Source: an uncultured Pseudomonas sp. (GTDB lineage: Bacteria > Pseudomonadota > Gammaproteobacteria > Pseudomonadales > Pseudomonadaceae). Taken from it: DNA of 64,000 bases. Shown here one piece after another: positions 1 through 64,000 of this stretch. Within the stretch, counting starts at the first letter, position 1, and each line of letters begins with the position of its first letter. The stretch covers positions 1 through 64,000 of the forward strand of contig NZ_CAJYDW010000005.1 in NCBI RefSeq assembly GCF_913774235.1, written 5' to 3'. The position numbers and the translations under genes are program-made. Under the pieces are notes generated by a model. That model saw only the letters and a list, made by a program, of their open reading frames with translations. It did no database searches and was not told where the DNA came from.

Positions 1-224
1 GTCCTAGCGAAGCATCGTTTGATACCTTGCGTGAGGCGATCTCGCAGAGGCCACCTCTCTAGTTCCCGTTCAGACCAGTGCTCGTTGCTTGAAACCAACC
101 CTGTCCAACATTTGGGGGTCATTTCACGAACGCGGAGGCCCTTTCGGGTAGGGCTCTTACCCTTAAAGCCCCCTTCCATTCCCTCCTTTGCTTCAGCCCA
201 TTTTGGCCCTTCCGGCGCGTCTGG
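1..224. other. Non-coding or unresolved left edge
   Basis: I see no convincing gene here. The only open frame on the plus strand is rich in Ser, Arg and Pro and has no recognisable domain or good ribosome site. The region lies downstream of the toxin gene that is read leftward. Confidence 0.4.
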
Positions 225-578
225 TTATTCCGGACTGGCCAGATGTTCCTTGGGCTCCATCACCTCGTGCAGCAGCCGGACGATCTCGATGACGTCTTCG
301 GCCGCGATCCGGTAAAACACTACATGGCGAGGCTGGCCGACGCGCTGGTCTGCCGGAATGCCCCTTTGGGTGTTAGCCAGGTGGAGACTGCGTAGGCCCT
401 CGTGCAGCTCATCACGGGCACGAGTGACCGGCGCGTAGGGCTCGGCTGCGATCAGACTGAAGCTGCTGACCAGCAGGCTCTGGTAGCGCTTGCGGGCTGC
501 TGGGCCGAACTGCTGAGCGGAGTACACCACGATGTCTGCAAGATCTCGGCGAGCCTCGGCGGAGATGCGGTACTTCAT
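225..578 (-). CDS. parE: ParE/RelE-family toxin
   Basis: This 117-residue protein has the ParE/RelE fold pattern: an N-terminal helix pair (ISAEARRDLADI), then beta strands ending in HVVFYRIAAEDVIEIVRLLHEVMEP, the typical C-terminal core. ParE toxins poison DNA gyrase, whereas RelE relatives cleave mRNA; the sequence alone favours ParE because its partner looks like ParD. The start codon lies 4 nt after the stop of the upstream antitoxin gene, so the two are translated together. It probably stabilises the ICE by post-segregational killing. Confidence 0.85.
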   Translation of the reverse strand: MKYRISAEARRDLADIVVYSAQQFGPAARKRYQSLLVSSFSLIAAEPYAPVTRARDELHEGLRSLHLANTQRGIPADQRVGQPRHVVFYRIAAEDVIEIVRLLHEVMEPKEHLASPE

Positions 579-582
579 GGGC

Positions 583-864
583 TCAGTGGCCTATCCGGCT
601 GTCTTCAAGTCCTAGGCCTTCCAGGTACTGCTCCAGGTCGTCGGCGGGCACCTCGTCGAACGTTCCCTGCTCCAGCTGCTGGATGGCTGAGCCCGTAGCG
701 TTGCGCAGTGCCTCGATCTTGGCGGAGACCATGGCCTCTTGCTGGATCAGCAGGCGGACCCCATTGCGTATCACCTCGCTGGCATTCTGGTAGCGACCGC
801 TCTCCACCAGGCGATCGATCTCGTTGGAAAGCGGGTCGGGGATGAGGATGTTGCGGGTGGGCAT
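583..864 (-). CDS. parD: ParD-like ribbon-helix-helix antitoxin
   Basis: I chose the start at 864, giving 93 residues, because a GGAG site lies just upstream and the protein then opens with a ribbon-helix-helix type sequence (MPTRNILIPDPLSNEIDRLV). It continues with GRYQNASEVIRNGVRLL, the hallmark of ParD/CopG antitoxins. The acidic C-terminus (EVPADDLEQYLEGLGLED) should wrap the toxin. ParD binds its own promoter as a dimer and represses the operon. A longer frame reaching to 996 exists but its extra residues look like untranslated promoter DNA. Confidence 0.85.
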   Translation of the reverse strand: MPTRNILIPDPLSNEIDRLVESGRYQNASEVIRNGVRLLIQQEAMVSAKIEALRNATGSAIQQLEQGTFDEVPADDLEQYLEGLGLEDSRIGH

Positions 865-990
865 GGCTGCTCCAGGAAGGATGAACGGGATGCATGGCAG
901 TTTATGCCATGGCACTTGCGGCGTCACCGGTTGGGGCGTATAAGTGATGGCATTACGCAATCCCTTTACATTACTTTGGGGCTCGCCATC

Positions 991-1344
991 ATGCATAAGC
1001 GCGAACGCACTGCTTTGAAAGTAGGCCGCTGCATGGCTTCCCCTTTTCGAGTTGAAGCCCTCTTTTGGCGCAGGTTTGAGCGTGACTCAAGGTCTAGCTC
1101 GTTGGTCCAAGTCATCAAGTGGTCGATGCGTGCCGTAGCTATCGTCCTCTGTGCTTACTACTTACTACCGCTGTTTCTGGGAGCTCTTGTAGCCATCGCT
1201 GCAATGTTTGTGATGGGGAGCTTTCGAGGATCTAGCTCTCAGCCACTATCCTCGGAGAATGAGCATCGGTTTTTCGAAGAAGAGGGTGTGAGAGACGGCC
1301 TATTTGGGCACGGTCATTACGATAAAGACGGGAATAGATGGTAG
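991..1344 (+). CDS. DUF3742-like ICE protein
   Basis: This 117-residue protein has a basic N-terminus, one hydrophobic stretch near residues 48-72 (VAIVLCAYYLLPLFLGALVAIAAMFV) and a C-terminus reading GLFGHGHYDKDGNRW. That tail resembles the end of DUF3742 proteins, which in ICEs of this family sit beside traG and face the opposite way, exactly as here. The gene converges on the TraG-like gene, and a short GC hairpin (1344-1359) separates the two stops. The function of the family is unknown; a membrane-associated role in mating is an inference. The start is uncertain: an ATG 14 codons downstream is also possible. Confidence 0.6.
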   Translation: MHKRERTALKVGRCMASPFRVEALFWRRFERDSRSSSLVQVIKWSMRAVAIVLCAYYLLPLFLGALVAIAAMFVMGSFRGSSSQPLSSENEHRFFEEEGVRDGLFGHGHYDKDGNRW

Positions 1345-1371
1345 GGCCTAAATTGGCCCCACCAGTTACCT

Positions 1372-2958
1372 CTAATCTTGACTTGATGACCTGGCAATAC
1401 CCTTCGTTGCAGCAGCTGTTACTGCCCCTCCAGCTTGCCGGCCAATGTGTCCACTTTCCCCCTTGGCAGCCTGTGCTCCAGTTGCGAGAGCGCTTGCCAA
1501 GCTTCCTGCTTGAAAGCCAGCCCAAGTCATGGCGGTCAACCAAAACGCCGGCAGGATCAAGAACATAGCTCCCATGACGTAGTTCAGTAGCATGTCACCT
1601 TGCATGTTGCTCAACCCGATGATGGGATCGAAGTTCGCGTGTGGTGCGGTGTTGTTCACTTTGTAGATCCCGGTGCCATACAGCGCATCCATGATGGTGC
1701 TATCCACCCACCTCGCCAGTTGCAACCAGAAGTCCACGAATATCAGCGCGAACTGGGCGAAGGTGAGTGTCATCGCCACCTTGAGATCGTAGGTGCCCAG
1801 CACCAGCACGAAAGGGATACAAATGATGAGGGCCATCTTGATAAAGGCCATCACCATGGGCGCCGCCTGTCGCACACTGTCCATCGCAGGGAAGTAGGCC
1901 AGTGAGCCTACGGCCTGCCCAAGGCCTGCCGTGAGACGGGCTGCGTCGTTATACAGCGAGCTGCCTACCTGACCGCCATAGTCCCCGTAGACCTGGCCCT
2001 GGGTCAGGACATGCTTCTTTGGCGAGACGAGATCCCGGATCACTGAGTCATCCACCTCGTCCTGCGACATGAAGCTTGCCCACTGTGCCAGCTTGGTCAG
2101 GGTGTCTGGTTGAACCTGTGCCAGCAGACGTGCACGTAGTCCTATGGTGCCATCCGACCACCACTGGGAGCAGGTCGGGTAGCCTCCACCACCCGTGGTC
2201 TGTGCCAGGCCCGCATCGCGGGTGCTGTCATAGGGCCAGGCCTTACGCGGGGTATGGGAGCGAAAGCCCGAGAAGCCGTCGCTGTAGTAGCCGGCGGTGT
2301 TTAGGAAATACTTCGAGCCGATCCAACTGATGTCCTGGTACTGCTTGTCCGTCAGTGTGGGCTGGGTCATGAATAGCTTGGCCCGAGCGCGGCCGTAGCA
2401 GTCGTTGGTGAAGTCGGCAACCTCCTGGGCGAGCAGCGGGTTGTCAATTCGCTCGGCGTTCACCTCCATGCGCAACTGCTGCAAGTCCTGGCCGCACGGG
2501 ATACTGGCCACTGCCGACGCGGTGGCACCCTTGGACAGCGCGTGGACTACCGCCCACCAGATCGGAATCTGGGCACTCTTGCCGTTCAGGGTGCTGAAAG
2601 ATGTTCCCCACCCGGTCGCTTCGGGCTTGGGCACGCTGACCTGGCATTGTTCGGAGCGGGTCCGGTCGTACTGGAGGGTCGAAAAGCTTACGCTGGAAGC
2701 CGGTACCGGCATCAATCCGAGCATGATGACTAAGATGGCCACGAAGAACCGGTTTTCGATGCGGGCTAGGCTGAGGACGCCCTTGTTGCCCTCGTCCTGA
2801 CCCTCGCCGCGGGCACGGAGCCATTCTTGGATGACGATAGCGGCGAAGGGAGCGGCGAACACGCCGGTCCCGCCGATCATCTCCCAGATGCCGTTGTTGA
2901 TGATCCAGCCGACTAGGGTTAGGTAGTACTCCAAGTAGTCGTTGGTGTAGAGCTCCAT
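1372..2958 (-). CDS. traG: TraG N-terminal-domain mating protein
   Basis: This 528-residue inner-membrane protein matches the TraG-N family of mating-pair formation and stabilisation proteins in F-like and ICE-type transfer systems. Hydrophobic segments are seen near residues 30-50, 67-90, 370-415 and 455-490, with a large loop between the second and third that is presumably periplasmic. The N-terminus (MELYTNDYLEYYLTLVGW) is typical of ICE versions. It lacks the C-terminal entry-exclusion part of F TraG, as is usual in this family. It is the last gene of the minus-strand operon starting at 6111, and ends facing the DUF3742 gene. Confidence 0.88.
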   Translation of the reverse strand: MELYTNDYLEYYLTLVGWIINNGIWEMIGGTGVFAAPFAAIVIQEWLRARGEGQDEGNKGVLSLARIENRFFVAILVIMLGLMPVPASSVSFSTLQYDRTRSEQCQVSVPKPEATGWGTSFSTLNGKSAQIPIWWAVVHALSKGATASAVASIPCGQDLQQLRMEVNAERIDNPLLAQEVADFTNDCYGRARAKLFMTQPTLTDKQYQDISWIGSKYFLNTAGYYSDGFSGFRSHTPRKAWPYDSTRDAGLAQTTGGGGYPTCSQWWSDGTIGLRARLLAQVQPDTLTKLAQWASFMSQDEVDDSVIRDLVSPKKHVLTQGQVYGDYGGQVGSSLYNDAARLTAGLGQAVGSLAYFPAMDSVRQAAPMVMAFIKMALIICIPFVLVLGTYDLKVAMTLTFAQFALIFVDFWLQLARWVDSTIMDALYGTGIYKVNNTAPHANFDPIIGLSNMQGDMLLNYVMGAMFLILPAFWLTAMTWAGFQAGSLASALATGAQAAKGESGHIGRQAGGAVTAAATKGIARSSSQD

Positions 2959-2967
2959 GGCGATCTC

Positions 2968-3336
2968 CTACAGTAGGCCAGCGTTGCGCAGTTCGAACAG
3001 GACAATCACCAGTACGGCGAGCAGCTCGCAGCGGTAAATACGCCCTCGGTCATCGGCAGCCTTGAGCAGCCGCCGGCGGGGCTTACGCCAGAGCGCGACC
3101 AGGCCGGTGTAGAGGCAGAGGCGCCACACCAGGAAGCCTGCCTGATGCGCCCCAACCCATTGCCGGTAGTTCTGCAGGTCCCCGAATCCCCAGGCGGTGA
3201 CCAATACGAAACCCAGGGCCAGGCCGATGGCTAGCAGGAAGGGCCACAGCAGCGACCAGGTGCGGTGCAGCCCGCAACGGCCGAAGCCGGCTAGTGCGCG
3301 CAGCCGATTCCTCCAGAGAGACGTCGTCATGGTCAT
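2968..3336 (-). CDS. ICE transfer-region membrane protein
   Basis: This 122-residue protein has three likely membrane helices (about residues 25-48, 62-80 and 103-118) separated by a basic stretch (WRKPRRRLLKAADDRGR). Genes of this size and topology commonly sit between the PFL_4711-type gene and traG in this ICE family, but have no assigned role. Its start overlaps the stop of the upstream gene by 4 nt (ATGA), so translation is coupled. A part in the inner-membrane mating complex is inferred from position only. Confidence 0.65.
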   Translation of the reverse strand: MTMTTSLWRNRLRALAGFGRCGLHRTWSLLWPFLLAIGLALGFVLVTAWGFGDLQNYRQWVGAHQAGFLVWRLCLYTGLVALWRKPRRRLLKAADDRGRIYRCELLAVLVIVLFELRNAGLL

Positions 3337-4709
3337 TGCCCCTTGCTCGGGTTTTCGACCCGATCCAGCCGGTTCGGCAGGGGATCGCCCTGGAAGATGC
3401 CCTTGGAGGCGTCTTTCCGGATCGCGGCGCGCTGCAAGATGGTGGTCGGGGCGTTACCCGCCATCTCGCGGCGCAGGTCCAGCTCGGTCTTGAGGTTCTG
3501 GATCTCGGTCTGCAACTGGGCGGTGTCCTGGCCGACTTGCTTCTGCGCCACCTCGTTGGCTGCAACGTTGGGTTCCTGGCTCCCGGCGAAGATCACGCGC
3601 AGCAGAGCAAGCGCCTTCTCGATGATCTCGGCGAGAGAGACTTCAGAAGCCAGGCGCTTGGCCAGGACGTCCTGGTCCTGGTCGTTGCGCAGCGCTTCCA
3701 CCAGGCCGCGGGTGACCGGGATGGCGTTGCTGCCGGCGGCGGCCAGGTTCTCGTCGGTCAGCGGCTTGCGCTGGGCGAGCAGGTCGTTGATCAGCTTCAG
3801 CTTCGTGTCGTAGGTTTCCTGGATCAGTGGGGTCAGGCCGGCGCCGGCCTGGGTCACGGTTGTCTGGCAGTTGTCACAGGTCTGCTGCTGTTGCTCGCCC
3901 AGGACCCGGGTGGCGAAGGTCGCCGCTTCCTGGGGTGAAGACCAAGTGCTGCAGACGAGCCCGCCGTTGCAGCTACTAGCTGGGATGGAGCCAGTACTGG
4001 TCGGCGCCCTGCCGCTGAGCAGGTTGTAGCCAGCCTTGGTGACGTCGCTGACCACCTTGATCGGTTGCTGCCCGCTGCCACCGGCCTTGGTCCCGCCCAC
4101 CCAGGTCACGCCGTCGTTGCCACCCTTCTGCTCGACCTGGTGGATGGCGGCGACCGCATCGGTGGTGCTGGTAGCAGCGGACTTCATGGCTTCGCCTTCG
4201 GCCAGTTTGTTCCAGCCGACTTGGCCACCGGCCACATCGAGCATCTTGTCGGCGATCGCACGGCAGGTGCCCTTCGACCGGTCGAAGTCCAGGCGCGCCT
4301 GGCCGATGCCGTTGGTGATCAGGTTGTACAGGCCCGGGTTGGCCCGCTGTAGGATCAGACCGGGTAGGGAGCCTACGGCGGCGGTGGCGTTCTGCAGCAC
4401 CGAACTCATGATGGTCTGGAAGCCCTGGGTGGCGCCGTTGAGCTGGTTCTGCAGGGTGTTTGTCAGGCTCAGGTTTCCGCAGATGAGGTTGGCGTTCCAG
4501 CCCCCACCGATTTGGATGCTGTCCATGTTGCCGACGCTGCCCATCGACACCGCGCTGCCGCCGCCGATGCTGTAGAGCACGTCGTCGCCGATGACGCTGC
4601 CCTGGGACTGGATCCGGTAAGGCGTATCTGCCGCTTGGGCGTTGCTGATCGCCCAGGCCAGGCAGGTGCTGGCCAGCAGGGGGAGGGGGGTGAGGCGCTT
4701 GTGGTGCAT
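3333..4709 (-). CDS. ICE protein, PFL_4711 type (TraH-like)
   Basis: This 458-residue exported protein has a clear signal peptide (MHHKRLTPLPLLASTCLAWA, cleavage near NAQA-AD). The body contains IGGGSAVSMGS and a C-terminal coiled-coil-prone region (about residues 375-425, QKQVGQDTAQLQTEIQNLKT). It matches the integrating-conjugative-element family I know as TIGR03755, thought to be the counterpart of TraH in pilus assembly at the outer membrane. The start at 4709 is preferred over an upstream one because a GGGAG site precedes it. It is followed closely by a membrane-protein gene and traG. Confidence 0.85.
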   Translation of the reverse strand: MHHKRLTPLPLLASTCLAWAISNAQAADTPYRIQSQGSVIGDDVLYSIGGGSAVSMGSVGNMDSIQIGGGWNANLICGNLSLTNTLQNQLNGATQGFQTIMSSVLQNATAAVGSLPGLILQRANPGLYNLITNGIGQARLDFDRSKGTCRAIADKMLDVAGGQVGWNKLAEGEAMKSAATSTTDAVAAIHQVEQKGGNDGVTWVGGTKAGGSGQQPIKVVSDVTKAGYNLLSGRAPTSTGSIPASSCNGGLVCSTWSSPQEAATFATRVLGEQQQQTCDNCQTTVTQAGAGLTPLIQETYDTKLKLINDLLAQRKPLTDENLAAAGSNAIPVTRGLVEALRNDQDQDVLAKRLASEVSLAEIIEKALALLRVIFAGSQEPNVAANEVAQKQVGQDTAQLQTEIQNLKTELDLRREMAGNAPTTILQRAAIRKDASKGIFQGDPLPNRLDRVENPSKGQ

Positions 4710-4726
4710 GATCGACAGCTCCCTGA

Positions 4727-5671
4727 TCATTGAAAGTCGGTGCTGCCGAGAAAGACCTGGCCTTCTCGTTTGCAGCAGCTATAGGGGCGCCAGAGCGCCC
4801 AAGCGTAGGCGCCCTGGATGTCCTGGACGTGCGGACCGGCATTGGGGAAGACGGCGCAGCTCTGGCTCAGCGTGGGAGTGAGCTCTTGCCACTTACCGGT
4901 ACTGGCGTCTCCCTCGAGCAACTCGCCGGCGGGCCAGTAGCCGTCCTCGGCCTTGGCGAGCAGCGACTGGTAGACGTGGATCTGGCCAGAGCGGGTGACC
5001 ACGTCGCCAGCGCGCTGGGCCATCACCGCGGCGGCCTTGTAGTCATCGGGCTGATGCAGGAAGCCGCTGCGCGGATAGACGTTGCCCCAGAGGTCACCGG
5101 ACAGGGTGCCGCCGACCTCGCGACGCCCCGGGATCAGGGCCTCGGGATAGACCGTCTCGGGAATGCCGTAGCGCCAGGCCAAGTAGTCGTAGTTGCTTAG
5201 CAGATAGGGCATATAGGCCGTGCCGGCGCCCTTGCAGGTGTAGCCGGAGCCGCTGGCGAACTGACTGAAGACGTAGCCGCCCGGGTGGCCGATGACATCG
5301 ACGTTTTTGAAGCGAGCGCTGATCGTGGTGTTGGCCTGGATGGGACTGTCGCCCGGGTCGTTGCCGCCGGCGGCAACACTGCTGACAGGGCTGAAGGAGG
5401 CCATCTCCGTCCAGGGGTTCTCCCCCGTGTTGGCGTAGCTCGACACTACCGCGTCGGGCACGTAGTGCCGGACCTTGACTGAGGTCTTCACCTTGCAGCC
5501 GTATGGCGTACAGAACAGCCAGTAGCAGATGCCGACCACCTTGTACTCCAGGCAGTCTGGCGAGAGGGAGGACGACACGATGGCTGCGGTGGTAACCGCG
5601 GCCGTGGCCTGCAGGCTGGTGGCGAATGGGACGGCCATGGCCAGGCGGCGGAGCGAGCGAAGGCGCTTCAT
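4727..5671 (-). CDS. ICE protein, PFL_4710 type (TraU-like)
   Basis: This 314-residue protein has an N-terminal export signal (basic start, then hydrophobic residues 10-35) and many cysteines (CLEYKVVGICYWLFCTPYGC near residues 40-59, further Cys near the C-terminus CAVFPN and SCCKREG), suggesting disulfides in the periplasm. It fits the TIGR03756 family, functionally comparable to TraU, which is needed for DNA transfer rather than for the pilus itself. It lies between the PFL_4709-type and PFL_4711-type genes, the normal order. Its start overlaps the previous gene's stop by 4 nt. Confidence 0.85.
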   Translation of the reverse strand: MKRLRSLRRLAMAVPFATSLQATAAVTTAAIVSSSLSPDCLEYKVVGICYWLFCTPYGCKVKTSVKVRHYVPDAVVSSYANTGENPWTEMASFSPVSSVAAGGNDPGDSPIQANTTISARFKNVDVIGHPGGYVFSQFASGSGYTCKGAGTAYMPYLLSNYDYLAWRYGIPETVYPEALIPGRREVGGTLSGDLWGNVYPRSGFLHQPDDYKAAAVMAQRAGDVVTRSGQIHVYQSLLAKAEDGYWPAGELLEGDASTGKWQELTPTLSQSCAVFPNAGPHVQDIQGAYAWALWRPYSCCKREGQVFLGSTDFQ

Positions 5672-6111
5672 CGTCCGCTGCTCCGGTAGCGCGCGATGCT
5701 GGCCACCGCCGCCGCCACATCAGGTTGCCCGTAGACCACATAACGGCGGTCTACCACCACGGCTGGTACCTTGGTGACGCCCAGGCTCCAGGCGTCGGCG
5801 ACGTCCTGGTGCGCCTTGACCAGATCCCGGCCCAGCTGCTGCGCCGAGGCTGAACGTAGGCGTTGTTGCATCAGGGCGGCGGCCTGATGAGGATCCACCG
5901 GCAGGCCTGCAGATAGGTCCTGCTCGATTCGCTCCGGGGCATCCAGCAGCACGACACGGGCACCGGCCAGGTTGTTCAGCGGGTGAGCGTGGTCGGAGAT
6001 GGCGACGACATCGGCATGAGCCAGCGGCAGGTAGCCGACGATAACGGCCAACAGCAGGCAGACCCTGTGGATGGGTCGATTGGTGGGCGAGGGAAAGGGC
6101 GTAGCGGGCAT
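5668..6111 (-). CDS. ICE protein, PFL_4709 type
   Basis: This 147-residue exported protein has a signal peptide ending near LAHA-DV. The mature part includes RVVLLDAPERIEQDLSAGLP and AWSLGVTKVPAVVVDRRYVVYGQPDV. The last stretch, a Val-Pro-Ala-Val strand followed by VVYG, resembles a thioredoxin-fold cis-Pro region, as in TrbC-like proteins of F-type systems. It matches the family known as TIGR03757. It is the first gene of its operon, 55 nt downstream of a conserved promoter-like element. Confidence 0.85.
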   Translation of the reverse strand: MPATPFPSPTNRPIHRVCLLLAVIVGYLPLAHADVVAISDHAHPLNNLAGARVVLLDAPERIEQDLSAGLPVDPHQAAALMQQRLRSASAQQLGRDLVKAHQDVADAWSLGVTKVPAVVVDRRYVVYGQPDVAAAVASIARYRSSGR

Positions 6112-6166
6112 GATCCAGTACCAGGCGGAGATGGGCTGGTACAGGAAACGCGATCAGGCGGGTTGG

Positions 6167-6201
6167 GTCAGCGGGAAACCATATTCTGGTCCTGGGAGGT
6201 T
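6167..6201 (-). promoter_or_regulatory. Conserved bipartite transfer-promoter element, copy 1
   Basis: On the plus strand this site reads GTCAGCGGGAAACC, then 15 nt, then GAGGTT. The same two blocks with the same 15-nt spacing recur at 16769, 23727 and 33401. Here the site ends 55 nt before the start codon of the PFL_4709-type gene, the first gene of a transfer operon. It is likely a binding site for the activator of the transfer programme or the promoter itself. ICEclc uses BisDC for such switching, but I cannot confirm that this is its site. Confidence 0.65.
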
Positions 6202-6342
6202 AGCGTTTGACTGGTATCAGTTACGGTAGCTGCTCCCTGTGCGGGAGCAGAGGATGACCAGTAGGATCGACTGGTCAAGATCATCAGTGCTTAGCGTCGA
6301 TTGTGAAAGGGTGTCCGATAACTAGGCTGGGCCTCTAGACTT

Positions 6343-6516
6343 TTAGAATTCACCACGAGCTTTAGCTGCGGCAAAGTCTTCAAAAACTTTAGCAATCAAC
6401 GCCTCTCCGGCCGCTACGGAGGATACAGCTCTAGCTACTACCACTTCGTTGTTATGCAGGACGACGGCGAGATAAGGAAGGCCTGCACCCGGCGGATCGT
6501 AAACAACACCTTTCAT
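6343..6516 (-). CDS. Small conserved-looking ICE protein
   Basis: This 57-residue protein (MKGVVYDPPGAGLPYLAVVLH...) starts at 6516, where a GGAGG site lies 7 nt upstream; a start 9 codons earlier lacks one. It is compact, with alternating strands followed by an Ala-rich helix (AAGEALIAKVFEDFAAAKARG). I do not recognise the family. It lies between the transposed-looking gene at 6.7 kb and the transfer promoter at 6.2 kb, on the same strand as the transfer genes. Confidence 0.5.
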   Translation of the reverse strand: MKGVVYDPPGAGLPYLAVVLHNNEVVVARAVSSVAAGEALIAKVFEDFAAAKARGEF

Positions 6517-6724
6517 GTCCGTACCTCCATCAAAAAAATACAATGTAATCGACTGAGGTGTCAGGAGGAAGAAAAATCCGATGAGCGTAGAGGTATCTCG
6601 CCTACGGGTTGAGTAGTGTCATAAAATTCGCGCGTGGCGGGTAGCCGGGCTGTGTGTTTTAGCTATTTAGCGAAACCGTGGTCTCACCTTTGCTAAGCAC
6701 TAAATCAATTGGAAGGCTATGCTA

Positions 6725-7522
6725 ATGTCGAAGCTAATTCTTGAATTTTTAAAAGATAAATTTGAGCGTAAATTATTTTTCTGGTCGGCAGTCGCTTTCG
6801 TCTGCCTGTGCGCCGTGAAAATTAAATTCCGCCCTTCTGGCTTCATGCAGGAAGCGTGGCCTGGTGTGGTCATCTTTTTTCAATCTCAGGCGTTCGAGGA
6901 TGTCGTCGGTGATCTGCTTACTAGCTTAATAGCTGCCTATTTTTTCTATATAGTGATTGAGGTTTTTCCTCGAATGAAAAGAGAGCAGCAGAACGTTGAG
7001 GTTCTTAATCGTTTAGTCGGCTCTATTGTGGACTCTTATTCGAAATCCCATTTTTTTGGCCATACCATGGCCATCACAGAGGTGGATCTCAATCTGCTTT
7101 CTATAGATCGCATAGACGGCTTAATAACCGAGGTAAAAAAAGAGCCTAACTTTGTGAAGCTCAAATGTGCTCTATTTACAGCTCATTCCAGATATTCTGA
7201 TTTTTCTGCAACTCTTAATATCGCTTCTTCGCTCGGATCTAAACGGGCGATGCAATGGTTGGTTATTACTGACAAAGTAAGGCTGCTTGTGGAAAACTAT
7301 GAGGAAGACCCTGAAAGTGACGATTACGGACCCCAGCATGTCTACGGTAGCGGTCGTTCCGAAATAGATGAGAATGCAGTTGATTTTTTGTGCTATGAAT
7401 CGGATCTTAGGGTTTATTTGTCAAGTCTTCAGTATTGTGTGTTGGAATACCTTGAGCAGGTTAGGGACTGGATCAGTCCAACTCAAACTCATTCCCCCTC
7501 GAGAGCTCCTGTCAATATTTAG
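6725..7522 (+). CDS. Unknown membrane-anchored protein, AT-rich cargo
   Basis: This 265-residue protein has two hydrophobic segments (about residues 18-36, FFWSAVAFVCLCAVKI, and 65-83, LLTSLIAAYFFYIVIEVFP) and then a soluble C-terminal domain of about 175 residues with no motif I recognise. The start at 6725 is preferred because GGAAGG lies 8 nt upstream; an ATG two codons earlier is too close to it. Its AT-rich codon use and its plus orientation inside a GC-rich minus-strand block point to recent acquisition. A defence role is possible for such orphan cargo but nothing in the sequence proves it. Confidence 0.65.
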   Translation: MSKLILEFLKDKFERKLFFWSAVAFVCLCAVKIKFRPSGFMQEAWPGVVIFFQSQAFEDVVGDLLTSLIAAYFFYIVIEVFPRMKREQQNVEVLNRLVGSIVDSYSKSHFFGHTMAITEVDLNLLSIDRIDGLITEVKKEPNFVKLKCALFTAHSRYSDFSATLNIASSLGSKRAMQWLVITDKVRLLVENYEEDPESDDYGPQHVYGSGRSEIDENAVDFLCYESDLRVYLSSLQYCVLEYLEQVRDWISPTQTHSPSRAPVNI

Positions 7523-7664
7523 ATGCAGATTTGGTTAATGGGGTGATTGATGTCGGGATACAAACGACTTATTGTTCGTTGACAAGTATCATTACATGCA
7601 GTGATAGAAAGAGCGATTGTTACAATGTCACTGGTATTGCATCTATCCCAAGATAGGTACTTTG

Positions 7665-7841
7665 TCAGGATCGTTTCTCAGGAATGTTTGCTGATACGTT
7701 ACGTCGGCGCTGAAGGTCGCGCCGTAGCATCTCAACATCTATCAACCGCAGCAGGTATGTGAGGCGGCTATAGAGCCGCCTTAACGCTCGATCAGAAAGA
7801 CCGGCCAGCCAAGCTGGAATGTCATCGGCCGGATTGCGCAT
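7665..7841 (-). CDS. Small basic ICE protein
   Basis: This predicted 58-residue protein (MRNPADDIPAWLAGLSDRALRRLYSR...) is mostly helical and rich in Arg, and its start overlaps the end of the upstream thioredoxin-like gene by 20 nt. It lies at the end of the long transfer operon. The short amphipathic helices with Leu and Arg repeats suggest a nucleic-acid or protein-binding role, but I recognise no family. The start is chosen for the AAGGAC-type site just upstream. Confidence 0.45.
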   Translation of the reverse strand: MRNPADDIPAWLAGLSDRALRRLYSRLTYLLRLIDVEMLRRDLQRRRNVSANIPEKRS

Positions 7842-8511
7842 CCACTCGTCCTTGAGCCGCAAGCCAGTCCATAGCGGAGAGCATGCCAGCTTCGTCCAGC
7901 AGGGCCGCAAGCCCTATGCTCCGCCCTGAACGGTTGTCCCTCAGCTCGTAGGTCGGGGTGGCATCGATCTGCTTGCGGGCCGCAGCTGCGGCCTGATCGG
8001 CGACCACCTGGCGTACCTTCTCGTTTCGGTGGGCGCACTCCTGCAGATGCTCCAGTGACATACGCGGGGGTAAGCCCAACTGATCGAGCGGTACCGCCAG
8101 ACCCGCACCGTTCCCGCGGCTGTGCCGATAGACCGCCTCCAAAGCCTGCCAGAACATCGCATTGCCGCCCAGCCAACCCGCACAGGTCACCAGGCGGGCC
8201 TCGTACTGGGCCGCCTCACCGTGCATGGGTAGCGGCAGGTGCTGCCACTGCCAGTTCAACTGGTCATGCCGATCAACGAGCTGCTTTACCTTCGGATAGG
8301 CATCCTTGCAGTAGGGGCATTCAAGATCGGCATACTCGACTAGCGTGAAGCGCGCCTCGGGATTGCCGTAGATGAACGTCGGTGTCGCTGGCTCCGCGGC
8401 TGGCTGCATTGCAGCAAGCAATTCCAAGCCGTGCCAGAAGACATACAGCATGCAGGGGATGGCTACCCACAACCCCAAAGCCTGCCTGCGGGTGAGGCCG
8501 TTGAAGTTCAT
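7822..8511 (-). CDS. Thioredoxin-fold disulfide protein (DsbA/DsbG-like)
   Basis: This 229-residue protein has an N-terminal membrane anchor or signal (residues 10-35) and the active-site motif ECPYC near residue 65 in the context LVEYADLECPYCKDAYPKV, typical of DsbA/DsbC-type oxidoreductases. A cis-proline region (QIDATPTYEL) follows near residue 188. Such proteins form or shuffle disulfides in the periplasm, and several transfer proteins encoded nearby are cysteine-rich. It overlaps the genes on both sides by a few bases, so it belongs to the transfer operon. Confidence 0.85.
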   Translation of the reverse strand: MNFNGLTRRQALGLWVAIPCMLYVFWHGLELLAAMQPAAEPATPTFIYGNPEARFTLVEYADLECPYCKDAYPKVKQLVDRHDQLNWQWQHLPLPMHGEAAQYEARLVTCAGWLGGNAMFWQALEAVYRHSRGNGAGLAVPLDQLGLPPRMSLEHLQECAHRNEKVRQVVADQAAAAARKQIDATPTYELRDNRSGRSIGLAALLDEAGMLSAMDWLAAQGRVDAQSGR

Positions 8512-8801
8512 GCCGAGGCCTCGTCGTGCTGTCTGCCCAGGACATCGCGGTGAAGCACCTCGAGCAGCGCCTGCTGCGCCTCGTCCGGCTGCGGGTGTTT
8601 GGCCAGCCAGTCTTTGACGGCTCGGGTGAGCTGGTCCTCGATCTCCCGACGGTCCACGGCGCGTGTCTTCACTGCCTGCAGGTTGGTGATCAGTACTGGC
8701 CCGCAGATCTGCAGCGCCGTCAGGGTGTCCTGCCCGGGCTGGCTGAGCAGCTCGGTCAGGCTGTCGATGAGGTTCTGGGTAAGCTGGTCCATCGCTCTCA
8801 T
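8508..8801 (-). CDS. Conserved ICE transfer-region protein
   Basis: This 97-residue helical protein (MRAMDQLTQNLIDSLTELLSQ...) lies between the VirB4-type ATPase gene and the thioredoxin-like gene. Its start codon overlaps the ATPase stop (ATGA), so it is translationally coupled. It has no signal peptide or membrane helix. Small proteins in this position are common in the family, but their job is unknown. A partner or chaperone of the ATPase is a guess from position. Confidence 0.6.
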   Translation of the reverse strand: MRAMDQLTQNLIDSLTELLSQPGQDTLTALQICGPVLITNLQAVKTRAVDRREIEDQLTRAVKDWLAKHPQPDEAQQALLEVLHRDVLGRQHDEASA

Positions 8802-11800
8802 TCCCGGTACTCCGTGCGGAACTGCTCCAGGTCGAACCGGAAAGGCTCGATGCCGCGTTTACGGTCCAGGTCCTCGGCGATCATCAGGGCGGCGCCCAGC
8901 TCATCGACGCCGTGTTCGCGCATCAGTTGCCCGCGCTGGGCTTTTTCTTCCGACTCGGTCATTGCCAGGGCCAGGGCCAGGCTCGGCGGTACCGCGCGGA
9001 ACAGCACCTCCATCGACTTGGAGAGCACCACCCCCTCGGTGAACTTGCCGCTCTCCTTGCGTGCAGACAGCATCAGCGTCTTCTGTGCCGGGGTGAGCGA
9101 ACGGAATTGGCTGATCTTTTCCACCTCATCCGGCGGCATGTTGAGGCAGATCCACCACTCCATCATGTTGAGCATCGGCTTGCCGGAGGGTGGGATGTCG
9201 TCGATGTTCTGAGTGGCCAGCCAGTACCAGGCGCCGAGCTTTCGCCACATCTTGGTGATCTTCACCACGTAGGGCAGCAGCAGCTCGTCCTTGGTGAACA
9301 TGTGGCCTTCGTCGTTGGGCATGATGATCGGTCGGCCGGAGAACTGATCGCGCTCGGCGATGTTGTTCACCGCGTTGAGCAACGAGATGTAGGCGATGCC
9401 GAGCTGGGCCGAGTAGCCCTCACGGGCGAAGGTGGCGAAGTCGACGATGGTGATGTCCGCTTCCGGCCAGGGCGTGCCTGGGCGGTTGAACATCTCGCCG
9501 TCTACGCCCATGCAGAACATGTCCATGGACTCGGCCATCTCCTGCAGACGCTCGCGGCGTGGCAGGGGCAGGCCCTCGTCGCGAGCTGCCTCGCGCAGCG
9601 CGTCGCGGATGTCCTGCGTCAGCACGGTGCGACCCGCCTTGGCACAGGTCTCGGCCGCCGCCAGGATGGCATGGCGGATAGCGGCCCGGTCCGGGCGCAA
9701 CATCCGTGCATTCTCCTTGGCTTCGCCTCCGGTGATCATCAGCCGAGCGATAATCTCCATCTCGCCGAGGATGTCGCGTTGTTCGTCCTCAAGGGTACTG
9801 GCGTAGTCGTCGGAGGCCTCCAGATCTTCGGCGTTGCGCACCTTGACCAGGTTCGGCTCCTGGTAAAGCCGGATAGCATCGGCGAAGGGGGCCAGGCTGA
9901 TCCCCGAGCCCGGTGCAAGGCGTACCTTGTTGACTGTCAGGCCGAGCTTTTTGGCGAACTCAGCAAGCAGGCCGAACGAATTGCCGGCTTCGGCCAGGAT
10001 GACCCGCGGGCGATACAAGGCGATCCACTGGCAGAGCAGGTTGTTCAGCGTCGCTGACTTCCCGGAACCGGTTGGGCCGAAGATGAAGCCATGGGCATTC
10101 ATCTGTCGGTCGAGCTTGTTGAAAGGATCGAACGTCAGCGGCGCGCCGCCGCGATTGAAGAGGGTGGTCCCTGGATGCCCGGTACCGGTATGCCGCCCCC
10201 AGACCGGTGCCAGGTTGGCCACGTGCTGTACCAGCAGCATCTGGGCGTACCACTCCAGTGCCCTGGGCTGATTCGGGTCGAAGTTGGCCGGCAGCCAGCG
10301 CAGATAGCTGGACAGGCCGGCGACCTCATCGTCAGGTTGCACCGGTTCCATGCCGGCGCCCATCAGGGTGTTGGTCAGGTTCATGCAGCGCTGGGTCAAC
10401 TGCGCCTCGTCCTTGCCGCGCACGTAGAAGGCGACGCTGCCCTTGTACAGCTTGTGCTTGCGGCCAATGAGGTAACGCGCATCCTGGATGGCTTCGCGGG
10501 TCAGCGCCGAGGCCTGGTTGTCGCCTACGGACTTCTTGTGCAGCTGGTTGAGATGAGCCTCCAGGGTGTCCTGGGGGGTGATGACCAGGGTGATGGCCAG
10601 CACCGTGTCCTCGGGCAGCTTGTCCATCAGGGCGTTCAGCGCATCGCCGCCCTTGCGGGTTTCCCCGGTCAGGTGACCAGTTTTCGGCGCTTCGCGTAGT
10701 CGATCCAGCATGATCACGCGGGTGGGTTGGCCGTCGAAAAACCAGAGGCCCTTGCCGGCGTCCGAGCGTGGCTCGCGGTAGAACAGGCACTGCGAGAAAT
10801 CCGTGCCGCTGGCCAGCACCGGTAGGGTGCCTTCCTCGGCTTCGACCGGGGTATTCACCAGTTCGAAGAAGCGATCATGGTCCTGGCGGGTCGTCCCCAG
10901 GTGATCGGGGCAGGGATTGAACCATTGCAGGAGCCAGTGCCGGATGACCCGCTCCTCCATGCGGGTAGCCCGGACACCGGCGTTGGCCAGGGCGCCCACC
11001 AGGCGCTCGCAGGTATTGCTCAGATAGAGTGCGGGATCCTGGCCGCGCACCATGCCGTCTTCAACGCTGCGCCGTGACACAACCATCCGCACACGGCGCT
11101 GCTGGCCGCGCCAGGGTAGCTTGGAGACCACCTTGTCCTCGAACAGCCCGCCAGGCTTGGAGATGGCGGAGAGATGGTGCTTCATCAGGCTCAGGTACAG
11201 CTCGGTGAACGCCGTGCCTTGCGCGCGGGGATGGACATAGCGGCGCAACTGGTCCAGGTAGGTATCGAACTGGATCTCGTCGTAGGCATAGAACTGCACG
11301 ACCCAGGGGCTGACCTCCAGTTCGTCGAAGCTGTCCTGCAGGGCGTTCTCCAGGGCGTCGCGGGCCTGGCGGAGCCAGTCGGGGTCGCGCCCCTCGGTGC
11401 CGATCGGTACCAGGTCGAAAAAGGCGGCCAGCGACTTGCCGTCCTCGAGCAGCATTGCCTGGTGCTCGGCCAGGTATTCCACCCAGGGCAGCAGGTTGGT
11501 GAAGCTGGGATTGACGTCGTAGAGCCTGGCCACGTCGGCCACGGTGGCCGGCTTCTCCTTGCCGGTCATCCAGGATCCCGGCTCCGGGATGCCGTGAGCC
11601 CTGAGCCGATCCAGGTAGCGCTGATAGGCCGCTTCCTCGTCGACCTCCTGGGCCCGGGTCGCCCGGATGGACTCGGGGTGCGGCGCCGTAGCTGGCGAAT
11701 CCCCCGCAGCGGAAAGTCCTGCCTCCGGAACGGGCTCAGTAGGGTCCGGTACCGCGGCTAGGGACTGGCCTTGCGCCTCGACCGCGACCGGGGTGTCTGC

Positions 11801-11842
11801 AGCAACGGCCTTGCGGCCGCGTAGGCGTTCGAATAGGCCCAT
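8798..11842 (-). CDS. VirB4/TraC-type conjugative transfer ATPase (PFL_4706 type)
   Basis: This 1014-residue ATPase powers assembly of the mating channel and pilus at the inner membrane. The Walker A motif GPTGSGKS lies near residue 588 and a Walker B-like segment (IIMPNDEGHMF) near residue 843; the following TKMWRKLGAWYWLATQNIDDI carries the conserved Gln-Asn sensor of VirB4 proteins. The first 130 residues are variable and rich in Ala and Pro. It matches the ICE family TIGR03744. Its start abuts the stop of the lipoprotein gene, in a tightly packed operon. Confidence 0.93.
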   Translation of the reverse strand: MGLFERLRGRKAVAADTPVAVEAQGQSLAAVPDPTEPVPEAGLSAAGDSPATAPHPESIRATRAQEVDEEAAYQRYLDRLRAHGIPEPGSWMTGKEKPATVADVARLYDVNPSFTNLLPWVEYLAEHQAMLLEDGKSLAAFFDLVPIGTEGRDPDWLRQARDALENALQDSFDELEVSPWVVQFYAYDEIQFDTYLDQLRRYVHPRAQGTAFTELYLSLMKHHLSAISKPGGLFEDKVVSKLPWRGQQRRVRMVVSRRSVEDGMVRGQDPALYLSNTCERLVGALANAGVRATRMEERVIRHWLLQWFNPCPDHLGTTRQDHDRFFELVNTPVEAEEGTLPVLASGTDFSQCLFYREPRSDAGKGLWFFDGQPTRVIMLDRLREAPKTGHLTGETRKGGDALNALMDKLPEDTVLAITLVITPQDTLEAHLNQLHKKSVGDNQASALTREAIQDARYLIGRKHKLYKGSVAFYVRGKDEAQLTQRCMNLTNTLMGAGMEPVQPDDEVAGLSSYLRWLPANFDPNQPRALEWYAQMLLVQHVANLAPVWGRHTGTGHPGTTLFNRGGAPLTFDPFNKLDRQMNAHGFIFGPTGSGKSATLNNLLCQWIALYRPRVILAEAGNSFGLLAEFAKKLGLTVNKVRLAPGSGISLAPFADAIRLYQEPNLVKVRNAEDLEASDDYASTLEDEQRDILGEMEIIARLMITGGEAKENARMLRPDRAAIRHAILAAAETCAKAGRTVLTQDIRDALREAARDEGLPLPRRERLQEMAESMDMFCMGVDGEMFNRPGTPWPEADITIVDFATFAREGYSAQLGIAYISLLNAVNNIAERDQFSGRPIIMPNDEGHMFTKDELLLPYVVKITKMWRKLGAWYWLATQNIDDIPPSGKPMLNMMEWWICLNMPPDEVEKISQFRSLTPAQKTLMLSARKESGKFTEGVVLSKSMEVLFRAVPPSLALALAMTESEEKAQRGQLMREHGVDELGAALMIAEDLDRKRGIEPFRFDLEQFRTEYRE

Positions 11843-12288
11843 CAGTAGTTCTCCACCCGCTCACCCGGCATGGCGTATTGCACACGCTGATAGAACGGGA
11901 ACACGGTGGTGTAGCCGGGAATGGGGGCTGGGTCAGAGCCCGCCAGGTGCGGGAAGACGTACATGACCAGATCCGGATTGGGCAGGCGCGGGAATTGGCT
12001 GTAGATCTCATTCTGCGCGGTACGGGAGTAGCCGGCGTTCTCGGCCAGCGGCTGGGCCTGGGCCGGATCCAGCGGGCGGCGTAGCGTGGCGCGGGCATCG
12101 AGCAACTGGCGGCCGCGGGCACTGTCGCCGCCGCCGGTGGTACCGGCGTTCCAGACGTCGAGCATGGTCTGGTCGCCGTGGGGCAGTAGCTTGTCCTTGT
12201 TGGTGGAACAGCCGCTGGCCAACAACACCAGGGCGAGGAGGGCGGCGCGGCGTAGCGGCGCCCGATCAGTCGAGGTCTGCCGAGGCAT
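11842..12288 (-). CDS. ICE transfer-region lipoprotein
   Basis: This 148-residue protein begins with a lipoprotein signal whose lipobox is LASGC (cysteine near residue 27). The mature part includes YVFPHLAGSDPAPIPGYTTVFPFYQRVQYA, a segment I associate with the TIGR03751 conjugative lipoprotein family, the counterpart of TraV in the outer-membrane core. I chose the start at 12288 because a GGAG site precedes it and the lipobox is then correctly placed. It overlaps the end of the previous gene by 23 nt. Confidence 0.85.
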   Translation of the reverse strand: MPRQTSTDRAPLRRAALLALVLLASGCSTNKDKLLPHGDQTMLDVWNAGTTGGGDSARGRQLLDARATLRRPLDPAQAQPLAENAGYSRTAQNEIYSQFPRLPNPDLVMYVFPHLAGSDPAPIPGYTTVFPFYQRVQYAMPGERVENY

Positions 12289-13771
12289 GGCGGGCTCCTG
12301 AGCGATAGTCGACCTTGCGGCCCTTGAGTTCGTAGTCGATGTCCAGTTCCTGGTCGAGGTGGATGGCCACCTTGGCCCCGGGCTGCACGTAGACGGCGGC
12401 GAAGGCCTGGCCATAGAGCTTGTTCACCCAGCTGGAGATGTCGCTGACGCCCTGGTTGAGGATCTGCCCCATAGCCTGGTTGCCGGACATGCCGCTGGTA
12501 CCGATGGTGCCGTTCGGGGTCTGGACATAGCTCGTGCTGGTGCCGCTGTTCGGCATCAGCGTAGCCGCGCCGGCACCGGCCGCGGTGATCAGCGCCTGCG
12601 AGCCGATGTATTGGGCAGCGTTGCTGCGGCGCTCACCGGCGACGCAGGGGATACCGTAGGGATCGCTGATCCAGCCCAGGCCGCCTTGGATGGGGGCGGG
12701 TTGACCGTTGCTGGAGGCGTTCTGGTTGTTCTGGCCGTTCTGTGCGTTGCCGTTGGCCTGCTGCGGCGCCGGTAGGGTGCGGACACGGCCGTCGTTGAAG
12801 ACGAAGGTGAGGCTACGGATCTGGCCCCGCACGCAGGACAGCGTCCAGTCGCCCGAGGCGGTCCCGCTGGCGACGGCGCCGGCGACGTCGGGCAGGTCGA
12901 TGCCATTGGCGGCCAGGTTGTCCGGGCCGATCAGCACCTTGAAGGGGTAGGGGTCGTTGACCGTCCCGTCCACCGGTACCCGGCCGACCAGGGCGGTCAT
13001 GGACACCGAGCCCATCAGCGTCGAGTTCTGCGGCAACGTGAACACCTTGCGCACCTGCTTACGTGCCTGTTCGGGGCCCTCCAGGCCCTCCGCGAGGCGC
13101 TGCGCGCCGCTGCCAGTGACGTCCAGCGTCTTCTGGCCAGCAGCTCCAAAGGACGTCGGGAAGGCGAAGCCACTGGCGGCCTGGCCGCTACCGGGGGTGA
13201 CCGGCTTGCCGCTGGCATCGACGGCCGTCGCATCCTGCGGCTCGATCCAGAGTAGATCGCTACCGGTCCCTTGCTTGAATTGGCTGCCTTCGCCGGGATT
13301 GATCCCCAGCCCGATGGGCATGTCGCCGCCAGACCCGGTACCGCTGCCCATCTGGGAGAGGTGGTTGAGTTGCTTCTGCAGGCCCTCCAGCAGGCTCTGG
13401 TTCTGCTTCTGCTGATTCTCTAGGGCCTGGGTGACGCCGGCCTGGACGCGGTTGTCGACCGTGCTGTTGATGTTGCTGAGCTGCGCCGTCAGCTGCTGGT
13501 TATCTTCCTTGATCTTGTTGTTGTCGCTGGTGAGCTTGCTCAGTTGATCCTTGAGCTGCCGGCTCTCGGCGACGATGGTGCGCAGAGTGTCGCTCGGGGT
13601 GTCGCCTTCCACGCCCAGGGCCCGGGCTTGTTCTGGCGTGAGTTGCACGCCCTGAGGTTGCTCGGGCGCCTTGGGCTTGCCGCCCTTCAGTAGGCCGACG
13701 CCGACGAACACCACCAGAGCGAGCACGCCGAGCAGGCCGAACTTGAGCAGCGGGTTACTCCTGAGCTGCAT
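12266..13771 (-). CDS. ICE core-channel protein, PFL_4705 type (TraB/VirB10-like)
   Basis: This 501-residue protein has one N-terminal membrane helix (residues 10-28), then a Gln- and Asn-rich coiled-coil region (about 62-125), and a C-terminal beta-rich domain (about 225-470) with FTLPQNSTLMGSVSMTALVGRVP, the signature start of TraB/VirB10 beta barrels. It matches TIGR03752. VirB10-like proteins span both membranes and transmit ATP energy to the outer-membrane core. An insertion rich in Asn, Gln and Gly (NGNAQNGQNNQNASSNGQ) lies in a loop near residue 345. Confidence 0.9.
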   Translation of the reverse strand: MQLRSNPLLKFGLLGVLALVVFVGVGLLKGGKPKAPEQPQGVQLTPEQARALGVEGDTPSDTLRTIVAESRQLKDQLSKLTSDNNKIKEDNQQLTAQLSNINSTVDNRVQAGVTQALENQQKQNQSLLEGLQKQLNHLSQMGSGTGSGGDMPIGLGINPGEGSQFKQGTGSDLLWIEPQDATAVDASGKPVTPGSGQAASGFAFPTSFGAAGQKTLDVTGSGAQRLAEGLEGPEQARKQVRKVFTLPQNSTLMGSVSMTALVGRVPVDGTVNDPYPFKVLIGPDNLAANGIDLPDVAGAVASGTASGDWTLSCVRGQIRSLTFVFNDGRVRTLPAPQQANGNAQNGQNNQNASSNGQPAPIQGGLGWISDPYGIPCVAGERRSNAAQYIGSQALITAAGAGAATLMPNSGTSTSYVQTPNGTIGTSGMSGNQAMGQILNQGVSDISSWVNKLYGQAFAAVYVQPGAKVAIHLDQELDIDYELKGRKVDYRSGARHASADLD

Positions 13772-14681
13772 GGCGGGCCTCCTTGTGCTGACGGGGATCC
13801 GCCGTGTTCAGGCTCGGGATCAGCGACTGCGCCAGGCCATGGTTACGCGTCACCAGGTAGAGCACCGTGGTGTCGCTAGCCTCGCCGCGGCTGCCGAGGA
13901 AGGGGTGCTGGAAGGTAGCGGTGGCGAAGTCGCCCATCAGCTCGCGCGGATCCAGCGTCAGGCGCTGGCTGGTCTGGTTGCGCAGCTTCACCGCCGTCAC
14001 CCAGTAGTCGTCCAGGCGCCAGGCGCCCAGCGGGCGGCTGTCCACCGGCAGGGTGGGCAGCACCGTCGAGAGGTCCAGGTGCGGATCGACCCTGACCTGG
14101 GCGATGTCCGGCACCGGTTCGACCGTACGCAGCGGTGCGTAGAGCATCTGCGCGGCGTAGCGCGTCAGCACCACGGGGATCGGCGTCTCGCGCCTTGGCG
14201 GGGCGGGCTCGTCGTCCGCGTCGGAGTCAGTTGCCGCCTGGTCGCGGGGCTTGGCGGCAGGCTTGGCGGTAGCGCCGTCGAGCTGGCCGTAGCGGGTCGG
14301 CGGGTTGTCGCCCGGCACGATGCGGATCGGTTCCAGCGGCGCCTCGCCCGGTTTCGCCGGCGTGGCGGCGATGTCGAGCAGCAGCATCTCGCCGGTGGCG
14401 ACGTTCTGGACTTTGAGGCGGGTAGGCGCGATGGGCTCCTTGGCCAGCAGGTAGATCGCGCCGCCTGCGCTTTGCACCCGCAGCTTGCCAGCGATGGCCG
14501 GATCCATGCCCACGCGGACGTTGGCATCGACGAACACAATCCGTTCCTGATTCACCAGCAGCGGGATGGCGAGCGGGATACGCTCCCATTTGCGGATCTC
14601 GATAGCCTGGGCGAGGCCGCTGACCAAGAGCAGGCCCAGCAGTACCAGCAGCAGACGAAGAGGGGCAAGGCGAGTCTTCAT
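13755..14681 (-). CDS. ICE protein, PFL_4704 type (TraK/VirB9-like)
   Basis: This 308-residue secreted protein has a signal peptide (residues 1-26, cleaved near AQA-IEI) followed by a beta-rich domain and a Pro/Asp/Ala linker (about 145-175). It matches TIGR03749, which by gene order stands for TraK/VirB9, a component of the outer-membrane core that contacts the lipoprotein and the VirB10-like protein. It overlaps the next gene by 17 nt and the previous one by 4 nt, so the three core genes are tightly coupled. Confidence 0.87.
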   Translation of the reverse strand: MKTRLAPLRLLLVLLGLLLVSGLAQAIEIRKWERIPLAIPLLVNQERIVFVDANVRVGMDPAIAGKLRVQSAGGAIYLLAKEPIAPTRLKVQNVATGEMLLLDIAATPAKPGEAPLEPIRIVPGDNPPTRYGQLDGATAKPAAKPRDQAATDSDADDEPAPPRRETPIPVVLTRYAAQMLYAPLRTVEPVPDIAQVRVDPHLDLSTVLPTLPVDSRPLGAWRLDDYWVTAVKLRNQTSQRLTLDPRELMGDFATATFQHPFLGSRGEASDTTVLYLVTRNHGLAQSLIPSLNTADPRQHKEARHAAQE

Positions 14682-15334
14682 GGAGCACCTCCGGCCTTTG
14701 CCTCAGCCGCTGTCTCGATCCGTTGCGGCTGGCCGCTGTAGCAGTCCCACATCAGGCCGAAGGGATTCTTCTCGGGATCGACGTCGGCCCGGACGATGTG
14801 CAGCGGGTAGCGGGCGAGGGCGCGTTTGACCAATTGGCCTGCCAGGTATTCGTCGGCGGAGATGTCCAGCATCACGGTCCAGTCGTTGTTGGAGAGTTGC
14901 TGGACACGGTGGGTTGGATCGTCGCCGTAGCCGGCACCGGGGATCTCGTAGACGCCGCGGACCCGCTTGCGCAGCTCACCGGCGTTGCGCTTGAGCGCCT
15001 CGTCACCCTCCAGGTAGGTCTTGCAGGAGGGGGTGAGGTAGTTGCTCAGCCGCTCGATGTTGCTCGCGTAGTCCTTCTCGCCATCGGTGGGCCAACGGTT
15101 CAGTTGCTGGAACAGATACAGGCCGAAGGTGTAGACCGACTCAGGCGGGATGTCCCACCACTTGCGGGTGCTGCCGGAGCGCAGGTCTGGCGGCACATGG
15201 ATGGTCAGGTCCTTGGGGGCGGTGTACCAGCCGACGCCGGCGCCAATGGCAACGGCCGTCATCAGCCCCAGGGCGATGCGCAAGGTGTTGATATGGGCGC
15301 GCTGCGACTCGGACAGCTTCCAGGCGCGGCTCAT
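14678..15334 (-). CDS. ICE protein, PFL_4703 type (TraE/VirB8-like)
   Basis: This 218-residue inner-membrane protein has one N-terminal helix (residues 20-40, LRIALGLMTAVAIGAGVGWY) and a periplasmic domain containing PPESVYTFGLYLFQQLNRWP. It matches TIGR03746, equivalent to TraE/VirB8 assembly factors of the mating apparatus. The start at 15334 overlaps the preceding stop by 4 nt and has a GGAGG site; the longer open frame upstream belongs to the antisense reading of the neighbour. Confidence 0.87.
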   Translation of the reverse strand: MSRAWKLSESQRAHINTLRIALGLMTAVAIGAGVGWYTAPKDLTIHVPPDLRSGSTRKWWDIPPESVYTFGLYLFQQLNRWPTDGEKDYASNIERLSNYLTPSCKTYLEGDEALKRNAGELRKRVRGVYEIPGAGYGDDPTHRVQQLSNNDWTVMLDISADEYLAGQLVKRALARYPLHIVRADVDPEKNPFGLMWDCYSGQPQRIETAAEAKAGGAP

Positions 15335-15711
15335 AGCCCCTCCATCCGCTTCACGGTCCAGGCGCCACTGCGGATCACCAGGCGGCGACCGCCCAATCCC
15401 CAGTGGGCGAGCTTCCATTCGGCCTGGCGCCAGAGCCAGGTTTCCGGACGGCCCCGCTTCCAGCGGCGCAGCAAGCGGTTGGCCACGCTCAGGCCAAGGC
15501 ATGCACACCCGAGCATGCACAGGATGGGCATGGCCGGGTTGATGAAGAAGGCGAGGGGAATCCCGACGATAAAGCCGAAGGCACCACAGACGCCCATCGT
15601 TGCGAACATCTCGAAGGTCGTCAGGCCGCCGATCACCACGGGCTGGTTGTTGAGGTGATTCGGCAGGAAGCGCAGCGTGCCGTCCTCGAGCAGGTCATGG
15701 TTGATGTCCAT
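15331..15711 (-). CDS. ICE membrane protein, DUF3487 type (TraL-like)
   Basis: This 126-residue protein has two adjacent membrane helices (about residues 33-55 and 57-76) and a basic C-terminus (RRWKRGRPETWLWRQ), the layout of the TIGR03750/DUF3487 transfer protein. Its position before the VirB8-like gene corresponds to traL in F-type systems, where the protein helps anchor the pilus assembly platform. It starts 17 nt after the pilin-like gene. Confidence 0.85.
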   Translation of the reverse strand: MDINHDLLEDGTLRFLPNHLNNQPVVIGGLTTFEMFATMGVCGAFGFIVGIPLAFFINPAMPILCMLGCACLGLSVANRLLRRWKRGRPETWLWRQAEWKLAHWGLGGRRLVIRSGAWTVKRMEGL

Positions 15712-15728
15712 CTGCGTACCCGCCCCGC

Positions 15729-16094
15729 TTACATAATGCCGGTGGCTTTGGTGACCAAGAAGATCGTCAGGCAGACCAGCACGACCCCTACCGCCCCCGT
15801 GGCGAACAGATCCGGCCAGGTTTTCTTACCGATGTGGATTTCGTGATAAACCGTCATGCCGTGACGGGCGACCAAGAGCAGGCCAAGGGCGCATAGCCCC
15901 ATGCCGGCCAGCATGACGAAGTCATAAAAGTAGTTCTTGAACATATCCAGCCACGTGGAGCCCTGGCCTCGACTTGGGTCCTGAACGGCGGGAAGACCTG
16001 CCCGACTGACGCCGGGGAGTAGGGCCAGGGCGGCAGTCATGGCATAGAGTTGGGTACGGGCGCCTAGGCGGACGAGCGTGTTGAGGGACAGCAT
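15729..16094 (-). CDS. ICE pilin-like membrane protein, DUF2976 type
   Basis: This 121-residue protein has an N-terminal signal-like segment cleaved near SRA-GL, then two hydrophobic helices (about residues 55-77 and 95-116), matching TIGR03745/DUF2976. Small proteins with a long leader and two helices in this position are candidates for the conjugative pilin (TraA/VirB2-like), which is an inference. The start at 16094 has a GAGGAG site; the longer frame to 16370 is not needed. Confidence 0.83.
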   Translation of the reverse strand: MLSLNTLVRLGARTQLYAMTAALALLPGVSRAGLPAVQDPSRGQGSTWLDMFKNYFYDFVMLAGMGLCALGLLLVARHGMTVYHEIHIGKKTWPDLFATGAVGVVLVCLTIFLVTKATGIM

Positions 16095-16114
16095 GGGAAT
16101 CTCCTCGGGAGGGG

Positions 16115-16354
16115 TTAGTGCAAGATGAGCCAGGTCATGACGGCGTATAGGAGCAGCCCCCGCAAAGCCGAGCCGCCTGCGGCGTCTGGCTTGAGGTTGC
16201 CGCTGGCCCAGCCCTTGTAGAGGCTGAGCAATAGCCAGGCGAGCCAGAGCGTGATGAGCGCCATGGTTGCTGAGAGCCAGAGCGTGTTGCTGACCGATGG
16301 GGAAACACCGCTTGCTGCCTGGAAGGCGGCGTTTTGCGCCGCGCTCATGCTCAT
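16115..16354 (-). CDS. ICE membrane protein, PFL_4701 type
   Basis: This 79-residue protein has two membrane helices (about residues 24-47 and 63-78) and matches the TIGR03758 small integral membrane family of this ICE type. Its start overlaps the stop of the RAQPRD gene by 4 nt. Like its neighbour it resembles a small pilin-type or channel protein; which of the two is the actual pilin cannot be told from sequence. Confidence 0.83.
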   Translation of the reverse strand: MSMSAAQNAAFQAASGVSPSVSNTLWLSATMALITLWLAWLLLSLYKGWASGNLKPDAAGGSALRGLLLYAVMTWLILH

Positions 16355-16710
16355 GGCTGGGCCCTTTCACGCTGGTACTGGCCAGAAAGCTCGGTCACGT
16401 CGCGCGGTTGGGCCCGGCTGGGCGCCAGGTAGTCCTGCAGGCCCTGGCGGATCCGGGCGATGTCAGCGGCGAGGCGGCTGTAGTCCAGCCGGTAGCGGGC
16501 GCTGCCATCGCTGGGTAGCTCGGCGCTGCGCCGGGCGACCGCCTCGACGGCGTTGAGCTGGCGGATCATGGCGTCGACGTTGGCCTGCTCCGAGGCAGTG
16601 CCGGCGGCCAAGGCTTGATCACCAACGGGTAGGTTCAGCAGCAGAAATAGGACAGCGCTAGCGACTCGGCGCCATGAGACAGGATAGATAAGAAGGACAG
16701 TTGTTTTCAC
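16351..16710 (-). CDS. RAQPRD-family ICE protein
   Basis: This 119-residue exported protein starts with GTG, has a signal peptide (hydrophobic residues 16-35, cleavage near LAA-GT) and carries the exact family motif RAQPRD near its C-terminus (SRAQPRDVTELSGQYQ). The family (TIGR01690) is found only in ICE transfer regions; its role is unknown, presumably periplasmic. It is the first gene of the long operon running down to 7665, and lies 58 nt after copy 2 of the conserved promoter element. Confidence 0.88.
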   Translation of the reverse strand: MKTTVLLIYPVSWRRVASAVLFLLLNLPVGDQALAAGTASEQANVDAMIRQLNAVEAVARRSAELPSDGSARYRLDYSRLAADIARIRQGLQDYLAPSRAQPRDVTELSGQYQRERAQP

Positions 16711-16768
16711 AGCTACGCCTTGGCCGCCTGTGGGGGTAGCTCACAGGCTGCCAAGCGCATAGGGTTAC

Positions 16769-16803
16769 GTCAGCAGGAAACCGTTATCTCGCCCGATGAG
16801 GTT
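16769..16803 (-). promoter_or_regulatory. Conserved bipartite transfer-promoter element, copy 2
   Basis: GTCAGCAGGAAACC, 15 nt, GAGGTT on the plus strand; one base differs from the other copies in the first block. It lies 58 nt upstream of the RAQPRD start codon. The following bases GCAAACCCGCAT are shared with copy 3 at 23727, so these two copies look like a duplicated promoter. Confidence 0.65.
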
Positions 16804-16875
16804 AGCAAACCCGCATCAAGCCTGGGTTTCACCTGAAACGCGCCGGTGCTTATGGGGTGTCCAGTAGCTAGAGAG

Positions 16876-18054
16876 CTACAACTCTTCCCTTAAAGCAATA
16901 CCGCCGAGGTTCTGGAGTAGCGGCGCGTTTTCGCATGCTATGTACACACACTCTTCGGAGGCAGAGTTTATGTGTTGGTGCTCTGCCCAGACGGGCACGT
17001 AGAAGGCATCGCCAGCTTCCCAGGGCACAATTTCGCTGCCTATTTTCGAGTGCCCGCTACCCGACATCACATAGATGATGGTCTCGTAGTTGTGCCGGTG
17101 TAGACGAGTGGAGCCACCAGGAACAAGACGCCCGATAGTCATGCTAATCGTTTTGCTCGGGAGATTCACCGTATGTACTGGATGGTTTCTTTTGTTTGAA
17201 AAAATTGCATCGTTTGTAGACGACGAGTTAATGACTTGCTTGTGCGTCAGCTTTTCAGGGATGCGCGCAGTTAGCTGCCCAGGCACCTGCCAGAAGTCAT
17301 TAGATGAATAGCTCTGCTGAGGTGCGAGTGATTCGGCTCCTTCGTGCAGATGGTTTCGCCAGACTGCATCAAAAATAGCAAGCCTTTTCTGGATTAGCTC
17401 AAGTCCAACTTGTTTGGCTTTCTCAACTTTGAATGGAGAATCGTCTACAAGACGATTCATGATGCCAAGCATCACTAGGGCATGGTCTTCATCATCTTCA
17501 ATATGCAATCGGAAGAACTCTGTTGCATCGGGTCCGTAGTTAAGATGCTCCAATGCCGACAAAATTGGCTTATATATCGTTGGCACAATTGCTTCTGCAC
17601 CGAGGCAAAGGGCGGAAAGCCCCACAATTGGATCAGGATCCTGGCACCTCTTTAGCATCGTATTAACCATGTCAAGCGTTGCTTGAAGGGGAGGTGTATC
17701 ACCTGGCGATACACCTACACAGCGTAAAGAGCGCTGAAATAGCTCAGCGTGGGTGACACGGTCTTCTCCATCAACGCCCATCTCTTCAACCATGTTGTCT
17801 ATTAGCGCCACGACGTCGAGCGGGTCTTTTATCTGGCTTATTAGGGCGCATAGGTAGCGGGTGAAATGTTTAGAATAATGGCTATGTTGCGCGAGCAAAG
17901 ACTTGACCAGAGACGGCGAGGCCTCCCCTTTTTCAAGTGCCACCATCAAAGGATGCTCATTGAGCATTTTGATGTTGCTTGCATCCAGCCAGTCGGCCCA
18001 GATTGATGGTTCGTTGTAGTTCGTATCTTCCAGCTTCTGAAGAATTGCGCTCAT
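16876..18054 (-). CDS. HDO-type diiron oxygenase fused to a cupin
   Basis: This 392-residue protein joins two metal-binding domains. Residues about 30-235 resemble haem-oxygenase-like diiron oxidases (HDO, as in CADD, UndA, BesC): candidate ligands are E90/E91 (NMVEEMG), H102 (THAEL), E154 (GAEAIVP) and H184/D188/H191 (the HxxxDxxH motif). Residues about 290-392 form a cupin with H319, H321 and E324 (LHRHNYE) and a second motif GDAFYVPVWAEHQHIN. HDOs cleave or N-oxygenate amine-bearing substrates with O2; cupins often bind Fe as well. The pairing in one chain suggests two consecutive oxidative steps. It is the last gene of the five-gene cluster read from 22035. The substrate is unknown. Confidence 0.75.
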   Translation of the reverse strand: MSAILQKLEDTNYNEPSIWADWLDASNIKMLNEHPLMVALEKGEASPSLVKSLLAQHSHYSKHFTRYLCALISQIKDPLDVVALIDNMVEEMGVDGEDRVTHAELFQRSLRCVGVSPGDTPPLQATLDMVNTMLKRCQDPDPIVGLSALCLGAEAIVPTIYKPILSALEHLNYGPDATEFFRLHIEDDEDHALVMLGIMNRLVDDSPFKVEKAKQVGLELIQKRLAIFDAVWRNHLHEGAESLAPQQSYSSNDFWQVPGQLTARIPEKLTHKQVINSSSTNDAIFSNKRNHPVHTVNLPSKTISMTIGRLVPGGSTRLHRHNYETIIYVMSGSGHSKIGSEIVPWEAGDAFYVPVWAEHQHINSASEECVYIACENAPLLQNLGGIALREEL

Positions 18055-18107
18055 TTTGATGCCTCGCTAAAGCCCCGATAGGGATAATTTGGTTAGAAAG
18101 AGTTACT

Positions 18108-19379
18108 TCAATGTGATGCTTCGAAGGCCGGTTTTTCCTTTTTTTTAAGCGAAAGACCAACGCCGGCCAAGAACCAGAAAATCGAGTAGAGCATCAGGCT
18201 TCCGAACCCTTGCGCTAGAAAAATCCATCCCAGAGCGGCGATTATGGAAATTAGTCGATTTGCGAGCCCTGTTGTTTTTCTGGTGTAGGCTAAAATCGCG
18301 CCACCATAAAGAATGATGAACCCCTGAGTAGTTGCCAAAAAGGCGATTTCTGGGCTTAACGCGAAGTGACCTATGGCCCATATAATGAGGCTGTAGGCTA
18401 ACAGCGCAGTTACCAAGCACGCGGTGGGCGTACCATCTTTTGAAGTGGTCGATAAAAAGGACGGTAAGGTGCCTGCTTTGGCCGCTGAATAAAACGCCCG
18501 GGAAGAGCCAAATACCCAAGAATTGGCGTTGGCCAGCAAAATAATTACCATAAGCCCTAGCATTATTTTGCCGACAACACCGTTTGGTACAATCGAGGCC
18601 AAACCATTCAATCCTTCTACTGAGTAGCCTTCCATAGCCGATGCTGCTATAGCGGCTGCGAATCCTAGATAGCAGACTGAAACCACCAAGAAACTAATCC
18701 AGAATATTTTTGGTATGTTCTTGTCAGGGTCTTTGATCTCGCCGAAACCGAAAGTCAAATTTTCCCAGCCTTGAAAAGCCCAGAAAACTATCCCGGCAGC
18801 TAACCAGATGCTCGAGATATTACCGACTTCAGGTTGCCTCCATCTTTCCACTTCCAGAAGCTGTGGGATGTAAGGCAGGGACCGAGCGCAAACAAATAGA
18901 ATCACTGATACGATTAACAATATGGCGACGGTATTAAACCAGCCTAGTTGCTTGAGCCCAAATATGTTCGCAAGAGTCGTCAAAATGGCTATTGCGATCG
19001 CTAAGGGAATCGACCAAGTAGATGTATCTAGCCCTAGCAACGAAGCGGCATAGCTTCCTCCGACTAGAAAAAATGCTGGCATGCCTATTAGAAGCGTGCC
19101 CGCGGTGAGCATCAAGATTCCATTTTTTGACCAAGTTCCAAAGCCCATGCTGGCGTACAGTGCAACGCCTTCTGACTCTGGGTACTTTCGGCCTAAATAG
19201 GAAAATATATGTATCATGGCGGGCATTATTGCAACCACCACTGCCCAGCCTATTAGGGAGTTAAGCGGGCCCGCAGCCTGTATGGCAAGGCCGGGTAGTC
19301 CGAATAGCCCGGATCCAATAACCATAGAAATGGCTATTGCGACTCCGGATGCTAAAGATATTTGGCGCTTTTCTTTCAT
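18108..19379 (-). CDS. APC-superfamily amino-acid permease
   Basis: This 423-residue permease has about 12 membrane helices and the APC signature in helix 1 (VIGSGLFGLPG). APC permeases import amino acids or related amines, commonly with protons. The start used is the ATG at 19379; a GTG three codons upstream is equally possible. It lies between the oxygenase-cupin and SDR genes with short gaps (53 and 51 nt), so it is probably cotranscribed and supplies, or recovers, the substrate of the cluster. Confidence 0.85.
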   Translation of the reverse strand: MKEKRQISLASGVAIAISMVIGSGLFGLPGLAIQAAGPLNSLIGWAVVVAIMPAMIHIFSYLGRKYPESEGVALYASMGFGTWSKNGILMLTAGTLLIGMPAFFLVGGSYAASLLGLDTSTWSIPLAIAIAILTTLANIFGLKQLGWFNTVAILLIVSVILFVCARSLPYIPQLLEVERWRQPEVGNISSIWLAAGIVFWAFQGWENLTFGFGEIKDPDKNIPKIFWISFLVVSVCYLGFAAAIAASAMEGYSVEGLNGLASIVPNGVVGKIMLGLMVIILLANANSWVFGSSRAFYSAAKAGTLPSFLSTTSKDGTPTACLVTALLAYSLIIWAIGHFALSPEIAFLATTQGFIILYGGAILAYTRKTTGLANRLISIIAALGWIFLAQGFGSLMLYSIFWFLAGVGLSLKKKEKPAFEASH

Positions 19380-19430
19380 ATTGGGCACCCAAAATTAGTG
19401 TTGTGGGCTGTATGTTTAATGGCTGCGCTA

Positions 19431-20177
19431 TTAGCCGGTTCCGGCCGACGCCCCTCCGTCGACAGGCATTACTGCTCCTGTGATAAAAGACGAAGATTCC
19501 GAGGCCAGAAAGACGACTACCTGAGCCACTTCATCGGGTTTCCCGATCCTGCCTAGTGGCCTAGATGCCCCTGCTGCGCGAAACCGATCTATGGACGACC
19601 CAACCAATGACGCCTCTTGCGCTAGCAAGGGAGTGTCGGTATCTCCTGGGCATACGCAATTGATACGAATATTCGCTTTCCCGTAGTCAACTGCCATGGC
19701 CTTTGTAAGCAAAACAACTCCTCCTTTCGAGGCGCAATAGGCGCTGGCCCGGTCCCCGCCGGCGATGCCCCACCCAGATGAAATGTTAATGATCGCGCCA
19801 GCTCCATTTTCAACCATCGACGGAAGTGCTGCTCTACTTGTTAGAAAGCAGGATGTTAAGTTGGCTGCAATCACTTTGTTCCAATCACTGAGAGAGGTGT
19901 CGATAACGGTCGCGCGATGGATGATGCCGCAGCTGTTAACAAGAACGTCTATCTTCTTGTACTCACTGAGGATAGCCTCGAAAGCTGCATTTACACGGCT
20001 CTCATCTGTTAGATCCAGTGTAAGCCGATGCTCAACCGAGAGTTCTTGTTTGCCCCCGAATTTTAAATCTAGAGCTACTACCGTGGCGCCTAGATCTGAA
20101 AACGCTTGAGCACAGGCTTGGCCAATTCCACTACCTCCCCCTGTTACGACAACCACTTTTCCATCAAAAACCTTCAT
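19431..20177 (-). CDS. Short-chain dehydrogenase/reductase
   Basis: This 248-residue SDR shows all classical elements: TGGGSGIG at residues 12-19, Asp37 at the end of strand 2 (favouring NAD over NADP), NSCG at 81-84 where NNAG is usual, Ser133/134, Tyr147 and Lys151 (YCASK), and the closing GGASAGTG. It should oxidise an alcohol or reduce a ketone. Its start overlaps the upstream oxygenase gene by 4 nt, so the two are tightly coupled: an oxygenase making a hydroxyl and an SDR oxidising it is the natural reading. The substrate is not known. Confidence 0.88.
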   Translation of the reverse strand: MKVFDGKVVVVTGGGSGIGQACAQAFSDLGATVVALDLKFGGKQELSVEHRLTLDLTDESRVNAAFEAILSEYKKIDVLVNSCGIIHRATVIDTSLSDWNKVIAANLTSCFLTSRAALPSMVENGAGAIINISSGWGIAGGDRASAYCASKGGVVLLTKAMAVDYGKANIRINCVCPGDTDTPLLAQEASLVGSSIDRFRAAGASRPLGRIGKPDEVAQVVVFLASESSSFITGAVMPVDGGASAGTG

Positions 20178-20917
20178 TGCTTTTCCTTATTTGCCTGGTA
20201 TAGCAGCGTCGCAGTGTCGCCGTATACAACTTCTGGTTTGTCGTGGAAGGCGAAATTTATTACTGTTCTTACGCCTTTCTGCAGTGGTGTGACTCGATGC
20301 AATGTACTGCCTGCCTCCAATATGTATGCATCTCTTGCGTCTAAGAAATCTCTGATGATTAAGTTTTCTTGGTCAGCAAGCTTGACCTGCTCATTCAAAG
20401 GCAGCGATTCGACGGCGAAGGCTTTCTGGAAGGCATTCCAATTCGGAATAAGCTCTATCATGCCTCCTGAACGTGGGGCCCTTATTGCAATTACAAAGGC
20501 GTATCTAGGGTCATCTAGATGCCATCCGTGAGTGTCGCCTTGGGCCGATAGTGTATTCACGACAATACACTCTTCGGGATGGTCAATCTGATAAATTGGG
20601 CGGCCTGCTTGTCGCTCTATAAGATTGGCAATAGTTTGATCTTCGTACATTGCCTGGATCTTTGGACAAGTTCTTCGAATCAGACGGCCGCCTGCCACGC
20701 TTAGGTTACGAGGGGTCTCGTAACCTGGCATGATGAAATCGCGCCTTAAGTGAATTTTCTGAAGCTGCATGATTTCATTTAGAATTGCTTCATGCTCGTC
20801 TTCTGAAAGATATTCTTTTATTTTTAAGTAGCCCGTTTCTCGAAGCAGGTTGGCAGATTCCAAAGAGGTAAGCGCTTCGTACGCGCCGCCGTTTTCCCAT
20901 TTTCCAAATTTTAACAT
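20174..20917 (-). CDS. Fe(II)/2-oxoglutarate-dependent oxygenase
   Basis: This 247-residue protein has the iron triad of 2-oxoglutarate oxygenases: H133 and D135 in THGWHLDDPRYAF, and H207 in GSTLHRVTPLQKGVRTVINF, with R217 as the likely 2-oxoglutarate anchor. The HGWH-x-DD context resembles the ArpA/StrG/HalD-like group, whose members act on amino acids or small amines. Halogenases of that group replace the Asp; here it is kept, so hydroxylation or desaturation is expected rather than chlorination. It lies just upstream of the SDR gene with an ATGA overlap. Confidence 0.82.
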   Translation of the reverse strand: MLKFGKWENGGAYEALTSLESANLLRETGYLKIKEYLSEDEHEAILNEIMQLQKIHLRRDFIMPGYETPRNLSVAGGRLIRRTCPKIQAMYEDQTIANLIERQAGRPIYQIDHPEECIVVNTLSAQGDTHGWHLDDPRYAFVIAIRAPRSGGMIELIPNWNAFQKAFAVESLPLNEQVKLADQENLIIRDFLDARDAYILEAGSTLHRVTPLQKGVRTVINFAFHDKPEVVYGDTATLLYQANKEKQ

Positions 20918-20943
20918 GATCTTCTTCCGTTTTTTCTGGGCGG

Positions 20944-22035
20944 CTAGTTAGACTGTGGCATGGTCGGAGGGGTACCTTCCAATTCGTCTTGGGCGTGGTG
21001 TTTGAACCACCGCTTGTTACCTACGAGGTATGCAATTACATGCCCCATATATTGGACGGTGAACCACATAGGTAAGAAGGCCGCAGCATAAGGCAGATCA
21101 TGGGTCTTGAAGATAACCAATGCCGCCCAGACGATAATTCCAAGAGCGGAGGCCAACGCAACGGTTGTTGATAGGTTCGTCTGCATCTGCTGCCAGGGTT
21201 TCAGGCCGCCCGGAAGAGGGCCTGCCCCAATTATGAAGCCCACCAACATGGATCCTACTAATCCCGCGGCGGCGGCGGTCGCTAGAGATCCTCCACTGGA
21301 ATTTGGTACGCCTATTATGACCCAGTAAAAAACGCCCAGAATGATACCGCCTACAACCCCTCTTACATGGATATGAGGTGTCTTCCAATGTTGAGGGGCG
21401 GCGGTCTCAATGTCTTTTGCGCCTTCTAGTCTTTTAAAGTTGGGGAGGATGTTTCCTGTAACTTTTTGATAGTTTGAATACTGAACTCCTGCCAGCTTTT
21501 CCAGTCTTTTGTCATATAGAATGGTCCCAATGACATTGTAGATATTCAGCACGATCGCAAGGGTCAATAGATCCGCGGTCATCGTTGGTATAAGAAAAAA
21601 CATTGGAAAAAATGCGGTATGAACAGGGAACCTTATCCAGCGTCTAGAGCCGATTTTCCAGAGCGGGTTCTTTAGACTGCTTTTTCCGGCCATGGCGGAG
21701 ACGAAGCTTGTAGAGCCGAAGGCCAATCCACAGTCGTACTCGAACAAGTGGAGCTGCCAATACCAGACCCACGAGGCTGCTACCAAGGCGGCTGCTACGT
21801 AGTAGCTAACTCCTTCCAGTGACCAAATAATTTGGTCCACCGGCTGCCAAAGCCAAGCGGCTATAAAGATGTAGGATATGTTTGTGAGGCTTTCAATCGA
21901 GCGCCAGGCAAGCGAGTCTATTTTGACCAATTTGTTTGCAATTGCTTTGACCTTGAGAGTGGCCAAAACAGAATGCTGCATGCCAAATCCCGTTACCAAA
22001 AGCGTGTCAAATAATAATTTTAGCCAGTCCGTCAT
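20944..22035 (-). CDS. MddA/NnrU-like integral membrane protein with extra C-terminal helices
   Basis: This 363-residue protein has about nine membrane helices. Residues 1-210 resemble the isoprenylcysteine-methyltransferase-like family that includes MddA (methanethiol S-methyltransferase) and NnrU: note FGMQHSVLAT near residue 17, and MTADLLTLAIVLNIYNVIGTILYDKRLEKLAG...YSNYQK near 150-190. The usual RHPxY methyl-donor motif reads RFPVH here, so methyltransferase activity is doubtful. Residues about 225-345 add four helices I do not recognise. It is the first gene of the cluster, and a long perfect inverted repeat lies 157 nt upstream. Confidence 0.65.
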   Translation of the reverse strand: MTDWLKLLFDTLLVTGFGMQHSVLATLKVKAIANKLVKIDSLAWRSIESLTNISYIFIAAWLWQPVDQIIWSLEGVSYYVAAALVAASWVWYWQLHLFEYDCGLAFGSTSFVSAMAGKSSLKNPLWKIGSRRWIRFPVHTAFFPMFFLIPTMTADLLTLAIVLNIYNVIGTILYDKRLEKLAGVQYSNYQKVTGNILPNFKRLEGAKDIETAAPQHWKTPHIHVRGVVGGIILGVFYWVIIGVPNSSGGSLATAAAAGLVGSMLVGFIIGAGPLPGGLKPWQQMQTNLSTTVALASALGIIVWAALVIFKTHDLPYAAAFLPMWFTVQYMGHVIAYLVGNKRWFKHHAQDELEGTPPTMPQSN

Positions 22036-22191
22036 TTTGTTTCTCCGTGTGGATGCATTGATGGCTTTGTATTCGTTACTTCCGTCGCTCCAAACTTATT
22101 TGGTAAGCCGTTTATATTGGTAACTAATGTAAGCAAATGCGTCAACAGGGGGGCGGCTAGCTTGAGCGTGATATTCAGCTGGTTCTTTGCT

Positions 22192-22214
22192 AATGAGATC
22201 AAAGTGATCTCATT
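22192..22214. promoter_or_regulatory. Palindromic operator candidate of the oxygenase cluster
   Basis: AATGAGATCA and TGATCTCATT form perfect 10-bp arms around a 3-nt spacer, followed by AT-rich DNA. The site is 157 nt upstream of the first cluster gene at 22035. It has the size of a dimeric repressor site. No regulator gene is present in the cluster, so the protein that binds it would be encoded elsewhere. Confidence 0.5.
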
Positions 22215-23036
22215 AATTAATGGCTAATGATATCAATGTAATGTTTTTAACTGTGCGTGCGGTGCAAAAATGCTTTTCGCTGCGGGGTTGAACTTCCTGT
22301 TCGTTGAGGCGGCAGGCGTAAGACTCACCCCTGATTTGGCAAGGCTTCCAAGGGGGGGCTACGAACAACTCATTCCTTTTACTTAATGCCTTTGACTCAT
22401 CAAGCCCCTAGGGCTGCCTAGCTGTCGAAAGTCACTTTGGCTTCTGTTGGACCAAAGTTATTGGTTCGGACGAACGGTCTTGTCTTTAGCGTGATAATAA
22501 TTAGTGGGGGTCTTATTAAGGGGTGACAAGACCGCTACAGAACAGCAATCAGAATCAGACCCAGCTCGCGCAGGCACCGACGATGGATGTTCGTGGCGCA
22601 CAGAAGCCGATCACGGCAAGGCGCGCCTAATAGCCATAGCTGGCTGTCCTTGGGCAGTCGTCTAGTTTCGGTTAGTAGTCGATGCCTTTTGTCATGGGCT
22701 TAAGCGAACCCTTTCGTTAGCTAATGCAGCTGTAGGGGCGGTGTTCAGCAAGGCGTCGGACGCTCTAGGAATTCATTGTCGATGTGGCTGCTCTAGCCTT
22801 CTCCTGTGGGTAAACAAAGGAGAGGTTGGCTAGATGCCTATCGGCCTTACCTAGATAGCTGTCCGGCCTACCAAAGCGTTCACAGTCGAGGCATTTACTT
22901 AGCCTGAAGCGCTTTAGGCGCTTGAATAATGGCTTCGATCGTAATCGGTTCGAGGCGCTCCGATGAAATTTGCAATATCCCTGCTATCATCGGCTTGAGC
23001 AGGTTTTTTCTGAATTGTTACGATTGGGAGGCGGAA
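22215..23036. other. Intergenic region with inverted repeats
   Basis: I find no gene in about 820 nt; all frames are broken by stops. It holds a perfect 10-bp inverted repeat with a 40-nt loop (CGGTCTTGTC at 22475, GACAAGACCG at 22525), a long imperfect hairpin (22792-22834, arms TCTAGCC and GGCTAGA with inner TCTCCT/AGGAGA) and a short hairpin (22907-22923) just before the OsmC gene. It may contain promoters for both sides, a small RNA, or decayed mobile DNA. Confidence 0.4.
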
Positions 23037-23519
23037 GTGACCGATAAAATTCACAAGTATTCTGTCAAGGTGACTTGGACTGGTAATAACGGAGCAGGTA
23101 CTTCCTCTTACGAAAGCTACAGCCGTTCACATGTGATTCAGGCTGAGGGTAAACAGCGGATAGAAGGATCTTCCGACCCCAGCTTTCGAGGTGACCCGGC
23201 ATGCTGGAACCCAGAGGAATTGCTTTTGGCATCTTTAGCGGCATGCCATAAACTTTGGTACCTCAATCTTTGTGCCAAAGCCGGTTTAGTTGTAGTTTCC
23301 TATGTGGACAACGCGGAAGGAACTATGACTGAGGTCTCTGGAGGAGGAGGCCAGTTCACAAGCGCTATTTTGAGGCCAACAGTGGTGTTGGCGTACGGGG
23401 CTGACGTCGAAAGAGCCAGAGATTTGCATGGGGTCGCTTCTAAAAAGTGTTTTATTGCACGCTCTGTTAATTTTCCAGTCGCACATTTTCCTGAAATAAT
23501 CGTAAAAAACGAGCCATAG
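23037..23519 (+). CDS. OsmC/Ohr-family peroxidase
   Basis: This 160-residue protein matches the OsmC family of thiol peroxidases that reduce organic hydroperoxides. The two catalytic cysteines are C70 (LAACHKLW) and C138 (ASKKCFIARS), with the typical NPEELLLASLAAC helix. I place the start at the GTG at 23037, because GGGAGG lies 5 nt upstream and the length then fits the family; upstream ATGs add 36 unrelated residues. It is divergent from the oxygenase cluster and might protect against peroxides or by-products made by it. Confidence 0.82.
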   Translation: MTDKIHKYSVKVTWTGNNGAGTSSYESYSRSHVIQAEGKQRIEGSSDPSFRGDPACWNPEELLLASLAACHKLWYLNLCAKAGLVVVSYVDNAEGTMTEVSGGGGQFTSAILRPTVVLAYGADVERARDLHGVASKKCFIARSVNFPVAHFPEIIVKNEP

Positions 23520-23575
23520 GAGCCCTGTTTTGACGTGGCGCTGGGAGTCCGCCTCGACGGCACTCAGTTGGCTGA

Positions 23576-23680
23576 TCAAGACGTTGAAATCGGTAGCGCT
23601 GGACCAGGCTCGCCGGGAGCAAGCACGACGGCAAGACCGAAATGACCGAATGGCTTACGAGGGTAGGAGGACAGTTTCAC
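23576..23680 (-). pseudogene. Fragment of a second RAQPRD-type leader gene
   Basis: A 34-codon frame starts with GTG 47 nt after promoter copy 3, like the intact RAQPRD gene, which starts 58 nt after copy 2. Both begin with the bases AGCTGTGAAA and share CTGTCCT soon after. The predicted peptide (MKLSSYPRKPFGHFGLAVVL...) looks like an interrupted signal peptide and ends at a stop near the edge of the cargo. It seems to be the original first gene of the operon, cut off when the 16.8-23.5 kb block came in. Confidence 0.4.
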
Positions 23681-23726
23681 AGCTGGGCCCTGGGCTAGCG
23701 GGTGCATGCTGAGGGCGAAAAGCGAG

Positions 23727-23761
23727 GTCAGCGGGAAACCATATCTCCACCCTGAGAGGTT
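23727..23761 (-). promoter_or_regulatory. Conserved bipartite transfer-promoter element, copy 3 (orphan)
   Basis: GTCAGCGGGAAACC, 15 nt, GAGGTT, followed by GCAAACCCGCAT as in copy 2. It has no intact transfer gene downstream, only the short RAQPRD-like fragment. It lies 14 nt from the end of the next ICE backbone gene, and so marks the right border of the inserted cargo. Confidence 0.6.
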
Positions 23762-23775
23762 GCAAACCCGCATGG

Positions 23776-24105
23776 TTATTGACTTTCTGATTGAACGATC
23801 GAGCGCTTGAAGAACAGCAGAAAGCCGATGGGCACGGCGTAGCCAACGCCCCAGCCCTGGTTGCCCTGAGCGGTCTGCGCCCCGACCTGGGCGCGGCCCT
23901 CCAGCACGGGCTGGACACTGACCAGCTCCCAGCCCTGGGCGCCGAGTTCATCCAGCCGAGCACGGCGCTCGGTCGACGCCAGGAAAGCTGCGATGTCTGG
24001 GGTGCCACTCTGGATCTCCTGCTTGAACAGCAGCCAGCCACGTTCCTGGACGCGGTAGGTCAGCGGAGCGAACTCGGTGTGGTACTCGAAGCGGACAGGG
24101 GACAT
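23776..24105 (-). CDS. Conserved ICE protein with C-terminal membrane segment
   Basis: This 109-residue protein (MSPVRFEYHTEFAPLTYRVQERGW...) contains LDELGAQGWELVSVQPV, typical of DUF4177-like small domains, and a hydrophobic tail segment (about residues 84-99, GWGVGYAVPIGFLLFFKRS) that may anchor it in the membrane. The start at 24105 is set by GGAGG 6 nt upstream. It sits next to the RAQPRD promoter in the backbone. Its function is unknown. Confidence 0.65.
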   Translation of the reverse strand: MSPVRFEYHTEFAPLTYRVQERGWLLFKQEIQSGTPDIAAFLASTERRARLDELGAQGWELVSVQPVLEGRAQVGAQTAQGNQGWGVGYAVPIGFLLFFKRSIVQSESQ

Positions 24106-24255
24106 GAGCAGCCTCCAGTTCGATGGGGTGGCCATCGTCGGATCTGCGTCTTTGCCCTTGCCAGGCTTAACCGCATTTGGAGGCTAGGAGGTTAGGAACC
24201 AGGCGCGAACGAAACGCCTGTTCCCATGGTCATCTGGGAAATCACGGGAGGTCGT

Positions 24256-24567
24256 ATGACCGAGATTGCGTTTCTCCCCGAAGAAGCCAAACAACGATGG
24301 CGGGAGCTGACTCAGGCAATGGCCATCATGGGGCTAGGCCACCTGGCTAGGCTGTACGGTCAGCTCGAAGGCTACATTCTGGCTTTGCTCGATCTCGACC
24401 GGATCACTGCTCCGCAGGGCAAGCAACTGCTGACGGCCGCGGCCGAGCTGTTCGATCAGTGCCGATCCGACTATCTCCGCCACAAGCAGAAGCCGCGTCG
24501 GCGTATCGCAGGGGCGGTGGGCGACCGTATTCGGCAGAGCCAGCGTAGGTCCGAAGGCGTCCACTGA
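24256..24567 (+). CDS. Small ICE-associated helical protein
   Basis: This 103-residue protein (MTEIAFLPEEAKQRWRELTQAMAIMG...) is helical with a basic C-terminus (RHKQKPRRRIAGAVGDRIRQSQRR). GGGAGG lies 4 nt before the ATG at 24256, which is preferred to a start 10 codons earlier. It is on the plus strand between two minus-strand backbone genes. I do not recognise a family; the basic tail suggests binding to nucleic acid. Confidence 0.55.
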   Translation: MTEIAFLPEEAKQRWRELTQAMAIMGLGHLARLYGQLEGYILALLDLDRITAPQGKQLLTAAAELFDQCRSDYLRHKQKPRRRIAGAVGDRIRQSQRRSEGVH

Positions 24568-24782
24568 TACACCGCAACCTCATGCGGTGGAGATGAGGTT
24601 TGCCGTCGACTCCTCTGTTACCGCCATGAGTTCCTGCCCTGTCGACAGCCTCGCCATGTCCGAAAGCATACGCAACGGCCACCCGGTAACTGTGCAGAGC
24701 ATTAACGTACTATCACTGGACTTTTCGTGTGATTTATCAGCTACTGCGCAGAAATCTGATTAAAGCGAGGCAATCATTAGCT

Positions 24783-24986
24783 ATGTGGAAATTTTTGAGT
24801 TGGTTTTCTGTGTTCTGCGGAATTGCGTTTCTTTACTGGGGCTTCACCATGGAAACTAGCCTGCCAGGCTTGAACAGACAGGATATCAACGGCGAACTCG
24901 AGGAGTTGAGAAGCGCTTACTTGGTGTTCGGTATTGCTTTCCTCTTGGGCGGCGGGTTTGGCCTCTGGAAAACTCGCCGCAAATAA
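24783..24986 (+). CDS. Small two-helix membrane protein
   Basis: This predicted 67-residue protein has two membrane helices (about residues 3-22, FLSWFSVFCGIAFLYWGF, and 45-62, AYLVFGIAFLLGGGFGLW) and a short basic end (KTRRK). The start is uncertain: a GTG at 24729 would add 18 residues. No family is recognised. Its lower GC content differs from the flanking backbone. Confidence 0.5.
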   Translation: MWKFLSWFSVFCGIAFLYWGFTMETSLPGLNRQDINGELEELRSAYLVFGIAFLLGGGFGLWKTRRK

Positions 24987-25003
24987 ATAGAGGATAGGTA
25001 CGG

Positions 25004-26462
25004 CTACTGAACCAGGCTTCCATGCAGCTCCTTGTACCGCTGCATGATGTCGATCACCAGCGAGTTCAACGCCAGGATCTGCATGGCCCGGGTCACCGAG
25101 ACGTAGAGCAGATTCAACTCATCGTCGCGCTTGGCCCGGTCGATCTCGGGGGCGAGTGGGTCCGCGCTGAAGTCGTCGTAGAGCCCAACATAATCCCACT
25201 CCAGGCCCTTGGCCTTGTGTGCCGTGGTCAGGGTCACGGTGGCGTCCAGCTCGCTCGCCACCGCGCAGCGGCGGAGCTGCTCGATGCGCTTGGGCAGATC
25301 GAAATAGGCCTCGATGATCCGCACCGAGCGTTGCATCTCTGGATCCTGGGTCGCCTGGGCGATTTCCTGGTACTGCTCGTAGTCGCGGTAGTCCTTCAGG
25401 AGCTTCTTTTGCTGCACCAAGTCATTGCGTCCCCGGCTGAACTGGAACAGATCCTCGAGCTCGCGCAGCGAGTAGCTGTCGATCCCGCCGATCCAGAACA
25501 TCCGCTGGTCACCTTGTTTCTCCAGGCGCAAGGCGTTCTCGATCACCCCACTCACCGTGCGGTGTAACCAGGTGCGGTGAGGAAGATCCTCCGGCAGCGA
25601 TCGCTTCACCAGGGTGCGTTGGCCAAGGCTCTGTAGCTTCACCGCCTCGCCCTTGAACGATAGGATGACGTTGGCCACGTGAGCCACCGCGGGGCCGAAG
25701 CGGAACGACTGGGTCAGGTAGTGCTTCTCGGCATCGGCCATCCAGGGCGCACTCAGGGCGTCCTCGGCGCCGCGGAAGCGATAGAGTTGCTGGTGACGGT
25801 CGCCCACCATCACCTGGGTGGTACGTTGCCGCTGCACCAGGTCGGCGATCACCGGGTTCACGTCCTGGCCCTCGTCGAGCAGGATGGCGCCGAAGCGGTT
25901 GGAGAGGTCCGGCCGGCTCATCTGGTACAGCTTGAGGTAGCCGTCGTGGGTGATCTGCACGCTCTTGTCCTGCAGGTCGATCATGCGTTTCCAGACGCTG
26001 ATGGCCAGGCCCACCACCTGGGGTGACGCGCCGCTCCTGCAGCGGCGTCAGGCCTCGACCCTCGAAGCGGGTGAAGTGGCGGCCGTCCAAGGCCATGTCG
26101 GCGCTGGCCATGAACGTATTCAGGGTGTTGACGACATCCCGGGCCAGCTCCCAGTCCTGGGTGTCCAGCACCCGAGCGACCTCGGTGATGCGCAGGTTGC
26201 CGGCCTGCTTGTGCTGGTACTGGGTGCCGTAGACCGCATAGGCCAGGCCGTGGGCGGTCTTGCAGGTGACGTTGCGCGGGAAGCGGTTCTTGGCCTTCAT
26301 CTCCACTGACTTGTTGTAGCAGAGGTAGAGCATCTTCACGTCGGAATGGGCACTGGCGTAGCCCTCCAGGGTGGTGGTCTTGCCGGTGCCGGCGAACGCT
26401 TGGATGAGCAATTTGCGGGCATTCGAGGCGATGACGGGCGCCTGCTCGTCGGTCCATTGCAT
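25004..26462 (-). pseudogene. UvrD/Rep-like helicase gene with a frameshift
   Basis: The first part (from the ATG at 26462) encodes QAFAGTGKTTTLEGYASAHSDVK, a superfamily 1 Walker A motif, and continues to about codon 146. The rest, in another frame from about 26017, carries the helicase motifs ILLDEGQDVNPV (Walker B), GDRHQQLYRFRGA (motif III), LTTAHKAKGLEWDYV and LLYVSVTRAM. The break lies at a run of four G (26020-26023 on the plus strand); removing one base restores a protein of about 485 residues. Such helicases accompany the PLD nuclease in related ICEs. It is either a recent null allele or a sequencing error in a short homopolymer. Confidence 0.75.
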
Positions 26463-26535
26463 AGTCGGCTCCCGGGGTTTCAATACCACCCCTGCATCAA
26501 GTCTATGGAAATCGCCTACGGCGAAGTACGGTGGC

Positions 26536-27069
26536 TCAATAGCGTGGGCTGAGCGGCTGGCCTTCGTTCCAAAGCTTCTGGAAGTCCTGGGTATAGGCCC
26601 GCGCCAGGTCCGGCACGTTGCGCAGCAGTAGCGCGTTCTCGGCGTTGGGCTCGGCGGCGGCCTGGGTGTAGTTGAATGAGCCCGTCTCCACCGCCTGGCC
26701 ATCGATGACCATGAACTTGTTGTGCATGATCGCGTAGTGGCCGTTGAGCCGTACCGGCACGCCCTGGTTGGCCAGGAAGGTCACGGCGGAATATTTGCCA
26801 CCGTTGGCCTTCTCGTCGGCTACCACCTCGACGTCGACACCGCGCTTCTTCGCGGCCACCTGGGCAGTGGCGATGGGCTTGCTGGTGAAGCTGTAGGCCG
26901 CCACCAGGATCTGGCGGTGGGCAGAGTCGATGCCTTGGGTTACCACGTCGAGCGCCGAGGGGCCGCCGACGGCGGGGGAGAAGCCGACCTGCAGATCGCT
27001 GGCGGCCAGGGCCGGCAGGGTGGTGGTGAGCAGGATAGAGCTGAGCAGCAGGGAGGTCAGACGCATCAT
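26536..27069 (-). CDS. Secreted PLD-family nuclease
   Basis: This 177-residue protein has a signal peptide (residues 1-23, cleaved near ALA-AS) and a single HKD motif (HNKFMVIDG, followed by VETGSFNYT), which defines the Nuc/BfiI group of phospholipase-D-fold enzymes; these work as dimers and cut DNA or phosphodiesters. The start at 27069 is the first of two adjacent ATGs and has a GGAG site 7 nt upstream. It follows the TIGR03747-type gene in the transfer operon, so a periplasmic role in DNA processing or mating is possible. Confidence 0.85.
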   Translation of the reverse strand: MMRLTSLLLSSILLTTTLPALAASDLQVGFSPAVGGPSALDVVTQGIDSAHRQILVAAYSFTSKPIATAQVAAKKRGVDVEVVADEKANGGKYSAVTFLANQGVPVRLNGHYAIMHNKFMVIDGQAVETGSFNYTQAAAEPNAENALLLRNVPDLARAYTQDFQKLWNEGQPLSPRY

Positions 27070-27083
27070 CGTAGGTCTCCGGG

Positions 27084-27830
27084 TCAGAGGTATTTCTTGA
27101 AGCTGCTGGTGGTGAGGTTCACCGACAGGGCCAGCAGCGCCGCGCACGGTAGAAGTACCAGGAGCGGGCTCACACTGATGGGCAGGGCGAGGTAGAGCGA
27201 CCACGGCAGCAAGGCGAGCGGCAGCATGGTGCTGCGGACCTTGTGGTAGAAGTAGCTCGACTCGCGACCGGCGCCGAACTTGCGGATGTCCCGCCGCACC
27301 AGGCCGTCGATGAAGCCGACTAGGGCCGCCATCGCAAACAGCGGCACGGCTAGGGTGAGGATCACCAGCCGCACGCAGAACACCAGGATGGTGAAGAGGG
27401 CCGATAGGCCATAGGTCTGCACCGTGGTGACGCTCTGCGCGGCCAGGTAGCGCAGATCCAGCCCACCGCGCGGGCCGGCCGCGGCGAGCTGCTGCATGCC
27501 GGTCAGCCACTGGATCACGCCGGTCTTTACGAACAGCCAGTCATAGAGCAGCTGCACCAGCCAGGCCGCGGTGCGTCCGGGTTCCTGGACCACCACGCTG
27601 GTCAAGAAGCCCTGGGACAGCCAGGCCAGCTCATGGTCGAGCATCGCCTTGGCGTGGTGCCAGCCGGCTTCGGGCCAGAGGAAATACAGGCACAGCCAGT
27701 CGATCAGGATGGCGCCGAACAGCGAGGCGAACATGACGCCGAGGAAATGGAAGGGAAAGGCCATCAGCGACCCGATGAAGGTCTGCTCCTTGACCTGCTG
27801 CTGCTGGGCCCGTTGGGCGACGTCGGCCAT
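27084..27830 (-). CDS. ICE membrane protein, PFL_4697 type
   Basis: This 248-residue inner-membrane protein has about four helices (near residues 22-45, 140-165, 167-185 and 212-236) and matches TIGR03747, an ICE-specific membrane protein adjacent to TraD. Its start overlaps the stop of the preceding gene (TAATG). Its position between traD and the mating-pair genes suggests a link between the coupling protein and the channel, but no function is known. Confidence 0.85.
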   Translation of the reverse strand: MADVAQRAQQQQVKEQTFIGSLMAFPFHFLGVMFASLFGAILIDWLCLYFLWPEAGWHHAKAMLDHELAWLSQGFLTSVVVQEPGRTAAWLVQLLYDWLFVKTGVIQWLTGMQQLAAAGPRGGLDLRYLAAQSVTTVQTYGLSALFTILVFCVRLVILTLAVPLFAMAALVGFIDGLVRRDIRKFGAGRESSYFYHKVRSTMLPLALLPWSLYLALPISVSPLLVLLPCAALLALSVNLTTSSFKKYL

Positions 27831-28312
27831 TATCGGCATCCTCGCGGAGTAGCGCTGGCGCGCCGGGCGATGGAGAAGAGCGCTTGTCGCTCGGCTGCCA
27901 TGTCCGGTTGGTGCTGGAAGGCCTCCCACTCGGTGCCGGCCGCCTGTCCGGCTGGTGGCCAGAGGTTGCCGCGCGGTCGCACGATCTCGGTCACCCGGCT
28001 ACCGATGGCCACCAGCAGGCCCCAGCCGGGTGGCAGATCAGCCACCTGCAGCAGCCCTTCGGGACAGAGATAGAAGCGATACAGGCCCAGGCCGCCGGCG
28101 GCGCGCTCGGGCTTTTTGCGATCAGCCAGGAAGTCCCCGCGACTGGTCTTCACTTCGATCAGCGTCGAGCAGTGGCTGCGAAAGCCCAGCACATCCGGTT
28201 GCTCGCGCGAGCCGAAGCAACGCAGCTCGGTGGCGACGATAGGAAAGCCCTGCCGGCGCAGCCAGGCGGCGCCCAGGGCGACGAGGCGGGCATGTTCAAG
28301 GCCGGTGGTCAT
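27830..28312 (-). CDS. Predicted PD-(D/E)XK-type nuclease in the traD operon
   Basis: This 160-residue protein has the pattern of a restriction-type nuclease fold: E29, D40 in EQPDVLGF and E53-x-K55 in LIEVKTSRGDF, with a helix before (LGAAWLRRQGFPIV). This arrangement is typical of MmcB/VRR-like DNA-repair nucleases. The start at 28312 overlaps the TraD stop (ATGA), and its own stop overlaps the next gene (TAATG), so it is fully integrated in the operon. It may trim or repair transferred DNA; that is inference. Confidence 0.6.
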   Translation of the reverse strand: MTTGLEHARLVALGAAWLRRQGFPIVATELRCFGSREQPDVLGFRSHCSTLIEVKTSRGDFLADRKKPERAAGGLGLYRFYLCPEGLLQVADLPPGWGLLVAIGSRVTEIVRPRGNLWPPAGQAAGTEWEAFQHQPDMAAERQALFSIARRASATPRGCR

Positions 28313-30567
28313 GCCGCATCCTCCGCCCCCTGGGTCATCCTCTTGAAATCGTCCTGCAGATCCAGCGGCAGATCGTCCGCGACATGACGCTGCCCGGGTG
28401 CCTCCCACCATTCACTGCCGTTGGCCTGGCCGACCTCGTAGGACTTGCGCATCTTGGCCGCCAGCTCTTGCAGACTGGCGGGCATCACCTCATCGGGGTC
28501 GTTCGCCGGCAGCGGTAGACGAATTTTCCAGAGGTTGCCGCCCTCCATCAGGGCGAAGCATTGCCCTTTCGGTAGGCCGATGATGTGTGCGGGCTCCAGC
28601 ATGGGCACGCTGGTAGCGCTGACCTGGTCGTGGGTATTGGAGGTGAAGGCCGTCTTGCCGTTGACGGCATCACTCGCGCTGCTGGCCGGCGTCGCCGTGA
28701 AGACTTGCACCTTGGGTAGCTGATTGGTGAGCAGCTCTGCCGTTGCCGTCTCGCGAACCCGCAGCATGAGCAGGTTGTTGAAGTTACCGATCACCTGCCC
28801 GGCCTTGGCACGGTTGCCGATCCTGGCCTCGATGTCGGACAGGGTCTGGGTGTAGGCGGTCACCTGCATGCCGGCGCCGCCGCCCTTGTTGATCATCGGG
28901 ATGAACTCGTCACCGATGAGTTCGTTGAATTCGTCGCAGTGCAAGTTGATGGTGACCTTGCCGCTCCCGCCCCCGGGCAGGCCATCATCGATGCCGTACT
29001 TGTAGATGTGGCCCGCTACCGAGACCAGGTCGGAGAACATCGAGTTGCCCACCGCCGCAGCGACCTCGGTGTCGGACAGGGCGTCCAGGCCGATGTAGAC
29101 GACGGCGCGTTTACGCACCACCTGCATCCAATCGAAGATCGGCCGCGGATCGTTGACATCCTGGTAGTCCGGCGCGATCAGCTCGGCCATGCGGCCGGTG
29201 GTGAGCTTCTCCAGCAGCGGCAGGAGCGAGGCGACGATCTTGTCGAAGTAGGTCTTGTCGTAGCGGACAGCCGATCTCAGACCATCCATGACTGGATCCA
29301 GCACCCGAGTCTGGTTCAGGTACTGATCGATGGCGATAACGCGCAACGGCCGCCCCTTCATGTTGAAGGGCACGTTCTTGTCGTTGAGCTTGCTCTCGAT
29401 GGCAATGATCTTTTCCCAGGCCCTGGGATCATGCTCGTCGAAGTATTTCTGGGCATACTCCAGGAACAGCCCCTCGATGTTGATCACGTGCTGCTGGATC
29501 TGCAGGTAGTCCGGGCGCCGGCCGAGGGCGACCAGGGCCCGGGCGATGATGTTCACGAACCGCCAGGCGAATTCCTTGAACGCCGCCGAGTTGCCCTCGC
29601 TGGAGAGCTGGCCGGCGATGCGGGTGGCGACCTCCGAGATCCGGCCGAAGCGGCCCACGGCGTTGTAGCGTGCGGACTGGTCGGGCCAGCCCAGGTGAAA
29701 GATGTAGAACTCGTTCAAGCGGCCGGCTTGCTTGCAGTCGAGCCACATGCTCTTGAGTAGGTCAGCGTCCCCCTTGGGGTCGATGACGATGACGACCTCG
29801 TGTTCGTACTCGCTGTCATTGGCCGCATCCGGCATGTCAGCCGAACGGCGGCGAGACCAGCGATGTGGCCGTTGGGTACGCCGTCCCATCTGCACCGGCG
29901 CCCGGCGCCGACGGCGCTTGCGACGGATGTCCTGGCTGATGAAGAGTTGAGCCGCTCGTGTTTTGCCCACCCGAGTGGTACCCATTACCAAGGTGTGCCC
30001 GTTGCGCTCGCCCAGCGGCAGGCTGACGTTGTGCTCGTTGGGTTCGATGCCGTGCAGCCGCGGTAGGCCGCCCACGGGTGGCAGCGGCCGGAAGGGATTG
30101 CAGGGGTTGTCCCAGGCCGTGGCCTTGGCCAGCAGGGTGAGCGGGAAGGGCGCGAATTCCAGGCGCGCCTCGAGGCGCCGGGCCATGTTGGTCCATTCCG
30201 ACGGCTCGACGTAAGGGGCGTATTGCGGCAGGTAGGTGTCGAGCAGGCGCTGGGTGTGCTTCTGCTCCCAGCGAAACCCCTTGCCAATGAACAGCCGCTC
30301 GTTGCTGACCGGGATCTCCTTGCTGGTCATGCTGTAGAAGGACAGCCGCCGGATGTTGCGCCGATAGCGCAGCACGCGCAGCGCCTGGCGAAAGCGGTAG
30401 GCGCCAAATACCAGGAAGGCCACGGCAGTGACCAGGCCAAACAGCGGCGTCAGGGCGACTGTCCAGGGCGCGAAGACGCACAGGAAGGCCATGGCCAGGC
30501 ACACGAAGACCGTGTACAGCTCCACTGCCGGACGCAGCAGGGTGTCCAGGGCGTGGTTGCTCGCCAT
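28309..30567 (-). CDS. traD: TraD-type conjugative coupling protein
   Basis: This 752-residue VirD4-family ATPase connects the relaxosome to the mating channel. N-terminal membrane helices lie near residues 10-55; Walker A (GTTRVGKTRAA) is near residue 197, Walker B (VVIVIDPKGD) near 260, and the C-terminal NTPase part includes NLHCDEFNELIGDEFIPMINKGGGAG. It matches the SXT/TOL-type TraD family TIGR03743. An unusual Arg-rich insertion of about 35 residues sits between Walker A and B (from about residue 213). It is cotranscribed with the small gene upstream. Confidence 0.92.
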   Translation of the reverse strand: MASNHALDTLLRPAVELYTVFVCLAMAFLCVFAPWTVALTPLFGLVTAVAFLVFGAYRFRQALRVLRYRRNIRRLSFYSMTSKEIPVSNERLFIGKGFRWEQKHTQRLLDTYLPQYAPYVEPSEWTNMARRLEARLEFAPFPLTLLAKATAWDNPCNPFRPLPPVGGLPRLHGIEPNEHNVSLPLGERNGHTLVMGTTRVGKTRAAQLFISQDIRRKRRRRRAPVQMGRRTQRPHRWSRRRSADMPDAANDSEYEHEVVIVIDPKGDADLLKSMWLDCKQAGRLNEFYIFHLGWPDQSARYNAVGRFGRISEVATRIAGQLSSEGNSAAFKEFAWRFVNIIARALVALGRRPDYLQIQQHVINIEGLFLEYAQKYFDEHDPRAWEKIIAIESKLNDKNVPFNMKGRPLRVIAIDQYLNQTRVLDPVMDGLRSAVRYDKTYFDKIVASLLPLLEKLTTGRMAELIAPDYQDVNDPRPIFDWMQVVRKRAVVYIGLDALSDTEVAAAVGNSMFSDLVSVAGHIYKYGIDDGLPGGGSGKVTINLHCDEFNELIGDEFIPMINKGGGAGMQVTAYTQTLSDIEARIGNRAKAGQVIGNFNNLLMLRVRETATAELLTNQLPKVQVFTATPASSASDAVNGKTAFTSNTHDQVSATSVPMLEPAHIIGLPKGQCFALMEGGNLWKIRLPLPANDPDEVMPASLQELAAKMRKSYEVGQANGSEWWEAPGQRHVADDLPLDLQDDFKRMTQGAEDAA

Positions 30568-30569
30568 GG

Positions 30570-30836
30570 CTAGCGGGCCTCGCGCTCAGCCGGCTGCGGC
30601 TGCAGGGCTAGCGCTTCCACCTCCTGGCGGATTTCCTCGGCTTGCCAGTCGGGCAGCGCTGCTTCGAACCGCTCGCAGAGGGTCATCTCATCGCCCTGGG
30701 CGCGGCCAGTGACCTCCCCGCCGTGCATCTTGATCAGTACCTTTACGTCCCCGGTGAGCGCAGCGCGGGCTTCCTGGCTCTCGGGCATGCGTATCACCAG
30801 GGTATAGAAAGGGGAGAGGGGGCTGGGCATGGGCAT
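30570..30836 (-). CDS. Small ICE protein upstream of traD
   Basis: This 88-residue protein (MPMPSPLSPFYTLVIRMPESQEARAAL...) lies 2 nt before traD, and 6 nt after the PFL_4695-type gene. The sequence alternates strands and helices with an acidic-to-basic C-terminus and no membrane helix. A gene like this is usual before traD in the family. Function unknown; it may assist the coupling protein. Confidence 0.6.
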   Translation of the reverse strand: MPMPSPLSPFYTLVIRMPESQEARAALTGDVKVLIKMHGGEVTGRAQGDEMTLCERFEAALPDWQAEEIRQEVEALALQPQPAEREAR

Positions 30837-30842
30837 CTCCGG

Positions 30843-31343
30843 CTATTGCTCGAGGGCGGTGGGGGTGATGAGAACGGGGTAATGGCTGAGACCGAGGCGG
30901 CTGGCCAGGTCGTCTCCGGACACAGGGCTGATGGCCAGGCCCTGGGCCCAGCTGCGAATAGCGGCCAATCGCTCGGCGTTGGGCACGTTCACGGCCAGGC
31001 CGGCAGCGCCGAGCCGCCGCAAGGTTTCGCCGCGGCTGGCCAGCCAGCGCCGTGACAACTCATCGTCACCGACCAGGAAGAAGGGCTGCAGCCCGGGCGC
31101 GTTGATCACCCGGCCCTCGACCGGACCGGGGCTCAGCCGCGGCGAGCGTACTGGGAAGCCCAGGGCGGCGCTGGGGGACGGCAAGGGCAGTTGGCCCTGC
31201 GCCTGGTTTGGCTCGGGTTCGGGGTTGAGGCGGTTGTAATAGGGCAGGGCGGAGGCACCGCCGCGGTCTTCGACGACGATCAGCGTGGCGGCCTGGGTGG
31301 CCAGCGGCAGGAGCAAGGCGAGCACGACAGGGAGCTGCTTCAT
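30843..31343 (-). CDS. ICE protein, PFL_4695 type
   Basis: This 166-residue exported protein has a signal peptide (residues 1-18, cleaved at TQA-AT) and reads ATLIVVEDRGGASALPYYNRL at the mature start, which I associate with TIGR03765. The C-terminus includes FFLVGDDELSRRWLASRGETLRRLGAAGLAVNV. It is periplasmic by prediction and coupled to the lytic transglycosylase gene by a 4-nt overlap. Its role is unknown. Confidence 0.82.
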   Translation of the reverse strand: MKQLPVVLALLLPLATQAATLIVVEDRGGASALPYYNRLNPEPEPNQAQGQLPLPSPSAALGFPVRSPRLSPGPVEGRVINAPGLQPFFLVGDDELSRRWLASRGETLRRLGAAGLAVNVPNAERLAAIRSWAQGLAISPVSGDDLASRLGLSHYPVLITPTALEQ

Positions 31344-31906
31344 GGATTGGTGGCCAGCAAGGTCAGGCCGGTGATCCGGCTCAGGTGTTTGGCGAATTTT
31401 TCGCGGTACCGGGCGGCAGGGGCGCCGCCGGCGGGACGGTGATAGCGGCCGGCGACGCTGATCCAGCTGCCGCCCTCGGCGCGCAGTTCAGCCAGCATTC
31501 GCGCGGCGACCTCGAGATTCTTGTAGGGATTGAGTGCTTCACAGGGGTAGACGCCACGACCGAAGCGGCTTGCGTTCCAGCCCATGTTGATCTGAGCGAT
31601 GCCCACGTCGACGCGCTTGGCATCGACTGTCCGCAGCGCGACCAGGAGTGCCGTGCAGGCATCTGCCCGGGTGGCAAATCGGTAGCCGGCTCCGGCGACG
31701 TTGAGGGTCCAGGGCCAGGGCACCAGTTGCTGGCCATGGCGGCGCAGGCGAGTACCGCTCTCCTGCAGGGCGACGGAGTACAGGACCTCGGAAGGGATGC
31801 CCGCCTGGTACGCGGCCAACTGATAGGCCGGCGGCGGAGTCTCTGCCGCCAGCGCGCCCAGAGCCATCACCTGCAGGAACAGGCCGACACCAATCGCCTT
31901 GATCAT
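31340..31906 (-). CDS. Lytic transglycosylase (SLT domain)
   Basis: This 188-residue exported enzyme belongs to the SLT/GH23 fold: signal peptide ending near LAA-ET, the catalytic Glu in SVALQESGTRL, DVGIAQINMGWNASRF, and the closing LNPYKNLEVAARMLAEL. It cuts peptidoglycan so that the mating apparatus can cross the cell wall, as VirB1 or PilT-like proteins do in other systems. The start at 31906 overlaps the upstream stop (ATGA); a start four codons earlier is possible. Confidence 0.88.
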   Translation of the reverse strand: MIKAIGVGLFLQVMALGALAAETPPPAYQLAAYQAGIPSEVLYSVALQESGTRLRRHGQQLVPWPWTLNVAGAGYRFATRADACTALLVALRTVDAKRVDVGIAQINMGWNASRFGRGVYPCEALNPYKNLEVAARMLAELRAEGGSWISVAGRYHRPAGGAPAARYREKFAKHLSRITGLTLLATNP

Positions 31907-32637
31907 TGCCGGAGCCATTGCCCATTCACCTCGCGGACAACGGCGGGCAGCTCGCCACCGAGGCCGAGCTGCACCCAGCGGCCGCCGTCGTGGTTGAGGG
32001 TGATCTGCCGGGCGCGGACCTTGGCCGGGTCGATTCCGGCGAGTAAGGCCCAGTGGCGGATCTGGGCATCGTCGCCTTGGCTGCCGATCAGATAGAGATC
32101 GAAGGGCTGGCCAGCGTTCTGCAGGGCCTGGACCCGTTCGGTACAGGCCGCGCAGCTGTCGGTCACGAAGACGGCGAGGCGCCCGCTACCTCGGACAGTA
32201 GGGCTGGCCAGGGGGGCATTACCGCCACCAACCTGGATGGGTTGCAGATTGGGATAGAGGCGCTTCCAGGCCTCTTGGTAGGCCTGCTCATAGGCCAGTT
32301 CCTTCTGCACACGCTGCGCCTCGGCGCGCACCTGCAATTCTGCGTAGCGCCGCCGCTCGGCGTCGGACTGGGCTTCGATTCCCAGGGCGGTGAGCGGATC
32401 CAGGCCGGGGGAATAGACACCACGGCTGCCCTGCATCAGGGTGCGGTAGCGCTGGTATTCCTGGCTGCTCAGGCCCCATTCCTGGGCAAGGGCACTGTCG
32501 TTCTGCTGGACCAGGCTACTGCGCTGGTCGCTTTCCTTTTCGGCAGAGTTCGCCTGCGAGGCAGCCATGGTCATTGGGGAGAGCGTGGAGAGGGCGACCG
32601 CAAGGCTCGCCGGAATTAAGGAATACGAGGGGCGCAT
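31903..32637 (-). CDS. ICE protein, PFL_4693 type (thioredoxin-like C-terminus)
   Basis: This 244-residue exported protein has a signal peptide (cleaved near MAA-SQ), a helical middle (about residues 50-130) and a C-terminal domain with CAAC near residue 160 (VTDSCAACTERVQAL), followed by FDLYLIGSQGDDAQIRHWA. It matches TIGR03759. The CxxC motif suggests redox or disulfide chemistry in the periplasm. It lies between the first operon gene and the lytic transglycosylase gene. Confidence 0.84.
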   Translation of the reverse strand: MRPSYSLIPASLAVALSTLSPMTMAASQANSAEKESDQRSSLVQQNDSALAQEWGLSSQEYQRYRTLMQGSRGVYSPGLDPLTALGIEAQSDAERRRYAELQVRAEAQRVQKELAYEQAYQEAWKRLYPNLQPIQVGGGNAPLASPTVRGSGRLAVFVTDSCAACTERVQALQNAGQPFDLYLIGSQGDDAQIRHWALLAGIDPAKVRARQITLNHDGGRWVQLGLGGELPAVVREVNGQWLRQ

Positions 32638-32645
32638 GGTTGCCT

Positions 32646-33350
32646 CTACTTCAAGGAAAGGATGCGGGTGGTGCCATCGACGCTGAACTGCGCCTGGCGG
32701 TCGTCGAGACGGACCAGTCGCCAGCGGGTACCGCCGACGTTGTCGCCAGGACGCACCAGGTAGAGTTCGCTGAGTTGGGTGCTGCCGGGCGGGGCCACGG
32801 AAAGAAAGCGCTCGCCGCCGCGGTACTCGATGCCGACGACGGTGAAGGGGGGCGGCGTCTCGATGGGCTTGGGCGACTCATGCTTACGCGTCGCCACCGG
32901 TGTGAGCCGCTGTTTTGGAACGATCAGTGGCGGTGGCGCCTTGGCAGGCTCCACTGTTTTCTTGCGCAGCTCCCCGAGGTCGTTCTGCAAGCCTTCGATC
33001 TTGGCCTCGAGCACGACCAGGTCAGCGGCCTGGGCAACGCCTTGGAGCGCCGATTGGTTGGCGCGCTGGATCTCCACCATCAGGGCCTGGGCCGTATCGA
33101 TCCGCTGGGACAGGGCTTGCTGACTCGCCCGGAAATCAGCGTCCTGGACGGGCTTGCTGCCGGTGAAGTGATCAAGGCGATCCTCCACGCCGTCCAGACG
33201 TTTGGTGATGGCCTGAACCATGTCCTGGCCAGCCGCCGCGTCGAGGTCGCGATTGACGTGCTTGAGCTGCAGTAACAGGTAGAGGCACACACCGGACAAG
33301 GCCAGGAAGGCTGCGATGCTGAGCGATTGGGAGAGGGAAGGGCGCTTCAT
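32646..33350 (-). CDS. ICE transfer-operon membrane-anchored protein
   Basis: This 234-residue protein has one N-terminal membrane helix (residues 7-26, LSIAAFLALSGVCLYLLLQL), a coiled-coil-prone region (about 30-125) and a C-terminal beta-rich domain (FTVVGIEYRGGERFLSVAPPG...). The topology resembles PilO- or TcpQ-like assembly proteins, but I cannot name the family. The start at 33350 follows a GAGG site and lies 50 nt after promoter copy 4, making it the first gene of the operon that leads to traD. Confidence 0.7.
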   Translation of the reverse strand: MKRPSLSQSLSIAAFLALSGVCLYLLLQLKHVNRDLDAAAGQDMVQAITKRLDGVEDRLDHFTGSKPVQDADFRASQQALSQRIDTAQALMVEIQRANQSALQGVAQAADLVVLEAKIEGLQNDLGELRKKTVEPAKAPPPLIVPKQRLTPVATRKHESPKPIETPPPFTVVGIEYRGGERFLSVAPPGSTQLSELYLVRPGDNVGGTRWRLVRLDDRQAQFSVDGTTRILSLK

Positions 33351-33400
33351 GAGAGACCTCGCACGGGATGACAGGCAAGGTCGCAAATTGCAAGCGTTGG

Positions 33401-33435
33401 GTCAGCGGGAAACCTTATTCAGGTCTCAGGAGGTT
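33401..33435 (-). promoter_or_regulatory. Conserved bipartite transfer-promoter element, copy 4
   Basis: GTCAGCGGGAAACC, 15 nt, GAGGTT on the plus strand, 50 nt before the first gene of the traD operon. The sequence and spacing match copies 1-3. Confidence 0.65.
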
Positions 33436-33529
33436 AGGTTTCGGGCTTGATCTGGCCATAGGTCGCCCTCCGGTCTGATGATCAGAGCGGGCAGGTTATG
33501 ATGCTGGCCTTCGCGGAGGGGCTATCAAG

Positions 33530-33796
33530 ATGCTGGTGATTCGATTGGAAACGGGGAGAGTGATCAACCTGGAGCGCCAGGTGACTACGTCGAACGGGTA
33601 TGGCATCTGGGAATACCATCGGAGCCAGAGTTCGACGATGTGGATCCCCGACCATACGCCCTACCGTCATGTGGCCATGAAGCCGGCGGAGCCACGCGTA
33701 GGACAACAGGTGATCTTGGCAAGATGCTTGCCTGGCACATCGGAAGAGACGTGGAAGCCGTTTCAAGCCGGAGCTGTTGTTTCGGATTCTGATTGA
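33530..33796 (+). CDS. Small unknown protein next to HEPN gene
   Basis: This 88-residue protein (MLVIRLETGRVINLERQVTTSNGYG...) has a GGAGGGG site 9 nt upstream. It is beta-rich, with WIPDHTPYRHVAMKPAEPRVGQQVI, and has no membrane helix. It ends 15 nt before the HEPN-domain gene and is probably cotranscribed with it. I do not recognise a family. Confidence 0.55.
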   Translation: MLVIRLETGRVINLERQVTTSNGYGIWEYHRSQSSTMWIPDHTPYRHVAMKPAEPRVGQQVILARCLPGTSEETWKPFQAGAVVSDSD

Positions 33797-33811
33797 GAGG
33801 AATTGATTAGC

Positions 33812-34534
33812 GTGAGCTCGCAACCGTTCTTTGATCTGAGTAAGTGGCATGGGGTTTTGATAATCGATCCAGGCCAGCATCAAGAATTTGATAAGTTCCT
33901 GAGGGATAAGGAGCATATCTACGTATACCTCAGATCAAGATTGCGGCATCATACTTGTGATGATGAGGGAAATCTCATAGAAGTAACCTCAAAAGATCAG
34001 TCTATTCTTGAGCATTATTGGAGGAAATTCGAGTCCAGTCGAAAGCACTATGCCAATTTGATGCTCGTAACGGCTGCGGCGTATCTTGAGTCTATAGTGT
34101 ACGATTTTTTCCATGTTTTTTTTCTGCACAATAATAAAGCTATGCATAGCTTTATTGGTCGTGACGAAGAAAAAGGCTATATCCGGCTAGATGAAGTTCT
34201 GGGTAGCGAGTCTTTAGATGAACTGTTAGGTCGTCTTGCGGCGCGAGCCGCTACCAATGCGGCCGCCGGTTCACCTAAGGATATTCAAAAAAGGCTTAAA
34301 AAGCTGCTAGGTCAAGGGTTTCCGGACGATCTGCTCAAATCTTTCGAGCAGCTTGTGGAATCGAGAAATATCATCGCTCATGAGGCAGAATTGCTGCCCG
34401 ATGAGCAACTGGACGTTGCCGGATCGTACGAAACTGTGCTTCAGATACTAAAATTTTTCGGTCGCGTGGCGATTGAGAAGTCTATCCCTATCAGGGATGC
34501 AGGCCATCTTTTAGATAACTCGCTAATTCACTAG
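33812..34534 (+). CDS. HEPN-domain protein
   Basis: This 240-residue helical protein carries RNIIAH (in LVESRNIIAHEAEL), the R-N-x3-H motif of HEPN ribonucleases of the MAE_28990/RiboL-PSP type, which cut RNA in many toxin-antitoxin and defence systems. The remaining sequence is low in GC compared with the backbone. The GTG at 33812 is the likely start; a TTG at 33803 is closer to the AGAGG site. It follows a small unknown gene, a common TA-like arrangement. Activity is inferred from the motif only. Confidence 0.65.
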   Translation: MSSQPFFDLSKWHGVLIIDPGQHQEFDKFLRDKEHIYVYLRSRLRHHTCDDEGNLIEVTSKDQSILEHYWRKFESSRKHYANLMLVTAAAYLESIVYDFFHVFFLHNNKAMHSFIGRDEEKGYIRLDEVLGSESLDELLGRLAARAATNAAAGSPKDIQKRLKKLLGQGFPDDLLKSFEQLVESRNIIAHEAELLPDEQLDVAGSYETVLQILKFFGRVAIEKSIPIRDAGHLLDNSLIH

Positions 34535-34858
34535 GTGGGCGCACGCAGGTGAGTGCGTCATTTGCATAAGGCTTTAAGAGCCTAATCATCAGGCTCCACT
34601 AGATCCATTTGATATCGGCAACGTTGGCATATTACTTCGTTTAACTGGTAGCCCGTTAAAAGTGTTTGGTCGTCCTCTATGGTTTGGTCGCAATCCTCAA
34701 TGCTGCATATGACGTCTTCGATAAGTGGCTTGATAAATTCCCGATAGTGCCACTATTGATTATCAGATAGTGATTCGACCGATCCTCCATTGGCAATCAA
34801 TCTTTAGCAATGCCTGTGGTGGCTATTGATCGGTGCTGAGCTTTTGGCGACGAATCAC
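34535..34858. other. Intergenic region without recognised gene
   Basis: About 320 nt between the convergent HEPN and dnaE2 genes. It contains a hairpin-like stretch (GGCTTTAAGAGCC near 34570) that could end either transcript, and AT-rich sequence, but no frame with coding character. Confidence 0.4.
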
Positions 34859-37800
34859 CTACCGAAAGTCGCGGCTCCTCACATCTAGGCCCTGCAGCAG
34901 CTCGCTAATGTCCAGCAGCCGTCCGGCGACCACGTGCATGACGCCTTCCCGATTCTCCAGTGTGCCGTCGACCCGCAGTAGCTGAGAGGCAACCAGGTCT
35001 CGGCGCTGCCGTTCGGCCAGGTCCTTGCGCACCACCACGTTGACCATGCCGAACTCATCTTCCAGCGTCACGAAGGTGATGCCACTGGCCGTCCCGGGCC
35101 GCTGGCGGCCGACCACCAGGCCGGCGACTCGGGCGGGTTGGCCATGGCGCCGCTCGGCTAGGTCGCGGGAACTCATCAGGCGCCTCGCCATGAGCTCGGG
35201 GCGCAGCAGCGTCAGTGGGTGGGGACCGAGCGTGGTACCCAGGGCCGCGTAGTCGGCGTAGAGGTTCTCACCGACTGAGGGCGCCTCCAGTTCCAACACC
35301 TCTTCCTCTACGACCACGCCATCCGCGAACAGCGGTAACTGCGGTTCGACCGCCGCCATGCTCCAGCGCGCTTGGAAGCGATGGCCAGCCAGCCCCTGCA
35401 GGGCGCCGGCATCGGCCAGGCAGTCGCGAGCACGACTGTCCAGGTCAGCACGTAGGCACAAGTCCGCGACGTCGCGGAAGGGGTGCCGCCGACGTGCCTC
35501 TTCCACGGCTCGGCCCGCTTTCTCCGAAAGGCCGCGAACCATCCGTAGCCCAAGCCGGATCGCCGGCTGCATCCCCTGGCTCGCCGCCTCCAGCGTGCAA
35601 TCCCAGTCGCTGCAGCTCGCATCGACGGGTCGGATTTCGATACGGTGACGCCGAGCGTCCTGCAGCACCTGGTCCGGGCTGTAGAAACCCATCGGGTGCG
35701 AGTTGATCAGGGCGGCGGCGAAGGCGGCCTGCTCGTGACATTTCAGCCAGCAACTGGCGTACGTCAGCAAGGCGAAGCTGGCGGCATGAGACTCAGGAAA
35801 GCCATAGCTACCGAAGCCCTCGATCTGGGTGAAGATCCGCGTGGCGAACTCAGCGGAGTAGCCGTTGGCGAGCATCCGGGTCGTCAGTCGCTCACGGTGG
35901 GGCTCCAGGCCACCATGGCGCTTCCAGGCGGCCATCGAGCGGCGCAACTGATCGGCTTCGCCGGGTGAGTAGTCCGCCGCCTCGATGGCCAGCTCCATCA
36001 CCTGTTCCTGGAACAGCGGCACGCCGAGGGTGCGGCCGAAGACCCGTTCCAACCTCGGCGGATAGCTGACCTCTTCCTGGCCGTTACGGCGGCGTAGGTA
36101 GGGATGGACCATGTCGCCCTGGATCGGCCCCGGCCGAACGATCGCCACCTCGATCACCAGATCGTAGAACGTCTGTGGCTGCAGACGCGGCAGCATTGCC
36201 ATCTGCGCGCGGCTTTCGATCTGGAATACACCCAGGGTGTCGGCGCGACTGATCATGTCATAGGTGGGCTTGTCCTCCTGGGGCAGGGTGGCCAGCGTCC
36301 ACTCGCGACCGCGGTAGCCCTTCACCAGGTCGAAGCAGCGACGTAGCGCGCTGAGCATGCCCAGGGCCAGGATGTCGACCTTGAGCAGGCCCATGGCATC
36401 CAGGTCGTCCTTATCCCACTGGATCACTGTTCGCTCCGCCATCGCGGCATTCTCGACCGGTACCAGGGTATCCAGGGCCTGGTCGGCAATGACGAAGCCG
36501 CCCGGGTGCTGGGAGAGGTGTCTTGGAAATCCAATCAGCTCGCCGGTGAGCACCAGCACGCGATGGAGCAGGGGACTATCCGGATCGAAGCCCGCTTCGC
36601 GTAGTCGAGCCGGGGGCGGCAAGGTATCGGTCCAGCGGCCACAGCAATCGGCGAGGGCGCCGATCTGATCCGCCGGCAGGCCCAGCGCCTTGGCCACGTC
36701 GCGGATGGCCCCGGCCGCGTGGTACGTCGAGACCACGGCGGTGAGGGCGGCACGCTCGCGGCCGTAGCGTCGAAACACGTACTGGATCACCTCCTCGCGC
36801 CGCTCGTGTTCGAAGTCGACATCGATGTCTGGCGGCTCGTCTCGTTCGTGACTGATGAACCTTTCGAACAGCAGATTGATGCGAGTCGGGTCCAGCTCAG
36901 TGATGCCCAATGCAAAGCAGACCGCCGAGTTGGCCGCCGACCCCCGGCCTTGGCAGAGAATCCCTTGCTCGCGGGCGAATCTCACGATGTCGTGGACGGT
37001 GAGAAAATAGCTCTCGTAGCCCTTGTCGGCGATCAGCCGCAATTCCTTCTCGATCTGGGCACGCAGCTTATCCGAGAGTCCCTTTGGCCAGCGCCAGGCG
37101 CAGCCTTGCTCCGTGAGATGCCTGAGCCAGGACGTGGCGGTATGGGCTGCCGGCACCACCTCGCTGGGATACTGGTAGCGCAGCTCCGTCAGCTCGAACC
37201 GGCAGCGCTGGGCGATACGAATCGTCTCCTCCAGCAGCGCGGAGGGATAGCAAGACGCCAGGACCTCCCGCGAACGCAGGTGGCGTTCGCCATTGGGGAA
37301 CAGCAGCTGGCCCGCCTCGGCCACGGGGACGCGATGGCGTATGGCCGTTAAGGTGTCCTGCAGGGCACGCCGGCCGCGACAGTGCATATGCACATCGCCT
37401 GCGGCCACCAGCGGCAACTGCAGCTGCTCGCCCAACTGCTGTAATTGCCGCAGACGCGCCGCGTCATCGCCGTCCAGGTGCAGTTCGGCAGCGATCCAGG
37501 TACGACCGGGAAGGCGTCCGGCCAGCCACTGCCCGGGTTCGGCCTGGACCTCGCGCTCAGGCAGCCACAGGGCCAGCAGGCCTTCGACCTCGTCCAGGTC
37601 GTCCCGCAGCAACCGGTAGCGACCTTTCTCGGCCCGCCGGCGCGCTCGGGTGATCAACCGGCACAGGTGCTGGTAGCCGACCAGGTCCTCGACCAGCAGG
37701 ACTACCTTCGGCCCCTGCACAATCTGGAACTCGGCGCCGACGATCAGCCGCACCTGGTGCCGTTGGGACGCCTGCCAGGCTCGGACGATGCCGGCTAAGC

Positions 37801-37933
37801 TGCATTCGTCGGTGATGGCCAGCGCCTCATAGCCCAGCTGCCGGGCGCGCTCGGCGAGTTGATCGACACTGGATGCACCGCGTTGGAAGCTGAAAGTAGA
37901 CAGGCAGTGCAACTCGGCATAGGCCGGGCTCAT
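34859..37933 (-). CDS. dnaE2: Error-prone DNA polymerase DnaE2 (ImuC)
   Basis: This 1024-residue C-family polymerase starts with a PHP domain ([21 protein letters not shown]; note Cys where a second His is usual) and contains [19 protein letters not shown] and the catalytic [18 protein letters not shown]. The length fits DnaE2 rather than the replicative DnaE1. With ImuA and ImuB it forms the SOS mutasome that copies across damaged DNA with errors. The start at 37933 overlaps the imuB stop (ATGA), so a longer reading of 1064 residues is rejected. It is the last gene of the operon headed by the LexA box. Confidence 0.94.
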
Positions 37934-39345
37934 CCGAACCATCCATGGACCCACCAGCCCGGGCCCTCGGTCACGGACTGGAACGCCCAGGCGCGGCGAC
38001 CATCCAGCAGCTCGACCTCGAAGTAGTCGCGCCGGCAGTCGCCGCCGTCCCACCAGCCGCTTTCGAGCCGCTCTGGGCCGCGCACGATGCGCAGCGGATC
38101 CGCCTCCAGCGGTATCGGCTCAGGTAGCAGCCAGCCCGGGCGCGGATTCGGCCCCAGGGCGCCGAGGGCAAGCGAGGGCGCATCTCGGCGCCAAGCCTGC
38201 TCCGGACGGTGGTCGCCCTGGGCGCCTATCGAGTACACGGCGTCATCGCCCAGCCGAGCGCGCAGACGCTCGCGGAGCTGTTCCCAGCTCAGAGTCTGCT
38301 GAGGGCGTTCGTCGAACAAGCTGGTGTGTTGTGGCACGTAGCTGGGCAATTCATCGGCAACGAGGCCAATGGCCAGCACCGGCTCAATGACCACGGTGGG
38401 CTCCAGCCGGCCACGGGCGAATTCGAACAGCAGGGCCGGATCACGCTCGGCGGCCAGCAGGCCGATCACCACCTGAGTGGTGGGCGCGTGGCGATGCTCG
38501 AGCAGCAGAGTGAAGCGCTGCACGCCCATGTCGCGACCGGCTAGATATGTCGCCAGATCCGCCGTGAGGCGGCGCAGCGGAAAGAGCAGCGGCTGGGTCG
38601 ATTCCACTTCGAAATTCAGCTCGATCCTGAGGCTAAACGTCGTCGGCGGTTGGAAGAAATTCAAGGGCAGCGTCTTGCTGCCAAGCAACTGATCCAAGTG
38701 CTCCAGCAAGGCCTTTGGAAAGCGCCGCGCCAGCTGCGCGCGCGGCAAGGCCAGGACCTGGCTCAGCTGGCGTAATCCCATGCGATTGAGCGCCTGCACC
38801 AGCTCCGGCGTGAGTCCGAGGTGGTGCAGCGGAAGGTCGCGCAGCGCCTCCGGCAGTCCTGTCATATTCGGTACCACTAGCCCATCGCCGGCGTTGGCCA
38901 GCACTCGTGCCGCGACCGGATTCGGGGCCAGGGCCAGGCGATGGACAAAGCCGAGGCTGGTCAGCTCCTGACGCAGTCGCGCTTCGAAGCGTGGCCAGGG
39001 GCCGAACAAGGGCAGACTCGATTGCACCTCCAGCAGCAAGGCGGATGGATAGTGCAGGCTGACCTGGGAGCTGAAGCTATAGGCCCAGGTCGCGGCCAGT
39101 TGGTGCTGGCGCGTGATCTCCGTCTCGTCGTACTCCGCGGTCGCAAAGCGCGGGCAGATGGCTTGGGCAGCAGTAAACGTCATCTCCGGCCGCAGCCCCA
39201 AGGCAGCGGCCGCAGGGTTCACGGCGCGCAGGATGCGCCGCTGGATCGGTCCGGACAGCAGCGCCAGGGGTTCGTCCGGATCTGGCCGGTTGCGCAGCAC
39301 GCCATCAAGCGCGAACTGGGGAAAGAGGATGCAGGCCCACCGCAT
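37930..39345 (-). CDS. imuB: ImuB, Y-family-like mutasome protein
   Basis: This 471-residue protein is related to Y-family polymerases ([18 protein letters not shown], then [13 protein letters not shown] and a helix-hairpin segment [24 protein letters not shown]). The catalytic acidic residues of true polymerases are not evident, as is known for ImuB, which acts as a hub bringing ImuA, DnaE2 and the beta clamp together. A clamp-binding-like motif QPLLF lies near residue 249. It is 12 nt after imuA and overlaps dnaE2 by 4 nt. Confidence 0.92.
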
Positions 39346-39357
39346 ACCAGAACTCCG

Positions 39358-39990
39358 TCAATGCAAGGTGCCGAGGCGCAGTGCCGCTGTCGGCGCATGG
39401 CCTCCGCGACATTTGAGAATGCGGAGCTGGGGCGGCGAGCCCTCGATCACCAGGCGCAGCGCCGCGGGCGACGAGTTCAAGGCTTCTCGCAGCCCACGGA
39501 ACACAAACGCGAGGGCCTGGCCCGTCTCCGCCGCCACCTGCAGGCGCCGCAGCGCCCGATCATCGGCGCGTCCTGGCCAGCACAGGACCGCGCCGCAGCT
39601 ACCCGAGCGCAAGCATTGCTCGGCGGCCCAGAGCGCGTCGGCTCCCCGGACCTGGATGATGCTCAGGCGGGCGAGATCCACGCCGGCCCGTAGCCAGGCG
39701 TGGGGGTAGGGCAGGTGGGGTGGGGCAATCAGCACGAGGCGTTCGCCCGCGGCCGCGAGCCTAGCCAATGTGGGCCACACCAGCTGCAGCTCTCCCAGCC
39801 CGGGATGCGCCGAGAGAATCTCGGTGAGGGCCGCGTCGGGCCATCCGCCCAGGGGCAGGTGGGCGTCGAGTTCGGCATGGCCGGTGGGATGCTGACTGGT
39901 GTCATCCTGGCGGTGGCTCTGGCCACGCCATAGACGCCGGCCGTCGAGCAGGTTGTCCAGGACGACGAGATTGCTGGCGGTGCTATCCAT
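39358..39990 (-). CDS. imuA: ImuA, SOS mutasome RecA-like protein
   Basis: This 210-residue protein matches ImuA (also annotated as SulA-like translesion protein): HAELDAHLPLGGWPDAALTEIL is the typical start of the RecA-like core, without a complete Walker A, and it ends in a basic tail. ImuA binds ImuB and RecA. The start at 39990 overlaps the preceding small gene by 8 nt. It belongs to the LexA-controlled operon. Confidence 0.88.
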   Translation of the reverse strand: MDSTASNLVVLDNLLDGRRLWRGQSHRQDDTSQHPTGHAELDAHLPLGGWPDAALTEILSAHPGLGELQLVWPTLARLAAAGERLVLIAPPHLPYPHAWLRAGVDLARLSIIQVRGADALWAAEQCLRSGSCGAVLCWPGRADDRALRRLQVAAETGQALAFVFRGLREALNSSPAALRLVIEGSPPQLRILKCRGGHAPTAALRLGTLH

Positions 39991-40417
39991 GCTGCTGATC
40001 TCCGGCCAGCTGTCGATGTTCGCTGCAGAGGATCTGCAGGCGACCCCGCAGAGCCGCAAGATCGGCATGCAACACGGAGTTCATCGCCTCCAGGCGCAAG
40101 ATGTGACGCTGAGCGCGGGCGAGCGGATCGTCCGCGTCGTCAGGTACGCCGTGCTCCCCATGGGGGATATGGCGGCGGTTCTGCTCCTGGACGGTCTGGA
40201 CGTAGCGCAGGCGATGCCGCTGGATCTCGGCGACGAGCACGTCGCGCTCGGACACCAACACTTGGTTGGCCCGCTGGGCGCGTCCGAGAATGCGGCGGGT
40301 GTCATCGAGCTCTTCGGTGAGCAGGTCGACCAGGTTGCGGCAGTAGCTCAGCTGCGACGGCTGGAACAGCTCCTGCTGCTGTTCGAAGGTGTCGTGATCG
40401 TCAGAGAAAACGCCCAT
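39983..40417 (-). CDS. Unknown coiled-coil protein at head of the imu operon
   Basis: This 144-residue protein is mainly helical with coiled-coil character (QPSQLSYCRNLVDLLTEELDDTRRILG and a second helix near residues 100-140). It is not one of the known mutasome genes. Its end overlaps imuA by 8 nt and its start overlaps a 39-codon frame, so it is transcribed as part of the SOS operon. It could be an operon-specific adaptor or regulator; no family is recognised. Confidence 0.65.
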   Translation of the reverse strand: MGVFSDDHDTFEQQQELFQPSQLSYCRNLVDLLTEELDDTRRILGRAQRANQVLVSERDVLVAEIQRHRLRYVQTVQEQNRRHIPHGEHGVPDDADDPLARAQRHILRLEAMNSVLHADLAALRGRLQILCSEHRQLAGDQQHG

Positions 40418-40520
40418 TGCGGCCTACCTGCACATAACCCAGGTTGAAAGCGTTCTGTCGGGTGGACATGAGGCCAGGAGCAGTATGGCGGGGACGGGGA
40501 ATGCTGGTAGGGGCAGGCAT
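40401..40520 (-). CDS. 39-codon leader ORF after the LexA box
   Basis: A 39-codon frame (MPAPTSIPRPRHTAPGLMST...) starts at 40520 with an excellent GGAGG site 6 nt upstream, and begins 20 nt downstream of the LexA box. It ends 17 nt inside the following gene. It is Pro- and Arg-rich at first, with no known domain. It may be a regulatory leader peptide, a small SOS protein, or simply the upstream part that couples translation of the next gene. Confidence 0.45.
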   Translation of the reverse strand: MPAPTSIPRPRHTAPGLMSTRQNAFNLGYVQVGRNGRFL

Positions 40521-40539
40521 GAGGAACCTCCTTTCGTTT

Positions 40540-40559
40540 TACTGTATGAATAGACAGTA
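40540..40559. promoter_or_regulatory. LexA box (SOS operator)
   Basis: TACTGTATGAATAGACAGTA fits the LexA consensus CTG-N10-CAG with extended matching TA ends; it differs from the perfect palindrome at only a few central bases. It sits 20 nt upstream of the first open frame of the imuA-imuB-dnaE2 operon, which is classically repressed by LexA and induced by DNA damage. Confidence 0.88.
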
Positions 40560-40927
40560 GTGAGCGAAAGGGTTCCCAGCAAGATTGACAACGACGAACG
40601 GTAGAATTGAAGCGGGCAGGATGGGCTTCGCTATCCGTCTGAGCACGTACTTATCGTGTAAGCCCACAGCTCTATAGCCCTCGATGCAACGGGCCGCAAG
40701 TACGGCCGTGGCATTTTCCGCACGACGCGGATCCAGGAAGCGCCCGGGTGGAACATGAGACGTGAGCCCCTAAGCCAGGGCATCATGAATCGCATAGATC
40801 AGGTTTGGTCAGCCTAATATGCCTTAAGGGTCGAACTTCATTTGGCTTCAGCCTTGCTGTGAAGTTAGAGTGATACTGAGCTCGCCAGGACCTGGTTTTT
40901 CAAAACTGCTTTGACTGAGGTGGGTAG
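40560..40927. other. Intergenic region between imu operon and membrane gene
   Basis: About 370 nt with no coding frame that I trust. It should hold the promoter of the plus-strand membrane gene and, at its left edge, that of the SOS operon. No repeat was noted. Confidence 0.4.
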
Positions 40928-41671
40928 ATGGAAGGCGGAGTTAAGGAAGGAAAGGGTGATTTATGGTTTGGGGATTCTTTTTCAAGAATCGTTTTGGGTG
41001 GCATATCAGCAGCAGTAACTGGCGCTGTTTGTTATTGGGTGCCGTATATAGTGGGTAAGTCGTATTTTGCGCGAAGAAATTCGATGCTAAATATTCCATC
41101 TGGATTGTTTGAAAATACAGCCGAGGATTATTTTGCATACAGCTATTATGCAATGCTTACAGTTATTACCAATCTTAGTGAATTTTTTCTTGGTGACTTC
41201 CGTAGAACGGCTTATATTGCTGCTTTTTCATGCGTTTTTGTTGTTTATATTATTTTTTTGGTGTGGCTTTCTAAGTCGAACGTAAAGTTTGAATTTGTAA
41301 GAAAGGTAGAGGCGAAAAGAGTATTTAGCGTGCCTCTTGCTGTTTTGTTGATGTCTGCAGGATTGACGGTCTTTATCTCTCTTGCACCTGCTTTCGTTTT
41401 TACCATTCTAGTGGTCCCAGGATTTTTGGGGGCTCAAGCAGCAGTGATTTCAGTGGAAGAAGATAGACTAATATATGCGAATGGCTGTTTGATTGCTAAT
41501 GCAAGGAAATGGCAATGTTCAAGATTGATAAGGGATGGCTCGACGATTGCCGAAGGGTTTTTGATTGCGTCTTCTAAAGAATGGGTTGCAATGTATAGCA
41601 AGGGAGTGACAAAGGTACTTCCGGTTAGTGGGTCAAGTATAGAAAGTGGTGGCTATGCATGGGCAAAGTGA
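40928..41671 (+). CDS. Unknown AT-rich membrane protein
   Basis: This 247-residue protein has about three or four membrane helices (near residues 20-43, 93-115 and 131-162) and a C-terminal soluble stretch (VEEDRLIYANGCLIANARKWQ...). The gene is strongly AT-rich compared with the ICE backbone and so probably recent. It lies upstream of the Avs-like gene on the same strand, separated by 311 nt, so a functional link is possible but unproven. No family is recognised. Confidence 0.65.
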   Translation: MEGGVKEGKGDLWFGDSFSRIVLGGISAAVTGAVCYWVPYIVGKSYFARRNSMLNIPSGLFENTAEDYFAYSYYAMLTVITNLSEFFLGDFRRTAYIAAFSCVFVVYIIFLVWLSKSNVKFEFVRKVEAKRVFSVPLAVLLMSAGLTVFISLAPAFVFTILVVPGFLGAQAAVISVEEDRLIYANGCLIANARKWQCSRLIRDGSTIAEGFLIASSKEWVAMYSKGVTKVLPVSGSSIESGGYAWAK

Positions 41672-41779
41672 GGGCTTGCCGAAGAAGCTTTGCACCTCCT
41701 GGGACTCTTGACGACCGACAGTGGTAATTACAGGAGCATGAATTCATGTGTGAGATAATTGTGCCAGCTGTGCCGCAGC

Positions 41780-41969
41780 TGATTAGCTCCGCCTTCTGAG
41801 TGAACCAAGCTTCAACTTCATTCACGCACTTTCGTAAGCAGCAATCGGTGTAGGGCTTGCAGAAGAATCGGTCAATAGCTCCAGTTTGGAATTGTTCCGC
41901 ACTAGCGTGATCATCATGTCCATATGCTCGGAAGTTAATGTGGTCTAGGCATTCTGCTAGCACGCCCAT
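41780..41969 (-). pseudogene. Possible response-regulator receiver remnant
   Basis: The reverse strand reads INFRAYGHDDHASAEQFQT, then GAIDRFFCKPYTDCCLRKCV. This follows the pattern of the last third of a receiver domain: a Gly-His-Asp loop, then an inter-helix stretch, then the conserved Lys-Pro (FxxKP) of strand 5. No upstream part with the phosphoacceptor Asp is found, and the frame continues into unrelated sequence. It looks like a decayed fragment left between two cargo genes. Confidence 0.3.
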
Positions 41970-41982
41970 CTATGGTGAAAAT

Positions 41983-44900
41983 ATGGACTACAAACGCATT
42001 AGAAGTACGGGCTTAGGACAACGCCTCGCATTTGAAGAACTCATCTGTCAGCTAGCAAGGCGAGAACAGCCGTCCGTCGACGCAGAATTTAGAAGAATAG
42101 AAGGAGCTGGGGGCGATGGTGGAATTGAGGCGTACTGGCTGCTCAGCGATGGTGGTGAGATTGGTTATCAAGCTAAATACTATACAAAATCAGCTGATAT
42201 AAATTGGTCTAATATTGACGATTCCGTGCGGCGGGCTTTGGAAACGCATCCAGGACTGTCCAAGTATATTGTCGCTCTCCCTTGTGATCTGACTGATAAA
42301 ACTGGCAAGCAAAATGGCGGAAATACGGGTTGGGAGAATTGGCAGGCTCGAAAGAAAAAATGGGCTTCGCTTGTTGCACCGCATAAAAATGTAGATTTTA
42401 TTGCATGGACGGCTTCAGAGATCACAGATCGACTTGCTCATCCGAATGCTGAAGGCCTACGTCGATATTGGTTCGGCGACGTTGAGTTCTCACCGAAATG
42501 GTTTTCTGATCACATAGAACTCGCAGTCAAATCGTTAGACGAAAGATACCATCCCGAAGACCATGTCGAAGTTAGCATTGAGCGAGTATTTAAAGTATTA
42601 CTGCGCGACGAAAGTATCATTGGTGAGATTCAGAGCCACTTTTCAAAGATTCAGAACGCTGTGCAACTCGCCGGCATTGAACAGTCGTTGGAGGGCTGCT
42701 TAGCGCTTATTGAAGCTATCCAAACCCATTCAGCAGTCTTGGATAAACTTAGCTTGGACTTCACTTCAGACGCATGGAGAACTTGGCCTATAGCCGCAGT
42801 CCTGGAGGTGACTGAGTCAATTTCAACCTGCGTTCATGATATCGAAAGGGTTCTTTGGCAAGCTAAACAGGAAAAAGCAAAGCAATCGAAATCGGGCAAC
42901 TCCTCATTGGACGACGTAGAGCGTCGTTTACGCGAACTAAGTGATGCATCGTACGTATTCAAGTCGCTGCTTAAGGGACGATACTTTTCTGCGGAGTCAG
43001 GCCGCAGTGTTTTTATATCTGGGAAAGCGGGAGCGGGAAAATCGCATCTACTAGGTAGCGTAGCGCAGAGCGCCATATCAGAGCGTAGAGTCGTCGTCCT
43101 AATCCTCGGCCAACAGCTAAATGGCGACAGTGTCTGGGCTCAGATCTCCAAGCGCCTAGGCATCGGAGAAGTTAATCCTGACGTATTACTTCAAGCACTG
43201 AGTGCCGCCGCTGACGTTACCGGCAAGCGCGGGTTGATCCTAGTGGATGCGGTAAATGAAGGGGCCGGATTAGCCCTCTGGCGTAATGAGCTGGCAGAAT
43301 TCGTCGCAAGAGTCGAACGCCACCCGAATCTAATTCTGGCCTTCAGTTGTAGGGCTGAATATATTCCTTACATTATCCCCTTTTCGGTAAGTGAGAAAGT
43401 TTCGGAATTCCGAGTTCGCGGATTTGAAACGCAGGAAGAGCAGTCGAGAGCGGCTCGCATTTATTTGGGAAAGCGCGGTATATCTCAACCGAACACCCCG
43501 TGGTTGGCCGCCGAGTTTGTAAATCCACTTTTTTTGCGTAGTGCTTGCGTTGCTCTTGAAAGAGAAAATCAAAAGTGGTTTCCCAAGGGTTTGATAGGCA
43601 CGAAGCGGGTTTTCTCGTTCTATACCAGGAGTATCGCTCGCAACCTAGGCGCTGGTAGGGATGGTAGCGATGATTTGGTAACGCCAACGAACCAAGCACT
43701 TGCTGCGATTGCTTCGGACATGGCAGCAAATAGACGTGACTATGTGCCGCATAGCGACGCTATACGCATAGTTGACAGGAGTTTCCACGCATACCCAGCC
43801 CCCCAAGGGAAAACGTGGTTTGAAATTCTTCAGAAAAACGGCCTATTCCGGCTTGACCCAGATCCTAGGAAAAGGGGAGCCGATCCTTTTTCCGCTCCTG
43901 AAGAAATAGCTCGCTTCAGCTTTCAGAGGCTTCAAGACCACTTGATGGCCTCAGTGATACTGGAGACAGTAACCAATCCTTCTGATGCACTGAAATCTGG
44001 CACCCTAAAATTTATCCATGATGATGATAGCATTCATGGGGACTGGGTAGGATTGGTCGACGCTCTGTCGGTGCAACTGCCTGAGCGTTTCAATCAAGAG
44101 CTGCTCGATCTGCTACCCGGCAATATCAATACATGGGTGAATGATCCAGCAGTCAGCGATGGCTTCATAGATAGCCTTAGGTGGCGCGATAATGAGTCGT
44201 TTACCGATCGGACACTTCAGATATTCAACGCATTCCTGAAAGTTGAAGACGGATATTTCGATATTATCATCCAGGTCGGTGCGAGTGCTGGGCACCCCTG
44301 GAATGCAGAGGCGCTGCATAAGCGGCTAATTGCTCTTGATATGCCGAAGCGGGATGCATATTGGACTGTGCACGCGAACATTCTCCCGTTAGACGAGGGT
44401 GCTACCGCCAGACGGCTCATAGAATGGAGCGCTCTTGAACAGAGCGAGCAGACAGATCCTGAGGTACAGTACCTTTGCGCGATAACTCTTACATGGTTCC
44501 TTGCTAGTTCTAACCGAGAGTTACGGGATAAGGCTACCAAAGCGCTCACCTCGCTGATGATCCGTAACCCCTCTCTGTACGCGAAGCTTTGCGGCGATTT
44601 TGCCGAAGTAGACGATTTGTATATCTTAGAGCGCCTGCACATGGCAGCCTTCGGCGCGTGCTGTGTCAGCAATTGTGAACGGCTTCTACGTCCCTTTTCT
44701 GAGGTGGCCTACAAGGCTGTATTCGACCGGGTGGACGTCCCTGCATCCATCCTGCTCCGAGACGCCGCCCTTGGCATTATCGAACTCGCCGCTTGCAAAA
44801 ATTGCTTGCTAGAAAGCGTGGACATTCAGAAGGCCCGGCCGCCCTATGACTCGAAGGTCATTCGACTTTTCGTCACAGAAGAGGCGGTCGAGAAGGCTGC

Positions 44901-46464
44901 CAAGCGTGCCGGCGACTCTCAGATACTGAACTCGTGCGCTCAATGGGGTGGCGATTTTGGCAGCTATGAAATACGGCCTCGTGTGACTTCGTTCTTGAAT
45001 ATATCGCTGAGCACGCCGGAACCCCTGAGCCCTTCCGAAAGATATGAAATTTTTGAGCAAGAAGTCATCGACCATTGCCCTGAGCGCGTCGAGCTCCTTG
45101 AGATGATGCATGCCTTTACGCCCAATCGCTTCCGAGACATTCTTCAGGCCCGGCGGGATACGGCCCCATCTGATCACTCCCAAAGCTTTAAAACATGCGA
45201 GACGCTTCTTCTAGGAATGCTGAGCACTGGTGAAAGGGCTAGGTATCGAAAGGAATATAGGCCGCGATTCAGCTCCCCCGAGGAGCAGCCCGACCAGCTA
45301 TCGCATATCGATGTGGCAGCAGCCCAGCGCTGGGTCGCTAAGCGTGCCTATAGCCTGGGCTGGACTAAGGATTTGTTCCCCGATGATTGGAGTAGGCGTC
45401 ATGATTACAGTCGGGACAGACCGCTGGTTGAGCGTATTGGTAAGAAATACCAATGGCTAGCTTTGGATGAGCTTCTGTGCAGCCTTGCTGATAACAAGTG
45501 GATGTCCGAGCGTGCCCTCCACGGATCGCGTCAGTATCGTGGTCCTCTAGATGTGGGTTTTCATCGAGACATAGATCCAACAATCCTTATGACGTCCGAC
45601 GAGGCGCTGAGCCTAGAGGATTCAATTCCAAGATTCGAAATCATTATGCGAAAGACGGAAGAACAAGAGCTAGGTAAGTGGCCTTTCGAAGAGGATCCGG
45701 CCTTGGGTATGGCGCACTTTGTCAGCAGGACGGATGCGAAGGGTAGGGCCTGGATAGTCCTACATGAGCACCAGTCAAAATCGGAGCGTTACAAAGATAA
45801 GTCTAGTCGCGAGCATGGCCTAAGAAAGCAAGAGTGGCGCTTTTTATTGCCAATAATCGTTAAGCGTGAGGATGAGCGGAGACTTATAAAATACATCTCT
45901 ATGGAAAAAGAAGTTCGGGTTGATAACTGGTCAACCCGAGACGCAACGGACGATGGCTATCTTCTCGAAGCCCCTTGGCGTTCGACCTGGGATCAAGAGC
46001 AGTGGTCAACCATGGACTTTCGTAATATTGGGGAGGTTGAAATTGCCTACCCGTGTTTCCGTTACCAGTGGGAGTCTCATCTAGATGCGTCATTGAGCGA
46101 CGGCGCTCACGCTCTAATACCTGCGCCATGGCTTGCAAAACGGTTGGGGCTGACGCCGCATCACTCAAAGTCAAATATATACGCTGATAGCTCAGGTAAG
46201 GTGCTTTTCGTCAGTGGTAAAAGTCCTGGCGGCGGCTCTCATGCTTTTATAGATCGAGGTCTGTTCGACTCTTTTCTACAGGAGGACGATCTGGTCTGTG
46301 TATGGGTTTTTGTTACAGAGCGGGGCGCTTGGCCGGGTGGTGGAAATAGCCATGTCTCTTGGCGTCGATCTGAAGGAGTCATTTGGTTTAGCGAGCGTGA
46401 ACCACAGCTGCAACATTGGAAAGAAGATGTGGACAAAGGAGAACCATCTGACTCGGTTTGTTAG
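41983..46464 (+). CDS. Avs-like antiphage protein: PD-(D/E)XK nuclease plus STAND NTPase
   Basis: This 1493-residue protein starts with a Cap4/Mrr-like nuclease: AEFRRIEGAGGDGGIEAYW (D45, E49) and IGYQAKYY (Q63-x-K65). A STAND-type NTPase follows, with Walker A GKAGAGKS at residues 347-354 and Walker B RGLILVDAVNEG (D422, E426). The remaining 950 residues are helical and repeat-like, as in sensors of AVAST (Avs) proteins, which recognise phage terminase or portal and then cut DNA. I cannot tell which Avs type it is. The start at 41983 fits a GGTGA site. Its lower GC content points to acquisition. Confidence 0.75.
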   Translation: MDYKRIRSTGLGQRLAFEELICQLARREQPSVDAEFRRIEGAGGDGGIEAYWLLSDGGEIGYQAKYYTKSADINWSNIDDSVRRALETHPGLSKYIVALPCDLTDKTGKQNGGNTGWENWQARKKKWASLVAPHKNVDFIAWTASEITDRLAHPNAEGLRRYWFGDVEFSPKWFSDHIELAVKSLDERYHPEDHVEVSIERVFKVLLRDESIIGEIQSHFSKIQNAVQLAGIEQSLEGCLALIEAIQTHSAVLDKLSLDFTSDAWRTWPIAAVLEVTESISTCVHDIERVLWQAKQEKAKQSKSGNSSLDDVERRLRELSDASYVFKSLLKGRYFSAESGRSVFISGKAGAGKSHLLGSVAQSAISERRVVVLILGQQLNGDSVWAQISKRLGIGEVNPDVLLQALSAAADVTGKRGLILVDAVNEGAGLALWRNELAEFVARVERHPNLILAFSCRAEYIPYIIPFSVSEKVSEFRVRGFETQEEQSRAARIYLGKRGISQPNTPWLAAEFVNPLFLRSACVALERENQKWFPKGLIGTKRVFSFYTRSIARNLGAGRDGSDDLVTPTNQALAAIASDMAANRRDYVPHSDAIRIVDRSFHAYPAPQGKTWFEILQKNGLFRLDPDPRKRGADPFSAPEEIARFSFQRLQDHLMASVILETVTNPSDALKSGTLKFIHDDDSIHGDWVGLVDALSVQLPERFNQELLDLLPGNINTWVNDPAVSDGFIDSLRWRDNESFTDRTLQIFNAFLKVEDGYFDIIIQVGASAGHPWNAEALHKRLIALDMPKRDAYWTVHANILPLDEGATARRLIEWSALEQSEQTDPEVQYLCAITLTWFLASSNRELRDKATKALTSLMIRNPSLYAKLCGDFAEVDDLYILERLHMAAFGACCVSNCERLLRPFSEVAYKAVFDRVDVPASILLRDAALGIIELAACKNCLLESVDIQKARPPYDSKVIRLFVTEEAVEKAAKRAGDSQILNSCAQWGGDFGSYEIRPRVTSFLNISLSTPEPLSPSERYEIFEQEVIDHCPERVELLEMMHAFTPNRFRDILQARRDTAPSDHSQSFKTCETLLLGMLSTGERARYRKEYRPRFSSPEEQPDQLSHIDVAAAQRWVAKRAYSLGWTKDLFPDDWSRRHDYSRDRPLVERIGKKYQWLALDELLCSLADNKWMSERALHGSRQYRGPLDVGFHRDIDPTILMTSDEALSLEDSIPRFEIIMRKTEEQELGKWPFEEDPALGMAHFVSRTDAKGRAWIVLHEHQSKSERYKDKSSREHGLRKQEWRFLLPIIVKREDERRLIKYISMEKEVRVDNWSTRDATDDGYLLEAPWRSTWDQEQWSTMDFRNIGEVEIAYPCFRYQWESHLDASLSDGAHALIPAPWLAKRLGLTPHHSKSNIYADSSGKVLFVSGKSPGGGSHAFIDRGLFDSFLQEDDLVCVWVFVTERGAWPGGGNSHVSWRRSEGVIWFSEREPQLQHWKEDVDKGEPSDSVC

Positions 46465-46672
46465 GTAGGAACAACCGGAGTGGTCAGTATGTGGAAGCTC
46501 AGTTCCGACTAACTGGGCCAGCGTCGGACTGATGATCGATGACGCTTCTAATAGGGTGTACCTCACGCGCTACACCTTTCAGTATCGCTCCAGGCGTGGC
46601 GAAAAGTGGTCAGACAGACCCAAACGACTACATGTATATTTCGAGACGCCAAACGACTACACCGGAGCCGCC

Positions 46673-47302
46673 ATGTTCGTTCGCGCCTACCTTCGAGCCT
46701 CGACAGACGATCAGGACGCCACCCGCGCGAGGGAGACGCTACGCACCTTCGCCACCGAGCATGGCGCCCGGATTGCGGCGACCTATGTCGAGAACGCCTC
46801 TGGCACGCTGCTGGATCGTCGCGAACTGCTGCGCCTGCTGGCCGACGCGGAGCCCGGGGATGTACTGCTGGTGGAAGCAGTTGACAGACTGTCCCGGCTT
46901 GACCGTGCGACCTGGGACCAGCTGCGCGATCGGATCGCGAGGGCGGGCCTGCAGGTGGTCTCCCTCGATCTACCACTGACCCATGCACTGATCCGGCCGG
47001 CGGCGGCCGGTGGCGATGGCCTGCAAGAGTGGATGACGCGGGCTCTATCCCAAATGTTCTTGGAGTTCATGGCGGCGTTTGCTAGGAAGGACTACGAAAC
47101 GCGCCGCGCCCGGGCAGCCCAGGGCATCGCCAAGGCGAAGGCGGCGGGAGTCTATAAAGGGCGACCGAGGGATGAGCAGCTGCATTCGCGGATCCGCGAA
47201 TGCCTGGCAAGGGGGATGTCGGTGCGGGGGACGGCTAGGCTATTGGAGTGCTCGACCAGCACCGTCAACCGGTGCAGGGCGACACAGGTAACGGCGCTGT
47301 AG
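46673..47302 (+). CDS. Serine recombinase/resolvase
   Basis: This 209-residue protein is a small serine recombinase: RAYLRASTDDQ with the catalytic Ser10 and Arg8, then EAVDRLSRLDRATWD, and a C-terminal helix-turn-helix (RGMSVRGTARLLECSTSTVNRC). Such enzymes resolve cointegrates or invert segments in transposons. The start at 46673 has a GGAG site; upstream codons have no support. No partner transposase lies beside it on the left, so it may be a remnant of a mobile unit that brought the defence gene. Confidence 0.85.
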   Translation: MFVRAYLRASTDDQDATRARETLRTFATEHGARIAATYVENASGTLLDRRELLRLLADAEPGDVLLVEAVDRLSRLDRATWDQLRDRIARAGLQVVSLDLPLTHALIRPAAAGGDGLQEWMTRALSQMFLEFMAAFARKDYETRRARAAQGIAKAKAAGVYKGRPRDEQLHSRIRECLARGMSVRGTARLLECSTSTVNRCRATQVTAL

Positions 47303-47662
47303 CTATTTGCCTGCCATTGCTGTCGTACCCTGATGGAAAATCAGGGTCCAACGTTCGACATCCAAGCGCACCCAATAAGACGAGCGTTGAGCTATCCCAC
47401 CATCGGAATGGCTGGTGCGGTATCGCAGAAGAGCACTATCCCTATCGGCGAAAGTAAGCTGGAAATCGGTCGCTACGAACCTCGATTCGGACGACTCCCT
47501 AACCAAGGCGTCAATTGTTTGCTCTCGACTGACCATCGCGCCGGATCTTGTGATTTCGCTGAATTCAGGATGCAGTACCTGCTCAAGCCAGTCCCGGCAG
47601 TGGCGCTGACCAGCATGCAGTGAGACCTCCAGTCCCCGCAATTTCTCTAGTAATTCGTCCAT
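47303..47662 (-). CDS. SnoaL/DUF4440-like protein
   Basis: This 119-residue protein has the cone-shaped NTF2-like pattern: MDELLEKLRGLEVSLHAGQRHCRDWLEQVLHPEFSEITRSGAMVSREQTIDAL, then strands ending in ERWTLIFHQGT. This fits DUF4440/SnoaL-like small enzymes or binding domains. Its stop is at 47303, one base after the recombinase stop, on the opposite strand. It may act on a small molecule or detoxify one; no substrate is apparent. Confidence 0.7.
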   Translation of the reverse strand: MDELLEKLRGLEVSLHAGQRHCRDWLEQVLHPEFSEITRSGAMVSREQTIDALVRESSESRFVATDFQLTFADRDSALLRYRTSHSDGGIAQRSSYWVRLDVERWTLIFHQGTTAMAGK

Positions 47663-47716
47663 TTTGATGACCTTACGTACAGCCCAAATTGACCATAATC
47701 TCTACTTATGCGCAGT

Positions 47717-47722
47717 CGCGCG
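47717..47722. repeat. Target-site duplication, left copy
   Basis: CGCGCG directly precedes the TGT end of the transposon, and the same six bases directly follow its ACA end at 55652-55657. No other length of direct repeat above 4 fits both junctions. The motif is GC-rich and short, so coincidence is not excluded. Confidence 0.55.
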
Positions 47723-47775
47723 TGTTACGGCCAAATAGTAATGTCGCGATCCAGCCAGATAGAAATGTCCCGATC
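47723..47775 (+). repeat. Left transposon end with two internal repeats
   Basis: ATAGTAATGTCGCGATC at 47735 and ATAGAAATGTCCCGATC at 47759 are 15/17 identical and 24 bp apart. Their presence just inside the TGT terminus is typical of multi-site transposase binding. Confidence 0.6.
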
Positions 47776-47825
47776 ACGTATGGCAGCTAGCCTAGCGGCT
47801 TTGCAGCCGATGCGGAGCGATCAGG

Positions 47826-49232
47826 ATGTCAGCCTACGAGCGGATCACGATGAGCCTACGCGAAGTCGATCGCCTCAAGGTCATCCAGGCGGTGACCGAG
47901 GGTTTCCTTACGCCCACACGCGCCGCCCAGCGCCTGCAGCTGAGTACCCGGCAGGTTCACCGCCTGGTGCAGCGTTACCGGGACGCCGGCGTTTCGGGCC
48001 TGACCTCACGTAAGCGCGGCCAGCCCAGCAATCATCAGCTGCGGCCTGGCCTTGAGCAGCGTGCCGCCGCTCTAATCCGGCAGCACTACCAGGATTTCGG
48101 TCCCACGCTTGCGGCCGAAAAGCTCGTTGAATGTCACGGCTTACGCCTGGCCAAGGAAACCGTCCGGCGCATCATGATGGATGCCGGGTTATGGACGCCG
48201 CGTCGGCAGCGACCGCCCAAGGTGTACCAGCCACGCAATCGCCGGGCCTGCCTGGGCGAGCTGATCCAGATCGATGGCAGCGATCATCGATGGTTCGAGG
48301 ACCGAGCACCGGCATGCACCCTTCTGGTCTACATCGACGACGCCACCAGTCGCCTGATGCACCTAGCCTTCACCCGCAGCGAATCGACCTTCAGCTACTT
48401 TCAGGCTACCCGGGCCTATTTGGAGCACCACGGGAAGCCCTTGGCGCTCTACAGCGACAAGGCTAGTGTGTTCCGAGTCAACAACAAGGACGCCCAGGGC
48501 GGCGCTGGCCACACGCACTTCGCTCGGGCCATGTTCGAGCTGAATATCGATACCTTTTGCGCTAACTCCAGCCAGGCCAAGGGGCGTGTCGAACGTGCTC
48601 ATCTCACCTTGCAGGATCGTCTGGTCAAGGAGCTGCGACTGCGACATATCAGCACTGTCGAGGCCGCGAACGCCTATCTCCCGCTGTTCATGGTTGATTA
48701 CAACCGGCGATTCGCCAAACCGCCCCGCTCTGATTTTGATTCCCACCGCCCAATCCGCGGCGACGAGGACCTGACCCTTATCTTCACGTGGCGCGAGCCG
48801 CGGAGAGTGTCGAAGAGCCTCACGCTGCAATACGACAAGCGCCTCTTTGTCCTGCACGATACGCCGCAGACGCGTGCATTGGCCGGCCGTTACGCCGAGA
48901 TCTATCACTACCCGGACGGCCAAATCGAGGTGCGATCGGAAGGCGCTGCGTTGCCCTATGGCATCCTCGATCAGCTGCCCGAGGTCAACCAGGGCGCTAT
49001 CGTCGATAATAAGCGGCTGGGGCACGTTCTGCAGGTCGCGCAGCGGATGCAAGAGCAGCGCGATAGCCGTCGTTCCCAAGCGGTACCGGGCAATCCGAAG
49101 CCAACCAAAGCGCAACGCCAGGAGCCGCCGAAGAAGAAGGCCAAAGAGTTCATGCCAGAGGACATCCTAGCTGCTCTGCAGCAAGGCTCACTGCCGAAGC
49201 GGAGCCGCCATGCGTCAATCGATCAGCGCTGA
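47826..49232 (+). CDS. ISNCY-type transposase (DDE integrase core)
   Basis: This 468-residue protein has an N-terminal helix-turn-helix (FLTPTRAAQRLQLSTRQVHRLVQRY) and an integrase core with LIQIDGSDHRWF (first Asp), LYSDKASVF (second Asp) and SQAKGRVERAHLTLQDRL (Glu), matching the ISNCY/IS1202 group. It moves the element by DDE chemistry. A second possible start lies 8 codons downstream (MSLREVDRLKV). Its 3' end overlaps the next gene by 23 nt. Confidence 0.92.
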   Translation: MSAYERITMSLREVDRLKVIQAVTEGFLTPTRAAQRLQLSTRQVHRLVQRYRDAGVSGLTSRKRGQPSNHQLRPGLEQRAAALIRQHYQDFGPTLAAEKLVECHGLRLAKETVRRIMMDAGLWTPRRQRPPKVYQPRNRRACLGELIQIDGSDHRWFEDRAPACTLLVYIDDATSRLMHLAFTRSESTFSYFQATRAYLEHHGKPLALYSDKASVFRVNNKDAQGGAGHTHFARAMFELNIDTFCANSSQAKGRVERAHLTLQDRLVKELRLRHISTVEAANAYLPLFMVDYNRRFAKPPRSDFDSHRPIRGDEDLTLIFTWREPRRVSKSLTLQYDKRLFVLHDTPQTRALAGRYAEIYHYPDGQIEVRSEGAALPYGILDQLPEVNQGAIVDNKRLGHVLQVAQRMQEQRDSRRSQAVPGNPKPTKAQRQEPPKKKAKEFMPEDILAALQQGSLPKRSRHASIDQR

Positions 49233-49452
49233 AGGACTCAGTGCTTTGGTGGCTGCCGGGGCCGCATGGGATGTACGAGCTGTTCCAGGCCCCGACGGAC
49301 ATGGATGGCAACTGCAGGTACGCTACAGCAAAGAAAGCCGGCACTTCCCTCTCCGCTCGCGACGGGAGTTGGTCAGGGTATTTCGCTCGCTGGACACGCT
49401 CAATAGGTATGCGCAGAGCGTTGGAATACACGCTTTCCGGGTGGAGACCTGA
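49210..49452 (+). CDS. Small protein coupled to the transposase
   Basis: This 80-residue protein (MRQSISAEGLSALVAAGAAWDVRAVPG...) is translated from within the end of the transposase gene. Its sequence resembles small plasmid-type proteins found next to replication or partition genes (KfrB/ParC-like), but the match is by eye. It may be an accessory factor of transposition. It is not present in the simplest IS elements of this group as far as I recall. Confidence 0.55.
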   Translation: MRQSISAEGLSALVAAGAAWDVRAVPGPDGHGWQLQVRYSKESRHFPLRSRRELVRVFRSLDTLNRYAQSVGIHAFRVET

Positions 49453-49512
49453 AAGATACGGACTGCGGTTGAAGGCAAGCCGGCGGTGTTCGGCGCTTGT
49501 CGAACGCCAAAC

Positions 49513-49944
49513 TCAGAAACCAGTAACCCCACCGGCGACCTTAGTATGGCTGGAACAATCTGCTAGCCCTTGCAGAATGCCGCAGGACTCAATGGGGCGG
49601 GCTCCACCGCACCTTTTACGTAAAGCAGCCATGTGCTGCTTTAGCTGCAGCAATGCCGCGATTCGCTCTTCCACCTGCTGAAGATGTGAGTCCAGCAGTG
49701 CGTTGACCTCGCTACAGTCTTGGGTGGGGTTATCCCGCAGCCCCTGCAGAGCGCGTATCTCGGCATGCGTCATGTCCAGCGTGCGGCAGTGCAGAACGAA
49801 CTGCAATTGCTCAAGGTGGGCCTTGCTGTACAACCGGTAATTCCCGCCGCTACGTGCTGGTGCCGACAGCAGCCCTTCCTTCTCAAAGTAGCGGATGGTC
49901 ACGACTTCGCATCCTGTGAGCCGGGCTAGCTCCCCAATTCTCAT
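49513..49944 (-). CDS. cadR: CadR-type MerR regulator
   Basis: This 143-residue MerR-family regulator starts with the winged-helix MRIGELARLTGCEVVTIRYFEKEGLLSAPARSGGNYRLY and has a metal-site cysteine region near its end (RCGGARPIESCGILQGLADC), as in CadR/PbrR, which sense Cd, Pb and Zn. It lacks the His-rich tail known from P. putida CadR. The ATG at 49944 is preferred to a GTG two codons before. It is divergent from cadA, with a 19-bp-spacer promoter between them. Confidence 0.9.
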   Translation of the reverse strand: MRIGELARLTGCEVVTIRYFEKEGLLSAPARSGGNYRLYSKAHLEQLQFVLHCRTLDMTHAEIRALQGLRDNPTQDCSEVNALLDSHLQQVEERIAALLQLKQHMAALRKRCGGARPIESCGILQGLADCSSHTKVAGGVTGF

Positions 49945-49968
49945 TTCCACTTCGACCGCCTTGAGCGC

Positions 49969-49999
49969 TTGACTCTATAGTAGCTATAGGGATTGTAAT
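49969..49999 (+). promoter_or_regulatory. MerR-type cadA promoter/operator
   Basis: TTGACT (-35) and TGTAAT (-10) are separated by 19 bp, the long spacer that MerR proteins untwist on metal binding. The spacer holds the dyad CTATAG-TAG-CTATAG where CadR should sit. It lies 35 nt upstream of the cadA start. Confidence 0.8.
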
Positions 50000-50033
50000 G
50001 CTCCCCCTTCAACGATGAAAGTGGGGTCTGGAC

Positions 50034-52448
50034 ATGAGCGATTGCGGATCAAAGGGATGCGGTTGCAGCTCGGCCGCATCAGGCCCTCTCCTTACGCCCG
50101 AATCGACGGCCAGCGCCTTGGCCGAGGCTAAGGAAGCTCACTACCTCATCCAGAACATGGACTGCCCCACAGAGGAAGCGCTCATTCGGCGCAGGCTGGG
50201 CGGCATGTCTGACGTGGTCGGCTTAGAATTCAACCTGATGCAGCGCACGCTGATCGTGCGGCACAACCTGCCGTCGTTGTCCCCGATAGAAGAAGCCCTG
50301 TCGGCGGTCGGTATGCGGGCGGTGCTTCAGGGAGACGAACCAAGCACGCAGATTACCCGTCTTGGCATCGCCCAGATGGATTGCCCTACCGAAGAGACCC
50401 TGATTCGAAACAAGCTCGCCCTTCTGCCTGGTGTAGTCGATCTGGACTTCAATCTAATACAGCGCACATTGACTGTGCGTCATACCGCCAGCGCACGAGT
50501 CAAGATACTCGATGCGATCCAGTCGTTAGGCTTCGAGGCCCTAGAGCTGGATACCCAGGATTATCGCACTCCACCATCCAGGGCCTATAGCGACTCGACG
50601 CCGTGGCTGCAGCTCGGCTTCTCTCTTGCTGCTGCAATAGCCGCAGAGGGCGTGTACTGGTATCTAGGTGGCAATCACTGGTCGGTCCTGGTGTTGGCGT
50701 TGATTGCCATCTCCATGGGCGGCTTGTCCACCTACAAGAAGGGCTGGATAGCGCTTAAAAACCGCAACCTCAACATGAACGCCCTGATGTCGATTGCCGT
50801 CACCGGGGCCATGTTGATCGGCCATTGGCCGGAGGCGGCGATGGTGATGGTGTTGTTCGCCCTCGCCGAGGTCATTGAGGCTAAGTCGCTGGATCGTGCC
50901 CGCAATGCCATCCGGGATCTACTCGACCTAGCCCCTGAGCAAGCCACGGTGCAGCAGCCTGACGGTAGTTGGCTCGCTGTGGAGGCCAAGCAGGTCGCAA
51001 TCGGTAGCCGGGTGCGAGTGCGGCCGGGCGAGCGCATCGCCCTCGATGGCGTGCTGCTAGAGGGCGGGTCCACTGTGAGCCAAGCGCCGATCACCGGGGA
51101 AAGCCTTCCCGTTGAAAAGGTCCCTGGCGACCCGGTCTATGCCGGCACCATCAACGAATCGGGGTCCTTCGAATACCACGTCACGGCGGTGGCCGGTAAC
51201 TCCACCTTGGCACGCATCATCCAAATGGTGGAAGAAGCGCAAGGGAGCCGCGCTCCAACCCAGCGCTTCGTCGATCAATTCGCCCGCTGGTACACGCCTG
51301 CCGTTTTCGTGCTGGCCATTGCCGTGGCGGTACTGCCGCCCCTGCTTCTGGGCGCAGCTTGGATGGAGTGGATCTATCGGGCCCTGATTCTGCTGGTGGT
51401 GGCCTGCCCCTGCGCCTTGGTCATTTCCACCCCGGTCACCATTGTCAGCGGGCTGGCTGCCGCAGCACGTCAAGGCATCCTCATCAAGGGTGGGGTGTAC
51501 TTGGAGGATGGTCGCAAGCTGCGATGGCTAGCCTTGGACAAGACCGGCACGCTCACCCACGGCAAACCCGAGCAGACCGATGCCATCTCCCTGAACAGCG
51601 CCTTGACCGACAGCAGTCGCAGCATTGCAGCGAGTCTCGCCAGCCGCTCTGATCATCCGGTATCCAAAGCCATCGCGAAAGCCGCCATCGGCGACGGTGT
51701 GGTGCTGCGAGAGGTCGGGGAATTTGCCGCGCTGCCTGGCCAGGGCGTACGCGGTGTGATCAATGGAGAGATCTATCATCTTGGCAACCATCGAATGGTC
51801 GACGGATTGGGGGGAGGCTCCGCGGACCTGAAACAACGTATCACCGCGCTCGAACGCGAGGGCAAGACCGTAGTGATGCTGGTAGGGGCTGACGATATAC
51901 TGGCGATCTTTGCTGTCGCCGACACCATCAAGGACAGCAGTCGCAGTGCGATAGCCGAGCTGCATGCGCTGGGTATCCAGACCGTGATCCTGACGGGCGA
52001 TAATCCACATACCGCCCAAGCAATTGCTGTTCAGGCCGGCATAGATCGCGCCCAAGGTAACCTGCTACCGGCCGACAAGGTGCGCGAAGTCGAACAGCTT
52101 GCCCAGTCCAGTAAGGTCGGCATGGTAGGAGACGGTATCAACGATGCCCCGGCATTGGCACGCGCCAATATTGGCTTTGCAATGGGGGCTGCGGGCACCG
52201 ACACGGCCATCGAGACAGCAGACATAGCACTCATGGACGATGACCTGCGCAAGATCCCGACCTTCGTCAGGCTGTCTCACGCCACCGCTCACGTGCTCTT
52301 GCAAAATATCGTGCTCGCGCTTGGCCTGAAGGCTGCATTCCTGGTGCTCACCTTCACGGGGCAAGCAACCATGTGGATGGCCGTATTCGCCGATATGGGA
52401 GCCAGCCTGCTGGTGGTCGGCAACGGCTTGAGGCTACTGCGCCGATAA
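50034..52448 (+). CDS. cadA: Cd/Zn/Pb-exporting P1B-type ATPase CadA
   Basis: This 804-residue ATPase pumps Cd, Zn and Pb out of the cytoplasm. It has a Cys-rich start (CGSKGCGCSS), two N-terminal metal-binding domains with MDCPTEE motifs (near residues 43 and 115), the CPC site in the membrane (C458, C460), the phosphorylation site DKTGTLTHGK (D502), and the hinge GDGINDAPALARANIGFAMG. It is transcribed from the CadR-controlled promoter. Confidence 0.95.
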   Translation: MSDCGSKGCGCSSAASGPLLTPESTASALAEAKEAHYLIQNMDCPTEEALIRRRLGGMSDVVGLEFNLMQRTLIVRHNLPSLSPIEEALSAVGMRAVLQGDEPSTQITRLGIAQMDCPTEETLIRNKLALLPGVVDLDFNLIQRTLTVRHTASARVKILDAIQSLGFEALELDTQDYRTPPSRAYSDSTPWLQLGFSLAAAIAAEGVYWYLGGNHWSVLVLALIAISMGGLSTYKKGWIALKNRNLNMNALMSIAVTGAMLIGHWPEAAMVMVLFALAEVIEAKSLDRARNAIRDLLDLAPEQATVQQPDGSWLAVEAKQVAIGSRVRVRPGERIALDGVLLEGGSTVSQAPITGESLPVEKVPGDPVYAGTINESGSFEYHVTAVAGNSTLARIIQMVEEAQGSRAPTQRFVDQFARWYTPAVFVLAIAVAVLPPLLLGAAWMEWIYRALILLVVACPCALVISTPVTIVSGLAAAARQGILIKGGVYLEDGRKLRWLALDKTGTLTHGKPEQTDAISLNSALTDSSRSIAASLASRSDHPVSKAIAKAAIGDGVVLREVGEFAALPGQGVRGVINGEIYHLGNHRMVDGLGGGSADLKQRITALEREGKTVVMLVGADDILAIFAVADTIKDSSRSAIAELHALGIQTVILTGDNPHTAQAIAVQAGIDRAQGNLLPADKVREVEQLAQSSKVGMVGDGINDAPALARANIGFAMGAAGTDTAIETADIALMDDDLRKIPTFVRLSHATAHVLLQNIVLALGLKAAFLVLTFTGQATMWMAVFADMGASLLVVGNGLRLLRR

Positions 52449-52584
52449 GTAGGACAATCGCCCCGTAGCAGGCTCATAGCCGCCCAACGTACTTACCTGG
52501 TCAGTTAGTCGACCACGGGGTAGTCCGCACGATCTTCACCTCTAGTCGGCTATGACCTGCAGGAGATCTTCACAACACAAAAAT

Positions 52585-52612
52585 ATATTCGTATATTCAA
52601 ATATACGAATAT
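52585..52612. promoter_or_regulatory. ArsR operator
   Basis: ATATTCGTATATT and AATATACGAATAT form perfect 13-bp arms separated by 2 bp, within 20 nt of the arsR start. This is a typical imperfect-to-perfect dyad for an ArsR/SmtB dimer, and overlaps the region where a -10 would lie. Confidence 0.82.
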
Positions 52613-52631
52613 TCGAATGACTAGGCCTCAC

Positions 52632-52982
52632 ATGGACCTCCAGCCGCATACGTTTTTCAAGTGCCTCGCCGACGAGACACGAGTCCGGATCATGCTCATG
52701 CTCGCCGCTGAGGGCGAGCTATGCGTTTGCGAATTGATTTGGGCGCTCGACGATAGTCAGCCGAAGGTCTCTCGCCACCTGGCTCAACTCCGCGTCTGCG
52801 GTTTGCTGGAGGATCGCCGGCAAGGTCAGTGGATCTACTACCGCCTTCATCCGAAGCTGCCTCAATGGGCAATGGATGTGCTCCAGGCAACGCTCGAGGC
52901 GAATCGCTCTTGGCTTGGCGAAGACCAGGGCCGCCTTGCTTCGATGGAAGGTCGCCCGGTACGCCAGGCCTCCTGTTGCTAA
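52632..52982 (+). CDS. arsR: ArsR, arsenic-responsive repressor
   Basis: This 116-residue winged-helix repressor has the metal-binding ELCVCEL motif near residue 35 and the recognition helix DSQPKVSRHLAQLR. It should release the operator when As(III) or Sb(III) binds the two cysteines. I chose the ATG at 52632 because TAGG lies 7 nt before it; the ATG at 52617 has no ribosome site. It is the first gene of the ars operon. Confidence 0.92.
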   Translation: MDLQPHTFFKCLADETRVRIMLMLAAEGELCVCELIWALDDSQPKVSRHLAQLRVCGLLEDRRQGQWIYYRLHPKLPQWAMDVLQATLEANRSWLGEDQGRLASMEGRPVRQASCC

Positions 52983-53001
52983 GTGATTTCGGAGACTTGA
53001 C

Positions 53002-54291
53002 ATGCTGTTGGCAATTGCAATTTTTCTCATCACGCTGGTGTTGGTGATCTGGCAACCTCGCGGGCTTGGCGTGGGCTGGAGCGCGTCGGGCGGAGCGATA
53101 CTCGCCTTGGTGACGGGTGTTGTCACGCTCAGTGACATTCCGGTGGTCTGGCACATCGTGTGGAACGCCACGGCAACGTTCATCGCGGTCATCATCATCA
53201 GCCTCCTGCTGGATGAGGCGGGCTTTTTCGAGTGGGCTGCGCTTCACGTGGCTCGCTGGGGCCGGGGCAGTGGTGCGCGCCTATTTGCGCTCATGGTGCT
53301 CCTCGGGGCAGCTGTCTCAGCGCTATTTGCCAACGATGGCGCAGCTTTGATTTTGACTCCCATCGTCATCGCCATGCTGACTGCGCTGCGCTTCAGCCCG
53401 GCGGCGACCCTGGCTTTCGTTATGGCAGCCGGGTTCATTGCCGACACGGCCAGCCTTCCCCTGGTTGTCTCAAACCTGGTGAACATCGTCTCCGCGGATT
53501 TCTTCAACATAGGGTTCGCTCGGTACGCCTCGATCATGTGGCCGGTGAATCTGGTAAGCGTCGTGGCAACCTTGGGCATGCTCTGGTGGTTCTATCGAAA
53601 AGAGGTGCCGCTTTCGTATTCGCCCGAGGAGCTACGCCGACCAGAAGAGGCGATCAAGGATCGCCCTACGTTTATTGCTGGCTGGTGGGTGCTGGTGCTC
53701 CTGCTGGTCGGCTTGTTCGCTCTTGAGCCGCTTGGCATTCCTATCAGCGCGGTGGCCGCCGCCTGTGCGCTGGTGCTGCTGATCATTGCAACGAAGGGTC
53801 ATGTGATCTCGACCCGCAAGGTGTTGATCAACGCGCCCTGGCAGGTCGTGCTGTTTTCACTCGGCATGTACCTGGTGATCTACGGGCTGAAAAATGCCGG
53901 GCTGACGGAGGGGCTCAGTTCTTTGCTTAGCACCTTTTCCGATCATGGCCTGTGGGCTGCCACATTGGGCACCGGTTTCACCGCGGCGCTGCTGTCCTCT
54001 GTCATGAACAACATGCCCAGCGTGCTGATCGGTGCTTTGTCGATCCAGGGCAGTGGCGTGACGGGACTTGTACATGAAGCCATGGTGTACGCCAACGTCA
54101 TTGGCTGCGACCTGGGCCCGAAGATCACGCCTATTGGCAGTCTGGCGACGCTGCTGTGGTTGCATGTCTTGGCTCAGAAAAACATCCGCATCACCTGGGG
54201 TTACTACTTCAAGGTCGGCTGTGTACTCACCTTTCCCATTCTGCTCACGACGCTGGCAGCCCTTGCCGTGCGCTTGAGCATCACCGCTTAG
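53002..54291 (+). CDS. arsB: ArsB arsenite efflux antiporter
   Basis: This 429-residue integral membrane protein with about 12 helices exports arsenite and antimonite in exchange for protons. The sequence [24 protein letters not shown] and [22 protein letters not shown] are conserved ArsB stretches. It starts 19 nt after arsR and is followed by arsC and arsH at short spacing, so it is a complete resistance operon. Confidence 0.94.
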
Positions 54292-54301
54292 GAGTGACCT
54301 T

Positions 54302-54772
54302 ATGAAGATCCTGTTCATGTGTACGGCCAATAGCTGCCGCAGCGTTTTATCCGAAGGGTTGTTCAACCAGATGGCGCCGGCCGGCTTTACCGCCATCAGT
54401 TCGGGAAGCTTCCCGAGTGGCAAACTCAATCCACGAGCGGTAAGCACTTTGCAAGGCTTGGGCATCGACACGTCGAGCCTGTACAGCAAGGGATCTGAAG
54501 TGTTCGCCGACACGCCCCCCGATATCGTCATCACCGTATGTGACAAGGCTGGCGGTGAACCTTGCCCGGTGTATTTTGGGCCAGCCATCAAGAGCCACTG
54601 GGGACTGTCTGACCCCTCCGATGTAGAAGGCAGCGATGAGGCTATCCAAGCCGCTTTCGACGCAACTGTTGAGCACATCAAAAGGCGATTCGCGGCATTC
54701 TTCACGCTGGATCTTGCAGCGCTTCAAGGCGCGGAGCTGAAGCAGGCACTGGATCGGATCGGGGCACTGTGA
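54302..54772 (+). CDS. arsC: ArsC arsenate reductase (LMW phosphatase type)
   Basis: This 156-residue protein belongs to the low-molecular-weight-phosphatase type reductases: the loop CTANSCRS (C-x5-R) sits near residue 7, and DPSDVEGSD near the end provides the Asp. It converts arsenate to arsenite for ArsB. An extra cysteine (VCDKAG, and later PCPVYFG) fits the thioredoxin-linked class. It ends one base inside the arsH start (TGATG). Confidence 0.92.
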
Positions 54773-55506
54773 TGAGCGATTTAGAGATGGCATCTGCCGA
54801 GATCTTCCCGGCCCTCGATCTGTCGCTGCTAGATCTGCCCAGCACAAACAGGTTGGGTCTTTCAGACACCTCTGATACCAAGCCACGAATCCTTCTGCTC
54901 TATGGGTCGAACAGGGAGCGTTCATTCAGCCGCCTGCTGACGCAAGAAGCCGCACGTCTGCTGCAGCGCATGGGCGCCGAGACCGTGATCTTCGATCCCT
55001 CCGGACTCCCCTTACCGGATGACGCACCGGCCGACCACCCCAAGGTGCAAGAGCTGCGCGACCTGGTGCTCTGGTCAGAGGGGCAGGTGTGGTGTTCACC
55101 AGAACGTCACGGCGCCATGTCTGCGGTGCTCAAGGCGCAAATCGACTGGATTCCCCTGACCCTGGGTGCCGTACGGCCTACGCAGGGCAAGACACTCGCC
55201 GTCATGCAAGTGTCAGGCGGCTCTCAATCGTTCAACACCGTGAACCAGATGAGAATTCTTGGGCGGTGGATGCGGATGCTGACCATCCCCAATCAGTCAT
55301 CCGTGCCGAAGGCGTATCTTGAGTTCGACGACGCCGACCGGATGAAGCCTTCCGCGTATTACGACCGTGTAGTCGATGTGATGGAGGAATTGGTGAAATT
55401 CACCCTACTGGTTCGTGGCCGTGAGGATTACCTCGTTGATCGCTACTCGGAGCGAAAAGAAAGCGCGGACGCTTTATCGGCCAGAGTCAATCAGCGCTCT
55501 ATCTAG
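54772..55506 (+). CDS. arsH: ArsH organoarsenical oxidase
   Basis: This 244-residue flavoprotein of the NADPH-dependent FMN reductase family oxidises trivalent methyl or aromatic arsenicals. Conserved pieces include [47 protein letters not shown] and [24 protein letters not shown]. It is the last gene of the ars operon, with a strong hairpin 20 nt after its stop. Confidence 0.95.
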
Positions 55507-55525
55507 CATTTGAGCGGATGGAGCC

Positions 55526-55558
55526 AGCGCTGGGCGCTAACCAAGCTAGCCCAGCGCT
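55526..55558 (+). terminator. Stem-loop after arsH
   Basis: AGCGCTGGGC and GCCCAGCGCT form a perfect 10-bp stem with a 13-nt loop, 20 nt after the arsH stop. No U-tract follows, so termination may need Rho, or the hairpin may protect the mRNA end. Confidence 0.6.
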
Positions 55559-55598
55559 ATGGTAGATCCTGAATCAAGGTCCGTTCGACTGACCTCTT

Positions 55599-55651
55599 GT
55601 TTTGACACTTCTACTTGGCCGCCAGAGCGACATCTGTACTTAGCCTTGACA
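55599..55651 (-). repeat. Right transposon end (inverted)
   Basis: Read inward, TGTCAAGGCTAAGTACAGAT followed by a second repeat near 55603-55622 mirrors the left end at 47723. The repeat spacing and the TGT-ACA termini agree, with about two thirds of bases identical by eye. Confidence 0.6.
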
Positions 55652-55657
55652 CGCGCG
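55652..55657. repeat. Target-site duplication, right copy
   Basis: CGCGCG next to the ACA end; matches 47717-47722. The stop of the HEAT-repeat gene lies 3 nt further, so insertion spared that gene. Confidence 0.55.
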
Positions 55658-55659
55658 GG

Positions 55660-55869
55660 CTATCCTGCAGCCTGCCCCAAAGCTTTGGCTGCTGCGGCAC
55701 GAACTTCCTGCGCGCCAGTTCTGTCCTGAACTACCTTGGCCAAGGCTGCACGCACGTCGTAAGCGGCGATATGCCCAAGGCCTGCAGCTGCCCCCACCCG
55801 TACTTCCGCGGCCATAGTGCGGTCGTTTAGGGTGGTAATCAGCAAATCAATCGCGCCTTGCTTGTCCAT
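55660..55869 (-). CDS. HEAT-repeat small protein
   Basis: This 69-residue protein contains two HEAT-like repeats (EVRVGAAAGLGHIAAYDVRAALAKVV and EVRAAAAKALGQAAG). GGAG lies 7 nt upstream of the ATG at 55869. Such short repeat proteins act in protein-protein contacts. It overlaps the previous gene by 23 nt and is part of the backbone. Confidence 0.7.
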   Translation of the reverse strand: MDKQGAIDLLITTLNDRTMAAEVRVGAAAGLGHIAAYDVRAALAKVVQDRTGAQEVRAAAAKALGQAAG

Positions 55870-56065
55870 CGTAATACTCCTGTCCGGCTTCGCCGGGGTG
55901 GGTGGTGGGGAGGGTTCCGTTACTCGCGTCGCAGTCGTGGCCGCTATAGGACGTGGAATTGCCCTGCAGGCGGACAGCCCTCTGCCGAATCCACCGGTAC
56001 CGGTCGGCGGCTAGACGCAGGTCGGCCAGCTCGGCGGCGCTGATGGTCACGGAGTCGTCGCTCAT
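55847..56065 (-). CDS. Small conserved ICE protein
   Basis: This 72-residue protein starts MSDDSVTISAAELADLRLAADRYRWIRQ, a short helix-rich segment common to several hypothetical phage and ICE proteins, and ends in a polar tail with two Cys/His positions. It precedes the HEAT-repeat gene with overlapping ends. Function unknown. Confidence 0.6.
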   Translation of the reverse strand: MSDDSVTISAAELADLRLAADRYRWIRQRAVRLQGNSTSYSGHDCDASNGTLPTTHPGEAGQEYYDGQARRD

Positions 56066-56137
56066 GTTATCTACCGCTGTCCAATATATCTGATGGTGGT
56101 TGCAGTCTCAGCAATCGACAAGGCGCGGGCAATAAAA

Positions 56138-56157
56138 AGCCCCTCCGAAGAGGGGCT
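56138..56157 (-). terminator. Rho-independent terminator of the helicase gene
   Basis: On the minus strand the stem AGCCCCTC/GAGGGGCT with loop TTCG is followed by TTTTTATT, five nt after the helicase stop. It is a textbook intrinsic terminator. Confidence 0.9.
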
Positions 56158-56161
56158 ATTG

Positions 56162-58405
56162 TCAGCCGCCAACAAGTTGCCTTGCCAACGCCATCTCGAC
56201 CGAATCACCATCCTGGTTCAGCGCATCGAGCCCTGACTCTGGAACGTCTCCCGACGTGCTTTGAGCCACCGCGATCTTCTTGGCCATCAACTGCAGGCAG
56301 GTGATCTGCGAGCTGCCGGCATAGCCGAAGAACAGCACCCGTACCGCCTGCTTCTGACCGATCCGCCACGACCGTCGCGCTGCCTGCTGCAGGGTGTAGA
56401 CGTTGTAGCCCGTCTGCAGGAAGACGATGGTCGGGAAGTCCAGCAGATCCAGCCCGGTCTTCACCAGCTCCGGGTTGGTGATCAGCACGTCGACGCCGCG
56501 GTCGACCTGGTCGAGGATCCAATCCTCGCGCCGGGCCGTGTCCACCGAGGCACGCAGTACCGCCACCTTCAGACCGGCCTGCTCAAGCAAGCGCTTCAGC
56601 CTACTGGTCGTGTCCCGAGTGCCGCTGTAGACGGTATAGGCCAGCACCTTGCGGCCCAACGCCTTCTCCTGACGGCACAGCTCGATCAGCGCCTCTTCCT
56701 TGGGGCTCGCCTGGTCTTCGTCGAAAATCGCGTCGACCCTGGCCAGCGTGTCCCGGGTTCTAGGGTGCTTCACCACCTCCGGCCGGAAACAGCAGTCCGG
56801 CCAGGCCAACAGCACGTTGAGCACCACCCCGAGTAGGGTGGTATCTCGCCGTGCCAGGGCCTGGCGAAGCTCCGCGGTCAGTTTGCTGGCCAGCTGCCGA
56901 TAGGCCGCGTCCTGGTGCGCCTCCATCGGGATGTCGACGAACTCCTCTTGGTACGCCGGCAGCACATTGCCGCCGATGTCCTTGAGCTTGAGAAACACTG
57001 TAAAGGGCAGCACGAAGCGGTGGATGCCTTTGGGGCCGAAGCCTGGGGCCTTCACCGTCCGTACCGAGAGCTTCTTGCCCCGGGCCGTCTTGTGCGATTG
57101 GCTGTCGCGCTCGGTGTAGATGTCCTTGAGCACGCCGTGGTCGCGCATGAACGACATGGCCGCAGGGGCCATGCTGCCGTGCGCGTTCGGTCGGTAGCCG
57201 TCCTCGATCATGCGCCGGGAGAGGATCCGGAACAGGAGGTAGAACAGGTCGTCGGCGTAGCCGCCCATGAGCGTGCCCGTCAGCAGCAGCGTCTTGCGCG
57301 CTTTTGCAGCCAGCACCCCCATGGCCTGGCCCTGGGCTGATCCGCTGTTCTTGTACTCGTGTCCTTCGTCCACCACCAGGACGTCGAAGTAGCCATCCGG
57401 GAGGTAGCGCTTGATGAACTCGGTTGGCTGGTAGCCGCCCTCGCCGAAGCCGAACTCCAGGTTGGCCATCGCCCGCTCCATGCGCATTGCCTGGCGGTCA
57501 CTGAAGACGAAGTTTCCCCGCGCGTCCATCAAATTGATGAACTCGTGGACGTTGTCAGCCAGCATCGTGGCGAGAAACTCTTCGCCGAAGTCCGTCACCA
57601 ACTTCTCGGCCCGGATGGGGCCAATGGTCGGTATGCGACACATCGACTTGAGGATCACGCTGCGCCTGTCACCGCCGGCGGCCTTGCCCGGGCGCATCAG
57701 CGTCCAGAGGGGCGCCTTGCACTTCGGGCACTGCCGGCGTCGCTCCTCGCGCTGGAAGTCCTCCAGGGTGAGGTAGTTGCCTTCCTCGTCCTCGAGCACG
57801 CGACCACAGTCTGTACAGCAGGCCAATCGTCTTCCGCCGGCGGCGCGGCGCGTACCGCACGCCAGCCGCCAGTGGAAGCCCATCCGCATCCGTACGCGGC
57901 CCAGGATGAAGAACTCCTGACGGCCATCGTACGGCTCGCCCAGGGCCTGGCGGAGCTTGAGCAGCTTCACCAGGGTGTCCGGCCCGTTGAGTACCCAGAC
58001 GCGCGCGCCCGGAACGGTTTCGAGGATCTCGCGCCGCCACTTGTAGACCAGGTGGGGCGGCGAGACGACCAGGGTGCGGCGATAGCCCTCGGCGTGAAGT
58101 ACAGCTGCCACGGCGATGGCCATCATGGTCTTTCCAGTCCCCATCTCGGCGTTGATGATGCCGGCCTGTTCGCCGCGGTCGAGCAGCAGGGCGGCGATCG
58201 CCTGGACTACATCGGCTTGCGCCGGGAAGGGCTTGCGTTTGAGGCTTGCCATCGCGGCCTGGCGCCTGGGGTGAGCGGCGCCGGCATAGACGGGCGGATT
58301 CGAGCGGTTGAGGGAGTCGAGCAGACCTTCGCCGAATTCGGCGATGAAGTCGGTCAGGCTGACGGTGGTGAGCAGGGCCGGTTGGCTAGCGTTGAGGTCG
58401 GTCAT
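56162..58405 (-). CDS. SNF2-like DEAD/DEAH helicase of ICE backbone
   Basis: This 747-residue protein has helicase motifs: IINAEMGTGKTMMAIAVA (Walker A near residue 88), DEGHEYKN near 346, LLTGTLMGGYADDLFYLL, and a C-terminal part with VLITNPELVKTGLDLLDFPTIV and QAARRSWRIGQKQAVRV. The RIGQ stretch is a signature of SNF2-type motors that move along DNA or displace proteins. A zinc-binding insert lies near residues 190-235 (CCTDCGRV...CPKCKAP). Similar genes are standard in this ICE family; the role may be in DNA processing or control of the element. Confidence 0.85.
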   Translation of the reverse strand: MTDLNASQPALLTTVSLTDFIAEFGEGLLDSLNRSNPPVYAGAAHPRRQAAMASLKRKPFPAQADVVQAIAALLLDRGEQAGIINAEMGTGKTMMAIAVAAVLHAEGYRRTLVVSPPHLVYKWRREILETVPGARVWVLNGPDTLVKLLKLRQALGEPYDGRQEFFILGRVRMRMGFHWRLACGTRRAAGGRRLACCTDCGRVLEDEEGNYLTLEDFQREERRRQCPKCKAPLWTLMRPGKAAGGDRRSVILKSMCRIPTIGPIRAEKLVTDFGEEFLATMLADNVHEFINLMDARGNFVFSDRQAMRMERAMANLEFGFGEGGYQPTEFIKRYLPDGYFDVLVVDEGHEYKNSGSAQGQAMGVLAAKARKTLLLTGTLMGGYADDLFYLLFRILSRRMIEDGYRPNAHGSMAPAAMSFMRDHGVLKDIYTERDSQSHKTARGKKLSVRTVKAPGFGPKGIHRFVLPFTVFLKLKDIGGNVLPAYQEEFVDIPMEAHQDAAYRQLASKLTAELRQALARRDTTLLGVVLNVLLAWPDCCFRPEVVKHPRTRDTLARVDAIFDEDQASPKEEALIELCRQEKALGRKVLAYTVYSGTRDTTSRLKRLLEQAGLKVAVLRASVDTARREDWILDQVDRGVDVLITNPELVKTGLDLLDFPTIVFLQTGYNVYTLQQAARRSWRIGQKQAVRVLFFGYAGSSQITCLQLMAKKIAVAQSTSGDVPESGLDALNQDGDSVEMALARQLVGG

Positions 58406-58509
58406 GTGGATCTCCTGGGATGAGAAACGGGCACGGCCGACCCCGGACGGGTATCGGCGTACCCAAGGGGTTGAGGTGATAGAACGGTTCCGCCAGCGGG
58501 CGGTGTTGT

Positions 58510-59961
58510 TTAGTAGTCGGAGGGCAACAGCAGCGTGGTCACGCTGCGGTCAGCTTCGGTGATGATCCAGAGCCGGGGCTCATCGGACATCGGGGTCTCG
58601 TAGTTAGAAAACAGGCGATTGCCCAGGCGCAGGGCTTGGTCATTGCTGTGCTTGTCCTCGTGGTCAAGCTCGCCCCAGTCCGCCTGCAGGTGACGCCGCA
58701 GGTAGGTCACGGGGTTGAGCTCGCCGCGCTCCACCAGCTCGCTCACCGCTGCCGTCATGACGATCCGACCAGGGTCGAAGCGTCCAGCCGGTAGCCGAAG
58801 CGGTTCAGGTGCTGCAAGTGGTGGTGGCTCGGCCGCTGCCGGCGCCGAGGTAATGGTCAGGACCTGTCCCAGCGTCTGAGATCCTGGTGTCATGTCCCAG
58901 GCCCGGATCACGGGCACGAAACGGTCGGTCAGGATCCGCGATTCCAGGACGTTGCCGTCCTCATCCTCGGTGAACTCGGTGCGGCTGACCTTTTCCTTGT
59001 AGGTGTCGCCCTTGAGAACCAGGACGCGCCCATTGGGAGAGGTCACCACGCCCGAGATCGCTCCGGCCGCGAGAGCCAGGGCCAGGTGCCATTGCGACAG
59101 AGCCTTGACCGGTGGTCGTGGTACTTGGCCAGCCTGGCCAAAGTGCAGAGTGAAGTCGCTCCAGAGTCCGCCCAGTCGACCTGTCTCCAGGGCGAGCTGC
59201 TCGGGCTCCAGGGTGACGCGGTAGAAGTGCTCAAGCTCCGTGACGGCAGCCGGCACACCATAGGGTTCCCCGAGCCATATATCCGGTAGCGGTTCAGCCG
59301 AGGCCTCGCCGCTGCCGATCGCGCGGAAGTGCTCTCGGGTTGCCTTGACGTCAGCGGGTCTCGCCAGGTCCTGCCGGCGGATCCGGATACCGAAGATCAC
59401 TACCTGCTTGAAGGTTGGATCCGCGGCCGCATGGATCTGCAGGCTGGTGAAGTGGTTGCAGAGCCAGCCACACAGCTCATCGTCCAGAACGTAGTGCGGC
59501 ACGATCAGCACCAGGGTGCCCCCGTACTGCAGCAGTGGTAGCGAGCGCTGATAGAACAGCTTCTCCAGGCGCCGGCGGCCGCTGCCCTGATACTGGGCGG
59601 CACCGCTGTGGTCGGCGACCAGGTCGCCATAGGGTGGGTTGAGCCAGAGCAGCCCAAAGGCCTGCCGCGTGACGATGGTATCCATGAGGTCGCCCTGCAG
59701 GACGCGATCAAGCAGGCCGCGAGCGTGCTCGGCGCGCTCTCGATCGTACTCCACCGCGCAGGCCTGAACGCGCTCACGCCCGAGGGTATGAGCGGCTTCC
59801 GCCAGGGCCACCCCTTCGCCGGCGCACGGATCGAGGATCCGCATGGTGCCATTGGCGGCAGGGCCCAGGGCCTGCAGGGTACGTTCGAGGGTGACCTCAT
59901 CGGTGGGGTAATAGCCGTTCTTGGCGAAGTTGCGCGCCAGGCGCGGAAACATCAGGGCCAT
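58510..59961 (-). CDS. DUF6094-like N6-adenine-type methyltransferase
   Basis: This 483-residue protein has the methyltransferase motifs DPCAGEGVALAEAA (SAM site) near residue 45 and NPPYG near residue 107, plus the start MALMFPRLARNFAKNGYYPTDEVTLERTLQAL. The order fits amino-methyltransferases that modify adenine; proteins of this kind are found in phages and ICEs. The C-terminal 250 residues have no named domain. It may protect the transferred DNA from host restriction. Confidence 0.8.
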   Translation of the reverse strand: MALMFPRLARNFAKNGYYPTDEVTLERTLQALGPAANGTMRILDPCAGEGVALAEAAHTLGRERVQACAVEYDRERAEHARGLLDRVLQGDLMDTIVTRQAFGLLWLNPPYGDLVADHSGAAQYQGSGRRRLEKLFYQRSLPLLQYGGTLVLIVPHYVLDDELCGWLCNHFTSLQIHAAADPTFKQVVIFGIRIRRQDLARPADVKATREHFRAIGSGEASAEPLPDIWLGEPYGVPAAVTELEHFYRVTLEPEQLALETGRLGGLWSDFTLHFGQAGQVPRPPVKALSQWHLALALAAGAISGVVTSPNGRVLVLKGDTYKEKVSRTEFTEDEDGNVLESRILTDRFVPVIRAWDMTPGSQTLGQVLTITSAPAAAEPPPLAAPEPLRLPAGRFDPGRIVMTAAVSELVERGELNPVTYLRRHLQADWGELDHEDKHSNDQALRLGNRLFSNYETPMSDEPRLWIITEADRSVTTLLLPSDY

Positions 59962-60015
59962 GGTCGGAGCTCCAGTGTTGGGAAAGTGAGGGGGGAGGGG
60001 CCGCGAACGGCCGGA

Positions 60016-60594
60016 TCAGGAGGTGGTGAGCTGGCCCACGCGGATGCGCTGGCCAAGGTGGTACTGCAGCTCGTCGAGCTTGAGTCGAAGTCGCCAGCCG
60101 GCCAGTTCGCCCAGGGCGCCGGGCAGGCGCTCGAGCATCTGCTCCTGCAGGAGCAGCTCCATGACCGGCTCCTGCCAGTGCGGCAGGAGAGGGAGTGGGC
60201 AGGTGTCGACCACCAGCGGCCAGAGGCTGGTCAGGGGGTCCATGTTTTCGCGCACCAGGGCGTAGGCCAGGTGATTGGCGCGGTCCGGTACCGCGCAGCG
60301 CTCGTCGAACAGCCAGACGTGAAGCAGGCTGCCAAACAGGGTGCCGTGTAGCTGGCGGGTCGTGCGTTTCTCCAGTCGCTCGGCGTCCGGAAAGACCGGC
60401 ACGCTATGGCCGCTCTGGACCAGGTGGAATTGCTCGAGGCCGCCTTCGCTGCGTCCCAGGGTGAGCCTGGCCAGGAATTCCTGGACGGCGGTGTCACGGC
60501 CCCAGGCCGAGAGAAAGATCAGCCGCCGTTCTTCATCGCAGACGCAGGCGTCCACCAGCAGATCGGGGCACTCATCGATAGGGTAGAGGGGCAT
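60016..60594 (-). CDS. Conserved ICE backbone protein
   Basis: This 192-residue protein (MPLYPIDECPDLLVDACVCDEERRLIFLSAWGRD...) is rich in Leu and has no membrane helix or motif I can name. I chose the start at 60594 from a site with AGGAG; the longer frame upstream includes an unlikely Arg-rich stretch. It lies between the methyltransferase and a small gene in the usual ICE order. Confidence 0.6.
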   Translation of the reverse strand: MPLYPIDECPDLLVDACVCDEERRLIFLSAWGRDTAVQEFLARLTLGRSEGGLEQFHLVQSGHSVPVFPDAERLEKRTTRQLHGTLFGSLLHVWLFDERCAVPDRANHLAYALVRENMDPLTSLWPLVVDTCPLPLLPHWQEPVMELLLQEQMLERLPGALGELAGWRLRLKLDELQYHLGQRIRVGQLTTS

Positions 60595-60659
60595 CGTCAG
60601 CTCCTGAGGGAGGCAACGCGCCCAGGGGCGGTTGCCCCGAGGTGGGTGAGGGAAAGCGC

Positions 60660-61025
60660 TTAGAGCGCCGCGTGGTATCGCCGGACGCCTTCGCGCCATT
60701 CGGGATTGATGCCGTGGGTAGCCTTGGGCAGAAAGTGCAGCGGGCAACTCCAGTAGAAGGGGCCCGAACTTTCGTCCAGGGACTTATGGCCCCATTGACC
60801 ACCGTGAACGTCCAGTAGGTTGCAACCAATCAAGACGCAAGCCTCACCGGCGGCGACGCCGGGAAAGACGCCATCGCGCTTGGAGACCAGCTTCACGACC
60901 TGCCACAGCACGTTGTCGACCAGGTGATGATCGATGACCGTGCGGGTGCAGTTGTCGGTTTCGCCGTCGGCGGTGAGTTCGGCGATCAGCGCATCGCGCG
61001 TGGGGTGAGAAAACAGCCAACCCAT
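60660..61025 (-). CDS. Conserved phage/ICE protein
   Basis: This 121-residue protein begins MGWLFSHPTRDALIAELTADG, a sequence frequent in ICE and phage hypothetical proteins, and includes HLVDNVLWQVVKLVSK and GVAAGEACVLIGCNLL. No enzymatic motif is apparent. The start at 61025 is favoured because the family starts here. Function unknown. Confidence 0.65.
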   Translation of the reverse strand: MGWLFSHPTRDALIAELTADGETDNCTRTVIDHHLVDNVLWQVVKLVSKRDGVFPGVAAGEACVLIGCNLLDVHGGQWGHKSLDESSGPFYWSCPLHFLPKATHGINPEWREGVRRYHAAL

Positions 61026-61102
61026 AGGGAAGGTCCTTGTGGTGATGGCCAGGCCTTCCCGCTGGGAGAGGTCCCAGCCGGGTGTGGTTGTGAAGGGTGA
61101 GG

Positions 61103-61735
61103 TCAGGCCGCTCGATTCCAGGCCTGCGACTTGAAGTCCATGTTGTAGCCCAGCTCGCCCAGCCGGTGGCATTGCTGACGCAGGCGTTGCCGGTCGACCG
61201 TGGAGTCCAGCCGCACGGTCTCGCCCAAGGGCCAGACGGTGCCGAAGAGCTCCTGGTCAGCTTCATCGACATCCGGCTCAGGTGTCAGCTGAGTAGAGGC
61301 TGGTGATGCCGGCATCCCGAAGGGTGCGTTGTCGTCTGCAGGTGCGACCGGAGCGCTGGCAGGCCTGGCTGGACGAGAGGGTTGTGGTCGAGCCTTTGGC
61401 GGGGGCGCCGCAACAGGTTGCTCTTCATCGAGTGGATCTGGTGACTGCGCATCGATCTGCGCGTTGTCGTAGGCCGTCAGGGTGTCGAGGTCCTCGAGCA
61501 CCATGCTGTCCAGGCGCGCGCGAATCTCGATGACCAGGCGGCCGCCGGTGCTGTAGGACGAGGCACGGATCTCGGTGATGACGAACTCGCCGCGGTACTT
61601 GCCCTCGACGTGTTGCTCGAGCACAGCGTCCTTGATGACGAATTCGCCAATAGAGGTAGAGAGGCGGCCGACGTTGAAGGCGCCGTTGCGTCCCTGGATG
61701 GTGCGGATGGCCAGATGGCCGGGGATCTTGATCAT
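61103..61735 (-). CDS. DUF3275 protein
   Basis: This 210-residue protein starts MIKIPGHLAIRTIQGRNGAFNVGRLSTSIGEFVIKDAVLEQHVEGKYRGEFVI, the characteristic DUF3275 region, and ends in a helical segment, with a Pro/Ala-rich linker (about residues 105-135). DUF3275 genes mark this ICE family; their role is unknown. The start at 61735 is preferred; upstream codons would add a short unrelated tail. Confidence 0.85.
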   Translation of the reverse strand: MIKIPGHLAIRTIQGRNGAFNVGRLSTSIGEFVIKDAVLEQHVEGKYRGEFVITEIRASSYSTGGRLVIEIRARLDSMVLEDLDTLTAYDNAQIDAQSPDPLDEEQPVAAPPPKARPQPSRPARPASAPVAPADDNAPFGMPASPASTQLTPEPDVDEADQELFGTVWPLGETVRLDSTVDRQRLRQQCHRLGELGYNMDFKSQAWNRAA

Positions 61736-62078
61736 GGCGGTCCTCGTGAATAGGGGGCACGCCATGCCCAGCAGGGGATGGGTACCCTGTGGGAGAAAAC
61801 GGTGAGAGGTGCATCCATCGGCTGAGCCGACCGCTTGCGCTACCGGATGCTCGGCAAGCTTGGGGTTGGATCAGCGCAGGGCGCCGTGGTCTTGAGATCC
61901 TGACCACCTGGGCATGGCTAACAAAGTCAGCGCACCTTTAGATGATTCTGAAAGCGACGCCCGGCTTCGTCAATGTCCTGGGGTAAAGAAAGGCACCCCG
62001 AAAACGTTTGACGGGCAGTTGGTACTGTAGAGCTTTTAGGATCAGCACAAAGACTAGCGGCCACCTGTCCTTCGGGCC
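61736..62078. other. Intergenic junction
   Basis: About 340 nt without a gene between the DUF3275 gene and the glutarate regulator gene. The sequence AGCGGCCACCTG and a run near 62000 show no obvious repeat. It is the likely border between the ICE backbone and the next module, but no att site or inverted repeat is seen. Confidence 0.4.
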
Positions 62079-62774
62079 CTAAAGCATACTTGAACCTTGT
62101 GCCTTTAATAGCTCACCAATTATGGGTACCGGAGTCATGAGGTGCTGGCGCATCATCTCGCTCGCCCGTATGGCGTCGCGGGCGAGGATAACCTCGACCA
62201 GCGCGCTGTGTTCCTGGCGCTTCAAAGCCAATGCCTCATCAGAAAAAACCGTCTGCGTCAGCCAGAGATGGCGATAACGCTCGGCTTGGTCGAACAGATA
62301 GCTACGTGCTTGTAGCAACTGTTTGGACCCGCAGCCTGTGGCAATCGCCGTATGGAAAGCCTTGTGCCGCTCGTCCCACAGGTTGAGTCGCTGCTCGGGC
62401 GTTTTCACATCGACCACTTTGGCAAGTGTATGGGCACTGGACAGCACGGCCGCTTCCCAGGCGTCGTCACCACGGGCGATAGCCAGGGTAACGATCATCG
62501 CCTCCAGGTGAGCTCGGGCGTCGTAGATGTCGTTCAGCTCAGCTACCGACATGGAGGCGACGCGATAGCCCTTCTGGCTAATTGCCACCACCAGGCGCTC
62601 GGCAACCAGCTGTGACAAGGCTTCCCGTAACGGTCCGACGCCGAGCTCGTAGCGCTCCTTGAGCGTACTCATCAGCAGCTTTTCACCCGGCTTGAAGAGG
62701 CCTCGAATGATGTCTTGCTTCAGCCAAGCGTAGCCATTGAGGGAAGAGTTCTGTCGAGGGTTGAGCGCTTCCAA
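62079..62774 (-). CDS. glaR: GntR-family regulator (GlaR/CsiR-like)
   Basis: This 231-residue regulator has an N-terminal winged helix (LKERYELGVGPLREALSQLVAERLVVAISQKGYRVASMS) and a C-terminal FCD domain with likely metal-ligand residues in DARAHLE and HKAFHTAI. Its size, sequence and divergent position relative to the CsiD/GlaH gene point to GlaR (CsiR), which represses lysine/glutarate catabolism until glutarate or a related acid binds. It stays on the minus strand and faces away from glaH. Confidence 0.8.
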   Translation of the reverse strand: MEALNPRQNSSLNGYAWLKQDIIRGLFKPGEKLLMSTLKERYELGVGPLREALSQLVAERLVVAISQKGYRVASMSVAELNDIYDARAHLEAMIVTLAIARGDDAWEAAVLSSAHTLAKVVDVKTPEQRLNLWDERHKAFHTAIATGCGSKQLLQARSYLFDQAERYRHLWLTQTVFSDEALALKRQEHSALVEVILARDAIRASEMMRQHLMTPVPIIGELLKAQGSSML

Positions 62775-62862
62775 ATGTCTGCTCCTGAGGATCTATCGAC
62801 GGATGATAGCAAAGCCTCACGCAACCCTTAATGCTCGGCGGAGATACAATTTATACAAAAAT

Positions 62863-62882
62863 AAAAAATGTAGACATTTTTT
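62863..62882. promoter_or_regulatory. GlaR operator candidate
   Basis: AAAAAATGT and ACATTTTTT form perfect 9-bp arms with a 2-bp spacer between the divergent regulator and glaH genes, 87 nt before the glaH start. The AT-rich dyad fits a GntR/FCD dimer site. Confidence 0.65.
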
Positions 62883-62968
62883 CATTTTGGCGATAATCTT
62901 GATCCTGCTGATGGGAAATGGTCCCTAACCCAACGGCATCCCCCTTCTCTTTGCATAAGGACAAGACC

Positions 62969-63946
62969 ATGAACGCCTTCACTCCGATCGAAGACCTTGT
63001 GATGCCGATGCCACTGGAAACCCGCGGCTACACCCTCGCCGCCTCGGCACAGTCGCCCCGGCTGCTGGAGTTGACCTTCGCTAAGGAAACCGTGACTGCC
63101 TTCGTAGAGGCTGTCGCGCAGTGGCCGGTACAGGCGCTGGAATACAAGTCCTTACTACGCTTCCGCGTAGGCGAGATCCTGGATGACCTCTGCGCCAGCA
63201 CCCTGCGTCCAGTGCTACTTAATACGCTGCTCAGTCGGTACAGCGGCGGCATGTTGATCAAGCCACTGGGCCTGGATGACGTCGCCCAAGCAGATGACAT
63301 GGTCAAGTTCGCGACCGCCTGCGCTCATCTGGTAGGCCGCTCCAACTACGACGCCATGAGCGGCCAGTTCTATGCCCGCTTCGCCGTGGTAAACACGGAC
63401 AATTCCGACAGCTACCTGCGGCAACCGCACCGGGTGATGGAGCTGCACAACGACGGCACCTTCGTCGATCAGATCACCGACTATGTGCTGATGATGAAAA
63501 TCGATGAGCGCAACATGGAGGGTGGCAACTCGCTGCTGCTACACCTCGATGATTGGGAGCAGTGCGAGGAATTCTTCCAGCATCCCATGGCGCGTCGCGT
63601 CATGCGCTGGACCGCCCCGCCGAGCAAGAAGGTGACCGAAGACGTCTTTCACTCGGTTTTCGACACCGATGCAGAAGGTCGGCCTACCCTGCGCTACATC
63701 GATCAGTTCGTCCAACCGGCCAATTTCGAGGAAGGCATCTGGCTGAATGCGCTGTCGGAATCTCTAGAAGGTAGCGAGCGCAAGCTGTCCATACCGGTAC
63801 CGGTCGGCAGCCTGCTGCTGATCAACAATCTCTTCTGGCTGCACGGTCGGGATCGCTTTACCCCGCACGAGGGCCTCCGCCGTGAGCTGATGCGTCAGCG
63901 CGGCTATGTCTCCTATCCGAAAGTCGCCTATCAGCGCGGTCAGTAA
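62969..63946 (+). CDS. glaH: CsiD/GlaH glutarate 2-hydroxylase
   Basis: This 325-residue Fe(II)/2-oxoglutarate oxygenase converts glutarate to L-2-hydroxyglutarate in lysine catabolism. The iron site is HxD in [13 protein letters not shown], with a distal His in [11 protein letters not shown] and the 2-oxoglutarate Arg in [14 protein letters not shown]. The start at 62969 follows an AAGGA site; an upstream frame is not needed. It is controlled by the adjacent GntR regulator. A hairpin follows the stop, and the next steps of the pathway (L-2-hydroxyglutarate oxidase and so on) would lie beyond the window. Confidence 0.93.
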
Positions 63947-64000
63947 GGGACGCTGCGGGAAGCAGCCGTTTCCCGCGGTACTCAATTCAAGGCAATCAGG

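What the first reader, a model, noticed from the sequence alone, without database searches (positions are those of the whole stretch)
16876..22035. Cargo operon of five genes forms an uncharacterised oxidative pathway
Read from 22035 to 16876: MddA/NnrU-like membrane protein, Fe(II)/2OG oxygenase, SDR, amino-acid permease, HDO-cupin protein. Short gaps and two 4-nt overlaps suggest one transcript. Iron ligands of both oxygenase types are intact. The set recalls amino-acid-modifying systems such as BesC/BesD (HDO plus 2OG enzyme) but the gene order, the cupin fusion and the membrane partner are not those of a pathway I know. A plausible route is permease import, hydroxylation, oxidation by the SDR and oxygenative cleavage; this order is inference.
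Basis: partly seen in the sequence, partly recalled or inferred. Interest (0 to 1): 0.78.

Follow-up and report, generated by a model that had tools for sequence, protein, structure and literature searches.

The report
Mobile amino-acid-oxidising operon with export gene
A mobile DNA element carries a five-gene operon that most likely makes and exports an unusual oxidised amino acid; related gene sets occur in a few distant bacteria, including plasmids of plant pathogens, and what they make is not known.

Summary
The five genes and coordinates are right. They are low-GC cargo in a conjugative element, bordered by its RAQPRD gene and a degenerate part-copy of it. One detail is wrong: there is one 4-nt overlap, not two. 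By alignment both oxygenases keep their iron ligands; the 2OG enzyme has HxD (hydroxylase-type, not halogenase).

All four add a CoF-synthetase-like gene, not found here; three add a DUF3050 HDO; G919 has the same permease (50% identity). B. glumae adds an ATP-grasp gene (weakly L-amino-acid-ligase-like) and MFS transporters. This, and the permease's nearest curated family (exporter YjeH), favours biosynthesis and export over import and breakdown.

Here the HDO is of another subfamily (45% to a Pantoea HDO-EctB fusion) and is fused to a gentisate-dioxygenase-like cupin; among characterised HDOs a review names only SznF with a cupin, and no similarity to SznF was found. The membrane protein has lost MddA-like motifs.

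Substrate, product, reaction order and transport direction are inferred. Verdict: new variant of a known kind.

The parts
20944..22035 (-). MEM: membrane protein; first ~200 aa MddA-like, extra hydrophobic C-terminal ~150 aa absent from the 3 relatives aligned
   Evidence: (MddA 62.8 bits, cut-off 270), 27, 63, 83: the 4 module members compared have RFPxH in place of RHPxY/M and lack the EE motif seen in 3 MddA-like proteins
20174..20917 (-). 2OG: Fe(II)/2-oxoglutarate amino-acid hydroxylase of the HalD/BesD family, H133-L-D135 (hydroxylase-type)
   Evidence: HalD 136.2 bits (cut-off 26); clade of 9 HxLDD proteins apart from 7 others (6 HxGD, 1 HWDD), support 100/99
19431..20177 (-). SDR: short-chain dehydrogenase, 46-50% to the SDRs of the four related loci
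   Evidence: 4-nt overlap with the 2OG gene
18108..19388 (-). PERM: APC-family amino-acid transporter, nearest curated family YjeH (exporter)
   Evidence: PRK11021 117.1 bits (cut-off 284); 50% over 411 aa to the permease of the G919 locus; the two own-genome paralogues found score 27 and 25 bits
16876..18054 (-). HDO-cupin fusion: CADD-like HDO domain (about residues 29-235) plus 3-His gentisate-dioxygenase-like cupin (about 290-385; H319, H321, H359)
   Evidence: HDO 45% to a Pantoea HDO-EctB fusion
22929..23519 (+). divergent OsmC-like gene, same low GC, probably part of the same cargo; no evidence that it belongs to the pathway
23538..23623 (-). degenerate second copy of part of the element's RAQPRD gene, at the far edge of the cargo
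   Evidence: 50-nt repeat, 78%; local alignment score 32; maximum of 500 shuffles 23
16351..16710 (-). RAQPRD-family conjugative element gene, near edge of the cargo
   Evidence: TIGR01690 1.2e-25

Best explanation
A compact mobile operon for making and exporting a non-canonical amino acid (an antimetabolite-like product). Proposed course: (1) the HalD/BesD-family 2OG enzyme hydroxylates a free alpha-amino acid, perhaps one with a basic side chain; (2) the SDR oxidises the new hydroxyl to a ketone; (3) the di-metal HDO domain carries out an O2-dependent oxidation (C-C cleavage, desaturation or N-oxygenation are the precedents); (4) the fused mononuclear cupin domain acts on the HDO product; (5) the YjeH-like permease exports the product. 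The membrane protein is MddA-like with an altered active site and either finishes the product or protects the cell. Shown here: the gene set, metal ligands of both oxygenases by alignment, the hydroxylase-type HxD motif, recurrence of homologous 2OG+SDR+MEM in four other loci, the permease in one of them, an HDO (other subfamily) in three of them, and the set's place as low-GC cargo in a conjugative element. Inferred: direction of transport, substrate, reaction order, role of the cupin and of MEM. In the relatives the module is joined to an AMP-ligase-like gene and, in B. glumae, to an ATP-grasp gene; the window's version lacks these, so a free amino acid is the likelier product.
For: Co-conservation: B. 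glumae BGR1 plasmid bglu_3p, order HDO(DUF3050)-2OG-SDR-CoF synthetase-like-MEM-MFS-hypothetical-ATP-grasp-MFS; Robbsia andropogonis plasmid p1, HDO(DUF3050)-2OG-SDR-CoF-MEM-MFS-hypothetical; Ca. Endobugula sertula contig, 2OG-MEM-HDO-SDR-CoF; unnamed G919, 2OG-SDR-CoF-PERM-MEM up to near the contig end. All four module SDRs score the window SDR first among the 8 own-genome SDR loci compared (207-219 bits against at most 164); those 8 are the ones best matching the window SDR, of 48 matches in the genome. Permease 50% identical to that of G919, own-genome paralogues 27 and 25 bits. In B. glumae, ATP-grasp_4 64.9 bits (above cut-off) and LAL_C2 22.3 bits (below its 29.4), with weak matches to BacD and dapdiamide synthase. 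BesD chain residues R77, E123, H137 and D143 (R74, E120, H134, D140 in the numbering I recall) align with window R70, E116, H130, D136; PMC13244439 (passages) states a salt bridge of R77 with the substrate and calls H137 substrate-binding; the roles of the other two are recalled. YjeH exports amino acids (PMC8140960, passages). HDO-cupin proteins in small operons, some with efflux transporters, were predicted in 2010 to modify single amino acids (PMC2922099, section 8).
Against: No substrate or product is known for any member. The window lacks the CoF-synthetase-like gene present in all four relatives, and none was found in its genome (that empty answer had no positive control). Its HDO is only 21-23% identical to the DUF3050 HDOs of B. 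glumae and Robbsia, so that slot is filled by a different subfamily. PERM scores below the YjeH cut-off, and its weaker matches include importers and antiporters. The ligase assignment in B. glumae is weak, and the ligase is not in the window. Within the HxLDD clade the grouping of the five module proteins is weak (72/32), and four other loci of that clade lie in a different gene set. Of 69 plasmid records with a 2OG match only two were opened. Both structure predictions were of very low confidence (mean pLDDT 36.4 and 37.7).
Confidence: 0.62

Rival explanations
1. Catabolic operon: the permease imports an unusual amino acid, which is hydroxylated, oxidised by the SDR and cleaved by the HDO and/or cupin (gentisate-dioxygenase-like) to feed central metabolism.
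For: PERM's weaker family matches include importers; the cupin resembles ring-cleaving gentisate and 5-aminosalicylate dioxygenases; three standalone cupins 49-51% identical to the window's cupin part sit beside dihydrodipicolinate-synthase-family genes; no ligase in the operon.
Against: The B. glumae relative carries an ATP-grasp gene and two MFS transporters, Robbsia one MFS; best curated permease family is an exporter; the HDO review describes the family as acting in natural product biosynthesis (PMC13108848, abstract and section 4). None of the five genes is a regulator.
Confidence: 0.17
2. N-N or N-O chemistry like SznF: the HDO domain N-oxygenates an amino-acid side chain and the cupin rearranges it, giving a nitroso- or diazeniumdiolate-type amino acid; 2OG and SDR prepare the side chain.
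For: Same domain order, HDO then C-terminal 3-His cupin; [quoted passage not shown]
Against: No SznF chain among solved chains by phmmer (25 sequences, E up to 0.1) or by HDO profile (22 sequences, E up to 1); the cupin is nearest gentisate dioxygenases; the SznF-type proteins of PMC2922099 have an extra inactive N-terminal domain for which the 392-aa window protein has no room (inference); none of the five genes is a known N-methyltransferase.
Confidence: 0.12
3. Chance neighbours: cargo genes collected in a conjugative element without a common pathway.
For: The window holds other unrelated cargo-like genes (Avs2-like, arsenic and metal genes); the exact five-gene set was seen only here.
Against: 2OG+SDR+MEM recur together in four other loci, the permease in one; operon-like spacing with a 4-nt overlap; similar GC3 of 0.45-0.55 against 0.76-0.87 for five element genes.
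Confidence: 0.05

Closest known systems
bes pathway (BesD/BesC, beta-ethynylserine)
   Same: HalD/BesD-family 2OG enzyme together with an HDO; an ATP-grasp gene in the B. glumae relative
   Different: HxD hydroxylase motif instead of HxG; BesD and BesC equivalog cut-offs not reached (66.8 of 450; 21.7 of 500); SDR, MddA-like protein, permease and cupin fusion are extra; bes composition recalled
SznF-type HDO-cupin proteins (streptozotocin, chalkophomycin; predicted operons of PMC2922099)
   Same: HDO domain followed by a 3-His cupin in a small operon with a transporter
   Different: no SznF chain hit; HDO nearest CADD and the Pantoea HDO-EctB; cupin nearest gentisate dioxygenase; partners are 2OG and SDR, not the methylase, PLP enzyme or ligases of PMC2922099
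Mangotoxin mboABCDEF (HDO MboA plus ATP-grasp ligases; PMC13185094, abstract and sections 5 and 7 seen)
   Same: HDO near an ATP-grasp gene, as in the B. glumae relative of this operon
   Different: no HalD-type hydroxylase named in the parts seen; the window has no ligase
mgo operon (DUF3050 protein MgoB; PMC3298696, passages)
   Same: DUF3050 family, as in the Burkholderia, Robbsia and Endobugula relatives
   Different: works with an AurF-like N-oxygenase and an NRPS, which are not among these genes
YjeH amino-acid exporter
   Same: PERM's best curated family
   Different: below the equivalog cut-off; substrate unknown
MddA methanethiol S-methyltransferase
   Same: MEM's only curated match, over its first ~200 aa
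   Different: RHP and EE motifs replaced; extra C-terminal hydrophobic part in the window protein

Membership tests
HalD/BesD-family 2OG enzymes | Pfam HalD above gathering score | tested here: met
   136.2 bits, cut-off 26
HalD/BesD-family halogenases | halogenase motif HxG (open halide site) | tested here: not met
   HLD at 133-135; the 9 proteins of its clade have HLDD, the 6 hits of genus g14 have HWGD, one further hit (L022) HWDD
BesD (L-lysine 4-chlorinase) | NCBIfam equivalog cut-off | tested here: not met
   66.8 bits, cut-off 450
BesC | NCBIfam equivalog cut-off | tested here: not met
   21.7 bits, cut-off 500
HDO superfamily | 3-His/3-carboxylate ligand set | tested here: met
   E91, H102, E154, H184, D188, H191 by alignment to CADD (CADD ligands recalled), identical in Pantoea; no structure
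CADD/PabS self-sacrificing pABA synthase | TIGR04305 cut-off and the sacrificed tyrosine (Tyr27, recalled) | tested here: not met
   42.6 bits, cut-off 200; M37 at the tyrosine position
SznF | HDO domain followed by C-terminal 3-His cupin | tested here: met
   H319, H321, H359 from the cupin motifs
SznF | sequence homology to SznF beyond the shared folds | tested here: not met
   no SznF chain (25 sequences, E up to 0.1) or (22 sequences, E up to 1); not compared directly with the SznF sequence
SznF | seventh HDO ligand (3H/4C) | tested here: inconclusive
   cannot be placed without a structure; model of very low confidence
MddA methyltransferase | equivalog cut-off; RHP and EE motifs (role in SAM binding recalled) | tested here: not met
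   62.8 bits, cut-off 270; RFPxH and no EE in window, B. glumae, Robbsia and Endobugula, against RHPxY (2) or RHPxM (1) and EE in 3 MddA-like proteins
YjeH exporter | equivalog cut-off | tested here: not met
   117.1 bits, cut-off 284, but best of 23 families
YjeH exporter | export direction | not testable with these tools
   needs a transport assay
2OG/SDR/MEM module (defined here) | HxLDD 2OG, SDR and MEM homologue in one gene cluster | tested here: met
   window plus 4 loci; the G919 MEM has an in-frame stop
2OG/SDR/MEM module (defined here) | CoF-synthetase-like gene (in the 4 other loci) | tested here: not met
   none in the operon and none found in the genome (no positive control)

The most novel reading that the evidence does not exclude
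A previously undescribed amino-acid tailoring pathway (HxD-type BesD relative, SDR, altered MddA-like membrane protein) that bacteria exchange on plasmids and conjugative elements. In the window lineage it has recruited a second, independently assembled kind of HDO-cupin enzyme, with no detected sequence kinship to SznF, that carries out two coupled metal-dependent oxidations on a hydroxy- or keto-amino acid before export.
Probability: 0.45. Interest if true: 0.72.

Novelty: new variant of a known kind. Interest (0 to 1): 0.58.

Why it matters
The set links a hydroxylase of the BesD clan to HDO enzymes, a superfamily of more than 10,000 members with approximately a dozen validated (PMC13108848, section 4). 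It comes as small clusters that could be rebuilt in vitro. The window version has no ligase, so its product may be a single amino acid, easy to detect. It also offers an HDO-cupin fusion with no detected kinship to SznF, and a membrane family with a changed MddA-type active site whose role is open.

Tried and rejected
Halogenase reading of the 2OG enzyme: rejected by the HxD motif. pABA synthase reading of the HDO: rejected by the score and by the missing tyrosine. Methanethiol methyltransferase reading of MEM: not filed, since score and motifs fail.

HDO-cupin relatives: genome-contig scan with the HDO-cupin, 28 pattern matches and no relative; viral-contig scans with the 2OG alignment (24 pattern matches) and with HDO-cupin (6), no relative; plasmids, 37 records match part of it and 0 of 37 cover 80% (six opened); HDO profile in 274 class genomes, 1 match at 1e-30, the own genome; HDO-cupin in 13 same-genus genomes, own genome in full and two weak cupin matches. 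2OG alignment in genome contigs: 67 pattern matches, 2 relatives (L012, L013). 2OG profile: 7 of 298 family genomes at 1e-20 (the own one and 6 weaker, halogenase-type), 3 of 398 phylum genomes at 1e-20 (own, G643, G469), 2 of 369 class genomes at 1e-40 (own, G919), 3 of 187 in the family of G643 at 1e-40 (G643 included), 1 of 55 relatives of G919 at 1e-30 (G919 itself). 2OG in plasmids: 69 records, among them 34 Pantoea; the listed Pantoea rows are 22-24% identical; two of the 69 (B. glumae, Robbsia) were opened. MEM in plasmids: 30 records (27 Burkholderia). MEM profile in 390 order genomes: 9 with matches at 1e-20, the own genome and 8 at about 78-91 bits, taken as ordinary MddA-like proteins; their neighbourhoods were not opened. 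MEM against solved structures: nothing by phmmer at E up to 5, chance hits at E 0.6 or more by profile.

Structure predictions of HDO-cupin (single sequence) and MEM (two sequences): mean pLDDT 36.4 and 37.7, not used, and no fold search made. MddA motif comparison: of 9 loci only 3 gave a usable stop-free frame (L049, L054, L056); L050 was mis-picked and 5 gave none. The first 2OG tree had a mis-framed row and was replaced; the SDR tree was poorly resolved (module 69/93) and is not used. Two papers searched for BesD substrate residues gave none under the labels tried; one search gave only references and a figure legend.

Paper searches (10; one search was about YjeH, about DUF3050) showed no description of this gene set.


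Full report
What is there. Five minus-strand ORFs occupy exactly 22035-16876. Read in the direction of transcription they are a membrane protein (MEM), a Fe(II)/2-oxoglutarate enzyme (2OG), a short-chain dehydrogenase (SDR), an APC-family permease (PERM) and a protein with an HDO domain followed by a cupin. Four of the five genes have a purine-rich site before an ATG; the permease starts at a GTG without one. The consensus scan found no minus-strand promoter-like site, so a single transcript rests on spacing alone.

Where it sits. On both sides in the window lie genes of an integrating conjugative element (TIGR03751, TIGR03752, TIGR03749, TIGR03746, TIGR03750, TIGR03745 and RAQPRD; the traC ATPase and TraD). 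The five genes have GC 0.46-0.52 and GC3 0.45-0.55, against 0.64-0.66 and 0.76-0.87 for five element genes. At the far side of the cargo, 23538-23623 is a degenerate copy of part of the RAQPRD gene that borders the near side (local alignment score 32 against a maximum of 23 in 500 shuffles). The segment between the two copies also holds a divergent OsmC-like gene (22929-23519). The simplest reading is that the cargo came in at the RAQPRD gene; no empty site was looked for. Of 13 genomes of the genus, the own genome included, only the own one has the HDO-cupin in full length.

The 2OG enzyme. It scores 136 bits against Pfam HalD (cut-off 26). Its triad is H133-L-D135 ... H207, with Asp where the halogenases have Gly. 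Residues aligned with BesD R77, E123, H137 and D143 (chain numbers; R74, E120, H134 and D140 as I recall them) are R70, E116, H130 and D136, and the 2OG-binding Arg is R217. PMC13244439 (passages only) states the salt bridge of R77 with the substrate and calls H137 a substrate-binding residue; what the other two do is recalled. A tree puts nine HxLDD proteins, the window's included, apart from seven others (six HxGD, one HWDD) with 100/99 support; grouping inside the nine is weak (72/32 for the five module members).

The module. The 2OG, SDR and MEM genes recur together in four other loci. B. glumae BGR1 plasmid bglu_3p: HDO(DUF3050)-2OG-SDR-CoF synthetase-like-MEM-MFS-hypothetical (weak GNAT hit)-ATP-grasp-MFS (27 Burkholderia plasmid records match the 2OG query and 27 the MEM query, of which this one was opened). 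Robbsia andropogonis plasmid: HDO(DUF3050)-2OG-SDR-CoF-MEM-MFS-hypothetical. Ca. Endobugula sertula contig: 2OG-MEM-HDO-SDR-CoF (DUF3050). Unnamed G919, of the window's class: 2OG-SDR-CoF-PERM-MEM, close to the contig end, the MEM frame broken by a stop. Identities to the window proteins: 2OG 35-39%, SDR 46-50%, MEM 24-28%, PERM 50% (one locus). Each of the four module SDRs ranks the window SDR first among eight own-genome SDR loci (207-219 bits; next best at most 164); the eight were those scoring best against the window SDR, of 48 matches in the genome. PERM's two own-genome paralogues score 27 and 25 bits. Four further loci of the 2OG clade (Paraburkholderia solisilvae, G643, G1201, G1203) lie in a different set: GNAT-like, NMNAT-like and FAD-protein-like genes, named by eye and shared by the four loci. 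So the 2OG clade alone does not define the module.

What differs in the window. No CoF-synthetase-like gene is in the operon, and a search of the own genome with the B. glumae protein found none (no positive control). The HDO is 45% identical over 239 aa to the HDO half of an HDO-EctB fusion on a Pantoea agglomerans plasmid but only 21-23% to the DUF3050 HDOs of B. glumae and Robbsia. The six ligand positions map to E91, H102, E154, H184, D188 and H191 (the CADD ligands are recalled) and are identical in Pantoea. By the alignment the three DUF3050 proteins keep a like set, with one residue more before the last His in Robbsia and Endobugula. The cupin is nearest gentisate dioxygenases among solved structures and 49-51% identical, over its length, to three standalone cupins beside dihydrodipicolinate-synthase-family genes. 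No other full-length HDO-cupin of this kind was found. The review by Skirboll et al. (PMC13108848; [quoted passage not shown] no SznF chain was hit. HDO-cupin proteins in small operons, some with efflux transporters, were predicted in 2010 (PMC2922099, section 8 and passages), so the architecture as such is not new.

MEM. Its only curated match is MddA (62.8 bits, cut-off 270); the B. glumae and Endobugula proteins score alike (60.8 and 61.0). In the four module proteins compared the motif reads RFPxH and the EE motif is gone, while three MddA-like proteins keep RHP (RHPxY in two, RHPxM in one) and EE (3 of 9 loci usable). I take this as an altered active site; that the motifs bind SAM is recalled. 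The window protein has about 150 further residues, largely hydrophobic, that the three relatives aligned lack.

Mechanism. The B. glumae locus holds an ATP-grasp protein (ATP-grasp_4 64.9 bits; LAL_C2 only 22.3 bits, below its cut-off), weakly like BacD and dapdiamide synthase, and two MFS transporters; Robbsia has one MFS; PERM is nearest YjeH, an exporter. Hence biosynthesis and export is favoured over import and breakdown. The proposed order hydroxylation, ketone formation, HDO oxidation, cupin step, export is inference.

Limits. Genomes searched were samples (1,988 genome searches counted over 12 calls, repeats included), collections were scanned with few peptide patterns, most plasmid hits were not opened, both structure models were of very low confidence, and papers outside the open library were not seen. 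That this gene set is not in print means only that searches did not show it.

Noticed in passing
window 16528-16577 and 23538-23587: The cargo is bounded by the RAQPRD gene and a degenerate copy of part of it, suggesting that cargo enters this element at that gene.
   Followed up: partly
window 41938-46464 (+): 1508-aa protein matching Avs2 (735 bits, below the 1000 cut-off), a candidate anti-phage protein.
   Followed up: no
L002 8220-10220 (+): Pantoea agglomerans plasmid: one 666-aa ORF joins an HDO domain to a diaminobutyrate transaminase (EctB); PLSDB lists only the EctB part. ThiF, TauD, ATP-grasp and PurD-like genes follow: probably an uncharacterised peptide cluster.
   Followed up: partly
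   Followed up: partly
L003 8004-9364, L004 7965-9378, L005 7986-9368: Standalone cupins 49-51% identical to the window's cupin domain sit directly before a dihydrodipicolinate-synthase-family gene in Gluconobacter, Hymenobacter and Chroococcidiopsis plasmids: a possible clue to the cupin's substrate.
   Followed up: no
L030 14328-14774 (+): The MddA-like gene of G919 is interrupted by an in-frame stop, by tblastn with the Endobugula protein.
   Followed up: no
window 22929-23519 (+): OsmC-like gene divergent from the operon, inside the same low-GC cargo.
   Followed up: no
window 50034-54291 (+): Heavy-metal P-type ATPase and ArsB genes, further cargo of or beside the element.
   Followed up: no
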